Under the pieces are notes generated by a model. It saw only the letters and a list, made by a program, of their open reading frames with translations. It was not told the DNA's origin and did no database searches. The position numbers and the translations under genes are program-made. A DNA stretch of 64,000 nt from Thraustochytrium sp. TN22 (taxonomy: Eukaryota; Sar; Bigyra; Thraustochytrida; Thraustochytriidae): NCBI GenBank assembly GCA_013306675.1, contig JABLUY010000194.1, forward strand, positions 1 through 64,000, in the 5' to 3' direction. This document shows positions 1-64,000 of the stretch, in pieces; position 1 is the stretch's first letter; every line of letters starts with the position of its first letter.

Positions 1-176
1 CGCGCCGCCGCCCCCTGCCGCGCCGGCGGCGGCGCGGGCCGGCGCGGGGCGCGGGATCGCCCGCGGATCGAGGCAAATCCGATTCGCAGAGCCCAGGCCC
101 GAAGCTAGCTCGCTCGCTCGCTCGCTCGCGCGCGCGGCAGCAGGCAGGCAGGCAGGCAGGCAGGAAGGCAGGCAGC

Positions 177-757
177 ATGCGGGTCGTAGTGCGCGTCGGC
201 GACGCCCAGGTACGTCCGCGAGCGCGGCGCGCGGCGGCGCCGTGGCCCGGGATGAGGATGAGGGCTGGATGACAGCAGACATGACAGCCAGGACGGATGG
301 ATGGCCGCTCGAGAACGACAGCTGACGGCACGCGCGCGCGCGCGGGCAGGCGGTGGAGGTGCAGGGCGAGACGACGCGCGGCGTGCTGCAGGCGCTGGGC
401 GTGCCTGCTGGCGCGCAGGTGAGGCTGGTGGGCGCGCGCGGCGCGCTGCAGGAGGGCGCGCTGGCGGCGCAGGGCGTGGCGGACGGCGCGACGCTGTCGC
501 TGGCCGCGCGCGCGCTGGGCGGCATGCAGGTGTGGATCAAGACGCTGACGGGCCGCAAGACCCCCTTCAACTTCGAGCCGGACGTCAAGGTGATCGACGT
601 CAAGCACGCGCTGCAGGAGAAGGAGGGCATCCAGGTGGACCAGATCCGACTGATCTTCTCCGGCAAGCAGCTCGCGGACGACAAGCTGCTCGGCGACTAT
701 AACGTCAGCGCGGGCGCCGTCATCCACATGGTGCTGCAGCTGCGCGGCGGCTGCTGA
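177..757 (+). CDS. Tandem ubiquitin-like protein: FUBI-like module fused to a ubiquitin/NEDD8-like module (two exons)
   Basis: Exons 177-209 and 350-757 join in phase and give 146 residues. The first ATG at 177 opens MRVVVRVGDAQ, which continues across the junction as AVEVQGETT. Residues 1-69 resemble the FUBI half of eukaryotic FAU proteins, ending LSLAARALGG against LEVAGRMLGG in human FUBI. Residues 70-145 are exactly 76 long, like ubiquitin: MQVWIKTLTG, EKEGI, RLIFSGKQL, DYNVSAG and LQLRGG, followed by one extra Cys. By position against ubiquitin, Lys6, Lys27, Lys33 and Lys48 are kept. Lys11 is Arg, Lys29 and Lys63 are Ala, and Arg72 is Gln. A non-Arg residue at 72 is a NEDD8/Rub1-type feature. 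Each module ends in Gly-Gly, so the chain could be cut by a deubiquitinase into two modifiers. FAU normally fuses FUBI to ribosomal protein eS30, which is absent here. The fold calls are firm. Processing and pathway are inference. Confidence 0.85.
210..349 (+). other. Spliceosomal intron in the tandem ubiquitin-like gene
   Basis: This 140-nt intron has the donor CAG|GTACGT, a branch-point-like CTGAC near 322 and the acceptor GGGCAG|GCG. Removing it joins two halves of a beta-strand of the first ubiquitin-like fold in phase 0, which is the main evidence that it is real. It is the only convincing intron I found in the window. Confidence 0.8.
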
Positions 758-1223
758 GGCAAAGAAGAAGAAGACAGAGAAAAAACAAAACAAAAAAGGA
801 GAAAAAGAGCCCCAGCCGCAAGAGACGAAGGAAACGCGCGCTCTCCTCCTCCTGTTCACACCCATGCACCTACGCACCACTCCGGTCAAGCTTAGTAGGC
901 TACAGTTGATAACCATCAATCGGATTGCAAGCACGCTCTTGCGCTCTCGTGCCGCGCGGGGTGCCCGGTAGGGCGTCCTCGATCTGGGCTCACTCACAGC
1001 GGTGTGCACCGTAACGGCCAGGTAAGCAGTGCTCGTCCCGGTCCCGTCTCCTCTTGGCTTGTCTCCTCCGTCTCGACTCACTCATCCTGACTCGTGCCGC
1101 CTTCTCGTCTCGTCTCGTCTCGTCTCATCTCATCTCGCCTCGCCTCGCCTCGTCGGGTTGGAGCTGGCCCAGCCGTGGCGCAGGCCACGGCGTGGCAGAC
1201 CACGGCGGCCTCGAGGCGCGGCC
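758..1223. other. Intergenic: 3' end of the ubiquitin-like gene and leader of the next gene
   Basis: An A-rich stretch follows the stop at 757 and is likely 3' UTR. A donor-like CAG|GTAAGC at 1022 could open a 5'-UTR intron of the following gene, but I cannot identify its acceptor. Between 1108 and 1152 lies a TCTCG/CTCGC pyrimidine repeat, which gives the open frame upstream of 1224 a meaningless Ser/Leu/Val-rich translation. Confidence 0.5.
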
Positions 1224-4200
1224 ATGGACGCACGGCTGGCGAGCACAGAGCTGCTCGAGGCCGAGGCGCTGCGCGTGCTGGAGCGCATCCGCGCCATCCC
1301 CAAGGCGCCCACGCAGACTTCGCGCAAGGAAAAGCGCGGCGGCAGCGGCGGCAACAGCAGCAGCGGGCACGCGCAGTATGTTGAGGAGGCGCGCGAGGAG
1401 GGCACCTCGGCGCTGGCGCGCGTCAAGCTGGGCCTCGACGCCGAGGACGCCATCGCGGTGAAGGCGCGCGTGGACCGCGCGGGCGAGTATGCGCACATCC
1501 CGCTGCGACCCGACCTGAACGAAGAGCACGTTGCACGCATGCGCGAGCTCAAGACCTGGGCCAAGGGCCGCGCCGAGCAGCTCGACGACCTCGTGGACGT
1601 CGCCGTCAGCGCATGCCGCAACGCCGTCGTGCCGCTCACGGGCGTGCGCTACGGCGCAGCGCTGCTCACGCGCGGCGGCTTCGTCTTTAGCGGCTGCAAC
1701 ATCGAGAGTAACGAGACCTCGCTCAGCACGAGCGCCGAGAAGATGGCCATCCTCAAGGCCATCAGCGCGGGCGAGACCGACTTTGAGTGCGTCGTCATCA
1801 CATGGGATCAGACCGAGAGCCAGCGCTTTCCGCTTCCCAGCGGCGCCTCGCGCCAGTACCTCGCCGAGTTCGGCGACTTCGAGGTCATCCTCGTCCGCGC
1901 CGACCCGGCGCGAACCCGCAAGGAGGTCAGCACCTACGAGCTCTTGCCGCACATGCCGGACGGCGGCGCCACGGCGCAGACATCGACCATGGCGACGACA
2001 GCAGGGAGCGATTCAGTCCTGGCCAACACCGCCGCCGCCGCCGCCGCCACTACGCCGCGCGGAGCAGCCCGGTCGCCGCACCGCGCGCTGCAGCCCCGCG
2101 TCGTCATGGCCGGCAGGGCGTCGCCGCGCCGCTCATACGAGCCCCGGGAGCCGCTGCCCGACATCCACAGCGTCCCGGTTCACGAGTGGGGCGTGCGCCA
2201 CGTTCTAGAGTGGCTCGACAAGGACTGTGACCTGCCCTCATACAAGCACAACTTCCAGGAGGCCAGCGTGAACGGGCACGTGCTCCTCCAGCTCGCGCCG
2301 CAGGACCTCCAGGAGCTCCTCGGCGTGCACCACCCGCTTCACCTGGCCAAGTTGCGCAAGGGGCTCGAGGAGCTACGCCGTCGCGAGGTGCTCGAGGCCG
2401 GCGTGCGTGAGGGCGACATGGACGGCATGGTGGACGCCCTGCGCGAAAACGAGATCGTTTTGGTCGCGCGCCTCAAGGAGGCCTTCGACCGCGTCAACCC
2501 GGACGGCCTCGTCAGCTGCGGCGCCGAGCAGCTCAGCGCTGCCCTCGCGGCTCTGGGCTACCAGGCGGCGCCTGGCGAGGTGCAGGACTGGGTGCTCAGG
2601 TTCGGCGACCCGAGCGCGGGGCTCAGCTTTCCGCAGTTCGCGCAGGCTTTTTTGGCCGCCTCGCGTGCCACGGCTTCACAACTTGGCCTGCAGGAGGAGG
2701 GCGCCGCGGCGGCGGCGGTGACGAGCCCGGCACGGGCGGGCGGGGCCACGAACGAGCGCCTCATCGTCAGCCACGACGGCCACGTGCACTGCCGCGAGAA
2801 CAAGGCCTACGCGGACTGGTTACAGCGGCAGCAGCGCGGCCCGGCCGGCGCCAGCGCCAGCCCCGGCGCTGTGGGCCCAGCCAACAGCGGCTCCGAGCTC
2901 GCGCTCTGGCTCAAGGGCGAGGCGGGCGAGACGGGCGACATGGGCAACCGTGTCAAGTCTTTCATGCGGCTGCGCAAGCGGCCCGCCGCGGCGCTCAACA
3001 TGTCGCAGGAGGTGGGCGCCGAGGACTTCGCGCGCCTGAAGCGCATTTTTGACCGAGCCGACCGCGACCGCGCCGGCGAGATCACGCGCCACGAGGCTGC
3101 ACGCGCCTTCGCCAAAACTGGCCTGCGCGTCTCGGCTGTCGACCTCGGCCAGTACCTGCGCCTGCAGGGCCTGGACAGCGCCACGCCGCTCGACCTCTTT
3201 GAGTTCGCGCGCGCCTTTGCCTATTTTCTCAAACAGCGCGACATCAAGCTCAGCGGCGAGGCAGGCGAGTCGACTGCGCCCGGTGGAACGGACGCCACCG
3301 GCGCCAAGACCGCTACTTTGGAGCTCTCGCAGGCACAGGCGCAGGCGCAAGCGCGCTGGCCGGCGGCCTACGACCCGACAGGCTTCTTGACCAAGGCGCG
3401 CAAGGCGTACAAGAAGCGCCGCGGCTCTCGCCACGGGAGAAGCAAGACACGCGCCGCACGCTCACGGAGGCGCTCTTCCGCCTCCAAGGCGAAGCGAGCC
3501 TCACGTTCGCGGCGGCGCCGCGCCAACAGCTCAGAGAGCGAGTCGACCTCGGCGGCGTCCGAATCGTCCGAGACGGGGTCCTCCTTTTCCTCGTCCTCGT
3601 CCTCGTCCTCATCCTTGTCGGGGTCCGACTCGGACGGAAGTGGGTCCGAGAGCGACTCCGCCTCGTACACTGGCAGCAGCAGTAGCGGCAGCGGCAGCAG
3701 CAGCAGCGGCAGCGGCAGCGCCAGTGAGAGCGAGAGCAGCCCATCGGGGACCTCCTCCTCGGATGACAGGGGCTCACCGAGCCGCCGCCGCCGCCGCCGC
3801 CGAGCGCGGTCTCAGTCCAAGCCGCGGTCGCGATCCAAGGCGACCAGTCGTGAACGGCGACGTAACAGCAGCAGCCCGCTAAAGCGCAAGGCCAAACCCA
3901 TCGTCATGGGACGCCACGTTGTGCGCAAGGTTGAGCGCGCCTTCGAGGAGCACCAGAAGAGCGGCAGCCGGGGCCAGCTCCCGCTGAATGCGGTTCTGGG
4001 CGCCTTTAACTCCATCCCGCGCAGTGGCCGCAGCAAGCCACTGCCCACCAAGGAGGAGCTCCGCGAGTACTTCCGCAAGGAGGACATCTTTTACTACGCC
4101 ACGCGCCGGCAGTTCGTGCGCGCCTATGCCAAGCTGTGCTATGACATCGTGGACGAGGATTTTGAGCCGAAGCGCCGGCGCGGCTCGGATGAATCCGATG

Positions 4201-7200
4201 AAGAGGACGGCGAAGCCTGGCGCCGTGGGGATGTCGTCGAGGCTCGCTATCAAGGCCGGTCCTCATGGCTGCGCGCCGAGGTCACGCGTGTCAATGCGAA
4301 CCGCTCGGTTGACCTGCTTTACGACGATGGCGCCACGGAGCGCTCCGTCAGGCCGTCTCTGGTGCGCAAGTACCGCCGTCGAGGTTCGCGCCCGGGTTCC
4401 GTCGAGCGACTCGGCGAGCGCCGACGCAGGGACGACGGCGACGAGGAGGAGGAGGAGGAGGAGGACTCCGGCCGCGAGGCGCCCTTGCGCGAGGGCGACC
4501 GTGTCGAGGCGCGCTACAAGGGCGGGTCCAAGTGGTACAAGGGCAAGATCTCGCGCGTCAACGCGGACGGGAGTTACAATATCGATTACGACGATGGCGA
4601 CCAGGAGCGTCGCGTTGCTTCCAGCAAGGTGCGCAAGATCGGCGGTCGGGCTGGTCGCAGCCCTCGCCGCGACCGCCGGGCCGGCTCCGACACGGAGGAC
4701 GACGCTGGCGGCGGCGGTCTTCTTCACGAGGGTGACCGTGTGGAGGCGCGCTACAAAGGTGGCTCCAAGTGGTACAAGGGCAAGGTGGCCCGCGTCAACG
4801 CGGACGGGAGCTACAACATCGACTACGATGATGGCGACCAGGAGCGCCGCGTCGCGTCCAGCAAAGTCCGCAGGCTTGGCGGCAGTGGCAGCGGCCTTCG
4901 TGGCAGCCGGAGCCCGACACGCGAACGTGGTGGTGGCGGCGCGCTGCGCGAGGGAGATCGCGTTGAGGCGCGCTACAAGGGTGGCTCCAAGTGGTACAAG
5001 GGGAAGATCTCGCGTGCCAATGTGGACGGGAGCTACAACATTGACTACGAGGACGGCGACCAGGAGCGCCGCGTGGCGCCTAGCAAGGTGCGCAAGCTGG
5101 ACGGCGGAGGCGGCCGGAGCCCGCGTGGCGCCGCCTCGGACACCGAGGATGCAGGGCCGCTGCGCGAGGGCGACCGTGTGGAGGCGCGCTACAAGGGCGG
5201 GTCCAAGTGGTACAAGGGCAAGATCTCGCGCGCCAACGTGGACGGGAGCTACAACATTGACTACGACGATGGCGACCAGGAGCGCCGGGTTGCGTCCAGC
5301 AAGGTGCGCAAGCTTGGTGGAGATGGCCGCGGCGGCGGTGGCCGCAGCCCGCGCCGCGACCGTGGCGGTGGCTCGGACACCGAGGACGGTGGCGGCGCGC
5401 TGCGTGAGGGCGACCGCGTGGAGGCGCGCTACAAGGGCGGTTCCAAGTACTACAAGGGCAAGGTCTCGCGTGTGAATGTGGACGGAAGCTACAACATCGA
5501 CTACGATGACGGCGACCAGGAGCGCCGCGTCGCGGCTAGCAAGGTCCGCAAGCTGGGAGGCGGTGGCAGTAGCCGGAGCCCGACACGAAACCGTGACGGC
5601 GGCGCGCTGCGCGAGGGCGACAGAGTGGAAGCGCGCTACAAGGGTGGCTCCAAGTACTACAAGGGCAAGATCTCGCGAGTGAATGCGGACGGCAGCTTCA
5701 ACATCGACTACGACGACGGTGACCAGGAGCGTCGTGTCGCGCCCAGCAAGGTTCGCAAGCTCGGTGGCGGCGCCGGCAGTCGCAGTCCACGACGCGACGT
5801 TGGTGGCGGCTCTGACACCGAAGATGGCGGTGGTGCGCTGCGCGAGGGCGACCGCGTAGAGGCGCGCTACAAGGGCGGCTCCAAGTACTACAAGGGCAAA
5901 ATCTCGCGAGTGAATGCAGACGGTAGCTTCAACATTGATTACGACGACGGTGACCAGGAGCGCCGCGTCGCGCCCAGCAAGGTGCGCAAGCTCGGGGGTG
6001 GGGGCGGGGGCGGCCGCAGTCCGCGGCGTGACGCCATTGGCGGTGCCTCGGACACCGAGGACGGCGGCGGCGCGCTGCGCGAGGGTGACCGCGTGGAAGC
6101 GCGCTACAAGGGCGGCTCCAAGTACTACAAGGGCAAGATCTCACGCGTCAACGTGGATGGCAGCTACAACATCGACTATGACGACGGCGACCAGGAGCGC
6201 CGTGTCGCGCCCAGCAAGGTGCGCAAGCTGGGCGACCGCGGCGGCGGGACTCGCAGTCCGCGCCGCGACCTTGGAGGCGCCTCGGACACCGAGGACGGTG
6301 GCGGCGCGCTGCGCGAGGGCGATCGCGTCGAAGCCCGCTACAAGGGCGGCTCCAAGTACTACAAGGGCAAGATCTCACGCGTCAATGCGGATGGCAGCTT
6401 CAACATCGACTACGACGATGGTGACCAGGAGCGCCGCGTTGCACCGAGCAAGGTGCGCAAGCTCGGTGGTGGCGGCGGTAGCCGCAGCCCGCGCCGCAAC
6501 CGTGGAGGCGCCTCGGACACCGAGGATGACGGCGGCGCGCTGCGCGAGGGCGACCGCGTCGAAGCGCGCTACAAGGGCGGCTCCAAGTACTACAAGGGCA
6601 AGATCTCGCGCGTCAACGTGGATGGCAGCTACAACATCGACTATGACGACGGCGACCAGGAGCGTCGTGTCGCGCCCAGCAAGGTGCGCAAGCTGGGCGG
6701 CCGCGGCGGCGGGAGTCGCAGTCCGCGCCGCGACCCTGGAGGCGCCTCGGACACCGAGGACGGTGGCGGCGCGCTGCGCGAGGGCGATCGCGTCGAAGCC
6801 CGCTACAAGGGCGGCTCCAAGTACTACAAGGGCAAGATCTCACGCGTCAACGTGGACGGGAGCTACAACATTGACTACGACGACGGCGACCAGGAGCGCC
6901 GGGTTGCGTCCAGCAAGGTGCGCAAGCTGGGCGGCGGCGGTGGTAGCCGCAGCCCAACTCGAGATCGCGAGGGCGGTGCGCCGCGGGAGGGCGACCGCGT
7001 GGAAGCGCGGTACAAGGGCGGCTCCAAGTGGTACAAGGGCAAGGTCTCGCGCGTAAACGCGGACGGAAGTTTCAACATCGATTACGACGACGGTGATCAG
7101 GAGCGCCGCGTCGCGCCTAGTAAGGTGCGCAAGCTGGGCGGCGGCGGTGGTGGCAGCAGGAGCCCGCGACGCAACGTTGTTGGTGCCTCGGACACTGAGG

Positions 7201-9116
7201 ATGACGGCGGCGCGCTGCGCGAGGGCGACCGCGTCGAAGCGCGTTACAAAGGCGGCTCCAAATACTACAAGGGTAAGATCTCGCGCGTCAACGTGGACGG
7301 TAGCTACAACATCGAGTACGACGACGGCGACCAAGAACGCCGCGTTGCGCCCAGCAAGGTACGCAAGCTGGGCGGCCGCGGCGGCGGGAGTCGCAGTCCG
7401 CGCCGCGACCCTGGAGGCGCCTCGGACACCGAGGACGGTGGCGGCGCACTGCGCGAGGGCGATCGCGTCGAAGCCCGCTACAAGGGCGGCTCCAAGTACT
7501 ACAAGGGCAAGATCTCGCGCGTGAATGTGGACGGTAGCTACAACATCGAGTACGATGATGGTGATCAAGAGCGCCGCGTCTCGGCCAGTAAGGTTCGCAA
7601 GCTGGGCGGCAGCCCGCGAGGCAACCGCGCCGCGCCCTCCGATACGGAAGACGGCGGCGGCGCGCTGCGCGAGGGCGACCGCATCGAGGCGCGGTACAAG
7701 GGTGGCTCCAAGTGGTTCAAGGGCAAGATCTCGCGCGTCAACGTGGACGGCAGCTACAATATTGACTACGACGATGGCGACCAGGAGCGCCGCGTGGCGC
7801 CCAGCAAGGTGCGCAAGATGGGCGGCGGGGGCGGGGGTAGTCGCAGCCCGCGTCGCGACCGCGGCGGCGGCAGCTCCGATACGGAGGAAGACGGCGGCGG
7901 TTCGCTTCGCGAGGGCGATCGTGTGGAAGCGCGGTACAAGGGCGGTGCCAAGTATTACAAGGGCAAGATCTCGCGCGTGAACGCGGACGGGAGCTACAAT
8001 ATCGAATACGATGACGGCGACCAGGAGCGTCGGGTAGCACCTAGCAAGGTACGCAAGGTTGGCGGCGGCGGCGGCGGCGGCGGCGGCAGTCGAAGCCCAC
8101 GGCGAGACGTTGGCGCCACATCGGACACCGAGGATGGTGGCAGCGCTCTCCGCGAGGGTGACCGTGTCGAGGCTCGCTACAAGGGCGGGGCCAAGTGGTA
8201 CAAGGGCAAGGTGTCACGTGCGAACGTGGACGGCAGCTACAACATTGACTACGATGATGGCGACCAGGAGCGTCGCGTAGCGCCCAGCAAAGTGCGCAAG
8301 GCCGGGAGCAGCGGTGGCGGCGGCGGCGGCGGCGGCGGAAGTAGCAGTAGGAGCTCTCGGCGCGACGTGATTGTCACTTCGGACACCTCGGACGGCGGCG
8401 TTCTGCGCGAGGGCGACCGCGTGGAGGCACGTTACAAGGGTGGGTCCAAGTACTACAAGGGCAGGATCTCGCGGGTCAATGCGGACGGGAGCTACAACAT
8501 CGAGTACGACGATGGCGACCAGGAGAGGCGCGTGGCGCCGAGCAAGGTCCGCAGCCTCGGGGGAGGCGGCGGTGGCGGCCGGAGCCCGCGGCGCGAGGCG
8601 GGCGCCACCTCGGACACTGAGGATGGCGGCGGCACCCTCCGCCAGGGCGACCGCGTCGAGGCGCGTTACCGAGGCGGCGCCAAGTGGTACAAGGGCAAGA
8701 TCTCGCGTGTCAACACGGACGGCAGCTACGACATCGACTACGATGACGGCGACCAGGAGCGTCGCGTGGCATCCAGCAAGGTGCGGGCAGCCGCTGGTGG
8801 CCTGCGTGGGTCGTCGCCTCGGCGGCCTGCAAGCAGCAGCGACCCGGACCTGCGAACCGGGGATCGCGTAGAAGCGCGCTTCCGCGGGCAGAACAAGTGG
8901 TACCCGGGCTCCGTCTCGTGCGTAAACCGCGACGGCACGTACGACATTGCCTACGACGACGGCGATGCGGACCAAGGTCTACCGCGCGAGCACATTCGTC
9001 GCGCGGAGAGTGGTTCAGGCGGCGGCGTCCGGCGCGCCGGTCGCGTCGTGCAGACTCGTACGAGCTTTTCGCGTGACGACAATCCGAGACGGCCTCGCTC
9101 TGGCGGCCACTACTGA
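1224..9116 (+). CDS. Giant multidomain protein: inactive-looking cytidine-deaminase fold, SAM, EF-hand-like, SR-rich tract, about 21 Tudor-like repeats
   Basis: The ATG at 1224 gives 2630 residues. The open frame extends upstream but only through a simple repeat. Residues about 118-244 follow homotetrameric cytidine deaminases (GAALLTRGG, FSGCNIES). The zinc-ligand motifs are altered: CAE reads SAE (Ser170, with Glu172 kept) and PCxxC reads PSGAS (Ser206, Ser209). Next come a SAM domain (about 319-389), degenerate EF-hand-like segments (about 406-480 and 596-670), a Ser/Arg/acidic tract (about 727-892) and a further helical, EF-like segment. From about residue 997 to the end run 21 Tudor-like units of the type GDRVEARYKGGSKWYKGK, then YNIDYDDGDQERRV, joined by Gly-rich linkers carrying SDTED and RSPRRD. 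Tudor-like repeats commonly read methylated Lys/Arg, and SR tracts suggest a nuclear or RNA-processing role. Both points are inference; no orthologue is recognised. Confidence 0.85.
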   Translation: MDARLASTELLEAEALRVLERIRAIPKAPTQTSRKEKRGGSGGNSSSGHAQYVEEAREEGTSALARVKLGLDAEDAIAVKARVDRAGEYAHIPLRPDLNEEHVARMRELKTWAKGRAEQLDDLVDVAVSACRNAVVPLTGVRYGAALLTRGGFVFSGCNIESNETSLSTSAEKMAILKAISAGETDFECVVITWDQTESQRFPLPSGASRQYLAEFGDFEVILVRADPARTRKEVSTYELLPHMPDGGATAQTSTMATTAGSDSVLANTAAAAAATTPRGAARSPHRALQPRVVMAGRASPRRSYEPREPLPDIHSVPVHEWGVRHVLEWLDKDCDLPSYKHNFQEASVNGHVLLQLAPQDLQELLGVHHPLHLAKLRKGLEELRRREVLEAGVREGDMDGMVDALRENEIVLVARLKEAFDRVNPDGLVSCGAEQLSAALAALGYQAAPGEVQDWVLRFGDPSAGLSFPQFAQAFLAASRATASQLGLQEEGAAAAAVTSPARAGGATNERLIVSHDGHVHCRENKAYADWLQRQQRGPAGASASPGAVGPANSGSELALWLKGEAGETGDMGNRVKSFMRLRKRPAAALNMSQEVGAEDFARLKRIFDRADRDRAGEITRHEAARAFAKTGLRVSAVDLGQYLRLQGLDSATPLDLFEFARAFAYFLKQRDIKLSGEAGESTAPGGTDATGAKTATLELSQAQAQAQARWPAAYDPTGFLTKARKAYKKRRGSRHGRSKTRAARSRRRSSASKAKRASRSRRRRANSSESESTSAASESSETGSSFSSSSSSSSSLSGSDSDGSGSESDSASYTGSSSSGSGSSSSGSGSASESESSPSGTSSSDDRGSPSRRRRRRRARSQSKPRSRSKATSRERRRNSSSPLKRKAKPIVMGRHVVRKVERAFEEHQKSGSRGQLPLNAVLGAFNSIPRSGRSKPLPTKEELREYFRKEDIFYYATRRQFVRAYAKLCYDIVDEDFEPKRRRGSDESDEEDGEAWRRGDVVEARYQGRSSWLRAEVTRVNANRSVDLLYDDGATERSVRPSLVRKYRRRGSRPGSVERLGERRRRDDGDEEEEEEEDSGREAPLREGDRVEARYKGGSKWYKGKISRVNADGSYNIDYDDGDQERRVASSKVRKIGGRAGRSPRRDRRAGSDTEDDAGGGGLLHEGDRVEARYKGGSKWYKGKVARVNADGSYNIDYDDGDQERRVASSKVRRLGGSGSGLRGSRSPTRERGGGGALREGDRVEARYKGGSKWYKGKISRANVDGSYNIDYEDGDQERRVAPSKVRKLDGGGGRSPRGAASDTEDAGPLREGDRVEARYKGGSKWYKGKISRANVDGSYNIDYDDGDQERRVASSKVRKLGGDGRGGGGRSPRRDRGGGSDTEDGGGALREGDRVEARYKGGSKYYKGKVSRVNVDGSYNIDYDDGDQERRVAASKVRKLGGGGSSRSPTRNRDGGALREGDRVEARYKGGSKYYKGKISRVNADGSFNIDYDDGDQERRVAPSKVRKLGGGAGSRSPRRDVGGGSDTEDGGGALREGDRVEARYKGGSKYYKGKISRVNADGSFNIDYDDGDQERRVAPSKVRKLGGGGGGGRSPRRDAIGGASDTEDGGGALREGDRVEARYKGGSKYYKGKISRVNVDGSYNIDYDDGDQERRVAPSKVRKLGDRGGGTRSPRRDLGGASDTEDGGGALREGDRVEARYKGGSKYYKGKISRVNADGSFNIDYDDGDQERRVAPSKVRKLGGGGGSRSPRRNRGGASDTEDDGGALREGDRVEARYKGGSKYYKGKISRVNVDGSYNIDYDDGDQERRVAPSKVRKLGGRGGGSRSPRRDPGGASDTEDGGGALREGDRVEARYKGGSKYYKGKISRVNVDGSYNIDYDDGDQERRVASSKVRKLGGGGGSRSPTRDREGGAPREGDRVEARYKGGSKWYKGKVSRVNADGSFNIDYDDGDQERRVAPSKVRKLGGGGGGSRSPRRNVVGASDTEDDGGALREGDRVEARYKGGSKYYKGKISRVNVDGSYNIEYDDGDQERRVAPSKVRKLGGRGGGSRSPRRDPGGASDTEDGGGALREGDRVEARYKGGSKYYKGKISRVNVDGSYNIEYDDGDQERRVSASKVRKLGGSPRGNRAAPSDTEDGGGALREGDRIEARYKGGSKWFKGKISRVNVDGSYNIDYDDGDQERRVAPSKVRKMGGGGGGSRSPRRDRGGGSSDTEEDGGGSLREGDRVEARYKGGAKYYKGKISRVNADGSYNIEYDDGDQERRVAPSKVRKVGGGGGGGGGSRSPRRDVGATSDTEDGGSALREGDRVEARYKGGAKWYKGKVSRANVDGSYNIDYDDGDQERRVAPSKVRKAGSSGGGGGGGGGSSSRSSRRDVIVTSDTSDGGVLREGDRVEARYKGGSKYYKGRISRVNADGSYNIEYDDGDQERRVAPSKVRSLGGGGGGGRSPRREAGATSDTEDGGGTLRQGDRVEARYRGGAKWYKGKISRVNTDGSYDIDYDDGDQERRVASSKVRAAAGGLRGSSPRRPASSSDPDLRTGDRVEARFRGQNKWYPGSVSCVNRDGTYDIAYDDGDADQGLPREHIRRAESGSGGGVRRAGRVVQTRTSFSRDDNPRRPRSGGHY
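4213..8990 (+). repeat. Coding tandem array of Tudor-like units, about 21 copies
   Basis: Core units of about 54 codons are separated by linkers of variable length, giving a DNA period of roughly 200-240 bp. The first unit (from about 4213) and the last (about 8850-8990) are divergent. The central ones are nearly identical. Segments near 6700-6840 and 7370-7510 differ at only a few bases over about 140 bp, which points to recent unequal exchange or gene conversion. The first cage-like aromatic position alternates between Trp (SKWYKG, about 10 units) and Tyr (SKYYKG, about 11 units). Confidence 0.9.
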
Positions 9117-9205
9117 TCGCGTCAGTTCATAGTTCATCCGCTTTGCAAGGGACGCTCTGACCCTGGTGCCATCATTCACATCGCGAAAACTCATCTTTTT
9201 GGTTG

Positions 9206-9484
9206 TTAGCATACAGCTGTGACCGGGATGGTGACTCCCTGCTCGGCTCCGTCCTGCATCACCACCGTCGCGTCCTTGTCCTCGGCGTCCGCAAAGCTAA
9301 TGCCCCTGGCCACGTACCTGGGCGGCTTTCCCTCGCCGGCCTCGTTGCGCACGTCGACGGTCTGTTCACCGACGCGCAGCGCGACCGGGACGAGGCCGTC
9401 CTCCACGTCCTTGAAGATCACATAGTCGCGCGCCTCGGGCAGGCCGACGCCCGGCATGCGGTTCTGGATGCCCTCGAGCTGCAT
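9206..9484 (-). CDS. Possible small protein of unknown function
   Basis: A 92-codon reverse reading frame starts at the ATG at 9484 (MQLEGIQNRMPG) and ends VTIPVTAVC at a TAA. Its composition is balanced (Asp, Glu, Val, Gly, hydrophobics in alternation, such as RDYVIFKDVEDG), unlike the Arg/Ala/Pro translations of shadow frames nearby. The frame stays open upstream through a Gly run. A further reverse stretch near 9718-9760 reads YPCQQYPNNFDF after an acceptor-like CTGCAG, so a spliced, longer N-terminus is possible. I recognise no family. It lies tail-to-tail with the giant Tudor gene and head-to-head with the dehydrogenase gene. Confidence 0.35.
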   Translation of the reverse strand: MQLEGIQNRMPGVGLPEARDYVIFKDVEDGLVPVALRVGEQTVDVRNEAGEGKPPRYVARGISFADAEDKDATVVMQDGAEQGVTIPVTAVC

Positions 9485-9559
9485 GGCGAGCGACGCCCTC
9501 CCGCCGCCGCCGCCGCCGCCGCGTGCGCGCCAGCGCCGGGCCGGAGGCGTGCGTTGGCG

Positions 9560-9720
9560 CGCCCTTGGGTCGGCGACCTGGGCGCGACGACGGTGGTCCT
9601 CAGGCTGAGCGCGCTCGGCGCGGAGACCAGGCGCCGGCGCGCCGTTGGACTGGCGACCTGGGCGCGACCTCGGTGGTCCTCAGGCGCCCTCAGGCTGAGC
9701 GCGCCCGGCGCGGAGTCCGC
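9560..9720. repeat. Two-copy tandem duplication, period about 80 bp
   Basis: GGCGACCTGGGCGCGAC occurs at 9572 and again at 9652. The flanking bases, including GGTGGTCCTCAGG and CTGAGCGCGC, are also shared, and the second copy carries a small extra segment. It lies between the doubtful reverse gene and the dehydrogenase start. Confidence 0.8.
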
Positions 9721-9831
9721 CCTGAAGTCGAAGTTGTTCGGGTACTGCTGGCACGGGTACGGCTGCAGCGACTAGCTCCAGGGCGCGAACAAGGCGCGGC
9801 AGAGCGCGATCGAGGCCGCGGCGAAGGGAGG

Positions 9832-11226
9832 ATGGCGGCGGTCGTGGGCGGGGCGCGGCGGGCGGCGCGCGCGGCGGGCGGCGCGGCCGCGGGCGGCGCG
9901 CGGCGCGGGCTCCACCTGGGGTCGGCGCGGCCGAGCGCGCTGGCCAAGGCCATGCAGGAGGCCGGCGTGCGGCGCGGGTTCGTGGCGACGCGCGGCGGGC
10001 GCGTGGAGGCCAGCCACGAGGTGCTGGAGCCCGTGCGGCAGATGCTGGAGCAGGACGAGGTGGACTTTGACGCGCACGAGGCGATCTTCTTGGAGGCGTA
10101 CGAAGACTGCGTGCTGGGCGCGTTCTTGTGGCGCACGCAGCGCGGCCAGGGGTGCGGCGGCATCCGCCTGCGGCCGTACGCCTCCGCCGAGGCGTACATC
10201 CGCGACGGGATGCGGCTGGCCATCGGCATGGGGCGCAAGAGCGCCCTGGCCGGGCTCTGGTGGGGCGGCGGCAAGGGCGTCATCGCGCGCGGCGACGACG
10301 ACACGCTCGTGCACGACCCGGCGCGGCGCACGGCACTGCTGCGCGCCTACGGTAGCTTCATCTCCAGCCTGCGCGGCGCCTACGTGGCGGCTGAGGACGC
10401 CGGCATCTCGGTGGCCGACATGGATATCGTTTTCCAAAAGACGCGCTACATCACGTGCGTGAGCCCGGAACTCGGCGGCAGCGGCAACCCGAGCGTGCCG
10501 ACGGCGCTGGGCGTCATCGCCGGCATGGAGGGCGCTCTCGCGGAGCTTGGCATGGGCGGCCTCGAGGGCAAGTCCGTGGCCGTTCAGGGCTGCGGCAATG
10601 TTGGCGGGCCCATGATCCGCTATTTGCTGGAGCGCGGCGTGGGTCGCGTGGTGGCTGTCGACGTGGACCCGATGCGCATCGCCCAACTCAAGGAGGAGTG
10701 CGCTCCGATCGAGGCCGGTCGCCTCGAGGCCTCCGTGGACCCCTCCACGGCCATCCTCTCCTCCGAGGTCGACATCGTCTCCCCGTGCGCCTTTGGCGGC
10801 GTGCTCAACGACGAGACTGTGCCTCAGCTGCGCGCCAAGATTGTCTGCGGCGCCGCCAACAACCAGCTCCTCGACCCGGCCACGGACTACGGCATGCAGG
10901 CCAAGGGCATCACTTACGTGCCTGACTTTGTCTGCAACCGCATGGGCATCGTCAACTGCTCCAACGAGCAGTACGGCCGCGTTGGCAACCCGGGCGGCGT
11001 CGAGGACCCCATCGTGGCGCGCCACCTCGGCCGCGACTGGGAGAACTCCGTCTACAACGTCACGCGCACCGTTATCGCCGCGGCACGCCGCGACAACTCC
11101 ACCACCAACGACGTCGCCAACGCATTCGCCAATGACGCGGCGCACCAGCTCCACCCCATCTTCGGTCATCGCTCCCAGGACATTATCTCCAGTCTCATCG
11201 CCGACGGCTGGGCTGACGCCAAGTAG
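9832..11226 (+). CDS. Leucine dehydrogenase-type amino acid dehydrogenase (Glu/Leu/Phe/Val family), probably mitochondrial
   Basis: The ATG at 9832 gives 464 residues. The first 35 or so residues are rich in Ala and Arg and lack acidic residues (MAAVVGGARRAARAAGG), as in a mitochondrial presequence. The catalytic domain has MRLAIGMGRKSALAG and GGGKGVI, matching both active-site lysines of leucine dehydrogenase. It also has AAEDAGIS, then SPELGGSGNPS and TALGVIAGMEGAL. The Rossmann part has VAVQGCGNVGGP and ends its strand with VVAVDVD, an NAD-preferring pattern. The family reversibly deaminates a branched-chain or aromatic amino acid to its 2-oxo acid. Both lysines are present, so it should be active. 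The exact substrate cannot be read from sequence. This subtype is best known from bacteria, so a bacterial or organellar origin is possible. Confidence 0.9.
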   Translation: MAAVVGGARRAARAAGGAAAGGARRGLHLGSARPSALAKAMQEAGVRRGFVATRGGRVEASHEVLEPVRQMLEQDEVDFDAHEAIFLEAYEDCVLGAFLWRTQRGQGCGGIRLRPYASAEAYIRDGMRLAIGMGRKSALAGLWWGGGKGVIARGDDDTLVHDPARRTALLRAYGSFISSLRGAYVAAEDAGISVADMDIVFQKTRYITCVSPELGGSGNPSVPTALGVIAGMEGALAELGMGGLEGKSVAVQGCGNVGGPMIRYLLERGVGRVVAVDVDPMRIAQLKEECAPIEAGRLEASVDPSTAILSSEVDIVSPCAFGGVLNDETVPQLRAKIVCGAANNQLLDPATDYGMQAKGITYVPDFVCNRMGIVNCSNEQYGRVGNPGGVEDPIVARHLGRDWENSVYNVTRTVIAAARRDNSTTNDVANAFANDAAHQLHPIFGHRSQDIISSLIADGWADAK

Positions 11227-11970
11227 GCGTGTTACAAGGTTAGTCCCACGGTAGCTTTTTTTTTTTTACATAAAGGTCAGCTGTCCATTCGGTTGTGAAG
11301 CTCCGCGCCGTCGCCGTCATTAGGTTGCGAAGCGTGGCCCAGCAAAAGCACCCAAGTGCACGATCACATGTCGAACTTGCACGCGCCGAACGCACCCACC
11401 CACCCAGCCCGGCCGCAAACGCAATAATAGCTCCGCCCATTTCGTGGAAGCGTGGTGTGCTTCCCGCTCCGCCGCACTCTCTTTCTTCGCACTACAGGAA
11501 CGGTGTGTACCCGTGCCCGCCACCGGCCGCTCTCACACTGCCATGACCAACGAAACCTTGGCGGGCCGCCCACGAGCCGGAGCGACGGAATCGGACGGCC
11601 GCACGGAGCTGCGAGACACCGCGCGTCAGACGTATCGCCAGCCGGCGCTCACAGTCAGGCGCAGGTGCTTAGGACTCGGACGGAGGGACGGGCCAGGGCG
11701 TCTTCGAGCGCGAGCTGGGCTGCACCTCAAAATGGACTCGGCCCGGCCCCGTCCACCACCAGTGGGTGGGGGCACTTGCCATCGTTGTCCAGGCGGTGGG
11801 TGCAGGCAGGCACGAGATTGCAGGAACGCAGATCGAAGGCCAGCGAGGGATGCCAAGTCTAATTTGGCTGGGCACCCGCAAGCAGGCTTTGGGCAAGTGC
11901 CAAACAAATCTGCAGCACGAAGCAGGTGGGCAGACCCCATTCGTTGCTCGTGGCGCGCGGTGACAGCACC
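11227..11970. other. Intergenic, no gene seen
   Basis: Holds the 3' end of the dehydrogenase gene, with a T-run at 11257-11268, and the leader of the next gene. The open frames here have no protein-like composition, and the upstream extension of the next frame from 11926 has no ATG before 11971. Confidence 0.5.
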
Positions 11971-13647
11971 ATGCCAGTCATCGTTGCGCTCGTGGCGCTC
12001 ATGGCGCTGGCATCGCCCCCGCGCGCGCTGGGCTCAGGGTACCTGGCGTTCCCGCCATCGCGCAATCTGCTGGCCCAGGGCGGTTCGGCAGGCGAGGACG
12101 GAATCGACGGCCTCAATGGCGGCGGCAGCGACACGGAGCGAGTGATGGGCCACGGGCTGTGCGGCGACGGCGCGCTGCGCAGTGAGTTCACATCGCCAAA
12201 TGCGTACGGAGCAGCCGTGCCGACGGTGAGCTTCGTGGAGGGCGGCACCTTGGACATCAACATCGTGGTGACGGACCACAAGTGGGGTTGGTTTGAGTTC
12301 CGGCTGTGCGCGCCGGACGATGGCGGCGTGGACCTCACCTTGCCCATCACACAGACCTGCCTCAACGAGCACGTGCTCGAGTTCGATGAAGAATACACAG
12401 TAGCCAGCTACCAAGGCGCCATGGAGACCGGCCGCAGCTCGCCCGCGGACTACTTCACCAGCTTTCTCTTGGAGAGGGCGCGCTGGTCGCTCTGCGACCG
12501 TCTTGATGGGCAGGCCGGCAACGGCAGCATCAGTAGTACCGAGGACTCCTTCGCGCCCCTCGGCAGTTGTTGCAACGAGGGCGGAGACTGTTCCACGAGG
12601 CAAGAAAACAGCAACCGCTGGGTCTTACCCACCCCTGACGCCGGACTCAACTACACGATGCGCTACCGACTGCCCGATGGCGTTGTCTGCGAGCGCTGCG
12701 TCTTGCAGTGGTACTGGCAGACTGGCCGTCCCAGCTCCGATGACTATACGGATGAGTACTACCCAGAGGGCTACTGGAACTGCGCAGACATTGCCATTGA
12801 GGCCGCTGAGGCTACCGACGCATCGGATGTCCTTGTCAACGCGAACGCCAACGCGAATGCCAACGCGAATGCCAGCAATAGCAATGGCAATGGCAATGGC
12901 AATGGCAATGGCAACGGCAACGGCAATGGCAATGGCAACGGCAATGGCAGCAACGAGACGACCAACACGCCAACAGCATCGCCGACGAAATCACCGACAA
13001 CATCCCAAACAGCATCGCCGACGAAATCACCGACAACATCCCAAACAGCATCGCCGACGAAATCACCGACAACATCCCAAACAGCATTGCCGACGAAATC
13101 ACCGACAACATCCCAAACAGCATCGCCGACGAAATCACCGACAACATCCCAAACAGCATCGCCAACATCGCAGTCCACCGAGACCATCAACAACACGGTG
13201 ATCAGCAACGATGAGGACGACGCGGACGACGCGGACGACAGCGCGGAGAAGGATGACGCTGGCGCTGATAAGAGCGATTCCTTTTCGCCGATGGCTTTTG
13301 CGCTGAGTGGCGCGGCCGCAGTGCTGGGCCTCGCTGGCGTAGCTGCCTTCTTCGTGTCGACACGGAGCAAAACGGCGCGGCCGCCTGGCGCGGCAGGCGT
13401 CCGCGGAGCCGCTGGCAAGCTTGCCGCGGTCTCACGCACGTCCCTTATGGCTGTCGTCCGCGCTGGCGGCCTCTTCTCCTCTCACGACAAACCCATTGGT
13501 TTTCATACCATGCATGCGAAGGAGATTGATAATGTCCTTGTGGCGCAGCCGCTGAGTGACTCTGACGTTGACGAAGCCCATGTGCCCGTCGCGGAGGCGA
13601 AACCCGTGTCGCACAACCAACGATTGACTAGCAGGTTTGGTTTCTAA
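11971..13647 (+). CDS. Membrane-anchored LPMO/chitin-binding-4-like protein A
   Basis: 558 residues. A signal peptide (MPVIVALVALMALASPPRALG) should be cut just before SGYLAFPPSRN. The ectodomain follows the LPMO/chitin-binding type-4 plan: GYLAFPPSRN, GHGLCGDG, TDHKWGWFEFRLC with the second copper-brace His, CERCVLQWYW and GYWNCADIAI. Canonical LPMOs begin the mature chain with His. Here that position is Ser, so oxidative catalysis is doubtful and carbohydrate binding more likely. A stalk of Asn-Ala and Asn-Gly dipeptides and five SPTKSPTTSQ-type repeats leads to an acidic patch, one membrane span (FALSGAAAVLGLAGVAAFFV) and a cytosolic tail containing KEIDNVLVAQP. It is the first of three tandem paralogues and lacks the extra Cys module of the other two. 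Confidence 0.85.
   Translation: MPVIVALVALMALASPPRALGSGYLAFPPSRNLLAQGGSAGEDGIDGLNGGGSDTERVMGHGLCGDGALRSEFTSPNAYGAAVPTVSFVEGGTLDINIVVTDHKWGWFEFRLCAPDDGGVDLTLPITQTCLNEHVLEFDEEYTVASYQGAMETGRSSPADYFTSFLLERARWSLCDRLDGQAGNGSISSTEDSFAPLGSCCNEGGDCSTRQENSNRWVLPTPDAGLNYTMRYRLPDGVVCERCVLQWYWQTGRPSSDDYTDEYYPEGYWNCADIAIEAAEATDASDVLVNANANANANANASNSNGNGNGNGNGNGNGNGNGNGNGSNETTNTPTASPTKSPTTSQTASPTKSPTTSQTASPTKSPTTSQTALPTKSPTTSQTASPTKSPTTSQTASPTSQSTETINNTVISNDEDDADDADDSAEKDDAGADKSDSFSPMAFALSGAAAVLGLAGVAAFFVSTRSKTARPPGAAGVRGAAGKLAAVSRTSLMAVVRAGGLFSSHDKPIGFHTMHAKEIDNVLVAQPLSDSDVDEAHVPVAEAKPVSHNQRLTSRFGF
12976..13155 (+). repeat. 36-bp tandem repeat, 5 copies, coding the Thr/Ser/Pro stalk
   Basis: Exact 36-bp units start at 12976, 13012, 13048, 13084 and 13120. 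Only the fourth has a change (Ser to Leu). Each encodes ASPTKSPTTSQT. The array follows an Asn-Ala/Asn-Gly dipeptide tract. The stalk probably varies in length between strains. Confidence 0.95.
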
Positions 13648-13738
13648 AATATAGCAGAGAATTGCACCCTGTGTTGTGGCTCTTCATTAGTTCTCGCGAG
13701 CGCGTGAAAGGGGGGCGTGCCAAGCCGAGCGCCGTGCC

Positions 13739-13868
13739 AAGCCCGGCAAGCCGAGCGCCGTGCCAAGCCCGGCAAGCCGAGCGCCGTGCCAAGCCCGGCA
13801 AGCCGAGCGCCGTGCCAAGCCCGGCAAGCCGAGCGCCGTGCCAAGCCCGGCAAGCCGAGCGCCGTGCC
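13739..13868. repeat. 26-bp intergenic tandem repeat, 5 exact copies plus decayed copies
   Basis: Units of 26 bp start at 13739, 13765, 13791, 13817 and 13843. Each combines AAGCCCGGC with AAGCCGAGCGCCGTGCC. Shortened and mutated copies extend to about 13945. There are no unique spacers between units. The array fills much of the 560-bp gap between LPMO-like genes A and B. Confidence 0.95.
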
Positions 13869-14209
13869 AAGCCGAGCGTCGTGCCGAGCCGAGCGCGCCG
13901 TGCCAAGCCGAGCGCCGTGCAAGCCGAGCGCCGTGCACGCCCGGCCCACTTTCATCCCTCGCTCGCTTAATTTTTGGTGTCGCCTCTTGCGTGATCGCAC
14001 GGGACAAATCGCTTGAAGTCTGAGTCCACCACATGTTCTGGCGCAGCTCAATGCCAGCGCGCACTACTCGGCCCTTGCTTGACAGGGACAGTCCAAGTAG
14101 CTAGGTGTGGGGGCTGGAAGTGAGGGGGGGAAGTGGTGGCGCCGGACGAGATTGGACTGACCAATTAGTCTGCCGCTAGCTAGCGGCAGAACCACAACGC
14201 GGCGGAGCG

Positions 14210-15775
14210 ATGGCCGCCGCCGCCTTCGTGCTCGCAGCTTCCGCGGTCTTCGGGGCGGTGCGGAGCGCGCAAGGCGCTGGGTACCTGGCGTACCCGCCGG
14301 CAAGAAATGTGCTCTACGAGGGCGGGTCGCGCGGGCCAGACGGCATCTCCCTCTTGCAGGCGGGCGGGAGCGCCGTGGAGCTGGTGCAGGGCCACGGTCT
14401 TTGCGGCGACTGGAGCAATCGCAGCGAGTTCACCTCGCCGAATGCCTACGGCGGTGGCCCGCCCGTGGTGGTCTACGAGGTGCAAGAACGCATCGATGTG
14501 AACATCGTCTTGACGGAGCACCAGTGGGGCTGGTTTGAGTTCCGCCTGTGCGTGCTGCCGGATGGTGGCGTTGACCTCACGCAGCCCATCTCGCAGGCCT
14601 GTCTGAACGAGCACATCCTACGGTTTGACAAGTCGCCGACGGAGGATGCCTACCCAGAGGAGGTGATGGAGGCCGGGCGGTCCTCGCCGGCGGACTACGA
14701 GGGTGATTCAGACCTTTCAGATCGCGCGGAGAACAGCAAATGCGAGCTGCAGGATGATGAATTCGACGGGAGTCCTGAGGGGTCCTGTTGCAACGGGGGC
14801 GGCGATTGCGAGGACGAGGCCAGTAACAAGGAGCGCTGGGTGGTGCCGAGGCCCGACAGCGACGCCGGCCTCAACTACACAGTGCGCTTGAAGCTGCCCA
14901 AGGACGTGGTCTGCGAGCGCTGCGTTCTGCAGTGGTATTACCAGGCAGGAAGGCCAGCGGACAACGTGGACGGCTACTGGTACCCGGAGGGGACATGGAA
15001 CTGCGCCGATGTGGCCATCATTGACGACGGCGCCGACCCGGCCACCATCCTTGAGACAGCATGGGTCGGCCTCAAGGGGACTTCGGGCGACCAAGTCACC
15101 TGCAAGGCAGCCAGCGGGGACGACCACGACGTCTGCCGCCATTATGCGTGCTCCGCGCCCCTGATTGAGTCCGGGCTCTGCGTGCGAACCCCTACGGCGG
15201 CGCCAACCGTGCTGCCCACGGTGGCGCCCACGGACGCGCCTACCATGACACCCACAGACGCGCCGACGGCGAGCCCGACGTGGAGACCGACGCAGTTGCC
15301 AACGCAGTCGCCAACGCAGGCGCCAACCATTGCGCCAACTCTCTCCACAGTAGACAGCGGCAACTTCGCGACCCAGGCACCGACAGCAACCGAATCGACG
15401 GAGGCCCTGACCCCGCTCTTTCTTAGCGTCGCGATCGCTGGAGGCGGAGTCGTGCTCGGGCTGGCCGGCGTTCTTGCTCTCTTCATATCGAAGCGCAAGT
15501 CGTCCGCGACTCAAGCTCAGATCAACTTCCTCGCCGCGCAGGCAGGCTTTGGAGACCGCGGGCCTCGCGCGCCTCCTGGTCTGCGCAGAGCGCGAGCGTC
15601 GATTGCCCGCTTCTTCGGAATGGAGGATGCGCCGGTGGCGTCGCCAGCAAGCTCCAACATGTCGTTCACCTCAGGGAGCTCGACCTCCGCGCTGCCCATG
15701 ACCGCCAAGTCGATCGAGCAGGTCGTCGTCGCCATGCCCGTTGAGGGTGACTGTCCCTTGAACCGCGAACTATAA
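14210..15775 (+). CDS. Membrane-anchored LPMO/chitin-binding-4-like protein B
   Basis: 521 residues from the ATG at 14210. The signal peptide ends GAVRSAQG, and the mature chain would start AGYLAYPPARN, with Ala where LPMOs have His1. Conserved blocks include GHGLCGDW, TEHQWGWFEFRLC (second copper His kept), CERCVLQWYYQ and TWNCADVAI. A Cys-rich module (WVGLKG, then CRHYACSAPLIESGLC) follows and is shared with paralogue C. The stalk is a run of PTxAPT units, common in stramenopile surface proteins. One membrane span (LFLSVAIAGGGVVLGLAGVL) precedes a tail with KSIEQVVVAMP. Extracellular glycan binding with cytosolic signalling or anchoring is inferred. Confidence 0.85.
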   Translation: MAAAAFVLAASAVFGAVRSAQGAGYLAYPPARNVLYEGGSRGPDGISLLQAGGSAVELVQGHGLCGDWSNRSEFTSPNAYGGGPPVVVYEVQERIDVNIVLTEHQWGWFEFRLCVLPDGGVDLTQPISQACLNEHILRFDKSPTEDAYPEEVMEAGRSSPADYEGDSDLSDRAENSKCELQDDEFDGSPEGSCCNGGGDCEDEASNKERWVVPRPDSDAGLNYTVRLKLPKDVVCERCVLQWYYQAGRPADNVDGYWYPEGTWNCADVAIIDDGADPATILETAWVGLKGTSGDQVTCKAASGDDHDVCRHYACSAPLIESGLCVRTPTAAPTVLPTVAPTDAPTMTPTDAPTASPTWRPTQLPTQSPTQAPTIAPTLSTVDSGNFATQAPTATESTEALTPLFLSVAIAGGGVVLGLAGVLALFISKRKSSATQAQINFLAAQAGFGDRGPRAPPGLRRARASIARFFGMEDAPVASPASSNMSFTSGSSTSALPMTAKSIEQVVVAMPVEGDCPLNREL

Positions 15776-16249
15776 CAGCGAGCCCTGCAGCTCGTTGATG
15801 ATGATTGAAATCGTTACGAATGGAACAGCTCTTGAAGGTTTGTTGTGAGTTAGCGCATCCAACGACCAGGTTCCCAAAGCGGGACTGGACACGTGGGTCC
15901 CAATCAATAAAATGGACACACCACCAGCATGCGCAGCTGCATCCAAGCGCTCACGATTGGACAATGCGCGGGGTGCGCGTGTGGATGAGCCTGAGCGGCA
16001 CGACCCGAAGCGAGCGAGGGAAGGACGGAGCGCATGAACGGGCGAGTGAGTGGGCGGCCAGCGAGCAAGTGAGCGAGCGAGCGAGCGAGCGAGGGGCGAG
16101 CGGCGGCGAGCAAGCAGCAAACCACTAGCTGGCTGGCGGGCTAGCTGGCTGGCTGGCTGGCTCTAGCTGGCTGGCTGGCTTTAGAGCTAGCTAGCTAGAG
16201 GCTAGCTAGCTAGCCTTGCTGAAGCTTGCTTGCTTGCAAGCGTGACGGC
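15776..16249. repeat. Intergenic with microsatellites
   Basis: A (GAGC)n run covers about 16071-16094. About 16126-16238 is a mixed array of GCTGG, GCTAGCTA and GCTTGCTTGC that ends 12 bp before the start codon of gene C. The palindromic CTAGCTAG element also lies about 35 bp upstream of gene B. No gene seen. Confidence 0.7.
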
Positions 16250-17632
16250 ATGCGCGCGGCCGTGGTGCTCGTGGTGCTGGCGCTTGTGCAGGGCGCGCGC
16301 GGCGAAGGGTATCTGGCATACCCTCCGGCGCGCAACGTTCTATACGAGGGCGGGTCGCGGGGCGCCCAGGGACTTGACATGCTCAATGCAGGCGGAAGCG
16401 CAATCGAGCAGCGTTACGGGCACGGGCTCTGCGGCGATAACAGCGACAGGCGTGAATTCATGTCGCCCAACGCTTACGGCGCTGGCCCGCCCGTGGCGGT
16501 CTTCACCGAGGGCGAGACCGTCACCTTCAATGTGGTGCTGACAACGCACCGCTGGGGTTGGTTTGAATTTCGCCTATGCAACCTGGACGATGGCGGCGTG
16601 GACCTCACCAAACCCATCACCCAAGAGTGCCTGAACACCCACGTGCTCGAGTTTGACCGCGACGATGTTGCTCAGACGTACAACGGCGCGATGGAGACGG
16701 GACGAGCATCCCCCGCGGACTACAAAGGTAGCTCCAGCACAATCACCGCACGCGCCGAGTACAGCAAGTGTTGGGTGCAGGACTATTACTACGATGGCAA
16801 CCCGGCAGGCTCCTGTTGCAACAACGGCGGCACTTGCTCCTCGGAAAAGTACAATGACGAGCGCTGGGTGGTCCCGAAGCCCGAGGCCGGTCTGAATCTG
16901 ACGATGCAGTACGAGCTGCCGAGCGGCGTCACCTGCGAGCGTTGCGTGCTGCAGTGGTATTACCAGGGCGGGCGACCGACGTCCAATATCAACGGGGACT
17001 TTTATCCGGAGGGGACGTGGAATTGCGCGGACATCGCCATCTTGCCGTCCGGCGTCAACAAGGCGAGCCCGCGCAACGTATCCTGGGTTGGTCTGCGGTC
17101 CGCGCCGGAGGGCTCCACATGCGTGTCCACCTCCGGCGAGAGTGACGGTCTGTGCCAGCACTACAACTGTGCCCAGCCGCTCCTCGACAGTGGCCTCTGC
17201 ACGCACCGGACTGCGGCACCAACATCGGCAAGCAGTAACGACCAGGTCGACGGCAGTGGCGATGACAGCGGCGGCAACAACAACGCGAGCTTTCCCTTTG
17301 GAGCCGTCGTCGGTGCTGCAGCGGCGAGCGGCGCTGTGGCGGCCGGCGTCGTGCTGTACTTGAATCGCAACTCGGCCAAGAAGGGCATGCCCATCGCCGA
17401 GGCCGAGTTCGTGCCTCCAGACGCTGAGATCGGTCGCGGCGCAGGAGGCGCTGGCGCTGGCGCTGGCGCGAGTGGTGCAGGTAGCAAGCGAACCCGCGCC
17501 TCGATGCTGAACGCGCGCGATCTGCTCCGCAAGAGCCTCTTCAAGGACAAGCCGCAGGGCTCCCTTCTCGTCGCCAAGGAGGTCGAGAGCGTCGTGATGG
17601 CGCGGCCAGTCCTTGCCGAGCTCGTATCATGA
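16250..17632 (+). CDS. Membrane-anchored LPMO/chitin-binding-4-like protein C
   Basis: 460 residues. The first true ATG is 16250; an in-frame TTG lies upstream. The signal peptide MRAAVVLVVLALVQGARG leaves EGYLAYPPARN, with Glu at the usual His1 position. Conserved blocks are GHGLCGDN, TTHRWGWFEFRLC, CERCVLQWYYQ and TWNCADIAI, then the second Cys module (WVGLRS, CQHYNCAQPLLDSGLC). The stalk is short and Gly/Asn/Asp-rich. A weakly hydrophobic Ala/Gly/Val span (GAVVGAAAASGAVAAGVVLY) and a basic tail with KEVESVVMARP follow. The tail motif matches those of A and B, though the intervening stalks have fully diverged. Confidence 0.85.
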   Translation: MRAAVVLVVLALVQGARGEGYLAYPPARNVLYEGGSRGAQGLDMLNAGGSAIEQRYGHGLCGDNSDRREFMSPNAYGAGPPVAVFTEGETVTFNVVLTTHRWGWFEFRLCNLDDGGVDLTKPITQECLNTHVLEFDRDDVAQTYNGAMETGRASPADYKGSSSTITARAEYSKCWVQDYYYDGNPAGSCCNNGGTCSSEKYNDERWVVPKPEAGLNLTMQYELPSGVTCERCVLQWYYQGGRPTSNINGDFYPEGTWNCADIAILPSGVNKASPRNVSWVGLRSAPEGSTCVSTSGESDGLCQHYNCAQPLLDSGLCTHRTAAPTSASSNDQVDGSGDDSGGNNNASFPFGAVVGAAAASGAVAAGVVLYLNRNSAKKGMPIAEAEFVPPDAEIGRGAGGAGAGAGASGAGSKRTRASMLNARDLLRKSLFKDKPQGSLLVAKEVESVVMARPVLAELVS

Positions 17633-18753
17633 CCTAATAACAGAGAAACAGAACTACGCTTGACTCGTGAAACCAAAATGTCCTACTGGTAGTTGAGACG
17701 CTCAGTCGAGGCCGCCAGCGGCAGAAGCCAAGCAGAAAGCTCTCTTCTGCGGCGTGGGGAGCAGCTGATCAGAGCGATGCAAGCGAGAGACGCCTCCGAG
17801 AAACATCACCTGCCTGTCCGAGGTTGGCCCGGCGGCCCTGGCGAGTGTTCACTCCAGGCCCTCGCAGCCTGGCATGGCGTCGCCAGTCCGAGTCGCGCCG
17901 CTCCAATTGGGCCGCTCCATGGCATGTTCGACTTGGCACCCATGCACAGTCAGCCCGGCGGCGGCCTCCGAGTCGCCCATCTGCGTCTGGTCTGACTCAT
18001 CTGCGCCTGGTCTGACTCATCCGCGTCTGATCTGACTCAAACTGAGCCCGCCTCAGGCTTGGCAACGCGGCTTGCTCCTGTCACCTACCTGTCTGGCGGC
18101 CCACTGCAGCGCAGCGCTGCCGCGAGGACCCCAGTTGAAAGCTCACTCACTCTACCAGCCAACTAATTAGCAAAGTGGGCAAAGTGGGGGACAACTTGAA
18201 GGAGCGACCACTGGCACTGCCGGAGACCACTGGCACTGCAGTGCAGCACGGAAGAAAAATGCATCGGAAGCAGCAGGCAAGCGGGCAAGCGGAGGCAATC
18301 GGGGCCGCACGATCGGCAACTTCGGAGGGCTGAGGGGTTGAGGCACCCAGCTCGCGCGCCAAGCTCAAGACCGTGATCTGCCGTTGCTGTGCGTGCAAAG
18401 GCACCCACAAGCTCAGACCGTGATCTGCCGTTGCTGTGCGTGCACAAATGAGCCTCCGTGCACCCGGTGCTGCAAGGCTAGCTTCGAACGTTGCCCCGAC
18501 GGCGGACCAGGTAGTTGGTAGGGGTTTCGCTCAGGGTTTCGCTCAGGTCTCGCTTCCACACCAGCATGACCGGGGCACTCGGACTGCGGCAGTGGTGGCG
18601 CTCGGCAGCTCGCGAGCAGCGCGTGCACCCACTCGACAATTTCATCGAAAAGCAGAGCTCCTTCGCAGAGCAGCTTCGCAGAGTCGCTTCGGCAGAGCCG
18701 CTTTGCAGAGCTCCTTCGCAGAGCTGTACTCACTGTCAGAGTGAAGCAGGGCG
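17633..18753. other. Intergenic with several short tandem repeats
   Basis: About 1.1 kb upstream of the PAN-domain gene, with no protein-like frame. It holds a 20-bp triplet at about 17981-18040 and a direct repeat of about 29 bp (GACCGTGATCTGCCGTTGC and onward) at 18369 and 18416. It also holds a CACTGGCACTGC doublet near 18205-18240 and a CTTCGCAGAG-type repeat at about 18658-18728, immediately before the start codon. Confidence 0.7.
17981..18040. promoter_or_regulatory. Three 20-bp units each with a TGACTCA (AP-1/Gcn4-type) site
   Basis: TGACTCA occurs at 17993, 18013 and 18033, exactly 20 bp (about two helical turns) apart, inside near-identical CTGCGYCTGGTCTGACTCAT units. TGACTCA is the classical bZIP half-site pair of AP-1 and Gcn4. 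It lies about 720 bp upstream of the PAN-domain gene and 360 bp downstream of paralogue C. A regulatory role is inferred from the spacing. Confidence 0.45.
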
Positions 18754-21700
18754 ATGAAAGAGGTGAAGATGATGGGGTGCGTGGTGGCGATGCTAGCGCT
18801 GTTCATGAGCCGGGCGGTGCTGGGCGTAGCGGAAGTGGTGGACGAGGCGGACGTGGCGGGCCAGCCGGGCTGCGTGCTGGATGAGTGGGACTTTGCAGGC
18901 TCGGACGTGAGTGTGCTGGAGCTGGTCGCGAATGTGGAGGACTGCAGGCGCAGGTGCCAGACGCACGCCGACTGCGAGGTCTTCACATACTCCAAAGTAC
19001 AGCTGCAATGCTGGCTCAAGACCGTGGACGCGCTGGAGACCGCGACGAGGAACCAAACAACCATCGAGATCGGTCTCATCTCGGGCCTGGCCTCATGCTC
19101 CAGTTGCTACCCGTCGGGCTTCTTTCAAGCACCAAGTGCCGGCACCACTGCTTCAGATGAGGACCATAGCACATGCGTGCCGTGCCCCAGGTCGACGGAC
19201 TGTAGCGGCGGTGCGACAACGAACGCAGAGTTTCTGGCGCTCATGGAGCTGCCCGGGTGCATGAAGGACAGCGTGGACTACTACGGGAACGATATCTCGG
19301 ATGCATCCTATGTGGAGAACGTGATGGGTCCTCACTCGTGCCGCCGCGAGTGCCAGGCTAATCACGCGTGCATGATGTGGACGTGGAACCGCGAGGACCT
19401 GACGTGCTTTCTCAAAACCGGCAAGGCTTTTGCGCGCCAGTACGACAACCCGGATGCGGTCAGCGGCGCGCGCGACTGCTTCACCTGCCTGGACGCGGGC
19501 TACATGGACGTAGCTTCTGAGGCGCGAACGGACACCTGTGTGGCCTGCGCGGACCCGTCGCTGTGCGCCAGCAGCATCAGCACGAGCGCCACTCTGTTGC
19601 AGCTCCATGAATCTGAGGGATGCCTCTTGGAGGAAGTCCGGCCCGGGAGCAGCATCGATCCGGTCCAGGTGATCTCGGACGTGGTGCACTTTCACGAGTG
19701 CCGACAGTGGTGCCAGGCCCACGGGAGCTGCGTGGCCTTTGCCTTCATATCCTCGACGGACAGCTGCAGCCTGTATGACAGGATTGACATGGATGACATC
19801 GAGACGGGCGTGGCAGGCGGCGCCTTCATCGGGGCGCGGGATTGCAGCACCTGCTACGGTGACAACGTCTACCTGTCCCCCGACGTCTTGCCCAACAGGG
19901 ACCCATGCTGGCGCTGCGCTGGCGGCGACGCAGATCTTCCCATGTGTCAAGACGGGAAGCTGACCAACAACTACGCGCTGGCCAGCAGAGAGGCCCTAGA
20001 GACGCTTTTTGCGACACCTGGATGCCTTTCGGTGGGGCTCAACCTGCGGTTTAGTGACATTCTTGAGAACCCGCTCGAGAACATCCCACACCTGTCTGCG
20101 TGCCGCCTCGCGTGTCAGAACAATCCCGCGTGCGAGCTCTGGACATATGAGCAACGCAAAGCCTTGTGCTGGATTAAGACCGGAGGCGCGATTCATATTC
20201 CGCAGGACAAGGACTGGTTGACGTCCGGCCTGCGCAACTGCTGGACTTGCAACGAGACTGGCTTTGTTCGTGCGAGTGCCGTCTCGGCCACGGAAACCTG
20301 TACGCCGTGCCCAGAAGGTATTCCCTGCTCGAGCGGCAAGTACGAGCAGGTTGACTACGCGGAGATGCTGGAGGCCCCGGGCTGCATGCTGGTGAACCGC
20401 ACCTTTCGGGTGGACGACGCACTCAGCGCCATCGACCGTGTCGCGGACCCGCACAGCTGCCGTCGCTGGTGCCAGCGCACCACGGAATGCGTCCTCTTCA
20501 GCTTCAATGAGACCTCCAGCACGTGTTACCTGATGTCAGGCGAAGCCTTTGTCTCAGAAGTGGAGGCGGCAGGCATGTACTCCGGCTCGCGTGCGTGCTC
20601 CACCTGTCTCGAAGAAGGCTACTACCTTCGAGCTGGCTCAGCCTCTGACGGAGAAGACCTCTGCGCGCGTTGTCCCTACGAGGGCTCCTGCAGCGGAGGC
20701 CAGGTCACCATCCCATACGCTTCGGCCGACGTGCTCCGCGCTATGCTCGAAAACCCGGGGTGTGCTGTGTCGGACTGGGATCTTCCCGGTGAGAACGTGC
20801 ACACGTACTTGTACAGCGAGAATGCTCACGAATGCCGGCGGTTTTGTCAAGCAACTCAGGAGTGCGGCGTCTTCTCGTTTGACGGGACCCTCCATAGGTG
20901 CTGGCTCAAGCGCGCCAGTGCCTTCGCGCAGGCACCACTCTCGTACCCGCTCGAAAGCGGGCGTGTGTTGGGCTTGCGGAACTGCGAGTCCTGCCTGCCG
21001 ACGGACTTTTACAAGGCGGGCGAGGACATGCGAACGGATCGCTGCATGCATTGCCCTTTTGGATACCTGTGCACGAACGGGGTCTTCGTCGAGAGTTCAA
21101 GCACCTCTAACCTCCTCGCTCGAGCCTTGGTCAGCGAGCCCGGATGCTGGGTCTCTGGGCTGCTTTTGGGCGACCTTGGTGCCACCAGCCAGATTGCTGA
21201 CAGCCCACACCACTGCCGTCGACTGTGCCAAGCAAACCCGGAGTGCGTGTTCTGGTCACTCGACGTCGAGGGAGGGACGTGCTGGATCAGGACAGAAGTT
21301 GTCCTGAAAGGATTGACGGCAAGTGAAAGGAATATTTCCGGAACGAGAGACTGTCTCACGGACCATGCATGCGTGAAGAACCACACCGAGCTTGTGCAGG
21401 TGTCGGGGGTTGGCGATACCTGCGCAAAGTGCTTTGTGAACAGCGCTGGGGAGAGTCAGTGCGAAGAGGGCGCCACGGACAAGGAGCTTTACGAAACCAT
21501 GGTCGCGTCCCCTGGGTGCATGATGTCCGGCTGGGAGCCTCAGGGCTCTGTTGAGCTGTTCAGCACTAGCTCAGTTGACCTCTATGGCTGCCAGGAACTT
21601 TGCCGAGATCACGGAGAGTGCGTTGCTTTCATCTACCGATCCGCAGAAGATACGGACGGCGCCAGATGTTCACTCACCAGTTCCGGTTACAACGAAATCA

Positions 21701-24700
21701 TCAGCGGCAAGGAGCATTACACGGCTGGGCTCGGCGAGTGCAACACCTGTCCAAACAACACCTATGTTGATAATCCCACACTTCCCATCCAGGGCCTCGT
21801 CTTCTCCAAGGGCGACAGCTCGCGCTGTGTACCATGCCCCGCGAACCACGTGTGCAGCAACAACCGCAAAGCGTGCGCCGATAGCGACCGGGCAGGCGTT
21901 CAGTGTGAGCACCGCGTCTGCCCCGGCTCGCAAGCCGCGGAGCGCGTGACGGAGCTCGGCTACGTGGCAACGGCGTCGGATTTCAACTGGAACGAATACA
22001 TCATGGACGACCTGGTCTTCTCGCAGGTCATCACCGACAACAACCACGCTGTCGAGGCGACCTTCACGAGCTTCGTGCTCCAGTCCGCCGTCATGGGCTT
22101 TCAGCTGTACGCAGTGGAGGAGGGCGACACCTTCTCGGGCTACAGCCGCGGCGGCGCTCGCGAAAACGCGCGCGTGTCGTGCTCGAGCTTGGCACAAGAG
22201 CAGTCTCTCGTGCAGGGCATCCCCGACCCGGAGCTCGGCACAGCAGTGCGGGCCTGCCTTGTGCTGTACCCGGCGGACTACGCTGGGGACGGCTCCTCCT
22301 ACGCGAAGCGGCCGAATTCCTGGGCCCTGGATGCGCCCAGCGAGACTCCGATGGACAAAATCGAGCACTGCGCGACCATGACCAAAAACTTGCTCGCCAA
22401 ACTTCGCTTCCAGGCCGTCACACCGACTGGGTCGGCCGGGTCGAGTGACGTGCTCATCGAGTACGCCCTGCAAGGGGGCGAAACGACGTACCTTGCGGAG
22501 ACCGCGGACGGCGGCGCCGTGGACGTGCTCGTCAATCACGAGACGTCAGTGTCCGCGGTCGATGTGACGATCATGAACGTGACCCGCCCGGGCAGCGAGT
22601 CGGACTTCAAGTTCTGCGTGGCCACAACCGTCAGCGCCGACACGAGCTGCGAGGAGCTGGAGCTCCCACAGACATTCGAGCTCGGCTACCTGCAGACGAT
22701 GTATGTGCGCCTGGTCGACCTGCTCGTATACGAGATCTCCGGGCGCGCGATTTTCGAGTACGACAATTCGCCGTGCGGCATTGGAGGCATCGAAGTCAGC
22801 GCCTACGATGTCTCAGATCCGAGCAACCCAGTGCTGATTGCGTCAACGCAGACCACGTCGAGCGGCGACTACACGCTCGCGGCCCCGGGTGGTTACCAGG
22901 TGATGCTCAACTTCTCCTACGCCAACCACACCTTCGAGGTGGCGACGGGCGCCAACGAGCACACGGACAACCTCCTGCTGCACTCCGGGCACTTGGTATC
23001 GTCGGGACTGACGGACATCAACGTCAGAGACGTCACGACGAGACGGCTCGACGTCTACAGCGCGGCGACGCAGTGCGGTTTCTCAGCCGGCGGGTACGAG
23101 GTCAAGCTCACCTCGGTCGAGTGTCCGGGGCTGTCGGAGTCGTTCACGGGGGGCAGCATCCTGCTTACGAAGACGATCGAAGTCCCAGCCACGAGCTTCC
23201 GCTTCGATTTGGAGTACGCCGAGGACAACGACTTCAAGCTGATTCTGGATGACGCTTTTGCGTACCGCTTCCCCAACACGGACGAGGTCCGTACGATCAA
23301 CCTTACGGCCGTCGAGGCCTTTTTGGAGGTTGTGTATGAGCCGGTGCCAGCGCTCACTTTCTCGGTGACCAAGGGCGCCGTGGCGCACAGCACGGCGGCA
23401 TGCGGCGAGGAGGACGCGCCGTTTGACGACGTCGTGGAGGGAGGCATCACGATTGCCGTGCTTGCGCAGCCACGGCAGGAATTCAACGGTCAGACCTGCG
23501 ACATGCTCCCGGCCAACACGAGCATCGCGGTGGAGAGCCACCTGGCGCCTGGCTTCCAGGTCGCATGTGGCGATATCGCGTGCGACGTTCCGTTTGAGAT
23601 CAAGACAGAACCCGTCTACAACACGACGTACGCGGAGGCAGTGCTTCCGCTGCCCGTGTCGCAGGCGTCCGCGCCGAGCAACGACGAGGCGAACGAGCAC
23701 GAGGTGAATGAGTTTTTGCGGTCGGTGCACTTCCGCGTGGAAAACGAGGCGATCTGGGGGCCAAATGTAGAGGGCAGGGAGTCGGCGCTGAGCCTTCTCG
23801 TGGTGGGCGACAAGATTCTGCGCGAGAACACGGTGGTCGCCATGGCGAGTGAGAGCGCCATCCCGTTGTACTACCTGTACGCGCCGCCCACTGTTGTCGA
23901 TTCGTATGCGTCCGTCACCTTTGCCGGTTCCATCGCGACGGAGGAGACGCTGCACGTGGAGACCACAAACGAGCGCAATCGGCACAGCAGCGTGGCGCTA
24001 TCGGTCGAGACCGGGGCGTTTGGCGGCACTCTGACCGTGGGCGGATCGGTCGGGATGGGCAACACGAGGCAGGAGACGACTGAGCTGGATGACGCGGCCA
24101 ACACGAAGATCGACATGCAGTCGCTGACTCTGCAGACGCCCGACGGTCTGTCTGGCGACGACGCCGACATGGTACTCTTCGTCGGATCGGTGGCAAACAT
24201 CACGCAGGCCAAGCGCATGACCTTCGACGACGAGACATGCAAGGTATCGTCGCGCGACTCCATAAGTTGGAGCAGTGCCAAGTCGTCCATGGTCTTCTAC
24301 TCGCGGTCTGATTGCCTCGAGGCGCTGGATTTGGTCCTGGACACCATCGAGGTGAACGAGCCCAAGACCGAGGACCCTGACGCGCAGCTGCTCGCGAGGA
24401 GGGCCAGGGCGGAGCGGCAGCGGTGGGAGGACCTGCTGCGGCACTGGGAGAACGACGCACGCAATGCGCTGGGCTTCCCGTTCGATCTGTCAAACTCCGG
24501 CGTCGCCGGCGGGGAGGGTGTGCCGAATCGCATCACCTTTGGCGCGTCGTCGATTGAGCTCGAGGTGGCCTCCACGGAGACCGGATCGGCGCTGGTGGAC
24601 TTTGACAACTCGATGACCTCGTCAACGCTCGAGGCCGGCGTGAGTGTTGCGTTCGGGTACTCCTTTGGCGGCTGGGCTTTCATTCCCAAGCTCGAGCTGA

Positions 24701-26475
24701 ACTCCGAGGTCACGAGCGACTTCAGTTTCACCCGCGTCACGACGCGGGAAGAGCTCACCACGGAGACCGAGGAGACCAGCACGACGGCCGCGACTCGGTT
24801 TCACCTGGAGAACGCGGGCGATACGATTTGCGTGGAGATGTTCATCTCTCCCTTTTGCGGTTCGCACGTGTACCGCGTGTGCGGCGGTCAGACGAAATGC
24901 CCGCACGTCCCGGGCACGGACGCTCGCGAGGCCTTTGTGCTCTCCAAGGTGGGCGTCCTGCCCGAGGCGCTCGAGAGCGACGAGGGCAGCTTCACGTTTA
25001 AGATCGACACGCGCGGCATGGCCAACTCCGATGACTCCGTGGATCTGCACATTTCGGTGGACGCGCAGTCCGCCACGGGCGGCGTCATCTATCGCGTGGG
25101 CGGCGAGCCTTTGAGCCAGGACTTTGCGCTCACAGTGAACGCCAAGCAAGTGCACGAGGTCACGGTCTTCTTTGATCGCCTGGACGCCGCCGTGCTAGCC
25201 ACCGACGTGGAGATCCAGGTTGAATCTGCGTGCGACGCGAGCATCAGCGGCTCGCTGCAGTACCGCCTTGAGTGGGGCTCCGCCTGCGCTTCGGTGGCGT
25301 GGTCCGGAGATCTCGCGGGTAGCACGTCCACCTGGGTCCTTTCGGAGGCGGACACGCCAGTGACGCTACGGTATGCGCGCGCCGCCTCGTCCGCGAGCAG
25401 TGACGGGGCCGAGGTGTCTGTTTGGGCCGTCAGCTACCAGGCGGGCCTCGAGGTCGGCGACTGGTTCAAGCTCGCCACCTTTCCCACTGGCGAGACCATG
25501 CTCCAGCTGGACGCCGACGACCAGGCGCTGCAGGAGGGTCGCTACCTGCTCGAGCTGCGCGCCGTGTGCGTCTCCGCCGAGACCGGCGTAACACTGGGGG
25601 AGGCGCGCTCGAGCCGACGCCTGGGCATCAAGGATGTCAGCGGCCCGGTGCTCGAGTCGTGGTCGCCGGTTCGCAACGTGCGGCAGGCCGCGCTCTCGGC
25701 CCCGGTGGCCAACTTCAACTTTGACGAGCCGATCGACTGCTCGCGGCTGGACCTCTCCTTCACCATGACGGACCAGGACGAGACTCGAACTGCGGATGTC
25801 GCAACGTCCTGCACCGCGACTCTACGCACCCTGTCTGCCGTTCTCCGCACGCGTGATGCTGCCGAGACCGCGTTTTGGAGCGCGGCTACTGTGAAGATCC
25901 GCATTGACGGCGTGCACGACCTTTACGGCAACCGGGCCCAGAGCATCTACGTGTCGAGTCGCCGCCGCCTGCAGACGGACGCCGACACGCCGTCGAACTT
26001 TACCTTTCAGCTCCCGGCCCTTGTCGAGCACCCGGAGGACGGCAGCGCTGCTCTCTTTGACTGGCAGGTGCCATCCAGTGAGGAGATCGCCTCGATGGTT
26101 GTCCAGAGACGGGCGCGGATGCTCCCCACGCACAAGGCCATCACGACCACATACTCGCGGCCCTCGGGCGGCGGCGACTCCGGCGCGGACTCGGCCAACT
26201 CCAGTGACGATGACAGCTCGACGATTGTCGCACTTGCGGCGGGCGTCTCGGCCGGCGTCCTCGCTCTCGTTGCGGGCGTGGGCGTGGCGGTCGTTCTTCT
26301 TCGTCGCCGTCGTCGTCGCAGTCGTCACGACCAGCGCACGGCGGGCGACGATGAGACGGGTGTGGTGGAAATGGCGGCACTGGCCAATGCCGACACGGCC
26401 AAGGTTGTTGAGAGCAGCTCGGATGCCCCGGACGCCCTCTTCGTCACCAAGGACGCCATGCATGCGAGAGCCTGA
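18754..26475 (+). CDS. Giant secreted type I membrane protein with eight PAN/apple-type domains
   Basis: 2573 residues. The signal peptide is MMGCVVAMLALFMSRAVLG. Eight PAN/apple-like units begin near residues 38, 167, 288, 423, 542, 668, 796 and 921. Each opens with PGC or a close variant, contains CR..CQ (such as DCRRRCQTHADC) and a CW or CY strand, and closes with a Cys-rich linker ending CxxCP. From about 1060 to 2400 the chain is beta-rich, with a Cna-B-like segment (SGDYTLAAPGGYQVML) and GSHVYRVCGGQTKCP, typical of large extracellular modules. N-glycosylation sites are frequent. A membrane span near 2490-2516 (VALAAGVSAGVLALVAGVGV) is followed by RRRRRRSRHD and a short acidic tail. PAN domains bind proteins or carbohydrates, so an adhesin or receptor is likely. 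The ligand is unknown. Confidence 0.8.
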   Translation: MKEVKMMGCVVAMLALFMSRAVLGVAEVVDEADVAGQPGCVLDEWDFAGSDVSVLELVANVEDCRRRCQTHADCEVFTYSKVQLQCWLKTVDALETATRNQTTIEIGLISGLASCSSCYPSGFFQAPSAGTTASDEDHSTCVPCPRSTDCSGGATTNAEFLALMELPGCMKDSVDYYGNDISDASYVENVMGPHSCRRECQANHACMMWTWNREDLTCFLKTGKAFARQYDNPDAVSGARDCFTCLDAGYMDVASEARTDTCVACADPSLCASSISTSATLLQLHESEGCLLEEVRPGSSIDPVQVISDVVHFHECRQWCQAHGSCVAFAFISSTDSCSLYDRIDMDDIETGVAGGAFIGARDCSTCYGDNVYLSPDVLPNRDPCWRCAGGDADLPMCQDGKLTNNYALASREALETLFATPGCLSVGLNLRFSDILENPLENIPHLSACRLACQNNPACELWTYEQRKALCWIKTGGAIHIPQDKDWLTSGLRNCWTCNETGFVRASAVSATETCTPCPEGIPCSSGKYEQVDYAEMLEAPGCMLVNRTFRVDDALSAIDRVADPHSCRRWCQRTTECVLFSFNETSSTCYLMSGEAFVSEVEAAGMYSGSRACSTCLEEGYYLRAGSASDGEDLCARCPYEGSCSGGQVTIPYASADVLRAMLENPGCAVSDWDLPGENVHTYLYSENAHECRRFCQATQECGVFSFDGTLHRCWLKRASAFAQAPLSYPLESGRVLGLRNCESCLPTDFYKAGEDMRTDRCMHCPFGYLCTNGVFVESSSTSNLLARALVSEPGCWVSGLLLGDLGATSQIADSPHHCRRLCQANPECVFWSLDVEGGTCWIRTEVVLKGLTASERNISGTRDCLTDHACVKNHTELVQVSGVGDTCAKCFVNSAGESQCEEGATDKELYETMVASPGCMMSGWEPQGSVELFSTSSVDLYGCQELCRDHGECVAFIYRSAEDTDGARCSLTSSGYNEIISGKEHYTAGLGECNTCPNNTYVDNPTLPIQGLVFSKGDSSRCVPCPANHVCSNNRKACADSDRAGVQCEHRVCPGSQAAERVTELGYVATASDFNWNEYIMDDLVFSQVITDNNHAVEATFTSFVLQSAVMGFQLYAVEEGDTFSGYSRGGARENARVSCSSLAQEQSLVQGIPDPELGTAVRACLVLYPADYAGDGSSYAKRPNSWALDAPSETPMDKIEHCATMTKNLLAKLRFQAVTPTGSAGSSDVLIEYALQGGETTYLAETADGGAVDVLVNHETSVSAVDVTIMNVTRPGSESDFKFCVATTVSADTSCEELELPQTFELGYLQTMYVRLVDLLVYEISGRAIFEYDNSPCGIGGIEVSAYDVSDPSNPVLIASTQTTSSGDYTLAAPGGYQVMLNFSYANHTFEVATGANEHTDNLLLHSGHLVSSGLTDINVRDVTTRRLDVYSAATQCGFSAGGYEVKLTSVECPGLSESFTGGSILLTKTIEVPATSFRFDLEYAEDNDFKLILDDAFAYRFPNTDEVRTINLTAVEAFLEVVYEPVPALTFSVTKGAVAHSTAACGEEDAPFDDVVEGGITIAVLAQPRQEFNGQTCDMLPANTSIAVESHLAPGFQVACGDIACDVPFEIKTEPVYNTTYAEAVLPLPVSQASAPSNDEANEHEVNEFLRSVHFRVENEAIWGPNVEGRESALSLLVVGDKILRENTVVAMASESAIPLYYLYAPPTVVDSYASVTFAGSIATEETLHVETTNERNRHSSVALSVETGAFGGTLTVGGSVGMGNTRQETTELDDAANTKIDMQSLTLQTPDGLSGDDADMVLFVGSVANITQAKRMTFDDETCKVSSRDSISWSSAKSSMVFYSRSDCLEALDLVLDTIEVNEPKTEDPDAQLLARRARAERQRWEDLLRHWENDARNALGFPFDLSNSGVAGGEGVPNRITFGASSIELEVASTETGSALVDFDNSMTSSTLEAGVSVAFGYSFGGWAFIPKLELNSEVTSDFSFTRVTTREELTTETEETSTTAATRFHLENAGDTICVEMFISPFCGSHVYRVCGGQTKCPHVPGTDAREAFVLSKVGVLPEALESDEGSFTFKIDTRGMANSDDSVDLHISVDAQSATGGVIYRVGGEPLSQDFALTVNAKQVHEVTVFFDRLDAAVLATDVEIQVESACDASISGSLQYRLEWGSACASVAWSGDLAGSTSTWVLSEADTPVTLRYARAASSASSDGAEVSVWAVSYQAGLEVGDWFKLATFPTGETMLQLDADDQALQEGRYLLELRAVCVSAETGVTLGEARSSRRLGIKDVSGPVLESWSPVRNVRQAALSAPVANFNFDEPIDCSRLDLSFTMTDQDETRTADVATSCTATLRTLSAVLRTRDAAETAFWSAATVKIRIDGVHDLYGNRAQSIYVSSRRRLQTDADTPSNFTFQLPALVEHPEDGSAALFDWQVPSSEEIASMVVQRRARMLPTHKAITTTYSRPSGGGDSGADSANSSDDDSSTIVALAAGVSAGVLALVAGVGVAVVLLRRRRRRSRHDQRTAGDDETGVVEMAALANADTAKVVESSSDAPDALFVTKDAMHARA

Positions 26476-27263
26476 TTCATTGTGAGAGTAAAAAAAAGAC
26501 CTCATACCTCAGGCTGCCACCCCCGCCGGCGGCGCCCACTGGCAGGCTCATGCTCAAGTCGAGGCCCTCCCGATTCCCGGGCGTCTGTCAGTCCTCACCG
26601 AGCGTCCGAGTCAGCAAGGCGAGCGTTTGTCTCGGCGTTGCTCGCCGCAGCGTCACCCGCTGCCACTGGCACGGCAAACCAGCCAGCACTGCAGGACTCG
26701 GAGGGAGGGAGGAGCTCGACTTGACTGACAGAGAAGAGGCGAGGCTCGCCACGGACCTCTCAGGCTCCTGATCTGACATGTGAGTCGAGTCATGAGCCGA
26801 CAGTGAGCACGCCGCCTGCGATCATGATCACGAGCATGCGCCGGAGAGTTTCGGCGCCAACATAGTAAGAGTAGTTTACTCTCCAACGGTGCTCGGACTC
26901 GTGGTCGCTCAGGGCGGCCGCTCCCTCCGAGCGGCGCGTGCCCAGTGCGGCCGAGCCCGAGGCCTGCGCAGTGCCAGCACTGCAGTGCCAGCAGCGCAGT
27001 GCCAGCACTGGCGACGGTGAGTGACGCAGCGACGGCGGCGCCGTGGTGGTGCCTAGATAGCAAGGCGCGGGTCGCGGCCGTGGCGCCGTGCCGCGGCGCC
27101 AGCAGCGTCAGGGCGGGCGCGAGGTAGCAAGGCGCGGGTCGGCAGTTGGTGGCGGCGGCGCGCACGAGAGGCAGAGGGGGAGGCGGCGACGGAGGGGCGG
27201 CAGAGCATCATCGCGCGCGGCGTCATCGGCGGTGTGCGCGGCGGCGGACGCGGCGGCGGCAAG
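26476..27263. other. Intergenic, no gene seen
   Basis: Contains a cluster of alternating CAGTGCCAGC and GCACTGG words (about 26966-27008, also 26540 and 26657-26695) that can pair with one another. The rest is unremarkable leader of the ABCF2 gene. The frame is open from a GTG at 27234, but the first ATG is 27264. Confidence 0.5.
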
Positions 27264-29542
27264 ATGGGCAAGAAGGGCAAGCTGGCGGGCGCGCCCAAGA
27301 GCGAGAAGTCGAAGAAGAAGGCCGCCAAGGCGGCCGCGGCGAACGGCGCGGAGGATGGCGGCGCGGGCAGCGCCAAGGTGAGCTCGGAGGACAAGCAGGC
27401 CGCGGCCGACGCGGCGGCGGCGAGCGCGCGGCTGGGCCGGCCGGTGCCGGAGATGTACCCGGACATCGTGGCGACGTACGGCACGAACGAGAAGAAGATT
27501 CAGGCGACGGCCAAGCAAATCCAGATCGAGAACCTGACGGTCTCGTACCACGGGTTCGAGCTCGTGCAGGACTCGACGCTGACGCTGAGCTGGGGCAACC
27601 GGTACGGCCTGGTGGCGCGCAACGGCGAGGGCAAGTCGACGCTGCTGCGCGCGCTGGCCAGCGGCATCATCCCGCGGCCCGGCAACATTGACGTGTACAC
27701 GGTGGAGCGCGGCATGGACAAGACGGACAAGACGGCGCTCGAGGCCGTGCTGGAGGTGGACCAGGAGAAGGCCGATCTGGAGGCCGAGTCGGACCGGCTC
27801 ACGGAGATGCTGGGCGACGAGACGCTGACGGACGTGGAACAGACGGCGCTGAGCGACGAGCTGAGCGAGATCTTCGAGCGCCTCGACGAACTGGGCGCCG
27901 AGACCGCGGAGGCGCGCGCGGCGTCCATCCTGAACGGTCTGGGCTTCACCAAGGAGATGCAGGCCAAGAAGACCAAGGACTTTTCCGGTGGCTGGCTCAT
28001 GCGCATCTCCCTGGCCAAGGCGCTGTACCTGAACCCGAGCTTTCTCATCCTGGACGAGCCGACGAACCACCTGGACATGGGCGCGGTCGTCTGGCTGGAG
28101 CAGTACCTGCAGAAGTTCAACCGCATCCTGCTGCTGGTGTCGCACTCGCAGGACTTCATGAACGGTGTGTGCACCAACATGATTCTGCTGCGCAACCGCA
28201 AGCTGGAGTACTTTGGCGGCAACTACGACACCTACGTGCGCACGCGCGGCGAGAAGGAGGTGCGCCAGCAGAAGCAGTACGAGGCGGAGCAGGCGCAGAT
28301 CGCCGACATGAAGAACTACATTGCGCGCTTCGGCCACGGCTCGGCCAAGCTGGCCAAGCAGGCGCAGTCCAAGGAGAAGACGCTGGAGAAGATGATGCGC
28401 GGCGGTCTCACCGAGAAGGTGGTGGACGAGCGCCGGCTCAAGATCCGCTTCTACCCGTGCGGCAAGCTGCCGCCGCCCGTGCTGCAGCTGCAGGAGGTGG
28501 GCTTCGCGTACCCGAACTGCGAGCTGCTCTACACGGGCGTCGACCGCGGCCTGGATTGCGACTCGCGCGTGTGCCTGGTGGGTCCCAACGGCTGCGGCAA
28601 GTCCACGCTGTGCAAGCTGCTCATGGGCGACCTCATGCCCACCGAGGGCATGGTGCGTCGCCACCACCACCTCAAGATCGCCTCGTACCAGCAGCACACG
28701 GTCGACCAGCTGCCCTTTGACAAGTCGCCCATCGAGTACATGCAGGAGGTCTTCCCCAAGGACCTTGTCACGGGCGAGGTCAACTCGGTCGACCGCATTC
28801 GCAGCATGATTGGCCGCTTCGGCATCACCGGCCCGGCACAGACCATGAAGATCTCGCAGCTCTCCGACGGCCAGCGCTCGCGCCTCGTCTTTGCCACCAT
28901 CGCGGAGCAGCGCCCGAACTTCATCTTCTTTGACGAGCCCACCAACAACATCGACATGGAGACCATTGACTCGCTCGCCGACGCCATCAACGAGTTCGAG
29001 GGCGGCGTTTGCGTCGTCTCGCACGACATCCGCCTCATCTCGCAGGTCGCCCAGGAGATTTGGCTCGTCGAGAACGGCGAGGTCGTCACCTTCCCTGGCG
29101 ATATCGCCGACTTCAAGAAGAAGCTGCAGCAGCAGGTCGAGGAGACCGGGTCCGCCAGCAACGCGCCCCTGCAGGGCGACAGCTCGCGCGCCAAGGTGGC
29201 CACCGAGGACAAGCCCAAGCCGGCGCCCAAGCCCACGGCCTCCATCTCGGTCGCCAAGCCCAAGTCCGCTTCTGCCAACGGCGACAACTCGGCCTCCAAG
29301 CCGGCCGCCGAGGCCCCCCCCCCCCGGCCTTTGAGGGCCTGCAGCCCTTGCGCAAGAAGGACGACGACGATGACCTTCTCATCAAGCCTCTCGCGGCCGC
29401 CGACAAGCGCGCCGTCGTCGAGGCCGCCGCTGCGGACGGCGACGATGACGGCAGCAACAACAACGAGGCCGCCGCGGCGTCGTCCAAGAAGGGCTCGTCT
29501 CTCGAGGCTCTCCTGCGCGCTCAGGAGCAGGAGGGCCGCTGA
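27264..29542 (+). CDS. ABCF2: ABCF2/Arb1-type ABC-F ATPase (C-terminus crosses a C12 frame slip)
   Basis: Soluble twin-ATPase ABC-F protein, whose family members act in ribosome biogenesis and translation. A Lys-rich N-tail (MGKKGKLAG) precedes cassette 1: Walker A ARNGEGKST, signature FSGGW and Walker B FLILDEPTNHLD. Cassette 2 has GPNGCGKST, LSDGQ and FIFFDEPTNNID. The linker and the end of cassette 2 (INEFEGG, VSHDIRLI, QVAQEIW) match ABCF2 rather than ABCF1 or ABCF3. The frame changes at a run of 12 C at 29314-29325. Without a slip the protein runs on in Arg/Thr-rich nonsense to 29666. One C more gives a sensible acidic tail (AFEGLQPLRKKDDDDDLL) ending SSLEALLRAQEQEGR at 29542. A sequencing or polymorphic homopolymer error is the simplest reading. 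Confidence 0.92.
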
Positions 29543-30248
29543 GCGGGGGCACCCGAAGCTGTCGTTGGCAGGCAAGAACGGCCGCCGAGCAGCCCTAGGC
29601 GCCGCAGGTCGCCGGTCGGTTCGTTGCCGCCGCCGCTGTGATACACTTGCACTGAAGCGAGATTGAAGCTCATTCAACTTCTCAAGCTCGCGCGGATGCA
29701 CGCAGAGATGGTTTGGCACCACTTCAAACGTTACTTGGAGATCAAAACGAAAAGATTAACTACAAGCAAATTCAACATTCATGTCCCGGCAGCGCGCATG
29801 AAACAGAGACAGAGAGAGAGCGAGAGAGAAGCCCAAATCTACCCAGCTTATTACGATGGCATGGCACTGCATGCATCGAAAAAAGTAACCGTTACACTTG
29901 CCTTGCCAGCAGGCGACTCGGAAGCCAAAGTCACAAACAACTTGAAGCAGGCTGGCTGATGAAAAGTGGAGTTTTTGAAACCAGTGCACGGCTCGGAAGC
30001 AAAGGCGAGGCCAACAAGCGAGCCAGGACAGACCAAAGGAGGGCTAACTTATCGCAGCGGCGCGCGACCTTTTGGCCGACGCCTGGTGCGTCAGCCTCTT
30101 CGCTGGCTGCCACGTGAGTGACTGGCGTGGTGCAGTGGTGGGCCTCTTGTGTGAACCGACCGCCGCCGCAAGGAAACAAGGCTTTTGGCGCGAGGGCCAA
30201 GGGCCGGAGGCCAAAACAGCAAGCTAGAGTGGGGGAAGGAGGGGTGCC
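29543..30248. other. Intergenic, no gene seen
   Basis: Less GC-rich than its surroundings around 29650-29960, with GA-dinucleotide runs near 29810-29830. It holds the ABCF2 3' UTR and the leader of the next gene. The open frames here are short and not protein-like. Confidence 0.5.
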
Positions 30249-31631
30249 ATGAGTCGCAGCGCAGAGGCGAGTCGGACGGCCGTGGCCATCTCCGAGACGA
30301 GCCTCGCGAACCCCGCCCTGAGCAGCGTCGATCTCGCGGCGCGCGTCACCAAGCAAATCGGCGCCCCAGTGTCCGCTAAAACCGTGGACCGCGTGCTCGA
30401 ACGCATGCAGCGTCTGCAGGAGGAGAGCATGAACGTGGCAGACGAGAACTGCGCCTTCGACTCCAACGCCAACCTGCCACCCAAGGAGTCTTCCGCCAAG
30501 GACGTTCTGCGCGCCAAGCGGATGGACGCTCAGATTGACGCCATTGTTCAGGCGCTTGAGGATGTCGAGCCCACCGTGAAGCAGGACGTCGAGGCTGCAA
30601 TCACCGAGCAGGATGTAGAGCCCGCCGTCAAGCAGGATGCGAGCAAAACCATCGATCAGGACGACCAGGAAGAGGTCAAGGAGGAGGAGGATGGCGAGGG
30701 CCAAGACGAAGAGGACCAGGCCCAGGCCCAGGGCAAGGAGCAGGGGCAGCTAGAGCAAAAGGAGCAGGAGCAGGAGCAGCTGGACAAGGACAAGGAGGAG
30801 GTGACCGAAGGCGGCTTTGTGCAGCAGCACGTGGCCGTTGAGGCCGTGCAGGTTGTGCAGACAACGGCGAACTCGGTCGCCCCGCTCGAGGGCTCGGAGG
30901 CCCGTGTCTCGCTCTTTGCCCTAGCAGTGATGGCTGGTCTAAAGGCCCCGCCCAGCGCCACCGTGCAGCCGGTGGCCGATGAGGCCAAGGCTGTCGAGGA
31001 GGAAGAGGAAGCTGTCGCGCCCAAGGATGCTGTCGCGCCCAAGGTCGAAGAGAAGGAGGCGATCGAAGAGAAGGAGGCGGTCGCGGCTGTGGTCACGGAG
31101 AGCAAGTTGGCGGTAGTTGCGAACGAGGAGACCAAGCCGGCCTCGTCCGGCAACATCAAGGAGGGCTCCGAAGGCCGTGCCGCCCTCTTTGCTTTGGCTG
31201 TTCTTGGGCCGTCAGCGTACGCCACGGCCGAGGAGGCGGACGAGGTTGCGTCCGAGGAGGAAAAAGAGGAGAGTGCGCCGACGGAGACGGAGAAGGAGGA
31301 TGACAAGCCCCCCACGAAAAGTGCGCACATGGAGATCGCGGACGCGGAGACGGCGGCGGAGGCCACGGTCGTGGACACGACGGCAAATGTCGCAGAGGCA
31401 GATGCGACGGCCGAGAAGGCGACGTCCGAGCAGCAAACGTCCGAGGAAACCGCAAGCAAGGCCGCAGCGGAGGAGGCAGAGAGCGGCGCCGCGGCCACGG
31501 AGATGGCGACCGAGGCGGAGGCCAAGGCTAGTGCCGAGGCAGAAGCCAAGGCACAGGCCGAGGCGCAGGCTGAGCCCTTGCCGCGCAAGGCGGCCCTCAA
31601 GGATAAGGACTGCCTGTGCGCTATTCTGTAA
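30249..31631 (+). CDS. Acidic, probably prenylated protein with a C-terminal CaaX box
   Basis: 460 residues from ATG 30249. The last four residues are CAIL, a CaaX box whose Leu predicts geranylgeranylation, with a second Cys two residues upstream (CLCAIL). Most of the chain is Glu/Ala/Lys/Gln-rich and looks disordered. It also carries two copies of a short hydrophobic module: GSEARVSLFALAVMAG (residues about 217-232) and GSEGRAALFALAVLG (about 304-318). A short N-terminal segment (SSVDLAARVTKQIGAPVS) looks helical. No family recognised. The sequence fits a peripheral membrane scaffold held by its lipid, which is inference. It ends 57 bp from the convergent zinc-finger gene. Confidence 0.75.
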   Translation: MSRSAEASRTAVAISETSLANPALSSVDLAARVTKQIGAPVSAKTVDRVLERMQRLQEESMNVADENCAFDSNANLPPKESSAKDVLRAKRMDAQIDAIVQALEDVEPTVKQDVEAAITEQDVEPAVKQDASKTIDQDDQEEVKEEEDGEGQDEEDQAQAQGKEQGQLEQKEQEQEQLDKDKEEVTEGGFVQQHVAVEAVQVVQTTANSVAPLEGSEARVSLFALAVMAGLKAPPSATVQPVADEAKAVEEEEEAVAPKDAVAPKVEEKEAIEEKEAVAAVVTESKLAVVANEETKPASSGNIKEGSEGRAALFALAVLGPSAYATAEEADEVASEEEKEESAPTETEKEDDKPPTKSAHMEIADAETAAEATVVDTTANVAEADATAEKATSEQQTSEETASKAAAEEAESGAAATEMATEAEAKASAEAEAKAQAEAQAEPLPRKAALKDKDCLCAIL

Positions 31632-31688
31632 TGACGATAGCAATTGCTTGCAACACGCGAGGGTTGGAGACAATGAACATGAAGCAGT

Positions 31689-34076
31689 TTACATGGGATA
31701 CGTGGAGCGCAGCATCTGCTCCCAGGCAGAGGTGTTGGCACCGGCAGCCTGCTGCTTTTGCAGAAGCGCGTAGAAGAGGCGTGCCTTTTCGTCCGAAGTC
31801 TTGCAATCGTTGAGGAACTGCACAGCGGCAGCGGCACTCGCCGCGGTCGGGTTGGGGACCTGCGAGGGAAGATGCTGGTGCTGGTGCTGGTGCACCGAGG
31901 CGGCGGCCGCGGCGGCGGCCGCGGCGGCGGCCGCGGCCTTGGGGGAGGAATTGGGTGGCAAGGGGAAGCCGGGAACGAAAGCTGGCTTGGTGTTGTTGGG
32001 CGGTTGGTGCGGCTGCAGCTTGAGGTCTTGCGTGGGCGAGGTTTGGTCGTGCGGGTGTTGGTGGTTGAAGTTGGCGTACGGCGGCTGTGACTGGTGCTGG
32101 TGCTGGCGCTGGCCCTGCAAGAAGGTGTTGAAGAGCTGCTCGACGGCGCGCGCGTCCATGCCGAGGCCGCCATAGGCCGCGGCGACGGGGGAGGATACAT
32201 GGGAGCGGAGCGCCGCAGAGGGCGCCTCGTTCCCGGGCTGGAGGGCAAAGGCGGCTGAGCTGGCGTCGCCCTGGAGGGGGCTGCCGAGCGGGATGCCGCG
32301 GGTGGAATACATGGCGTCAGAGGCGGAGGGCGACTTCTGGCTCAGGAAGCTCTCGGTCCTGAGCGGACCGGAGCGCGCCTGCTGGGCCTGCGCCTGGGCT
32401 TGTGCATGGGCCTGCGCACGGGCCTGTGCATGGGCGTGCGCGAGCGTCTCGGCCTGCTGCTGAGCTTGCGCGCGGGCATGCGCAAGGGCTTGCGCGTTGC
32501 GGAAGCGCTCATGCGCCTCCTCCTGCACCTTGTCGTGCTTTTGCTGCTGGTCGCGCGCGGCAGCGGCAGCCGCGGCCTGGAGTACGGCGGCCTGATGCGC
32601 GGCGAGCTTGGCGGCGTTGCCGAGCTTGGCGGCCTGCGCCAGCAGGTCTGCGTGCGAGGCGTTGGGCGAGAAGAGGCCGGGGTAAAGCTGAGCGAGGTGG
32701 TTCGGGTCGAAGGAGGACGAGGACGAGGAGGCCGCCGGCGTGGAGGACTGATGCGTGAGCGGCTGCGGTGCGTGCATGTGCGCCTGCTGTTGCTGGTGCT
32801 GCTGTTGCTGGTGCTGCTGCTGATGGGCGGGCTCGCTGACTACGAAGCGCTGCAGCTTCTGGGGCCGCGTGTCTACGGCGGGCGGCGGGTTGGGGAGGAA
32901 CCTGCGCTCGGACTGGGCCGGGCCGCGCTCGAGCATGGCGCGAAGGTCCTTGGCTGCGCTGCTCTCGGCGCTGCTGGTGCGAACCGGGCTGACCGGCAGG
33001 CTCTTGTGCTGCGGCTCTTGCGCGGGCGGGCGCTTGGGGAGCGGGAGCGGCTGCGGCATGTCCTCGTTGTTGTTGTTGTTGTTGTTGTTGTTGGGTTTGC
33101 CCTTGGCGGATGCGGAGCCCGACGTGTTACTGTCGTCATTGTCGTCGGCGTCGATGTCCTCTTCGTTGTCTTCGTCAATGTCCTCGTCGTCAATGTCCTC
33201 GTCGGAGCGCTCGACGCGGTCGTCAGAGCTGGAGAGGCTGTCGGACTCGGAGAACTTGCGCTTGCGCTGCTGCTGCTGCTGCAGGTGGGTCTTGTAGTGG
33301 GAGTTGCGGCCCGAGGTCTGGGTGAAGCGCTTGTTGCAGCCGGGGAAGCTGCATGGGTAGGGGCGGTCGCCGGAGTGAACGCGGAAGTGCGTGTTGAGGT
33401 TGGCCTTGAGCGCGAAGCGCTTCTTGCAGCCCTCGAAGGTGCATACGAAGTTCTTCTCGCCGGTGTGCACGAGGTTGTGGCGCTTGAGCTTGGCGCGCTC
33501 GTAGAAGCCCTTGTGGCAGCCCGGGTAGGCGCAGTGGAAGCGCTTGGGCTGGTGCGTGAGCAGGTGCTTGCGCAGCACCTTTTTTTCCTTGAAGGACTTG
33601 TCGCAGCCGGCGAACGTACAGTGAAAGGGGCGTGGGTCGCCGCGCGCCTTGGCGAGGATGGCGCCGGCCTGACTCTGCTCGAGGTGCATGACGAGCTCCT
33701 GCTGGCGGATGGCCTCCTCGAGAATCGTGGTCTGCTGTGGTTTGGCCGGCAGCGTGGCGGCGAGGGGCGCGCCACGGTTCGGCTGGTTCTGGGTCTGGGT
33801 CTGGGTCTGGTTCTGGGGCTTGTCCTGCTGCTGGGCAGTGCGCTGAGCGGCGAAGGCAGCGGCGACCTGCTGTTGTACGCGGTCCTGGTCGCCTTGGTTC
33901 TTACTGTCGCGCTGCGACGGCTTCGGTACCAGCTGCTGGTGTTGGTGCTGGAGTTGTTGCAGCTGCTGGGGCATGGGCCCATCTGCGGCGCGGCGGTCAG
34001 GCAGCGCGGCGCGCGCGTTTGCGAAGGCGAGCTGCCGCAGCGCGGCGGCCATGTCGGGCGGCGGCGGCGCTGTCAT
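31689..34076 (-). CDS. C2H2 zinc-finger protein with four tandem fingers
   Basis: 795 residues from the ATG at 34076. Four adjacent C2H2 fingers lie at about residues 148-265 with TFIIIA-like spacing (FHCTFAGCDKSF, FHCAYPGCHKGF, FVCTFEGCKKRF and YPCSFPGCNKRF, each ending H-x3-H). HTGEKN and HSGDRP linkers show a DNA-binding array. The rest is low complexity: Gln- and His-rich, an acidic DDEDIDEDNEED patch, an Asn run, Ala-Gln repeats and a His/Ala run. A helical segment (SDEKARLFYALLQKQ) closes the C-terminus. It is likely a sequence-specific transcription factor, and the Gln-rich parts may be activation regions. The orthologue is not identifiable. Coding microsatellites make its length prone to variation. 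Confidence 0.88.
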   Translation of the reverse strand: MTAPPPPDMAAALRQLAFANARAALPDRRAADGPMPQQLQQLQHQHQQLVPKPSQRDSKNQGDQDRVQQQVAAAFAAQRTAQQQDKPQNQTQTQTQNQPNRGAPLAATLPAKPQQTTILEEAIRQQELVMHLEQSQAGAILAKARGDPRPFHCTFAGCDKSFKEKKVLRKHLLTHQPKRFHCAYPGCHKGFYERAKLKRHNLVHTGEKNFVCTFEGCKKRFALKANLNTHFRVHSGDRPYPCSFPGCNKRFTQTSGRNSHYKTHLQQQQQRKRKFSESDSLSSSDDRVERSDEDIDDEDIDEDNEEDIDADDNDDSNTSGSASAKGKPNNNNNNNNNEDMPQPLPLPKRPPAQEPQHKSLPVSPVRTSSAESSAAKDLRAMLERGPAQSERRFLPNPPPAVDTRPQKLQRFVVSEPAHQQQHQQQQHQQQQAHMHAPQPLTHQSSTPAASSSSSSFDPNHLAQLYPGLFSPNASHADLLAQAAKLGNAAKLAAHQAAVLQAAAAAAARDQQQKHDKVQEEAHERFRNAQALAHARAQAQQQAETLAHAHAQARAQAHAQAQAQAQQARSGPLRTESFLSQKSPSASDAMYSTRGIPLGSPLQGDASSAAFALQPGNEAPSAALRSHVSSPVAAAYGGLGMDARAVEQLFNTFLQGQRQHQHQSQPPYANFNHQHPHDQTSPTQDLKLQPHQPPNNTKPAFVPGFPLPPNSSPKAAAAAAAAAAAAASVHQHQHQHLPSQVPNPTAASAAAAVQFLNDCKTSDEKARLFYALLQKQQAAGANTSAWEQMLRSTYPM

Positions 34077-37000
34077 CCTAGCCGGTTGTGCGCGGGCTTG
34101 GCGCGCAGGCGCTGGCTGGCTGCCGCGGGAAAGCTCCGCGCGACGCGGCGGAAGGAAGGAAGGAAGTCAAGGAGGCGGCGGCCGGGAGAAGGCTCTCTCT
34201 CTCTTCGGATGCCGATGCCGTCTCCGCCGTGCCCGAGTTCACGCGGCGCCGCGCTGCGCTGCGCTGCGCTGCGCTGCGCTGCGCTGCGGCGCGCCGCGCC
34301 GCGCTGCTGCAGGCGCGGGCCCTGCGCTGCGGCGCGCGCGGCTCTCCGAAGGAGGTCTGTCTCGGCGGCCGCGGCGCGAGCGCGGACGCTGCAGGCCAAG
34401 CAAGGCGAACCGCGCTTGTGAATTCGCTCTCGTCGCGCGAGGACGCCGCCAATCGGCGGCTGAATGGATGCCGCGGCGCCGCTGGGACTCGCGCGCGCGC
34501 CCGGCCTGGCCCCGCCTGCGCGCGCGCAGAGGAGCAGCGCGCGCCGAGCCGAGCGAGCCGAGCCGAGCGAGCCTCGCCCGGCCGCGCGGCGGCGGCGGCG
34601 CGCGGCGCTGGCGGCGGGCGGCGCGGCAGCGGGCGCCGGCGGCGGCGTCCGTGTTTGGACGAGGCCGGCGGCGGCGGCAGGCAGGCAGGCAGGGCGCCAC
34701 GACGCCCGTACTCGCCGCTGGCGGGAGGGAGGGCCGGGCGAGCCAGGACGAGCGAGCCGAGCCGCGCGAGCCGAGCCGAGGCGAGCCGAGCGAGCCGAGG
34801 CGGGTCGGGTCGCGCCGAGGCGAGGCGAGGCGCGGCGCCGTGGCGCGGCGCTGGCCCGAGCTGGTTTGCGGGCGGCCGCAGCCGCGCTCGCACGCCGCCG
34901 GGGCTCGGCGAGCCGATCGATTCGAGTGCGAGTGCGAGCGCGGGCGCGGCGAGGAGGCGGGCGGGAAGGGGAGAGGAAGGGGGAGAGGCGACTCTCGGCG
35001 AGCCGACCGCTCGCACGCTACTCGAGTAACTCGACTCGCGCAGTGGTCCCTCGCTCGGGCGGCGCACTCGGCGACGGCGGGCAAGCGCGGCGAGCTGGCA
35101 GCGAGCGACTCGAGGCGAGGCGAGCGGGAGGCCGGCTCGCAGAGCCTGCCAGAGGAGCGGCGGAGGGTCTGATGGCGGCGGGTCGACTGCTCTGCTCCGA
35201 GTCGCGCGAGGCTCGCGCGCAGCGTCCGAGCCCGAGTCCTTCGTACGTACGCCGGCCAGGCCGCGCGCGCTGCGGCCAGGCTGAGCCGAGCTGCGCGCTG
35301 AGCGGAGCTGACGCCTTGGTTTGCAGTCTGTCTGGCCGCGCCGCCGCTGCTGTCCGCTGTCTGTTTGCTCTCGCCTCGAATCCGCAGCTGTTGGCATAAG
35401 CTCGCAGCTCGCGTGCATGAGGCGGCAGGCGCCTTTTCGAGTCGCCACGCCCTGGCCGGCGCAGGAGCGGGCGAGGCGCGGCGCGGCGGAGCCGAGGCCG
35501 TGCGGCAGCGAGCGCAGGTGGAGGCGGGCGGGCGGCGGCGCGGGCAGTGGCTCCCCCACTCGCACTCGCGGCGGCGACCTCGAGACGGCCGGCGCGTGCG
35601 ACCACGACGAGGACGACGACTCGGAGGAGGACTCGAAGCTCGCGGGCGCGGGCGGGCGGCGGCGGCCGGCGGTGGCGCCCGGCCAGGCCGAGCAGCACGC
35701 AGGAACGAGTGCGCCGTGCGCGCGCAGGAAGCGCCGCGCGGCGCAGAGGACAGGCTGGAGTGCGCCGTGGCGGCGCCCTGGGAGGTCGCGGTTGGCGCGG
35801 CCAGCAACAAGCTGGCAAGCAAGCTGGCGACCAAGCAAGCTAGCAAGTTGCCGGCCGTGCATCAAGTTGAACTCGGACGATCCCGTCGCGCCGTGCCGTG
35901 CTGTGCTGCGCCGGCCACGGGCGGCGCGCCGGGTGCGCTGCGCTGCTGCTGCTGCACTCCTGCTCGCTGCCCCCGGCGCTCCGACCGCAGGAAGCAGCGG
36001 CGCGAGGCTCTCGGCCCGGCCGCGGGACGAGTGCTTCCTTGCTTTCTTTCTTCTTTCTTTCCGTGTCCGTGGCGGCGTGTCCGGCGCCGCGGCGCTGCCA
36101 TCACCAGCGCGGCCGGCGTCCAAAAGGCAGGGAACGGACGACCGGCCCCGAGCGCCAGAAGCGAGCGCCAGAAGCGAGCGCCTCCCGAGTCGGCTGCCGC
36201 TGGCTGGCCACCGTCGCTACCGCCAGTGCTGTGCAAGCAGAGCGCAGTGCGGCCCTCATCAGGCTCGTCGAGGCTTGGAGTCATGGCGGCCGGTGTGGAG
36301 TGGGGGTGGGACTACCGCACAGCCACATCGCCGCCGCGCCGCGGGCTGCCACGGCTGGCTGGCTGGCAGCTGGCTGATCTCAATCGCAACAGCCAGCCAG
36401 CCCGAGCCCGTCGCCTCTGGCCTTGGCTGGCGTGTGCGGCTCGGCTGCCGAGTCAAGCTGCGCAACTCGGTGCTGGCCGCGCCACCGTGCGGCACCGGCC
36501 GAGGCCCAGCAGCCTGCCCGCCAGCCCGCCAGCCCGCCGGCCAGCTGAGCAGAGCAGAGCAGCCAGCCGGCCAGCCGCCCTGCCAGCTATGGCCAGGCCG
36601 GCCTCCGCTGGCCGCGAGTAGGTTGGCGGCTCCGCGTGACGCGGGTGGGCGTGGCCGCGGCGCAAAGCAGTGCCAGTGTGCCAGCCAGCGCTGTGGCGGG
36701 TCTTTCGAGCGCTAGCTAGCTAGGCGCAGCTCTGCGCGGCGGTGACGGCACGTGCCGGTGGCGCGGCGCCGCGCGTCGGAAGACGTGCGTGCCACGCCGT
36801 GCCAGAAGCGCGCCGCACACCGTGACCTGGCCACTGGCGACTGGGGCGGCCGGCTGGGTGGTGGCGCGGTGGCGCCCACTGGCGCCAGCCCCTGCAACTT
36901 GAGTGCCGGTGCCCGCTGCCGGCACGGCGACGGCGGCGGCGCACGCACGCGCGCGCGCAGGTGGGGGAGGCGAATGCCGGAGCGAGCGAGCGACCGACTC

Positions 37001-40000
37001 GCGGCCCGAGCGGCCGCGCTCGACGCCGCGGCCTTGCAGCGCACCGTGGCACTCACTCACTGTGAAGTGCCGCCCACCCGTGCCAGCCGGCCGTCACCGC
37101 GGCCGCGGCCGGCCGTTGGCCGCGTTTGGCGAGCGGTCGCACCGCTGGTGGCTCGCGCGCGCGTCCTTCCGCCAATCATCTCCGGCGGCAGGCGGCCAGG
37201 CGAGGCGGTCCGGGTGGGCCCGCCCGCCGCCGCGGCGAGCTCTGAGCTGAGCCGCATCGACTCGGGAAAGATAGGAAAGCTCGAGCCGAGCCTCCGAGCC
37301 TCGCTCCCGCCCGCCGCCGCCACCGCCAGCCAGGCCGCCCGCGACTCCGCGAGCGCTTGCACAGTGCCGCTTGGCTTCACAAACAAACAAACAAACAAGC
37401 GCGGTGGAGGAAGCGGGGCCGTGGGACGAACGTGGTAGGTGGCGGCCCGCCTGGCCGTGACGGTGACGGCGGCCTCTGGCCAGCCACGGTGAGCCACCTG
37501 AGCCAGCCGCCGCTGGCAGCCGGCCTCGCCTCGGCTCGCCGTCAGTCAGCGCCCTCGCCTCGCCTCGCCTCGCCTCGCGCCACTCGCGCCGAGCGCACGC
37601 GGCCAGCGCACGGCGCGGCGGCCAGCGCAGGCGCAGCACTCGCGGCAACGCAACTCGAAGGCTTGCACCTGGCCGGCACTGCAAGCAAGCAGACATGCGA
37701 TGGGCCGGTGGATGCGCGTGGGACAAAGGCTGCCGCAGGGCGGATCGCGCAGGACGCTCGGCGTTGGAGGTGGTGGCGGCGCGGGCAGCAAGCAGCCAGT
37801 GTCCGCCCGCTCGGCTCAAGGAAGCATTCGAGGGACCGGCGCCACGCCGCACCACGTCGGTTGGGAAGTAGTGGAGCGCCGCTCGCGAGCCCGTGGGACT
37901 GATTGCCCCTCTCTCCCTCTGATCTGGCTGACAGTCAGTGAGGCTCTCTCGCCAACCAACTGCCAGTGCCAGTGCCATTGCCGTCTTGTAACACTAGAAT
38001 TCGGGCTCCTCCACTGGCAGGCCAGGTCGCTTGCTGAGCACCGCGACTCGGAGCTCAGCTTGGGCCTTGACTCGCTCGTCAAGTTGGGTTCCCGCGAGAG
38101 ATCAAATGCATCATCATCTGACAGCTCTAAGAATTACGCCCAGAGCTCGCTCTAGCTAGCCAGCCAGGCTGAGCCAGCCAGCCAGGGGCAGCCAGCGCGG
38201 CAAGCGGGCCACCGGGCCGTGACAAACTCGACAGAGGTAGGTCCCGGGCCAACGCAGCTATTGCGACGACGACAGGGCGCACGCCGGCATGCGCGCGGCG
38301 GTGGGTGCAGCCGGAAATGAAAGCGCTGCAGGCGGGCCGCCGCTGGCGAGATTCTGAAGAAAAGAAGCCCGAGACAAGCGAGTCTTGACCTCGCCCAAGC
38401 CTCGTCACGCGACGCGACGCGACGCAACGCGACGAGACGCGATGCGCCACGGCGCGACGCAGCGCGCTGCCTGGCTGGCTGCTATAATCAGCCCAAGTTG
38501 AGCTAGCTAGCCTAGCCAGCTAGCCAGCTAGCTAGCTGCACGGAGCTCCCCGGCGAGTTGAGGCTCGCTCGACGACGCTCGCCCGCGAGTTGGCCAGTTG
38601 TGGCCATGGCGGGCCCGTCCGTCGAGGAGGCGCCTACGCCGCCTAGCATGGGAGGGTACGCGGCGGCGGCTGCTGCCAGGGGCCAAGGCCGCCGTCAGCA
38701 TCAGCCCCACTACGGCGTTCGGACTGGGGCCCCGCCGGCCGGTAGCAGTGCCGGTAGCACAGACAGGGCGCTCAGCTCAGCTCAAGGCTTGGCTGTGAGT
38801 TGGGCTCAGTTGGCTCAGCCACGCGCGAACGATCGAGGCTCCGGGCTCCGGGCGGCTCCAGACAGACCGGGCTGCGGAGCAAAAGGCGGAGCAAGCGTGG
38901 CACTCCGAGAGAAGGAGTCGATCGGTCCGGGCCGTGCTCGTACCGTGACGTGACGTGGACGCTGTCACGCTGGACGGCGCCGACCCCCGCCATGGTGATG
39001 GCAGACAGCAGGGACAGCCTGGAGAGAAGGGACAGCCTGGAGCGAGGGAGGGTGGACCGCCTGGCCCGGGGCTGCCTGCAGTGCCTGGGTCGTGGAGTCG
39101 TGGAGTGGGGATGCTTGAGCTGCTGCTGGAGGGACCGACCAAGTTCGCGTCGGGAACTTGAAGGTGATGCCTGCACCAGCGAGCGGCCAGCGAACTCGCC
39201 TTGCTCACTCGCCTCGCCTCGCCTCGCCTTGCGCCTCGCTTCGCGCACCTTGACGCAATGCCGGGGCCCTCGCTGGCCGGCCGGGCCGGGCCGGGCGGGT
39301 GCAGAGCGGCCGGCCTTCTGGGATTTTCTCTCTCTTTCAGTGAGTCAGCGAGGCGATCAGCTAAGGCTAGCTGGCTCAGCGGGCTGGCGCGACGCGTCCT
39401 GAGTTGTTGTCGACGCTCCGCAGCGCGGAGCCATCTTCTGGGCCGCGCCGGGTTGAGCGAGCGAGCGAGCGAGCGAGCGAGCGAGCGACGAGCAACCAGC
39501 CCGACCTGATTGGTTCCGAGTCGCTCGCTTGCAGCGAGCGAGCGGCAGGTGCAGCGGTGCTGCGCCGTGCTGCGTGTGCTGCGCTCGAGTCTGCACCCGC
39601 CTGGCCGGTGCGCCGCTTCGCGATGCCCACTGGCCACGCGCCACGCCCTCTTCTAACGGTCGGTCGACGGCGCGTGAGCTCAGCTCAGGTTGGGCCTGCT
39701 TTCCGCTGGCTGCCGGTGAAGCCCCCGACCCGGCCCGCTGCCAGCCGGCCACGGCTCAACTCGGCTCGGCTCGGCTCGGCTCGACTCGGCTCGGCTCGGC
39801 TCATTCGGCGGCGGAGGCGCACGGCGAACTTGAACCCCGCGGGGCGGGCTACGGTTGCCCGCCGCCGCCACCTCGTTGTCGCCAGCGGCCAGTCGATTGC
39901 GTGGACAGCCTGGTCGGCCCGTTCGTGGCTGCTGGCACGTTCTTCACTGTCAACTTGTGCCAAGTTGTCAACGCTGCGCAGCCTGCGTAGTGCAAGGACG

Positions 40001-41098
40001 TGGGACATTCCTGCCACGCCACTGAATAGCGGCCGGCCTGCTAGCTAGTAGCGAGCTCAGGCTAGCTAGCTAGCTAGCGCAGCGAGCCTGACGGGTGGGC
40101 ACGCATCGATCGGCACGCGTCGTGCTGGGCCGTGCTTGGCCTGCTGGCCCGTGCTCCGAGCTGGCTGGCTGGCCGACAGGCCGCCGCGGATTGCCAACGC
40201 TTGGAACAAGGGCTCCTCCCACCGGCCCTCTCTGGGCCTATACGGTCAGACCAGCGCGTCTTTCTTTGCCCTTTTTTGGCGGATTGGACTCGGGGCGCCG
40301 CCCACGCTCTGGCCCCTGAAGCTTCTTCAAGCCTTCTTCTTCGTGCTGCTTCGTGCTCCGGGGCTTCTCGTTCTCTTCTCCTGGAAGTATGTCGGGGGCG
40401 TCCGAGCGTCGGAACTCGTGCGATCCTCTCGTGTGTGGCAGCAATGACAACTGACAACCCTTTTTCTGTGTGGCTAGCTAGGCCTACAGCAAGCTGGCTG
40501 GCCGGCCGCCACGCAGCCGTTCTGGCCCACCTCGTCGCTCGCCCACACTGCCACGGCCCAGTGCGAGTGGAGCCCGAGCGACAGCGGCTCGTGGGCCGCC
40601 CAAAGCAGCGAGCGGCCCGAGCGGCCCTGCGGCCCGCAACGTTCGGCCCTCTGTCTGCACAACGTCGGCAAGATGTCGCCTTTTCGCAGCCTGCGCTGGA
40701 AGCTACGCCTTGCCTGGTGAACAGCGAGTAGGCAAGCTGGGTAGATCGCAGCCAGCCTGCGGGTATCTTTCTTTGTGCACCGCGCCGGCTCAGGGGTCGC
40801 CTCTTCTCGGGTCGGCTCGGCTCGATCCGAGTCGCTCGACGCTCGTTGTGTGGCAAGGCTCAGCCGGCTCGAAAGCGTTGCTCGGGCCGCTTCGTGAGTA
40901 CATGTGCAAGTTCGCGTCGCGTCGACACGGGCCGCGTTGGCTAACGTTACCGCCACCGTTGCGTGTTTTGGGCGTGTTTCGGGTTTTGTTTCGAGTTTTG
41001 TTTCGGGTTTTTTATTCATTGGTTTGTTTCTTGGACGGACGAAGACGAAGACGAAGACGAAGACGAAGACGAAGACGAAGACGAAAGACGAATCCATG
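34077..41098. other. 7-kb gene-free, very GC-rich repeat-laden region
   Basis: Long open frames occur on both strands but translate to Arg/Ala/Pro/Ser-rich strings without domains, as expected where stop codons are rare. I found no convincing exon. The region carries many simple arrays: (GCGCT)n at 34251-34288, (GAGC)n at 39454-39488 and (GGCTC)n at 39753-39803. CTAGCTAG clusters lie near 36712, 38150-38165, 38502-38536, 40050-40078 and 40471. CAGTGCCAGTG words lie near 36668, 36825-36880 and 37950, and a hexamer run GACGAA lies at about 41037-41085. It lies between the 5' end of the zinc-finger gene and the 3' end of CTR9. Confidence 0.6.
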
Positions 41099-44000
41099 CT
41101 AAAAGTCTACCTCATCCTCCTCGTCGGCATCGAGAACCTTGGCCTTCTTGGCCTCCGGAGGCTTGTCGCCCTCGTCGTCCGCATCGCCCTTGGACTCCTT
41201 CTTGTTGTCACCGTCGAGCTCCGCCTCGTCGTCATCATCGTCGTCGGCGCCAAAGAGCTCCTTCTCATCCTCATCCTCATCCTCATCGACGGCGTCGCCG
41301 CCCCCACCGGCAGCAGCAACAGCAGCAGCAGCACTAGCAGCAGCAGCAGGGGCGTCGCCATCGTCCTCGTCGCGCGGGCGCTTCTTGGAGTTGGCGCCGG
41401 CGGCGGCCTTCTTGAGCGTCTTGCCCTTGGCCTTCTTGGCCTTCTTGCCACCCTTGGCCTTGCCGCCGTCGCTGTCGTCATCGCTGTCGTCGGAGCTGGA
41501 CGAGGAGCTGGAGGAAGAACTGGACGAGGAGTCCGAGTCCGAATCCGAGCCCGCACCGCCACCGTCCTCGTCGTCACCGCGCGCAGCGCCGCCGGCCGCG
41601 CCGCCGCCCGAGGCGTCGGCGGCGTTCTTCTTGGAGTTTCGCTTGCGGCCAGCGGCCGCCTTGCGCTGCTTCTTGGCCTCCTGGAGGTCCTCGAACTTCT
41701 TGCGCGCCTCCTCCTCCTCCGCCTGCTGCTTGGCGAGCTGCTCGCGCAAGCGCTCCTCCTCCTCGCGGCGCTTGGCCTCCTCCTGCTCGCGCGCGATGCG
41801 CTTGGCCTCGGCCTGCAGCTTGATGTTGGCTTGCACCTGCTCAAGCGCGCTCTGGCTGAGCTCCTCCTTGGCCCGCTCGTGCTCCACGTACTTGTCGGAC
41901 TCCTCCAAAAGGTCGGCCGCCTTGCGCGCGCGCTGCAGCGAGGTCTGCGCTTTCAGCGCCGAGCCGTCGTGCCGCGGCGCGCGCTCCTGCAGCGCGCGCC
42001 GCCACACCGGCACCGCGTCCGCCGCCTCGTGCAGCGCCTCGGCGCTGTCCGTGGCGCCCGCCTGGTTCCACTGCACCCCGCGGTACGCCTCGCGGTTCTT
42101 GGCCGGCGCCGCCCCGCGCGGCGACCGCGGCGGCTGCAGGTAGGCGCCGCCCTCGCCGGCGGCCTTGCCTCCGCTCCCACTTTTGCCGGCCGCAGACGCC
42201 TCCAGGCGATCGCGCGTGAGCGCCAGCCAGCGGTGGATGTCGCGCGCCAGCTCAAAGCCCGTGACCGCGTGCAGCACGCGCTTGAGTGTGCGCGTGGACT
42301 TGTCCATGCACGTCTCAATGCCATGCTCAATCAGCAGCTCCGCCAGGTTGTAGCGTAGCGACAGATTGCTCGGGTCCAAGTACAGCGCCTTGACCAGCGA
42401 GGCCTGCGCGTCCGCGAACTTGCCGGCGCGCATGTGCGCGTTCGCCAGGTACATGAGGAGCTCCGCATCGTTGTCCAGCTTGAAGCGCTTCATGCACTGC
42501 TGGTACAGCGAGGCGGCCGTCTCGAAGCGGCCCTCCTCCACCGCCACGTGCGCCAGGTTGATCCACACCGAAGGGTTCGCCGCGTCGTCCGGCTCGCGCA
42601 GCTTCTCCAGCAGCGAGCGCGCCTGCCGAAAGTGGCCCTGCGCCGCCAGCACGACCGCCATGCCGTTCGCCGCGTACACGCAGTTCGGGTTGCCGTCCAG
42701 GATCTTCTCGTACCAGTTCTTGGCAAAGTCCACGCCCGTGCGCCACGTCGACGAGTTGCGCGCCTGCGCACGCCGCCCCGACGTCACCTTGCGCAGCGCG
42801 TCGTTCGCCAGCGACAGCTTCGCGTACACGTCGTACGCGCCCGCCGCCTTGGACGCCTTGCTCGCGTTGCGCTTGAGCTGGTTCAGCTGGTTGTACGCCT
42901 CCTGCGCGCGCGTGAGCTCGCCGCGCTGCGTGTGCAGCCGCCCCAGCATGGCCCAGGCGTCCTCCGCCGCCGTCGTCGTCGACTCCGCCGCCTCGCGGTA
43001 CAGCCGCTCCGCCTCGGCCCACCGCCCGTGCCGCTCCGCCTGCAGCCCCAGCCGCAGCACGGGCTCCGACATGCGCGGCAGCTCTTCGCGCAGGCTCTTG
43101 TACAGCGCCTCCGCCTCGTCCAGCGCGCCCGTCTCATCCAGCACCAGCGCCAAATTCAGCCGCAGCGTCACCGAGTCCACCTCGCTCAGCTGGTCCTTGT
43201 TCGACTCCAGACCGTTGCGAAAGGCCACCAGCGCCGCCTCCACGTCGCCCAGCGCAAAGTTGAGCTCGCCCACGTTGTTGAACAGGTAGTGCGCCACCTG
43301 CGGCATGCCGCGCGCCGCCTTCTTGTACGCGCGCTTCGCGTCCGACAGCTCCTTGCGCTTCGGGTTGTCCACCTTTTGCAGCACGCGCGCCTCCTCCAGC
43401 CACGCCTCCCAGTCCGCCGGGTCCTCCGTCGTCAGCTGCCGCAGGTGCTGCAGCGCCATCTCGCGCCGCTTCCCGCGGTGGTGCAGCCACGCCAGCATCA
43501 GCCGCGTGTCGCGGTCGTTGCGGAACTCCGGCTGCCGCAAGATCTCCTCGCCCAGCTGGATCGCCTTGTCCGGCGCGTCCCGCGCGTCCTCGTCCTCCGC
43601 GCCGCGCTCCATCTGCCACACGCGCATCTGCATCTCGCCAAACATCGCCAGAGGGTAGTTCGGCACCATGTCGCGCGCGCGCTTGTAGCACTCCAGCGCC
43701 TCAGAGTACTTGGCCTTCTCCTGGTAGTACCGCCCCAAAATGAAGAGCGACTCCGCGCGCACCTCCTTGTCCCCCGACGCGGAGTGGTACGCCGTCTTGG
43801 CCAGGTTCGCCACGCGGTCCTTGGCTTGCCCGCCGTCCTTGCTGCTGCCGCCGCCGCGCCCCGCCTCGCCGCCATTCTCGCCGCCATGCTCGCCGCCCTC
43901 CCCGTTCGCCTTGGCCGCCGCCGTCCCGCCCTTGCGGAAAAAGAAGTGGTTCGCCAGGTGGTTGAGCGCGGTCGCGTTCGTGTGCTGCAGCTCGAACGCG

Positions 44001-44938
44001 CGCCGGATACGCTGCATCGCGCGCTGAGACAGTGCCACGTCGAAGCCGCGCTGCTGCGCCTCGCCCAGCTCCAGCACCGCCAGCGCCACCAGCGCGTTCG
44101 TGTCGTCCGGGTCCACCTCCAGCGCGCGCTCGAAGCACTCGCGCGCGCGCCCTGGGCGGTTCAGCTTGTAGTAGCACAGGCCCATGTTCACGCGCACCAC
44201 CGACCCGCACCCAGGGTGGTCCTCCAGCGCCTTGCGGTAGTCCTTGAGCGCCGCCTGGTACCGCTTCTCCTCCCACGAGACGCCGCCGCGCCCCAGCATC
44301 GCCAGCAAGTGCCCGCGATCCAGGTCCAGCGCGTCCTCGAAGTGGCCCGACGCCGCCTCGTAGTCCTTCCACAGAAGCTTGAGCACGCCGCGGATCGCCA
44401 GCGTTGAGGCCGTCTCCTTGATGCTGCTCGCGCGAATCAGCAGGTCCAGCGCGTCTCCGTGCTGGTTCTTGCTCGCCGTGCTCTCCATCGTCTTCGGGTC
44501 CGTCGTCACCGAGATCATGAGCGCCGCGCGCGCGTTCAGCAGGTTCACGCGCCCCTCGCGGTCGCTCTCGAACTCGCGCTCCACATCCGGGCCCGTGCCG
44601 ATCTCCAGGATGCGGTTGCAGTCCTCCAGCCGGCCCTGCATGTAGTACGCCACCGCGAACGACAGCCACCGGTGCAGCGCCGCGCGCTCGCCCGCCAGCA
44701 CCGGCAGCAGCGCGTTCGCCGGCGGCAGGTCGTTCACCGGCACCGTTACCACCTGCTCCGTCTCGCGGCCCTCCTCGTCGCGCACCGGAATCTCCAGCAC
44801 CAGGTCGTCGTCCTCCTCCTCCTCATCCACCTCCATCGCCGCCTTCTCCTTGCCCTTGCCCTTGCCCTCGCCGCGCTCGCCCGCCACGGCCGCCGCCGCG
44901 GCCGCCGCGCGCGCGCCGCCGTTCGCCGTGCCCGCCAT
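41099..44938 (-). CDS. CTR9: CTR9, TPR subunit of the Paf1 transcription elongation complex
   Basis: 1279 residues. The ATG at 44938 is chosen over one 29 codons upstream, because the upstream part is an Arg/Ala simple repeat. The order matches CTR9: an N-terminal block with LEIPVRD, many TPR units through about residue 960 (CYYKLNRPGRARECFERALE, LNHLANHFFF, ESLFILGRYYQEKAKYSEAL, AANGMAVVLAAQGHFRQARS), then a basic/acidic coiled tail rich in KR and EE with a Ser/Asp run and ending DEEDEVDF. CTR9 scaffolds Paf1C on RNA polymerase II and supports H2B ubiquitination and H3K4/K36 methylation. It is divergent from the 1599-residue gene across about 550 bp. No splice signals needed. Confidence 0.93.
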   Translation of the reverse strand: MAGTANGGARAAAAAAAVAGERGEGKGKGKEKAAMEVDEEEEDDDLVLEIPVRDEEGRETEQVVTVPVNDLPPANALLPVLAGERAALHRWLSFAVAYYMQGRLEDCNRILEIGTGPDVEREFESDREGRVNLLNARAALMISVTTDPKTMESTASKNQHGDALDLLIRASSIKETASTLAIRGVLKLLWKDYEAASGHFEDALDLDRGHLLAMLGRGGVSWEEKRYQAALKDYRKALEDHPGCGSVVRVNMGLCYYKLNRPGRARECFERALEVDPDDTNALVALAVLELGEAQQRGFDVALSQRAMQRIRRAFELQHTNATALNHLANHFFFRKGGTAAAKANGEGGEHGGENGGEAGRGGGSSKDGGQAKDRVANLAKTAYHSASGDKEVRAESLFILGRYYQEKAKYSEALECYKRARDMVPNYPLAMFGEMQMRVWQMERGAEDEDARDAPDKAIQLGEEILRQPEFRNDRDTRLMLAWLHHRGKRREMALQHLRQLTTEDPADWEAWLEEARVLQKVDNPKRKELSDAKRAYKKAARGMPQVAHYLFNNVGELNFALGDVEAALVAFRNGLESNKDQLSEVDSVTLRLNLALVLDETGALDEAEALYKSLREELPRMSEPVLRLGLQAERHGRWAEAERLYREAAESTTTAAEDAWAMLGRLHTQRGELTRAQEAYNQLNQLKRNASKASKAAGAYDVYAKLSLANDALRKVTSGRRAQARNSSTWRTGVDFAKNWYEKILDGNPNCVYAANGMAVVLAAQGHFRQARSLLEKLREPDDAANPSVWINLAHVAVEEGRFETAASLYQQCMKRFKLDNDAELLMYLANAHMRAGKFADAQASLVKALYLDPSNLSLRYNLAELLIEHGIETCMDKSTRTLKRVLHAVTGFELARDIHRWLALTRDRLEASAAGKSGSGGKAAGEGGAYLQPPRSPRGAAPAKNREAYRGVQWNQAGATDSAEALHEAADAVPVWRRALQERAPRHDGSALKAQTSLQRARKAADLLEESDKYVEHERAKEELSQSALEQVQANIKLQAEAKRIAREQEEAKRREEEERLREQLAKQQAEEEEARKKFEDLQEAKKQRKAAAGRKRNSKKNAADASGGGAAGGAARGDDEDGGGAGSDSDSDSSSSSSSSSSSSSDDSDDDSDGGKAKGGKKAKKAKGKTLKKAAAGANSKKRPRDEDDGDAPAAAASAAAAVAAAGGGGDAVDEDEDEDEKELFGADDDDDDEAELDGDNKKESKGDADDEGDKPPEAKKAKVLDADEEDEVDF

Positions 44939-45489
44939 CCTGCGCCGCCGCGCCGCGCCGCGCCGCGCCGCCGCCGTACCGCGCCGCGCCGCGCCGCGCC
45001 GCGCCGCTCCGCGCTCGCCGCCCACGCGCCGCCGCCCGCCGCCGCCGCCGCCGCCCGCGCGCGGCGCCCAGCCCGCGGCGCGCGCGCTGTTGGTCGATTG
45101 CCGCTCGATGATCTTCTCCTCTCTCTCTTTCGCCTGCTGCGCCGCCGTCCCGTTTGAATTCGAATTTCGAATTCATTTCGAACTGACCAGCCAGCCAGGC
45201 GGTTGACAAGTTGCCGCCGCTTCAAGTTGCGCGCCGCTCGCGCCAAGTGGGCTGACTGTGAGTTGACTTCTCTTCAAGTTGCCTTGTCTCACTTGCGCCA
45301 GAGGCCGAGGCGGAGCCGGGCGTCACGGCCGCCGCCGCGCAGAGCGGGAACGAGCCGACCGCGACCTCGCGCGCGGCCGGCGGCGCGGCGCGCAGGCGCG
45401 AGGGGCCTCCTGCCGCGAGCCCGAGCCAGCCTGCCAGACGGCGAGCGGGCGAGCCGACAGACAGCCTGGGAGGGGAGAGGACGGAGCGC
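44939..45489. promoter_or_regulatory. Divergent promoter region of CTR9 and the VPS9-like gene
   Basis: About 550 bp between the two start codons, which point away from each other. Mostly GC-rich simple repeat on the CTR9 side. It contains an AT-rich island with a perfect inverted repeat at 45156-45174. Confidence 0.55.
45156..45174. promoter_or_regulatory. Inverted repeat GAATTCGAA-T-TTCGAATTC
   Basis: Two 9-bp arms are perfectly complementary around a single central T, followed at once by a further TTCGAA (45177-45182). It stands out as an AT-rich patch in a GC-rich divergent promoter. A dimeric transcription-factor site is plausible. The spacing does not fit a classical heat-shock element. 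Confidence 0.4.
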
Positions 45490-48400
45490 ATGGCGGACCC
45501 AGAGGATACCACCAACGCGGGCCATGAGGAACTCCCGGCGCCCGAGGGAGAGAGCGGGGAGGTGAGGCGCGACAAGGACCAGCAAGGGGTGGACCAGGGA
45601 GCCGTGGAGTCGCGCACTGACGTGGCTGTAGACCACCACCCTGATCCGGCGGAGGCGCACGATCTTCACGACCCTGTGCAGGACAACATCACGGCACCGG
45701 CCACTACTACGCCTGCCCCCGCAGCCCCGACATCGCAAGATGGCGCGGCGCCACCTGCCCCGCCTCCACCGTCGCACGAAAGCGAGGCGCCTGCTGTTGC
45801 AGCCCAGGCATCCTCGCAAGAACCGGCGGAATCCCAAGCCCCTCCCGCGCCAGCTGCCGCGGCTTCTGTACCGCAATCGCAGGAATCGGCACCGCAGGAT
45901 GCGCCCTCCGCAGCCGCGCAGCAACCGATGCCGGCCGGACCTCCACCGGCATACTCGACCGTGCGCAAGACCGAGACTTCGCAACATGTGCCTGAGCCGC
46001 TGCCTGAGACTTCGCAAAAGGTGCCTGACTCACAGGGGTTGACCGAGACGTCGCACGCTTCCGGAACACCGCAGGTGCCTGAGACGTCACCTCGGGTGCC
46101 TGAGACGCCAGCTCAGGTGCCTGAGACGCAACCTCAGGTGCCTGAGACGCAACCTCAGGTGTCTGAGACGCAACCTCAGGTGTCTGCGACGCCACCTCAG
46201 GTGCCTGAGACGCCACCTCAGGTGTCTGAGACGCCACCTCAGGTTCCTGAGACGCCACCTCGGGTGCCCGAGCCGCAGCAGGTTCCTGCATCGCAACAGG
46301 TTCCAGAGCCGCCACAAGCGATGCCCGAGTCCGAGCAAGTATTTGGGTCGCATCCTCAAGAGCCTGGGCACGTTTCTCGGTCACAGCAAGTGCCTGCGTC
46401 GCAGCAAGTGCCTGAGACAACGCAAGTGCCTGGGACAACGCAAGTGCCTGGGTCGCAGCAAGTGCCCGAGCCGCAGCACGTGCCTGAGCCGCAGCACGTG
46501 CCTGAGCCGCAACAAGTGCCCGAGCCGCAACAAGTGCGCGAGCCGCAGCACGCGCCGGAGCCGGAATCTTCTGAGCCAGTGGCGGCAACTCGCATCGATT
46601 CCAAGACCATGGAGATGGCGAGCCAGCAGGAGCAGCAGACAGCCCCGCCACAGGCAGACAGCAGCGTCTCACAGACCGCACCATCTGCGCATCTGCCGGA
46701 GCTTGACGCCCCTCCTGCGCCTGCGCCTGCGCCTGATGAAACTACGCATGAGCCTCGGGCGCCGCGCGAACCTGCCGAGCCCGCAGCACCAGCGCATAGC
46801 GAGCCTCCAGCGCATAGCGAGCCTCCAGCGAATAGCGAGCCTCCAGCGAATAGCGAGCCTCAAGCTAATAGTGAGCCTCCCGATGCGACTTCAGCAGGAG
46901 GTCAGACCCCCGATCTGTCCGAGCCTGAGCCGGGAGCGCCACCCATGGATGCAGCGACGCCTGTGGAGCCGCCAGCGCCGTTGTCTGCTCAGGGCCAGCC
47001 CGACGTGCTCGAGCCCTCATCTCGGCAAAACGCTGATGCCGACGCTGCCGCGAAAACCGCCGCAGCAGGCGCCGTGTCCAGTACGGCAGCAGGCATTGCT
47101 GCCGACACCCAGTTCACTGCAGACAGCCCTGAAACTGCGCACGAGGTTGACAGTGACAGCCAGGCGAAGCCAGTGAGCCCGACCAAGGCGGCTGGGGAGG
47201 CCGCGGAGACCGAGTTGGACCTGCTTGGAATCACGTCGGAGCCCGATGTCGCGGTGGATGCGCAAGGTCGTGAGCCAGAGCAAGCTGGTTCTGCCCCGGC
47301 CGTCTCTGACCAGGTGCAGGATGCGAGCAACCCAGAGACGGAAAATGAGGGCGCCCAGGATGCCGCGGAGGCTCCGCCATCCCAGGGAGCGCTTGCGGCG
47401 CCGGATACAGAGCATGAGCCCTCGTCAGATGCTGCTGCGTTGGACGGGGCGGCCGAACTAGAGGCGACTGAGGATGACAACGGAGACTCGACGCAAGATC
47501 CCCAGTCGGCGGAAGCCGATGGTTCGCAGTCGATCCACACGGAAGACGCGCCGTCCACGCAGGCACAAGAGGCGCAGCCAACGCAGGCGGACCCGTCGCC
47601 GGTACCGGATACGGATGAGGCGCATGCACTGCAGGCGGAGGACTCGCAGGCGGAAGACTCGCAGTCAACGTCTCTGGGGGAGGCGACAACGCAGAAGGAG
47701 GAGGATACGAGCCTTCTTCTGCCAGCAAACCCGCACAAGCTCGCGAGCGGTGCCGATGAGGGCTCGGCAGTGAACGCCATCGACTTGCCCGTGGACGCCG
47801 TGAGCAGCCCGCTCGCCCAGGGCGTCTTTGGTGAGATGTCAGAAGGCAACGAGCTGAAGCGCGGCTCGGACAGAGCCTTCGACATGCTAGCGGCCAACTC
47901 GAGCTTGCACCTGCGCACAGACAGCGGCGGCATGGTGGACGGGCTAAACTACGAGTCCGACGAAGCTCCCGATGACGAAGACGATGTGCAAGGAGACAGC
48001 GACGAGGACGAAGCCGTGAATGCTGGCATCGCACAGGGCCGCTCGCAGGAGCGTGGGTCGGTTGCGCCTGTACCTTCGGACCTGCAGGAGGCTGTGGCCA
48101 TCATGGCTGCGCGCTCTCGCGCCTTCAAGGCCAAGCCGCACTACTCGGTTCGCCAGGACCTGCTGGACGAGCTGGACGAGCTGGACGAGGACCAGGATGA
48201 CGAGGAAGGTTGCATCGACGTCAATCACGTCGACATTCATGATGACGACGAAGAAGAGGTGGAGGGCGGCGACCTTGTGGACGAGGATCGCGACCGCGGC
48301 ATGGCCGACTCGGACTCGGACGAGCCGCGCGAGCTCTCAGACATGGGCGTCGCCGCCGGCGCGGCACGGTCGATCCCGCGCGAGCTCTCGGATATGGGTG

Positions 48401-50289
48401 GTGTCGATGCGGGTCTTCCCCGCTCTGAACACATGGAGGCGGCTCCTCCTCGCTCTGCGCACGTGGATGCCGCTGCAAAGGTGGACTCATCGAGTTCAGC
48501 CCCACGTGAGCTCGCCGACATGAACGGCGGCGCACCTGCGCCTGGCGGCTCGCCGCCCACCTCGACGACGACGACAACGGAAGAAGACGACGAAGAAGCA
48601 GACACCCCCAAGGAAAGTAGTGCAGAGGACGGGGCACGGGACGTCCTGGAGGAGTTCGGGTTGTGGCTCGGCCTGATCAAGGACCGCTTTCACGGGCCGG
48701 CTTCGCTGAAGCGCGAGGCGGAGATCAAGGCGGAGTTGGCGCAGCGCAGGACGCCATTCGAACATGCGGAGGATGAGGCGGCGCCGGAGCTGCAGGCGCT
48801 GGCGCAGCCGCAGTTCCGCGAGGGCTTGTCGACTGCTGGACGCCTGAGCGAGATGCGGCGGCAGGCGGAGGACCTTGTGGTGCAGACGACGAGTCGCCAC
48901 GCACTCATGCAGGAGCCGGGCAAGGCGCGCGCGCTGAGCAACAAGATCGCGAGCTTCGTGCAGATTTTGCGCGTGCGCGCGGCGGCGCGCATGGGCGAGC
49001 AAACGGACGGGTTCACGGACGGCGTGGAGGCGCGCGAGGACGAGGCGGCGCTCTTCGTGGCGCGTGGCGTGGTGCGGTCGGGGTCATGGGAGCCGCTGCT
49101 GATCTGCTTCGACCTGGACCAGCGCGACCCGAACGATCCGGGCGAGAAGGCGGACCGCGCTTTCTCGAGCGTGCTGGCGCGGCAGCGCAAGGCGCGCAGC
49201 ACGGTCAACGGCGAGCTGGTTCGGCAGTACCTGAACGTGGTGCTGCGCGGACTGCCCGCCTCACCGGCGCTGAGTGACCTGGTGCGGCCCATCCCGAAGC
49301 AGAGCGCGGCGCGCTCGCACACGGGCAATCCAGAGTACGCGTTCAAGCTGGGACGCGCGCTAGCGCAGTTTCGGCGCATCTTCTGCGGCATGTACGAGGG
49401 TCTGTTCGCGCCGCCGCTCGAGGGCGTGCGGCGGCCGGAGGAGGCCCTCCTGGAGGCGGCCGTGGCGGACCTGGGACGTGTCATGGGCCTCGCGTCGCGC
49501 ATCGTGTTCTGGCAGTACCCGGAGCTCCTGGATGTGCAGGTGCGCGAGGTGGTGGGCGACACATCCAAGGGCCGTGTGCAGGACAGCCGGCGTGGCGGGT
49601 GGATCCCGCGGTCCACCAAGGACCCCGGGCTCGTGGTGCGCTCGTGCATCGAGGACGCCCTGCTGGATCCACTGTTGGACAACCTGTACCTGGCGTACAA
49701 TGCCGTGTGGGGCGAGCGCGACCTGGAGATCTCCAAGGCGTGCGCCACGCTGGCTGGGTCCATGTCGGAGGCGGACCTGATGGCGGCCTGCGGCGTGCCG
49801 CCTTTCTACCAGCTGGAGTTCGTGCACCCGGTAGCGCGTTCGGGGGCTGGCAGCGGCGAACGCGCCGCGCCGCAGCGCTCGCCGTACCAGGCGGCCATCG
49901 ACCTGATGGAGAGCACGTGGATGAACGCGCGGACACCGGCAAGCAAGATCGCCGTGCTGTCACTGGCCCACCAGGCCATCGTGGACGCTGCCATTATGCA
50001 TTACTCGCGACCGACGCAGATGCGCGATGAGGACGGCGCCGTCCAGGTGCGCGCGGCCATCAAGGATCAGCGCAAGCTCATTCCGCGTCGACGCGAGATG
50101 CTGGCGCTCTTCACGCACTGCATCATCATGTCGCGCCCTTTCAACCTGGAGACGCAGAGCAGGCTGCTCTTTGACCTGGGCTCCCGGCACGCGGTGGCCC
50201 ACTCCGAGGTGGCTGCGCACGCCATTGCCATGCTATGTATGATGCCACGCAGCATCGAGGCCATCGCCGCAACGCGCGCAGATGCCTAA
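45490..50289 (+). CDS. Large disordered protein with a divergent C-terminal VPS9-like domain
   Basis: 1599 residues. Residues 1 to about 1050 are low complexity: Pro/Ala/Gln-rich, with tandem PETPPQV-type heptads, PEPQHV hexads and PA(H/N)SEP hexads, then acidic stretches. PRELSDMG or a close variant occurs three times at about residues 945-1015. A globular end starts near 1055 (EEFGLWLGLIKDRFHG). Its last 250 residues align by pattern with VPS9 Rab-GEF domains: LLDNLYLAYNAVWGERD, MAACGVPPFYQLEF, TPASKIAVLSLAHQAIVDAA and MLALFTHCIIMSRPFNLETQ. The catalytic Asp and Tyr expected in VPS9 domains are not evident, so GEF activity towards Rab5-type GTPases is uncertain. The VPS9 assignment comes from pattern memory, not a search. 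Confidence 0.6.
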   Translation: MADPEDTTNAGHEELPAPEGESGEVRRDKDQQGVDQGAVESRTDVAVDHHPDPAEAHDLHDPVQDNITAPATTTPAPAAPTSQDGAAPPAPPPPSHESEAPAVAAQASSQEPAESQAPPAPAAAASVPQSQESAPQDAPSAAAQQPMPAGPPPAYSTVRKTETSQHVPEPLPETSQKVPDSQGLTETSHASGTPQVPETSPRVPETPAQVPETQPQVPETQPQVSETQPQVSATPPQVPETPPQVSETPPQVPETPPRVPEPQQVPASQQVPEPPQAMPESEQVFGSHPQEPGHVSRSQQVPASQQVPETTQVPGTTQVPGSQQVPEPQHVPEPQHVPEPQQVPEPQQVREPQHAPEPESSEPVAATRIDSKTMEMASQQEQQTAPPQADSSVSQTAPSAHLPELDAPPAPAPAPDETTHEPRAPREPAEPAAPAHSEPPAHSEPPANSEPPANSEPQANSEPPDATSAGGQTPDLSEPEPGAPPMDAATPVEPPAPLSAQGQPDVLEPSSRQNADADAAAKTAAAGAVSSTAAGIAADTQFTADSPETAHEVDSDSQAKPVSPTKAAGEAAETELDLLGITSEPDVAVDAQGREPEQAGSAPAVSDQVQDASNPETENEGAQDAAEAPPSQGALAAPDTEHEPSSDAAALDGAAELEATEDDNGDSTQDPQSAEADGSQSIHTEDAPSTQAQEAQPTQADPSPVPDTDEAHALQAEDSQAEDSQSTSLGEATTQKEEDTSLLLPANPHKLASGADEGSAVNAIDLPVDAVSSPLAQGVFGEMSEGNELKRGSDRAFDMLAANSSLHLRTDSGGMVDGLNYESDEAPDDEDDVQGDSDEDEAVNAGIAQGRSQERGSVAPVPSDLQEAVAIMAARSRAFKAKPHYSVRQDLLDELDELDEDQDDEEGCIDVNHVDIHDDDEEEVEGGDLVDEDRDRGMADSDSDEPRELSDMGVAAGAARSIPRELSDMGGVDAGLPRSEHMEAAPPRSAHVDAAAKVDSSSSAPRELADMNGGAPAPGGSPPTSTTTTTEEDDEEADTPKESSAEDGARDVLEEFGLWLGLIKDRFHGPASLKREAEIKAELAQRRTPFEHAEDEAAPELQALAQPQFREGLSTAGRLSEMRRQAEDLVVQTTSRHALMQEPGKARALSNKIASFVQILRVRAAARMGEQTDGFTDGVEAREDEAALFVARGVVRSGSWEPLLICFDLDQRDPNDPGEKADRAFSSVLARQRKARSTVNGELVRQYLNVVLRGLPASPALSDLVRPIPKQSAARSHTGNPEYAFKLGRALAQFRRIFCGMYEGLFAPPLEGVRRPEEALLEAAVADLGRVMGLASRIVFWQYPELLDVQVREVVGDTSKGRVQDSRRGGWIPRSTKDPGLVVRSCIEDALLDPLLDNLYLAYNAVWGERDLEISKACATLAGSMSEADLMAACGVPPFYQLEFVHPVARSGAGSGERAAPQRSPYQAAIDLMESTWMNARTPASKIAVLSLAHQAIVDAAIMHYSRPTQMRDEDGAVQVRAAIKDQRKLIPRRREMLALFTHCIIMSRPFNLETQSRLLFDLGSRHAVAHSEVAAHAIAMLCMMPRSIEAIAATRADA
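46066..46880 (+). repeat. Coding short tandem repeats in the Pro-rich N-terminal half
   Basis: About 46066-46280 is built from 21-bp units (CCTGAGACGCCACCTCAGGTG and variants; PETPPQV). About 46380-46560 is built from 18-bp units (PEPQHV/PEPQQV). 46794-46880 has five 18-bp units (PAHSEP, PANSEP). The three arrays differ in period but share Pro-Glu spacing. Confidence 0.85.
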
Positions 50290-50409
50290 GCAGATGCGCG
50301 AATGGAGCCTACGAAAACAAGTCAGAGCGGTGTGTGCATTGATTGTTTTATATTCTCCATCATCATCAACATCTTCATCATCATGAGAGCAAGGCAAGGC
50401 ACGGTGCGG

Positions 50410-51588
50410 CTACTGCACCTTGTACCTCTTGCGCGAGGTGGCCTTTTTGGCTGTGCCGTCGGCGTAGTTGAGTTTCAGGTACACCTGTACGACCAGGAGC
50501 TCGCCGCCGTCCATGCTGCGATCCTCGTTAAGCAGGACGGTCACCATGCCCTTGGACTTGGCGCCAGGCTTGTCCTTGTTGGCATAGAACTCGTGAACCT
50601 TGGCGCGGCCCTCGTCGTCCATCCTGTTGTTGTTGGCATCCTGCAAGATCTTCTGGATCCCGTCCGGAATGTCCGCCGCAGGAGCAGTCGCAGGTGCGCT
50701 GGGAGCAGCAGCGGCGGCGGTGGCGGCCGCGGCCGCGGCCGCCGCGGCTGCACCTCCTGAGGATGCTTGCGCCGAGGAAGGCATGTGGGAGCGCGCGGGC
50801 GGCGACCCCTCGCCGCCCTGACCGTCCTCCTCAGCCGCGGCAGCCGCAGCTGCGGCGGCAGCGGCGGCAGCGGCCACGGCTGTGGCACCGCCGCCGCCAC
50901 CCGTGTTCTGCACGGCGGCCATATTGGACAGCACCGCCTCCTGGCTAACAGCCGGCTTGAAGTGGCGGTTGCGGTCCTCAATCTCAATGTCCTGCGGAAG
51001 CAGATGCGCGGACAGAAAGGGCCACTCGAGCGGGACGAACTCAGCCGACATGCACGGCTTGGCCTCGACGTCGCCGGGCGGCGGCCAGGTCTTGTCGGCC
51101 TCCTCGATCTGGTCCACCATGGCGCGGATGGCCTGGTGCCAGAACATGCTGGCCTCGTCCATGGCCGGCTCGGTGGCGCCGATCACGGCCTGCGCCTTGG
51201 CTTGGCGCGCCACCTCCTCTGGCACAGTCTTGGGTTCTGCGCTGGTGCCGTCCGCCGCGCCGCCGTCGCCGCCGGCTGCCGCGCTGGCATCGAGCACATC
51301 CTGCTCTGCGGGCAGGCGCTTGCGGACGAGCGCGAGAATGACGCGCACCCATTCGTCCGAGTCCGCGGCCGCCACCTCGAGCACGCCCTTGACGCGGTCC
51401 CACAGGCTCGCGAGCTGCGACACGGACAGCGAGAGCAGCGAGAGCAACACGCGCAGCTTGATGCCTAGCTCCAGCGTCGCGAACTCCTTGGCAATAAAGT
51501 CAAGCCGCTCGCTCGTCAGCAGCTGCGCAAACTCCGGCGCTGACCACTCGCTGCGTAGCTTGTTCTCCACCAGCACGCTCTCCTCCAT
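50410..51588 (-). CDS. NELFA: NELF-A-like transcription elongation factor
   Basis: 392 residues from the ATG at 51588. The N-terminus matches the NELF-A N-terminal (hepatitis delta antigen-like) region: NKLRSEWSAPEFAQLLTSER, KLRVLLSLLSL, then DSDEWV. The C-terminus matches the end of metazoan NELF-A: the query has MVTVLLNEDRS and VYLKLNYADG, then SRKRYKVQ, where human has VIQIKLSEH and VFEMNYATG, then FKKYKPM. Ala and Gly runs join the two. In animals NELF-A binds RNA polymerase II and holds it paused with DSIF. Agreement at both ends makes the assignment better than either alone. The gene ends 120 bp from the convergent VPS9-like gene. Metazoan-like pausing in this organism is inference. Confidence 0.8.
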   Translation of the reverse strand: MEESVLVENKLRSEWSAPEFAQLLTSERLDFIAKEFATLELGIKLRVLLSLLSLSVSQLASLWDRVKGVLEVAAADSDEWVRVILALVRKRLPAEQDVLDASAAAGGDGGAADGTSAEPKTVPEEVARQAKAQAVIGATEPAMDEASMFWHQAIRAMVDQIEEADKTWPPPGDVEAKPCMSAEFVPLEWPFLSAHLLPQDIEIEDRNRHFKPAVSQEAVLSNMAAVQNTGGGGGATAVAAAAAAAAAAAAAAEEDGQGGEGSPPARSHMPSSAQASSGGAAAAAAAAAATAAAAAPSAPATAPAADIPDGIQKILQDANNNRMDDEGRAKVHEFYANKDKPGAKSKGMVTVLLNEDRSMDGGELLVVQVYLKLNYADGTAKKATSRKRYKVQ

Positions 51589-52263
51589 GGTGGCTGATTG
51601 GCTTGCCGCTGCCGCCGCGGCCGCCGCTGTTCAGGCTTTACTCTCCGAGTCCTCTTGACGGGGATCGTCCTGGCCTAGGCCGCACTGCGCCGCGCCGCAC
51701 TGCGCCGCCGCGCCGCGCCGCCGCCTGCCTGCCTGCCTGCAGTGCCGCGCGCCGCGCCGCGCGACTTGCGGCTTTGGCGCCGCGCGGCTGCGCCGCTTTG
51801 CGGCTTTGGCTTTGACGAGACCAACGACGACGACGACTTGACAGTGAAGCCCGGCGGATCGAGGTAGCTTTAGGCCCTAGAGGAGGCGGGCGGCGGCGGC
51901 GGGCGGCACCGGCGGGCGATCAGAAGAACACACGCGTATTGCTTGACGCATACATGAGATCAAGAGCAGAGGAAAAAGTATCGATCGTCTTGACAAGCTA
52001 CGAGACCAGCTGGCTGCAGAGAACGAGCTAGCGAGCTAGCTGGGCAGCCAACCAGCCAACTAGGCAGCTAAGGCGGCCTGTCCGTCAGCCGGCAAGCTGG
52101 TGAGGAGCCCTTGCGACTCGCTTTGTGTGAGAGCGAATCGAGATCGGCGTCCGGACGAGCAAACTCCAGCTAGCGACCCGGGCTAGCTCCAGCGTAGCGC
52201 GCACTGCGCTACGAGGCGAACGCAGAGCACACAGGAAAGAGAGAGAGGAGCCCGCACGCTCGC
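51589..52263. other. Intergenic, no gene seen
   Basis: Holds the NELF-A leader (GCC/GC-rich) and the mL41 3' end. CTAGCGAGCTAGC-type words near 52026-52040 repeat the palindromic motif seen in other gaps. Confidence 0.5.
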
Positions 52264-52554
52264 TCATCGGTCCTCCTCGAGCGGCGGCACCGGCATCTTG
52301 GGCGGCGCCGTGGTCACGGCCGGGGTCGCCTGGGAAACGTAGGGCGTGAGCTCGAAACCCGTGAGGTCCGGCACCAGGATGAACTTGAACTTGGTGTAGT
52401 CCTTGACGAAGCCGCCCTTGGACGTGATGTGGCCGCCCTTCCAGCCGCCCTTGCCCTTGTAGTAGAACCGGTTGCCGCGCTTGGGGCTGAGCGGGCCCGT
52501 CAGCTTCTTGGCGCCGCGCTCCACCGTCGTCCGCAGCGCCGCGCCCACCGTCAT
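52264..52554 (-). CDS. MRPL41: Mitochondrial large-subunit ribosomal protein mL41
   Basis: 96 residues from the ATG at 52554. The upstream open frame is an Arg/Ala simple-repeat translation. The core carries LSPKRGNRFYYKGKGG and FILVPDLTGFELTPYVSQ, matching the VPDLTGFKLKPYVS block of MRPL41. The protein is a structural component of the mitoribosome large subunit. It is shorter than the human protein (137 residues) because it lacks the C-terminal extension, as seen in fungal forms. The N-terminal ATTVERGAKKL-like basic stretch may serve as a presequence. Confidence 0.85.
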   Translation of the reverse strand: MTVGAALRTTVERGAKKLTGPLSPKRGNRFYYKGKGGWKGGHITSKGGFVKDYTKFKFILVPDLTGFELTPYVSQATPAVTTAPPKMPVPPLEEDR

Positions 52555-52983
52555 GGTGCCTGCCGCCGCTGCTCCCGCCACCGCCGCCGCCGCCGCTGCC
52601 GCCGCTGCTGCCGCCTGCCGCCACGCGTCTGCCCGGCCGCGAGCGCCGCGCCGTCCGCGAGCGCAACTCTGATTGGCGCGACCGCACAGCGCGCCACCCC
52701 GCCGACCCTGACCAAACCCTTTGTGGCCTATTCTGTGTGAAAGTGGACTCCGCGTCCGACGTCCGCCGCGAGTCGACATCACATCCGATGACGCGTTAAA
52801 CTTTGCAATGATTATGGCTCACGAGGTTGAGAAGAGCTTATGTCTGGACTGCAGTTTTTAGTAAATTGCACTGTGTCCACTTGACGCACGATGCAGTGCA
52901 GCAGATTGTTGCTTGCTTGCATGCATGTACGCATGCAAGTAGCTGACTCACTGGCTGGTCCACGAGCATTGTTTCCGGTGCTC
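52555..52983. other. Intergenic, no gene seen
   Basis: GC-rich near the mL41 start, then a locally AT-richer stretch with TGCATGCATG words at 52918-52937. No protein-like frame before the degraded coding stretch that follows. Confidence 0.45.
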
Positions 52984-53492
52984 GCCGGCGAACCCGACAA
53001 ACCTCACAACGTGATGGCCCCCACCGGCTTCATGGTGGTCACCATGGCGGAGGACCCGATCAAGTCTGTTCGCCACGAGCTCTTCGAGGAAGAGATCAGC
53101 GGCGAGCTGCGAGGCTCGCGGTGCGAGAGGGGTACGCCCTCATGGCGAAGGAGGAGGGGGACACGGGGCGCTTCAGCGTGAAGTCGGTGTGCGACCAGTA
53201 CGCGCCGCTCAACCTAGCGGTGGGCCGCTCTGTACAAGGCCCAGCCCCAGGCCGCCGAGGCGGACCCGCATTTCGGAGCGACTGCTACGGCGCTCGCTGC
53301 CACGCTCACCCGCTGCCTGGAGCACCGTGCCGAGCAGGCCCTGGCCGAGAACGTCGGTGGCGAAGCCCCTGACCTGGCCATGATGTCGTTTCCGCTCGTG
53401 CTCGCTCAGCGAGATCTCGCTCCGCGGCGGGCTGCGCCCTCGACGTGTTCGCGGGCGACAGCGAGACGCCGCCGTCGGTGACCGAGCTCTAA
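52984..53492 (+). pseudogene. Decayed protein-coding fragment of unknown family
   Basis: Protein-like segments succeed one another in different forward frames. Frame 1 has APTGFMVVTMAEDPIKSVRH and on to about 53119. The third forward frame (as at 53121) has YALMAKEEGDTGRFSVKSVC at about 53130-53230. Frame 1 again has YKAQPQAAEADPHFGATATA from 53233. A final frame ends ALDVFAGDSETPPSVTEL at a TAA at 53490. Codon content is ordinary for this genome, and no GT-AG pair joins the pieces cleanly. A single intact gene with introns is therefore less likely than an inactivated copy with at least three frame changes. The family is not recognised. Confidence 0.55.
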
Positions 53493-54263
53493 AGAAAAGC
53501 GCAGCGCCACGATCGCGGCCGCGGCGAAGTGCCGCGCCGCCTCTGCAATCGCCAAGTGCGGGAAAGGCGCCGCGCGCAGCCGCAGCATGGGCTCATCTTC
53601 TCCCGTCGCATCGGCGCTGCCAGGCCGAAACCGAGCCACCAAGCCAGGGCGAAAGGACACGGTCGCGCTCAGCGTGTGAAGCCGCCGGTAGCCAGGTGTG
53701 AGCAGAGCGCATCCACGATCTGCTGCGGCCTCGAGCTGGCCACGTTACTCGTCAGATGCTCGACGAGGCTCAGCGCATGCAGTAGCGGAAGCACCGCCAC
53801 TCTGCCCGAGTCCCAGTTGCTTTCATGTCCACCACAACGCGTAGCGGATTGTCTGGGAACAGCAGTACGATCGGACCACTCGGCCTGACCGCGGTCGCAT
53901 AGTCTGGTGCGGACGGGTGGTACTACGATGGACTGCTTCACACCATCTCCGAAGACGCGATGCCTTGGCGCTCTGACGGCAGAGACGCGCCAGTCAATTT
54001 TTAATCATTCGTCGCTTTGACGGTGTCCGCCGCCGGCTCCACGGTCCCTGCCATGGGCGTGATGGCAAGGTGGCCGGGCACGGGTGATGACAGCGGATGA
54101 CACTGCAACAGTGCGTGCGCACACACTGCACAAGAAGGCCACAGTGATGAGGAGTACTTTTTGGGCCAAGCTAGTAGCCTACCTTAGTAGCTAGAGAGCT
54201 GTCGAGAGGCAAGTGCCACCTCACCGCGGCGGGCAGAGCCCGATCGCGCGAGCGGCGGCGGCA

Positions 54264-54297
<34 letters not shown>

Positions 54298-54340
54298 GGC
54301 GGCGGCACGGGCGGCGGCGCTGGGGCACGTGCGTGGCAGC
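53493..54340. other. Intergenic, possibly more relict coding sequence
   Basis: About 53515-53680 still reads with a coding-like composition (KCGKGAARSRSMGSSSPVAS) and may belong to the same decayed locus. The remainder is leader of the ARL5 gene, with a (GGC)n run at about 54250-54310. Confidence 0.4.
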
Positions 54341-54883
54341 ATGGGCAACGTGTGGTCGCTGTGGAAGAGCCTGTTCCAGGGCGAGCAGGAGGTGAAGGTG
54401 ATCATCGTTGGGCTCAACAACGCGGGCAAGACGACGACGCTGTACCAGCTACACCTGGGGCAGGTGGTGAGCACGCAGCCGACGATCGGGTCCAATGTGG
54501 AGGAGGTGCGCCGGGGCAAGGTGCGCTTTCAGTGCTGGGACCTGGGCGGCCAGGAGTCGCTGCGCAAGTCGTGGGAGATGTACTTCATGAACACGCAAGC
54601 TGTCCTGCTCGTGGTGGACAGCACGGAGCGCGAGCGCATCGGCGTGGTCAAGAAGGAGCTGCAGCTCTTGTTGAAGCACGAGGACCTTCAGAGCGCCGTC
54701 ATTTTGGTCCTGGCCAACAAGCAGGACGTCAAGGACTCCATGACGGCGGCAGAGATCACCGAGGCGCTCGAGCTACACAGTATCAAGGGCCGCTCCTGGC
54801 ACATTGAGGGCTGCTGTGCGCTGACCGGCCAGGGCCTGAACGAGGGCATGGATTGGGTTGCGCAGACGCTGACCTCGTCCTAA
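54341..54883 (+). CDS. ARL5: ARL5-type Arf-like small GTPase
   Basis: 180 residues from the ATG at 54341. The N-terminus MGNVWSLWK has Gly2 for myristoylation. The G1 loop is GLNNAGKTT, G3 is WDLGGQE, G4 is ANKQD and G5 is CCALTG. TIGSNVEEV in switch 1 and SIKGRSWHIEGCCALTG near the end are hallmarks of ARL5 rather than Arf1 or ARL1. ARL5 acts at the trans-Golgi, recruiting the GARP tether for endosome-to-Golgi return. Two mild changes from the animal proteins are visible: GLDNAG is GLNNAG, and DIGGQ is DLGGQ. Full length, single exon. Confidence 0.93.
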   Translation: MGNVWSLWKSLFQGEQEVKVIIVGLNNAGKTTTLYQLHLGQVVSTQPTIGSNVEEVRRGKVRFQCWDLGGQESLRKSWEMYFMNTQAVLLVVDSTERERIGVVKKELQLLLKHEDLQSAVILVLANKQDVKDSMTAAEITEALELHSIKGRSWHIEGCCALTGQGLNEGMDWVAQTLTSS

Positions 54884-55695
54884 ACGTTTCGGCTTGCAGA
54901 CGCTCTGCTCCGGTCTCCTAGTGATGCACCAGGTCAGTCAGGCGGGGGGTTGTTGAACGAAGCGTGCGTGCGTGGTCGCTCGCGTGTTGCGCGCGTGTGA
55001 GATGAAGTGAGTGTAAGTGAGGGTCGTCTGTAAAGAGCGCACGGATCTGTCGTTGGGGAGGAAAGGAGAGGTGGAGAGAGATACATACAGAGGGAGGGAC
55101 GAAATGAGATGAGTTGCGATGAGACGAGAGGCGAGACGAGAGCGCCTCTGCGCGTGTGCGTGCTCACGCGACGAGCCTACGGCCCTTGGAGAGGCCGTGA
55201 GCGCGTGCGTGTGTGCGCGGAGAGAAGCTCTGCACGTGGACGAACCGGCGGCGGGCAAGAGACGTGTCCTTTTGCGGCCGACGCATTTCTCTGATGAGCG
55301 ACTCGCCTTGTTCTTTACAGAACTCGCCTTGTTCTTTTCTGATCTCTTCTGTGAGCACCGCCTCACCTCCTTTTTCTCTGTGGATGGAGCGCGAGGACCA
55401 CCACTTTGTGTACCACACACCCCCACCCCCACCCTACCCCACCCCATTGTCAACGGCTGATAAGTATACGTGTGCAGGCATGGCTGTTGACAATTGTTTT
55501 CTTTCTTTCTTTTTTTCTTTTTGCAAGCAGCGAGCCCGTGTTGTCAAGCCCGCCGCGGCCGCCGCGGCCGCCGCGTCGGTCGAGGATGGTCTCAGACGTT
55601 GTCATCCATTCTCCATGCGTGTTTGTGTCATTTTCCAGGTTCAGTGAGTCTTCAGTTTCGTATTAAATCCCTCACATCAACTCCACGTTGCCTTC
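54884..55695. other. Convergent intergenic region, no gene seen
   Basis: Lies between the 3' ends of ARL5 and UNC-45. Contains a GA-rich stretch at about 55070-55140, a 15-bp direct repeat CTCGCCTTGTTCTTT (near 55303 and 55323), and pyrimidine runs around 55500-55525. No conserved frame. Confidence 0.5.
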
Positions 55696-58485
55696 CTACT
55701 CCTCCTTTGGTGCCGGAGGCGCCGCAGAAGCTGGCGATGGCGTAGCGCCGGCAGGGTGGTCACGCTTGTACTCGAGAAGCACGCGGAGAAGCTCCTTGGC
55801 CGGGCCGGCGGCCGGGGCGTCGGGTGCGAGCTTGAGGAGCGCCGTGCAGGCAAGATCGGCCTTGGAGTCGAGCATCAGCGGCGGGCCCTTGGCGTCGGGC
55901 CAAGTCTCGGTGAGGTTGAGGAGGCAGACAGCGATGCGGTGCATAATGTCGAGGTTGCCGCTGGCGAGCAGCTGGACGAGCTTCTCCATGGCGCTCTCGT
56001 CCTGGTCAGCGAGCGTCTTGGCGATGTCCTCGTCGACCGAAAGGTTGGCAAGGGCGCCGGTGGCGGCGCAGGCGGTGGGCGGGTCCTCGTCGTAGGCCTG
56101 GCAAAAGAGGAGCCAGAGGCGCATCTTCTCCTTGCGCTTGAACCAGTCGACGACGTCGTCGAGCGGGATGAGGTTGTTAAGGGCCTCGGTGGCGGCGCGG
56201 CGCACCATGAGGTTGTCGGAGTACTGGGCGTACTCAAAGGCCTGGATGGCGTTGGACTTGGCCATCTTTTGCTTGGCTTCCCAGCTGACGGTGGCGATGT
56301 TGGTGAGGGCCATGCAGCACTCAAAGACGACGAGGTCGGAGTCTGAGTTCCGCACCTGGCGCACGAGCGGGCCGATGGTGTCCATGAGCTGCTCGTCCTT
56401 GAGCATGTGCGGGTTGGTGGTGACGAAGATCTTGCCGAGGGCGTGGGCGGCGAAGCGGCGCGTCTTGTCGGCGGAGGAGTCGGTGAGCTTGAAGAGCGCG
56501 CGCAGGGCGCCCTGGGTGATCATGGCGCTGCGCACCTGCTGGAGCGAGGCGACGTTGCAGAGGGCTCGCGCGACGGCCTCGAGGACGCGGTCAGAGCCGG
56601 AGCCCTTGAGCGCGAGGGAGCGGAGCGCGGAGATGCCGTTGAGCTTGACGAAGGCGTCGATGCGGAAGTTGACCTGCTCGACCGGATCGCGCTGCGAGCT
56701 CTTGCGCGTCTGGCTCTTGGTGAGCTTCTCGAACTGCTCCCACTGCTCCTCGGTGACCTCCATCTCGCGGAGCTTCTCGCGGCGCTTGTCGTCCTCGGAC
56801 ATGGTGAGGTTCTCGAAGATGAAGGCGAGGCCATAGGCGAAGCTCTGCTTGGGCGCCTCGTCGGCGAGCGCGATGAGACGCTCGGTGACCTTGAGGCCGT
56901 CGCCGCGCGAGAGCAGCATCTTGACCTGGGAGTCGTTGATGACAAAGGACACGGCCTCGACGCCCTTGGCCTGCTCCTCGATGGAGCTCTTGGGCTGCAG
57001 CAGGCGCGCCACGGAGGAGAGCACAAAGACGCCGTCCTCGGACTCGGCGTTGAAGTCAATGGCGTTGAGCTTGGTGAGCGTGACGGCCGCGGCGGAGCGC
57101 ACCGGGCCGGTCTCGGCGGTGGCGAGCAGCTTCAAGATGTCGGTGATCTCGCCGGCCAGCAGGCCGCGGCCCGCCTCCGAGTTGGCCATGTGCGAGAAGA
57201 CGTCGGCGGCCAGCGCTTGCGCGCGCGAGGAGCCGGCGCGCGCGATGTGTGCGAGCGGCTGCAGCAGCGCCTCCTCCTGCACGAGCGCCAGACCGAGCTC
57301 CTTGTTGGCGTAGTAAATGGCGTCGAGCGCCGCGGCGCCCCGGATCTGCTCGTGCACGTCGTGCGAGAGCAGGAGCGGCTTGCAAAAGCCGACGGCGTGC
57401 GCCTTGATGGCCTTGTCGTCCTTGAGCGACGGCAGCACCTGGCCCAGCACCACGCTCACCTGCTGCAGCGGCTCGTCGCGGTTGTGGTCGCGCTCGATCA
57501 TGGACATGAGCGCGTCCAGACCGCCGTGCTCGAAGAAGGCGGCCGACTGCGCCTGGTCGTCCGCGCACAGGCGGACCGTGGCCTCCACGGCCACGCGCCG
57601 CAGCGTCTCGTCCTCCGAGCGCAGGCCGTCCACCACGAGGGGCAGCACGTCGGAGGCCTTGGCCCCGGCCTCGCCCCCGGCCTCGGCCGCGCGCTCACGC
57701 TCGCGCAGCGCGAAGCGCCACAGCATGTTGAGGCAGGACGCCGCGGCGCCCGCCGTGGCCGCAGTCTCGGCGTCCGCGGCGCCCGCCGAGCGCACGAGGT
57801 CCGCGGCCGCCCCCGCGTCTACGGCCGCGCGCGCCGCCTCCCAGCAGCTGTCCAGCTCCGCCATCTTGCTCAGCACCTTGAGCGCCGTGGCGTCCTTGTC
57901 GCGCAGCGCCCACAGCTGCTCGCACGCGCCGCGCCGCGCCATGGACGCCGCCAGCTGCTCGTCGTCCAGCAGCGACCCGAGCAGCTTGCGCAGCGACGCG
58001 GTGCGTTCGCCGTCGTCCTTGGTTTCGCTCGCCTTTTCCAGCACCTGCATCGCCTGCGTCGTCGTGGAGCCCTGCTCCTGCGCCAGCGCGCGCAGCTTCA
58101 CCATGAGCCCCTGTGCCGCCTTGTTGCCCGGGTCCACCTCCAGCAGGCGCCGCAGGTCCATCGCCGCCGCCTCCAGCTTCTTGACGCCCACATGGCCCTG
58201 CGCGCGCCGGTACAGCGCCTTGACGTTGCGCGGCTCCGCCTCCAGCGCCGCGCTGCAGTCCTCCACGCACGCCGCGAAGCGCTCCTGCTTGAGCGCGCAC
58301 GCCGCGCGGTTGCTCAGCAGCGCCACGCGCACCGCCGCCAGCTCCGCCGCCGCATCCTCCGCCGCGCCGGCCGCCGCGGCCTCCGCCTCCACCGCGGCCA
58401 GCGCCTCCCCGTACGCCGCGCTCGCCTCCTCGAACTTGCCCGCGGCGAACAGCTCGTTGCCGCGCGTCTTGAGCTCCGCCGCCAT
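55696..58485 (-). CDS. UNC45: UNC-45 family myosin chaperone (TPR plus UCS domain)
   Basis: 929 residues from the ATG at 58485, close to the usual 930-950 of animal UNC-45. An N-terminal TPR clamp (about 1-130: LKTRGNELFAAGKFEEASAA, ALLSNRAACALKQERF, NVKALYRRAQGHV) would bind the Hsp90/Hsp70 C-terminus. An armadillo-type solenoid follows, ending in a UCS part (LRALFKLTDS, FAAHALGKIFVTTNP, IGPLVRQVRNSDSDLV, EALNNLIPLDDVVDWF). UCS domains hold the myosin head and promote its folding. The gene is single exon and convergent with ARL5. The extra forward frame across this locus is its shadow. Confidence 0.92.
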   Translation of the reverse strand: MAAELKTRGNELFAAGKFEEASAAYGEALAAVEAEAAAAGAAEDAAAELAAVRVALLSNRAACALKQERFAACVEDCSAALEAEPRNVKALYRRAQGHVGVKKLEAAAMDLRRLLEVDPGNKAAQGLMVKLRALAQEQGSTTTQAMQVLEKASETKDDGERTASLRKLLGSLLDDEQLAASMARRGACEQLWALRDKDATALKVLSKMAELDSCWEAARAAVDAGAAADLVRSAGAADAETAATAGAAASCLNMLWRFALRERERAAEAGGEAGAKASDVLPLVVDGLRSEDETLRRVAVEATVRLCADDQAQSAAFFEHGGLDALMSMIERDHNRDEPLQQVSVVLGQVLPSLKDDKAIKAHAVGFCKPLLLSHDVHEQIRGAAALDAIYYANKELGLALVQEEALLQPLAHIARAGSSRAQALAADVFSHMANSEAGRGLLAGEITDILKLLATAETGPVRSAAAVTLTKLNAIDFNAESEDGVFVLSSVARLLQPKSSIEEQAKGVEAVSFVINDSQVKMLLSRGDGLKVTERLIALADEAPKQSFAYGLAFIFENLTMSEDDKRREKLREMEVTEEQWEQFEKLTKSQTRKSSQRDPVEQVNFRIDAFVKLNGISALRSLALKGSGSDRVLEAVARALCNVASLQQVRSAMITQGALRALFKLTDSSADKTRRFAAHALGKIFVTTNPHMLKDEQLMDTIGPLVRQVRNSDSDLVVFECCMALTNIATVSWEAKQKMAKSNAIQAFEYAQYSDNLMVRRAATEALNNLIPLDDVVDWFKRKEKMRLWLLFCQAYDEDPPTACAATGALANLSVDEDIAKTLADQDESAMEKLVQLLASGNLDIMHRIAVCLLNLTETWPDAKGPPLMLDSKADLACTALLKLAPDAPAAGPAKELLRVLLEYKRDHPAGATPSPASAAPPAPKEE

Positions 58486-59798
58486 CTTGCTCGCCGCGCC
58501 ACGCCTCGCCTCGCCACGCCTCGCCTCGCCACGCCACGCCACGCCTCGCCGCGCCGCGCCGCGCCGAGCACCTTTGGGCCTTGCTCGCACGCGCGCGAGC
58601 CGAGCCGCGAGCTTCAACCGTGCGAGGGAGCGTGCGCCGCGGGCGGGCGAGAGGGGGAGAGAGGGAGGGCGGGAGGCGCGCTTCCACGTTGGCCCTCGCG
58701 AGCCGTGCGAGCCGTGCTCGCTTGGCCGGGCCGTGCTCGTTTGGCCAACTTGGAGAGGCGCTGCACGTCCACAGCGAGCGGTCCACGACCGGGAGCGATC
58801 CACGACGACCAGGGCAGCAGGCAAGCAAGCGCGAGACGCTTCCACGCGGGCTGTCATTCATCTCGCGAGTTGCGAGCCAAGCCGGCGAGACAAGGCACAA
58901 CTAACTTACACGCAGTGCAAGCCGGCGAGCCAAGGCACAACTACACGCAGTGCAAGCAAGAGTGAGGGCCGGCCGGATGAAAAGGCGTATGTTGGGACGC
59001 CCGGGCCACAAGGGCGGATGTTGCTGTTGGTGTATCTGGAGAACATGGACGACTCGGAGGGCAAGCGTCGCTCGCTCGTCTTGGCCTGATGTGAGTGAGG
59101 CCTGACTGAGCGACTGTCAAACGAATGACAGCCACTCGCCATGGTCGCCACGGCGCAACTGCACTGGGACTGGAGCTGCGCGTCCGACACGATTCAAGCC
59201 GAGGCCTGATGTCACCTCAGAAACACATCGTCAGCCGCGAGCAAAATCAAATTTAAAAGCCAGGACGCAGCCAGAACGAGGGCGAAGACTGTGATGGGCC
59301 ATGGCTTTCAGCTGAGCCCAAGAGTGCCTACACGTCACTGGCAGCAACTTCTGTTGGGATGCCGTTACCGCTGTTGTTGTTGCGTCAAGATCAAAAGCTG
59401 TGCAGCCAGGTCGCAGCCAGAACGAGGGCGAAGACAGTGTGATGACATGTCAGCCGTTATGGCCCTGATTCGCGCTGTTCTTGTTGCGTCAGCCGCGAGC
59501 AAAAGCAAGAACAAAAGCAGTGCTGCCGGCCTGAGGTCGCAGCCAGAACGACTGATGGCTCTTCCAGCGATGACACGTCAGCCGTTACGGCCCTGATTCG
59601 TGCTGTTGTTGTTGCGTCAGCCGCCAGCAAAATGGGTCTCGGCAGACTCTGCTCCCAGCCGGGACTTGGACTTGGTGCGAGAGACGGTCAGCTCTCCGAG
59701 CCCGTTGCACGCGCTCGCTTGCGAAAGCAGAGCATGGCCGAGCAGAACCGCAAGCCAAGGCGAAGAGCGCGAGCGGGCGAGCGGGCGAGCGAGCGGGC
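58486..59798. other. Divergent intergenic region between UNC-45 and the methyltransferase gene
   Basis: The side next to UNC-45 is GC-rich simple repeat (CCACGCCTCGCC-type). A direct repeat pair, AAGGCACAACTA then ACACGCAGTGCAAG, lies at about 58892-58920 and 58929-58957. An imperfect array follows at 59229-59635. No protein-like frame. Confidence 0.6.
59229..59635. repeat. Imperfect three-unit array (about 100-150 bp each) with bZIP-like sites
   Basis: Unit boundaries marked by GCGTCA-AGCAAAA-like words fall near 59229, 59382, 59486 and 59614. Shared blocks are GCAGCCAGAACGAGGGCGAAG, CAGCCGTTA-GGCCCTGATTCG and CTGTTNTTGTTGCGTCA. TTGCGTCA (a CRE/C-EBP-type composite) recurs three times. TGACATGTCA (59443) and TGACACGTCA (59571) are near-palindromic. 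The array ends about 165 bp upstream of the methyltransferase start, so a promoter role is plausible but inferred. Confidence 0.65.
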
Positions 59799-61100
59799 AT
59801 GGGGCGCGCGACGGCGCGACGGCGCGCAGGGGCGCCGACGCGGCGAGGCCAGGTGGTGCGCGGACGCAGCACGCCCGTCGTGAAAGCCCGCGAGGCTGGC
59901 CAACGGAGGCACGACGGCCAGCGCGGCGGCGACAACGATAGCGTGCTGGTGAGACGCCACCAAGGAGGCGCGCGGCACAGTGAGGCGGCGCTGCGGAAGC
60001 GGCAGCAGCAGCACCGGCACGAGCGGCAGCTGCGTCTGGACCAGGAAGCGCGACGCAAACGCAGGGAGCGGCAACAGCTGAAGCAGCAGCAGCACAAGCG
60101 CAAAGGGGACCTGCACGAGGACCTGGACACGGAGGACGAGGACGACGATGGCAATGGGCGCTGGGGGCGCGCGTCGCTGGGCTGGTTCTGGCTGCTGGCC
60201 TGGGTCGTGGTGCTCATCACCGTGCCGCTGGTGTGGGTCATGTACTGGCGCGCGCGCCGCTCGCTCAAATGGCTGACGTGGCCCGAGTACCGCACGGCGT
60301 TTTGCGTGTGGCTCTTCCACGAGCTGGGCTTTCGCGAAGACGAGCCAGGGCGCAAGATGTACTTGGCGCTGCCCGGCACCTCGCGGCTCGCGCTGCTGCC
60401 GCTGCGCTTCTGGCTGCCCATCGCGCGCTTCCTCAGCCGGTACTGGGTCGACCACCGCGTGCATCCGCGGCCGCTCAGCCGCATGCAGCGTGAGATGAGC
60501 GCGCTGGCCTTTGCCGACGATGCGCTGGGCGAGCCCGCCATCGAGCAGGTCGTCATCCTCGGCGGCGGCCTGTCGACGCTGGCGCTCAACGAGGCCTTCC
60601 TCGGCAAGCACATCAAGACCGTCTTCGAGGTCAATCTCAAGCCCGTGCACCGCAGCAAGAAGCGCCTGCTCAAGGCCGCCGGCCTGCGCGCGCGCCACCA
60701 CTGTCTGGTCTCCACGCGCAAGCCCATCTGCGACAACAAGCACTGGCTCGACGACCTCGTGCGTGCTGGCCTGGACCTTGACGCCACCACGCTCTTTTAC
60801 GTGCGCGAGCCCATGGCCGCCTGGACGCCGCACGCTGCGCGCCGCTTCCTGCTCGAGGCCACCTCCGCTATGCTCGCGCGGCCTCACAGCAGGCTCGCCT
60901 TTGCCTACGCCGACGACAAGTCCGAGACTGGGACGCGCCGCTGGTGGCGCTGGCGCTCCACGTCGCCCAGTACCTTTGGCCTCCCGTCCGAGCGCCGCCG
61001 CTGGCTGTTGCGCCACGCCGTCCTCGAGCCCGTCCTCGACGAGCGTGTCGACGTTGACGCCATGGGGTTCATGCTCTGCGCCCGCGCCGCTGCGTCTTGA
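59799..61100 (+). CDS. Membrane-anchored LCM-family SAM-dependent methyltransferase
   Basis: 433 residues. Residues 1 to about 118 are basic and Gln/His-rich. A strong membrane span (LGWFWLLAWVVVLITVPLVW) lies at about 125-149. The C-terminal domain follows the leucine carboxyl methyltransferase/PPM1-like family: VVILGGGLSTLAL (SAM-binding loop, family GAGLDTRA), VFEVNLKPVHRSKKRLLKAA, LDDLVRAGLDLDATTLFYVREPM, then an aromatic/Ala helix (LAFAYAD). Family members methylate a protein C-terminal carboxylate or small molecules. The two residues after the Gly-rich loop depart from consensus (Asp to Ser, Arg to Leu), so the substrate cannot be named. The membrane anchor is unusual for this family. 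Confidence 0.75.
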   Translation: MGRATARRRAGAPTRRGQVVRGRSTPVVKAREAGQRRHDGQRGGDNDSVLVRRHQGGARHSEAALRKRQQQHRHERQLRLDQEARRKRRERQQLKQQQHKRKGDLHEDLDTEDEDDDGNGRWGRASLGWFWLLAWVVVLITVPLVWVMYWRARRSLKWLTWPEYRTAFCVWLFHELGFREDEPGRKMYLALPGTSRLALLPLRFWLPIARFLSRYWVDHRVHPRPLSRMQREMSALAFADDALGEPAIEQVVILGGGLSTLALNEAFLGKHIKTVFEVNLKPVHRSKKRLLKAAGLRARHHCLVSTRKPICDNKHWLDDLVRAGLDLDATTLFYVREPMAAWTPHAARRFLLEATSAMLARPHSRLAFAYADDKSETGTRRWWRWRSTSPSTFGLPSERRRWLLRHAVLEPVLDERVDVDAMGFMLCARAAAS

Positions 61101-61560
61101 TCACTGAGATTATTATGAGAGGCACCGGGCCGTGACGAGAGAAGACCAAGATGGCGAGGCGACTAGGCCTCAGGCTGAAGAGACCTCTTCATGCGGCCGA
61201 AGCTCAGTGCGGTTGATCGAGTCGCAAACAAAATTAAGGAAGACCGTGCCTTTTCGTGTTTGTTCAACCATGTATCTTGGCTCTTTCTGGGCTCCAAGTT
61301 ACGCCCCGTGACCCGCTACTTGCTTCATCATGATCATGGGCAAGTTGAGCCAAACTTCAAACCTCGCGCCCGGTCGGCGGTCGGTCGGTCGGTCGCACGT
61401 TCGTCCGCGGCGGGCGGCGGCCGCGGCGGGGGGGGGAGGAGAGAAGGAGGGGCGTGTGGCGCGAGCGGCAGCGGCAGCGGCGCGGCGCGGCGCGGCGCGG
61501 TGCGGGCGAGCGCCCAAGCAGCAGCAGGAGCATTGTCCATCGCATCGTGAAACGCCCGCG
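61101..61560. other. Intergenic, no gene seen
   Basis: GC-rich with a (GGTC)n/GCGGCGCG simple run near 61375-61400 and 61470-61500. It forms the leader of the F-box-like gene. Confidence 0.45.
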
Positions 61561-64000
61561 ATGCAAGCGCAAGCGCAAGCGCGCGTCTCGCAGCAGCGCA
61601 AGAGCGGCCACTTGATTGGCGAGATCACCATGCCTACTGGAGCCGTACTGTCCTTCGACTTGGGGCTCGATCCGCGTGAGAAGCTAAACATCATGTTCAC
61701 GACCATCCCCCCCGACAGCCCTCTCTTCCTGAACGCCGTCGCCCTGGCCGATGCGTACACCGCGTGGGCCGCTGCGCACCCCGGCGTGTATCCTGACGCC
61801 CAAAAGGGCGAGCCCGGCGAATTCGATCACGAGCCCAAGTTGCCCACGCAGGTGGAGCGGCAAACCAAGGATGACGCAAAGTCAGCGCCCAAGCAACAAG
61901 CCAAGGGCGGGGCTGGTGCAGAGCCCAAGCGGCACGCCAGTGCCGGGTCAAAGGCCAAGCAGCAAAGCAAGCGCGGGCCAGAGTCCAAGCAAAGGCCCAA
62001 GGTCGGGGCCGGGTCAAAGTCGGGGCCCAAGGAGCCCCCGGAGAAGCGGCGAGCGGGGTCCAACAAGGGCAAGGCGCGCGCCGCGATGGACCTGGCCCTC
62101 GTGCTAGCTGGCCCCGGCCGAGGCGTGGCGTCCTTCCTCTCGGGACGCGAGGCGGCGGCGCTGGCGACGACATGCCAAGAGGCGCAAAGGGCGTGTGCCG
62201 GGTGGATGCTTGACCTGGCCAAGGAGACGGGCGACTCCGTGACGGTGAACTGGCTGGCGCGGCGCTTCCCGGCACGAAGCGCGTGGAAGCTGCGCAGCGT
62301 GCGGCTGGAGCTGCCCGAAGCGGACCTTGGCGCGCTGCAGAGCGCCATGGAAGAGGGCAGTCTGGGCGCGCTGGAGAGCGTCGCGGTGGACTGCTTCGGA
62401 CTGTGGGGCGACCAGACCGTCGAGCTGACGAGCGGGCTGAGCGATAACATCTGCAAGCAGATACGGGACCTGCGGTTGGCCAGGTGCAGCGCCGTTGGGT
62501 CCCTGCGCAGCCTGCCGGGCCTGGAGCGAGTCGCGATCGAGTACACGCGGCGAGGTGCGCTGGGCGCGATGATCAAGGAGCTCCCGGCGCTTCGCGAGCT
62601 GCGCGTGTACGGCGCGGACGCGTTGGCGCTGGACCTGCACGGCCTGGAAAAGTGCACGCAGCTGGAGTCGCTCGAGCTGGTGCGCGTCTTCTTCGACACT
62701 GTGGCCGTGCCGAGCCTGGCAGAGCTGACCTCGCTGCGCAAGGCGACGTTGCGCGAGGCATCGAGCGACCTGGTGCACCTGCTGGACGCGGCGCCGGCGC
62801 TGGTGGAGGTGAACTTGGTGGCGCTGCCGTCGATCGAGTTCTCGCCCGAAGTGCTCTCCGGCTGCGCGCAGACTTTGCGCAAGCTTTGCGTTCGCGACTG
62901 CGAAAGTGAAATTCTGCCTCTAGACATGGCATGGTTGCGCAAGCTTGAAAACCTGGAGGAGCTCGTCTTGCGGCGTGTTTCCATGAACCTCCCGAGCGCC
63001 CTCCAGGCGGCGGCGGACCTGCCCAAACTGCGCAAGGTCTTTCTCGATCCCATCGAGCCGGTGCCGTTCGACAGGGACCCGACGTTGGATGGATTGGAGC
63101 GGCTGCTTCGGGATGCGGATCACCTGCGCGAGCTCGTCGTGCGTTCCATGTCCATCCCGGACGTGACGATCGACGTCAGGATTTCGGTCCTCCATGCCAT
63201 CGCAGCGGCGCCGGCGCTTGAGGTCTTGCAGCTCGAGGGCGTCACGGTGCGCTTTTTCAATCTCAAGACGTTGAGCTTCCCGAGACTTCGCATCGTGGAG
63301 CTGGGCATCAACATGCCGTTCGACACTGACTTTCCCCCGTTGAATAGCTTTCCCGGGGCGCGCGAGCTGACCCTGGACGTGTGCAGTGGGTGCAATGAGC
63401 CCACCCCGTGTGGTGTGCTGCTGGGCGGCTTGACGGAGGTGCGCAAGCTGGAGCTGCTCGCCAATGCCAAACAAGGGCGCACACAACTCCAGCTGCCGCC
63501 GCGGCTGTGCGAGCTGCAACTCCACATGCTGGACGTCCAAGTGATCAACACGGTAAAGCTCCCCGCCACGCTCACCTCGGTGACTGTGGACCAGATGGTC
63601 TACCCAAGGCTCGAGTTCCCGGCAGGGATCCGCAAGGTGCGGCTCTTCGCGGTGCGCGACGTAAGTTTCGCCGCGGGCGACTTTCGCCACGGAGCGCCGC
63701 AGCTGGAGCTCCTGGAGCTGCGCGGCTGCTACAGGGTTGACCTGGAGCACGTCCCTAGCGAGGCGCTTCGCACTTTGGTCCTGGATTGCTCGCTGGGCAG
63801 CGCATCGTCGACGAGCGTGCTGAAGCCGATCAAGGCCGGCGTGCAGGCCGTCGCCTTGTGCAACCACGCGAGTCTCGAGGAGATTGGGCCTGCACCTTGC
63901 TGGCTGCAAAAGGTGCGCACGCTGACGCTGTCCCGGTGCGTGCGGCTGCGGCATTTCAAAGAGCTCCAGCGCTGCGAGCGCCTCACATACCTGGACCTGT
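61561..64000 (+). CDS. F-box-like/leucine-rich-repeat protein, 5' portion only
   Basis: Open from the ATG at 61561 to the window edge (813 residues so far, no stop). A later in-frame ATG at 61630 is a possible start. Residues about 85-185 are a Lys/Gly/Gln-rich linker (PKQQAKGG and similar). GRGVASFLSGREAAALATTC is F-box-like. From about residue 235 onward come irregular leucine-rich repeats (LRDLRLARC, LRELRVYGAD, LESLELVRVFF, LEELVLRR, LELLELRGC), ending mid-repeat at CERLTYLDL. F-box proteins bring substrates to SCF ubiquitin ligases through such repeats. The F-box call rests on one short segment, so the SCF role is inference. Confidence 0.75.
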   Translation, partial: MQAQAQARVSQQRKSGHLIGEITMPTGAVLSFDLGLDPREKLNIMFTTIPPDSPLFLNAVALADAYTAWAAAHPGVYPDAQKGEPGEFDHEPKLPTQVERQTKDDAKSAPKQQAKGGAGAEPKRHASAGSKAKQQSKRGPESKQRPKVGAGSKSGPKEPPEKRRAGSNKGKARAAMDLALVLAGPGRGVASFLSGREAAALATTCQEAQRACAGWMLDLAKETGDSVTVNWLARRFPARSAWKLRSVRLELPEADLGALQSAMEEGSLGALESVAVDCFGLWGDQTVELTSGLSDNICKQIRDLRLARCSAVGSLRSLPGLERVAIEYTRRGALGAMIKELPALRELRVYGADALALDLHGLEKCTQLESLELVRVFFDTVAVPSLAELTSLRKATLREASSDLVHLLDAAPALVEVNLVALPSIEFSPEVLSGCAQTLRKLCVRDCESEILPLDMAWLRKLENLEELVLRRVSMNLPSALQAAADLPKLRKVFLDPIEPVPFDRDPTLDGLERLLRDADHLRELVVRSMSIPDVTIDVRISVLHAIAAAPALEVLQLEGVTVRFFNLKTLSFPRLRIVELGINMPFDTDFPPLNSFPGARELTLDVCSGCNEPTPCGVLLGGLTEVRKLELLANAKQGRTQLQLPPRLCELQLHMLDVQVINTVKLPATLTSVTVDQMVYPRLEFPAGIRKVRLFAVRDVSFAAGDFRHGAPQLELLELRGCYRVDLEHVPSEALRTLVLDCSLGSASSTSVLKPIKAGVQAVALCNHASLEEIGPAPCWLQKVRTLTLSRCVRLRHFKELQRCERLTYLDL

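Follow-up and report, generated by a model that had tools for sequence, protein, structure and literature searches.

The window, by which we mean the whole 64,000-nucleotide stretch analysed, carries near its start two ubiquitin-like modules that follow one another, the first resembling FUBI and the second resembling ubiquitin and NEDD8. At the level of the sequence this two-module fusion is real, and splicing of positions 177–209 to 350–757 would give one product that contains both modules. We lean towards the view, drawn from the sequence and from analogy with known precursors, that the gene specifies a cleavable precursor of a FUBI-like modifier or carrier and of this organism's NEDD8 or NEDD8-like modifier. 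The gene appears to combine two known parts in an unfamiliar pairing, and not to represent a new kind of system.

Gene structure

The features of the gene, all on the forward strand, are as follows.

177..209 (+): exon 1, 33 nt and 11 codons, with the start codon and the first strand of module 1
210..349 (+): intron predicted from the sequence, GT-AG, 140 nt
350..757 (+): exon 2, with the stop codon at 755–757
350..523 (+): remainder of module 1 (its exon 2 part), FUBI-like by alignment, phmmer and tree, ending in RALGG
524..751 (+): module 2, ubiquitin/NEDD8-like, 76 residues, ending in LQLRGG
752..757 (+): Cys tail, one residue after Gly-Gly, and the stop codon

The spliced product would have 146 residues, made up of a 69-residue module 1, a 76-residue module 2 ending in LRGG, and a single Cys before the stop. 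The predicted intron has the donor CAG/GTACGT and the acceptor GCAG/G, with phase 0 at both junctions, and is interrupted by stops in each of the three phases. The peptide of exon 1, MRVVVRVGDAQ, pairs with MQLFVRA... of FUBI in the alignment. An earlier note on this DNA had proposed the same gene model, with these two exons, two modules with Gly-Gly ends, and a second module of 76 residues plus Cys, and the sequence bears it out. The sequence CAGGTACGT occurs twice over the two strands of the window, against about 0.5 occurrences expected with equally common bases.

In exon 1, GC content at the three codon positions is 0.91/0.36/0.91. The exon 2 part of module 1 has 0.91/0.59/0.97 and module 2 has 0.63/0.31/0.96, compared with 0.68/0.81/0.70 for the intron. 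That the frame of module 1 is open is little proof of coding, since a second frame of the same stretch is also open. Translation might instead start at ATG 524 (exon 2 has no earlier in-frame ATG), which would yield an unfused module 2 of 77 residues and leave module 1 as untranslated DNA or a relic; the splicing is, after all, predicted from the sequence. We regard such a start as very improbable, since in-frame homology lies upstream of it and reaches into the first strand restored by splicing, the third-position GC is 0.97 in the exon 2 part of module 1, the donor is good, and no ATG of the window precedes ATG 177.

FUBI likeness of module 1

Module 1 is best read as FUBI-like. Pfam gave no match to module 1 alone. 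When module 1 was compared by phmmer with 177,635 PDB sequences, with E up to 10, only 8q7z and 7oyc were found; these are 133-residue chains annotated as eS30, and it is their FUBI part that is matched (E 0.31 and 0.37). Against single modifiers, module 1 gives 16.2, 15.4, and 12.1 bits with three FUBIs, 7.2 bits with ubiquitin, 2.7 and 2.6 bits with NEDD8s, and 0.2 bits with an ISG15 half. By these bits, and by a tree in which its branch is long, module 1 is nearer to FUBI than to the other modifiers tested.

The global alignment scores of module 1 are 66 against human FUBI and 73 against the FUBI of 7oyc. These were matched by 0 of 5000 full shuffles, by 0 of 5000 shuffles preserving the initial M and the GG, and by 0 of 11,361 stop-free 69-residue windows, taken one per five residues from the six frames of the same DNA; the top-scoring windows overlap the module 1 locus. 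Against ubiquitin the score is 44, as high as in none of the shuffles, and this value was attained by eight six-frame windows, the four listed being module 2. With phmmer, 20,000 shuffles of module 1 reached the real score 0 times for the FUBI of 7oyc, 25 times for human FUBI, and twice for ubiquitin. Thus, the resemblance is beyond chance, by a margin that is not wide on every test, given 0 of 20,000 shuffles in one case and 25 of 20,000 in another.

The tree comprised five NEDD8, 12 ubiquitin, and three FUBI rows, one of the last being partial, with 11 of the contig ubiquitin loci described below included. Module 1 groups with the three FUBI rows with support 96/96; its branch is long (2.72 changes per column) and its composition odd, so that long-branch effects are possible in this grouping. 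A topology that keeps the FUBI rows together to the exclusion of module 1 is not rejected (p-AU 0.318).

Several hallmarks of FUBI are present. Residues 65 to 69, RALGG, fit the RXLGG tail, which PMC10611586 describes as found in FUBI and in no other such modifier; within the six frames of the window, 25 of 1372 Gly-Gly pairs are preceded in this way, the tail of module 1 counted. FUBI is also described with a two-residue deletion around Leu8 and with Val40 (PMC10611586). The MAFFT alignment places the same two-column gap near ubiquitin Leu8 in module 1 and in both FUBIs, and Val35 of module 1 is the counterpart of Val40. Other hallmarks are absent. The counterpart of Pro47 is Gly42, and in place of the Phe4 patch there is Val4; according to PMC10611586, both Phe4 and Pro47 show strict conservation across 156 FUBI sequences filtered for 74-residue coverage. 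Since Pro47 contacts USP16 and USP36, and is the main contact to USP36 (PMC10611586), a host protease would need another mode of recognition to act on module 1. The eS30 fusion is missing as well, the partner in this gene being module 2. Module 1 has 69 residues against 74 for FUBI, with the five fewer residues at the helix, and it has no lysines.

These features could also be accounted for by a plant-type ubiquitin–NEDD8 precursor whose ubiquitin has decayed into a spacer or cleavable leader, its FUBI likeness (no lysines, RXLGG, shorter loop) being convergent. The tandem layout fits ubiquitin–NEDD8 fusions, module 1 is very divergent and short at the helix, and it beats shuffles against ubiquitin too (0 of 5000 in alignment, 2 of 20,000 in phmmer). 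We nevertheless think decay from ubiquitin unlikely, if worth keeping in mind, because the phmmer bits prefer FUBI (12.1–16.2 against 7.2), the two-residue gap and the RXLGG tail coincide with those of FUBI, and the tree, in spite of its long branches, joins module 1 to FUBI at 96/96. Accepting module 1 as FUBI-like, its identity as FUBI is the weaker of the propositions made here, as it rests on a match of 12–16 bits and on some hallmarks, two being missing. An AlphaFold2 model of exon 2 alone, made with neither the first strand nor an alignment, left module 1 unfolded and, at a mean pLDDT of 41.7, is uninformative about it.

Module 2 between ubiquitin and NEDD8

There is no doubt that module 2 belongs to the ubiquitin family (Pfam ubiquitin, 2.3e-21). 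By overall similarity, it stands midway within that family. It is identical to human ubiquitin at 38 of 76 positions and to human NEDD8 at 37 of 76, where the two human proteins themselves share 44 residues. At the 32 positions that distinguish them, module 2 has the ubiquitin state at 8, the NEDD8 state at 7 (K22, V23, E32, S46, K54, G64, and V66), and neither at 17. The phmmer scores are similarly close, with 73.8 bits for ubiquitin, 72.3 for Arabidopsis RUB1, and 70.4 for human NEDD8. A predicted model of module 2 alone is of low confidence (mean pLDDT 59.5) and shows strands at residues 2–6, 12–16, 41–45, and 67–71 and a helix at 23–34, in the order found in ubiquitin.

The tree gives module 2 no placement. 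The cost of grouping it with the five NEDD8 rows is 0.57 log units, and this grouping is not rejected (p-AU 0.447); for the ubiquitins the cost is 1.93 log units, and that grouping is mildly rejected (p-AU 0.037). Three of the five NEDD8 rows were taken as the sequences of Drosophila, S. pombe, and S. cerevisiae; the Arabidopsis RUB1 row agrees over its full length with PDB 1bt0.

It is a small number of functional residues, then, and neither overall similarity nor the tree, that partly supports a NEDD8 identity for module 2. In module 2, residue 51 is the non-acidic Ala and residue 53 is Asp, one of the two residues (Asp or Glu) reported at this position of NEDD8 (PMC3215745). Position 51 is described as the main determinant of NEDD8 recognition by SENP8, with position 72 as a helper and position 53 making little direct contact (PMC3215745). 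The stretch Ala51-Asp52-Asp53-Lys54 is common to module 2 and Arabidopsis RUB1. Residue 72 is Gln, not Arg. In the selection experiments of PMC3731359, every variant accepted by the ubiquitin E1 retained Arg72, and the NEDD8 E1 accepted Gln72 among others; NEDD8 A72Q bound human NAE 27-fold more weakly than the wild type and was yet crystallised in the NAE pocket. Residues 51 and 72 thus favour NEDD8 or a NEDD8-like modifier. With Gln72 and 38 of 76 identities, module 2 departs from the near-invariant ubiquitin sequence with Arg72.

The lysines of module 2 are at positions 6, 12, 22, 27, 33, 48, and 54. The earlier note was correct in reading Gln at position 72 and the loss of Lys11, Lys29, and Lys63. 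From these it had suggested a dedicated modifier and not ubiquitin. Human NEDD8 lacks Lys29 and Lys63 too, so that their loss is not special to module 2.

A further comparison is with ubiquitin loci found on contigs of viruses and prokaryotes. An alignment query yielded 11 viral loci and, from prokaryotes, the best 80 of 222; the latter are the top hits to a query made in part of ubiquitin and so do not sample the family evenly. Four of these 91 (L010, L011, L028, and L064) lost register when positions were simply counted and were left out. In the 87 in-register loci, with their prokaryote part limited to the best 80 of 222, 58 to 75 of the 76 human ubiquitin residues are kept, against 38 in module 2, and none of the 87 is nearer to NEDD8 than to ubiquitin. 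Among the same 87 (prokaryote part, best 80 of 222), Ala51 and Val66 do not occur, Lys22 and Asp53 each occur in one locus, Ser46 and Gly64 each in two, and Lys54 in 11, though the tree's 12 ubiquitin rows all lack it; Gln72 is found in three and Arg72 in 74. Module 2 has all seven of K22, S46, A51, D53, K54, G64, and V66, and no locus of the 87 (again with the best 80 of 222 from prokaryotes) has more than one, a contrast biased toward module 2 because the residues were picked after inspecting it. Pattern-based searches found no close relatives of the fusion in the viral contigs or the genome contigs, and no close matches to Arabidopsis RUB1, module 2, or eS30 in the viral contigs.

Alternatively, module 2 might be a ubiquitin paralogue that evolves fast, or else a distinct modifier, served by either a dedicated E1 or the ubiquitin E1. 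It is equally distant from ubiquitin and NEDD8, and its ubiquitin states V26, Q31, D39, and L56 are absent from the five NEDD8 rows used. We judge such an origin improbable, as Ala51, Asp53, Gly64, Val66, and Gln72 occur all together, grouping with the ubiquitins has a p-AU of 0.037, and Arg72 was retained under ubiquitin E1 selection (PMC3731359).

Comparison with known precursors

The closest layout is that of the ubiquitin–NEDD8 (UBQ-RUB) precursors of plants and green algae, for example CrRUB1 of Chlamydomonas, which have the same tandem of two modules, likewise each ending in Gly-Gly, with a NEDD8-like second module and a short C-terminal tail. NEDD8 of plants, mosses, and algae is reported to be made from such precursors (PMC3968751, PMC3215745). 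In UBQ-RUB, however, the first module is ubiquitin, whereas it is FUBI-like in this gene, and the second module here is by far the more divergent, with 37 of 76 identities to human NEDD8 against the 84% reported for CrNEDD8. By word search, a survey of algal ubiquitin fusions (PMC6332867) contains neither NEDD8 nor FUBI.

In animals and the unicellular organisms related to them, the FUBI-eS30 (FAU) precursor has the same two-residue deletion, RXLGG tail, and N-terminal place as module 1, but its partner is eS30 instead of a modifier. No tblastn match to eS30 was found within the 64-kb window. PMC8354635 describes FUBI-eS30 as characteristic of Holozoa, and PMC2346548 states that earlier-branching eukaryotes lack the fusion; a review gives it for animals and unicellular organisms and not for yeast (PMC11354881). 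Among the 60 eS30 chains listed of 72 in the PDB, 13 have 98–176 residues and 47 have 41–67; the search listing links 9eho to octopus.

NEDD8/Rub1 shares with module 2 its 76 residues, the LRGG end followed by a short tail, Ala51, Asp53, Lys54, Gly64, Val66, and the want of Arg at position 72. Residue 72 is nonetheless Gln in module 2 and Ala or Thr in the five NEDD8 rows used, and the 17 of 32 distinguishing sites set module 2 apart from human NEDD8 and ubiquitin alike. A FUBI–NEDD8 fusion was not among the matches listed in our literature searches, which had most subscription papers outside their reach. The earlier note's description of a FUBI-like module fused to a NEDD8/ubiquitin-like one is kept as the best reading, with the qualification that the identity of each module depends on a limited number of residues or bits.

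Proposed processing and its implications

By analogy with both known precursors, we propose a release by two cuts. A deubiquitinase-type protease would cut after RALGG, freeing the FUBI-like protein, and also after LRGG, taking off the terminal Cys. Module 2 would then act as the organism's NEDD8 or NEDD8-like modifier. Its Gln72 should bar the ubiquitin E1 and be tolerated by the NEDD8 E1, so that activation by NAE and conjugation, with cullins as the likely targets, may be envisaged. Module 1 would be a cleavable N-terminal carrier, in the place that ubiquitin has in the plant and green-algal ubiquitin–NEDD8 precursors. It is perhaps a modifier in its own right, or it may serve only as a leader that aids folding or expression.

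It is tempting to go further and propose that FUBI is not confined to animals and their near relatives but occurs, free of eS30, as the carrier of a NEDD8 precursor in this lineage, a proposal that we put forward tentatively and hold to be rather doubtful. If true, FUBI would have arisen earlier, as a cleavable leader that can be moved between partners, instead of being invented around eS30 in the animal lineage. Fusion of FUBI to eS30 has served to unite animals with their unicellular relatives (PMC2346548). FUBI on another partner, and possibly in another lineage, would make its origin testable, and would allow FUBI to be studied apart from ribosome assembly. Likewise, a NEDD8-like protein with Gln72 would show in nature a substitution that was examined in mutants (PMC3731359).

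Other features of the window

No tRNA was found in the window, and Rfam gave no match there at the gathering score. Its Pfam matches, NELF-A, SAM, and PAN among them, mark the DNA as eukaryotic. Three adjacent LPMO_10 (PF03067) frames lie on the forward strand at 11863–13644, 14180–15772, and 16223–17629, each with a GYLA(Y/F)PP(A/S)RN start behind a signal-like peptide. LPMO-type enzymes have a copper-binding first histidine; these three frames may be non-catalytic because Ser, Ala, or Glu stands at the expected position.

A single open frame of 2696 codons at 1026–9113 (+) has 20 repeat units after its cytidine-deaminase-like, SAM, and EF-hand regions. We take its GDRVEARYKG-type repeat to be Tudor-like, and this Tudor-repeat protein may resemble stramenopile or haptophyte ones. 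The frame at 9415–11223 (+) belongs to the Glu/Leu/Phe/Val dehydrogenase family (1.3e-15) and has a long N-terminal part with no Pfam match. At 50413–51630 (−) there is a match to the NELF-A N-terminal domain (2.2e-8), and an unbroken frame of 2576 codons at 18745–26472 (+) contains repeated PAN domains.
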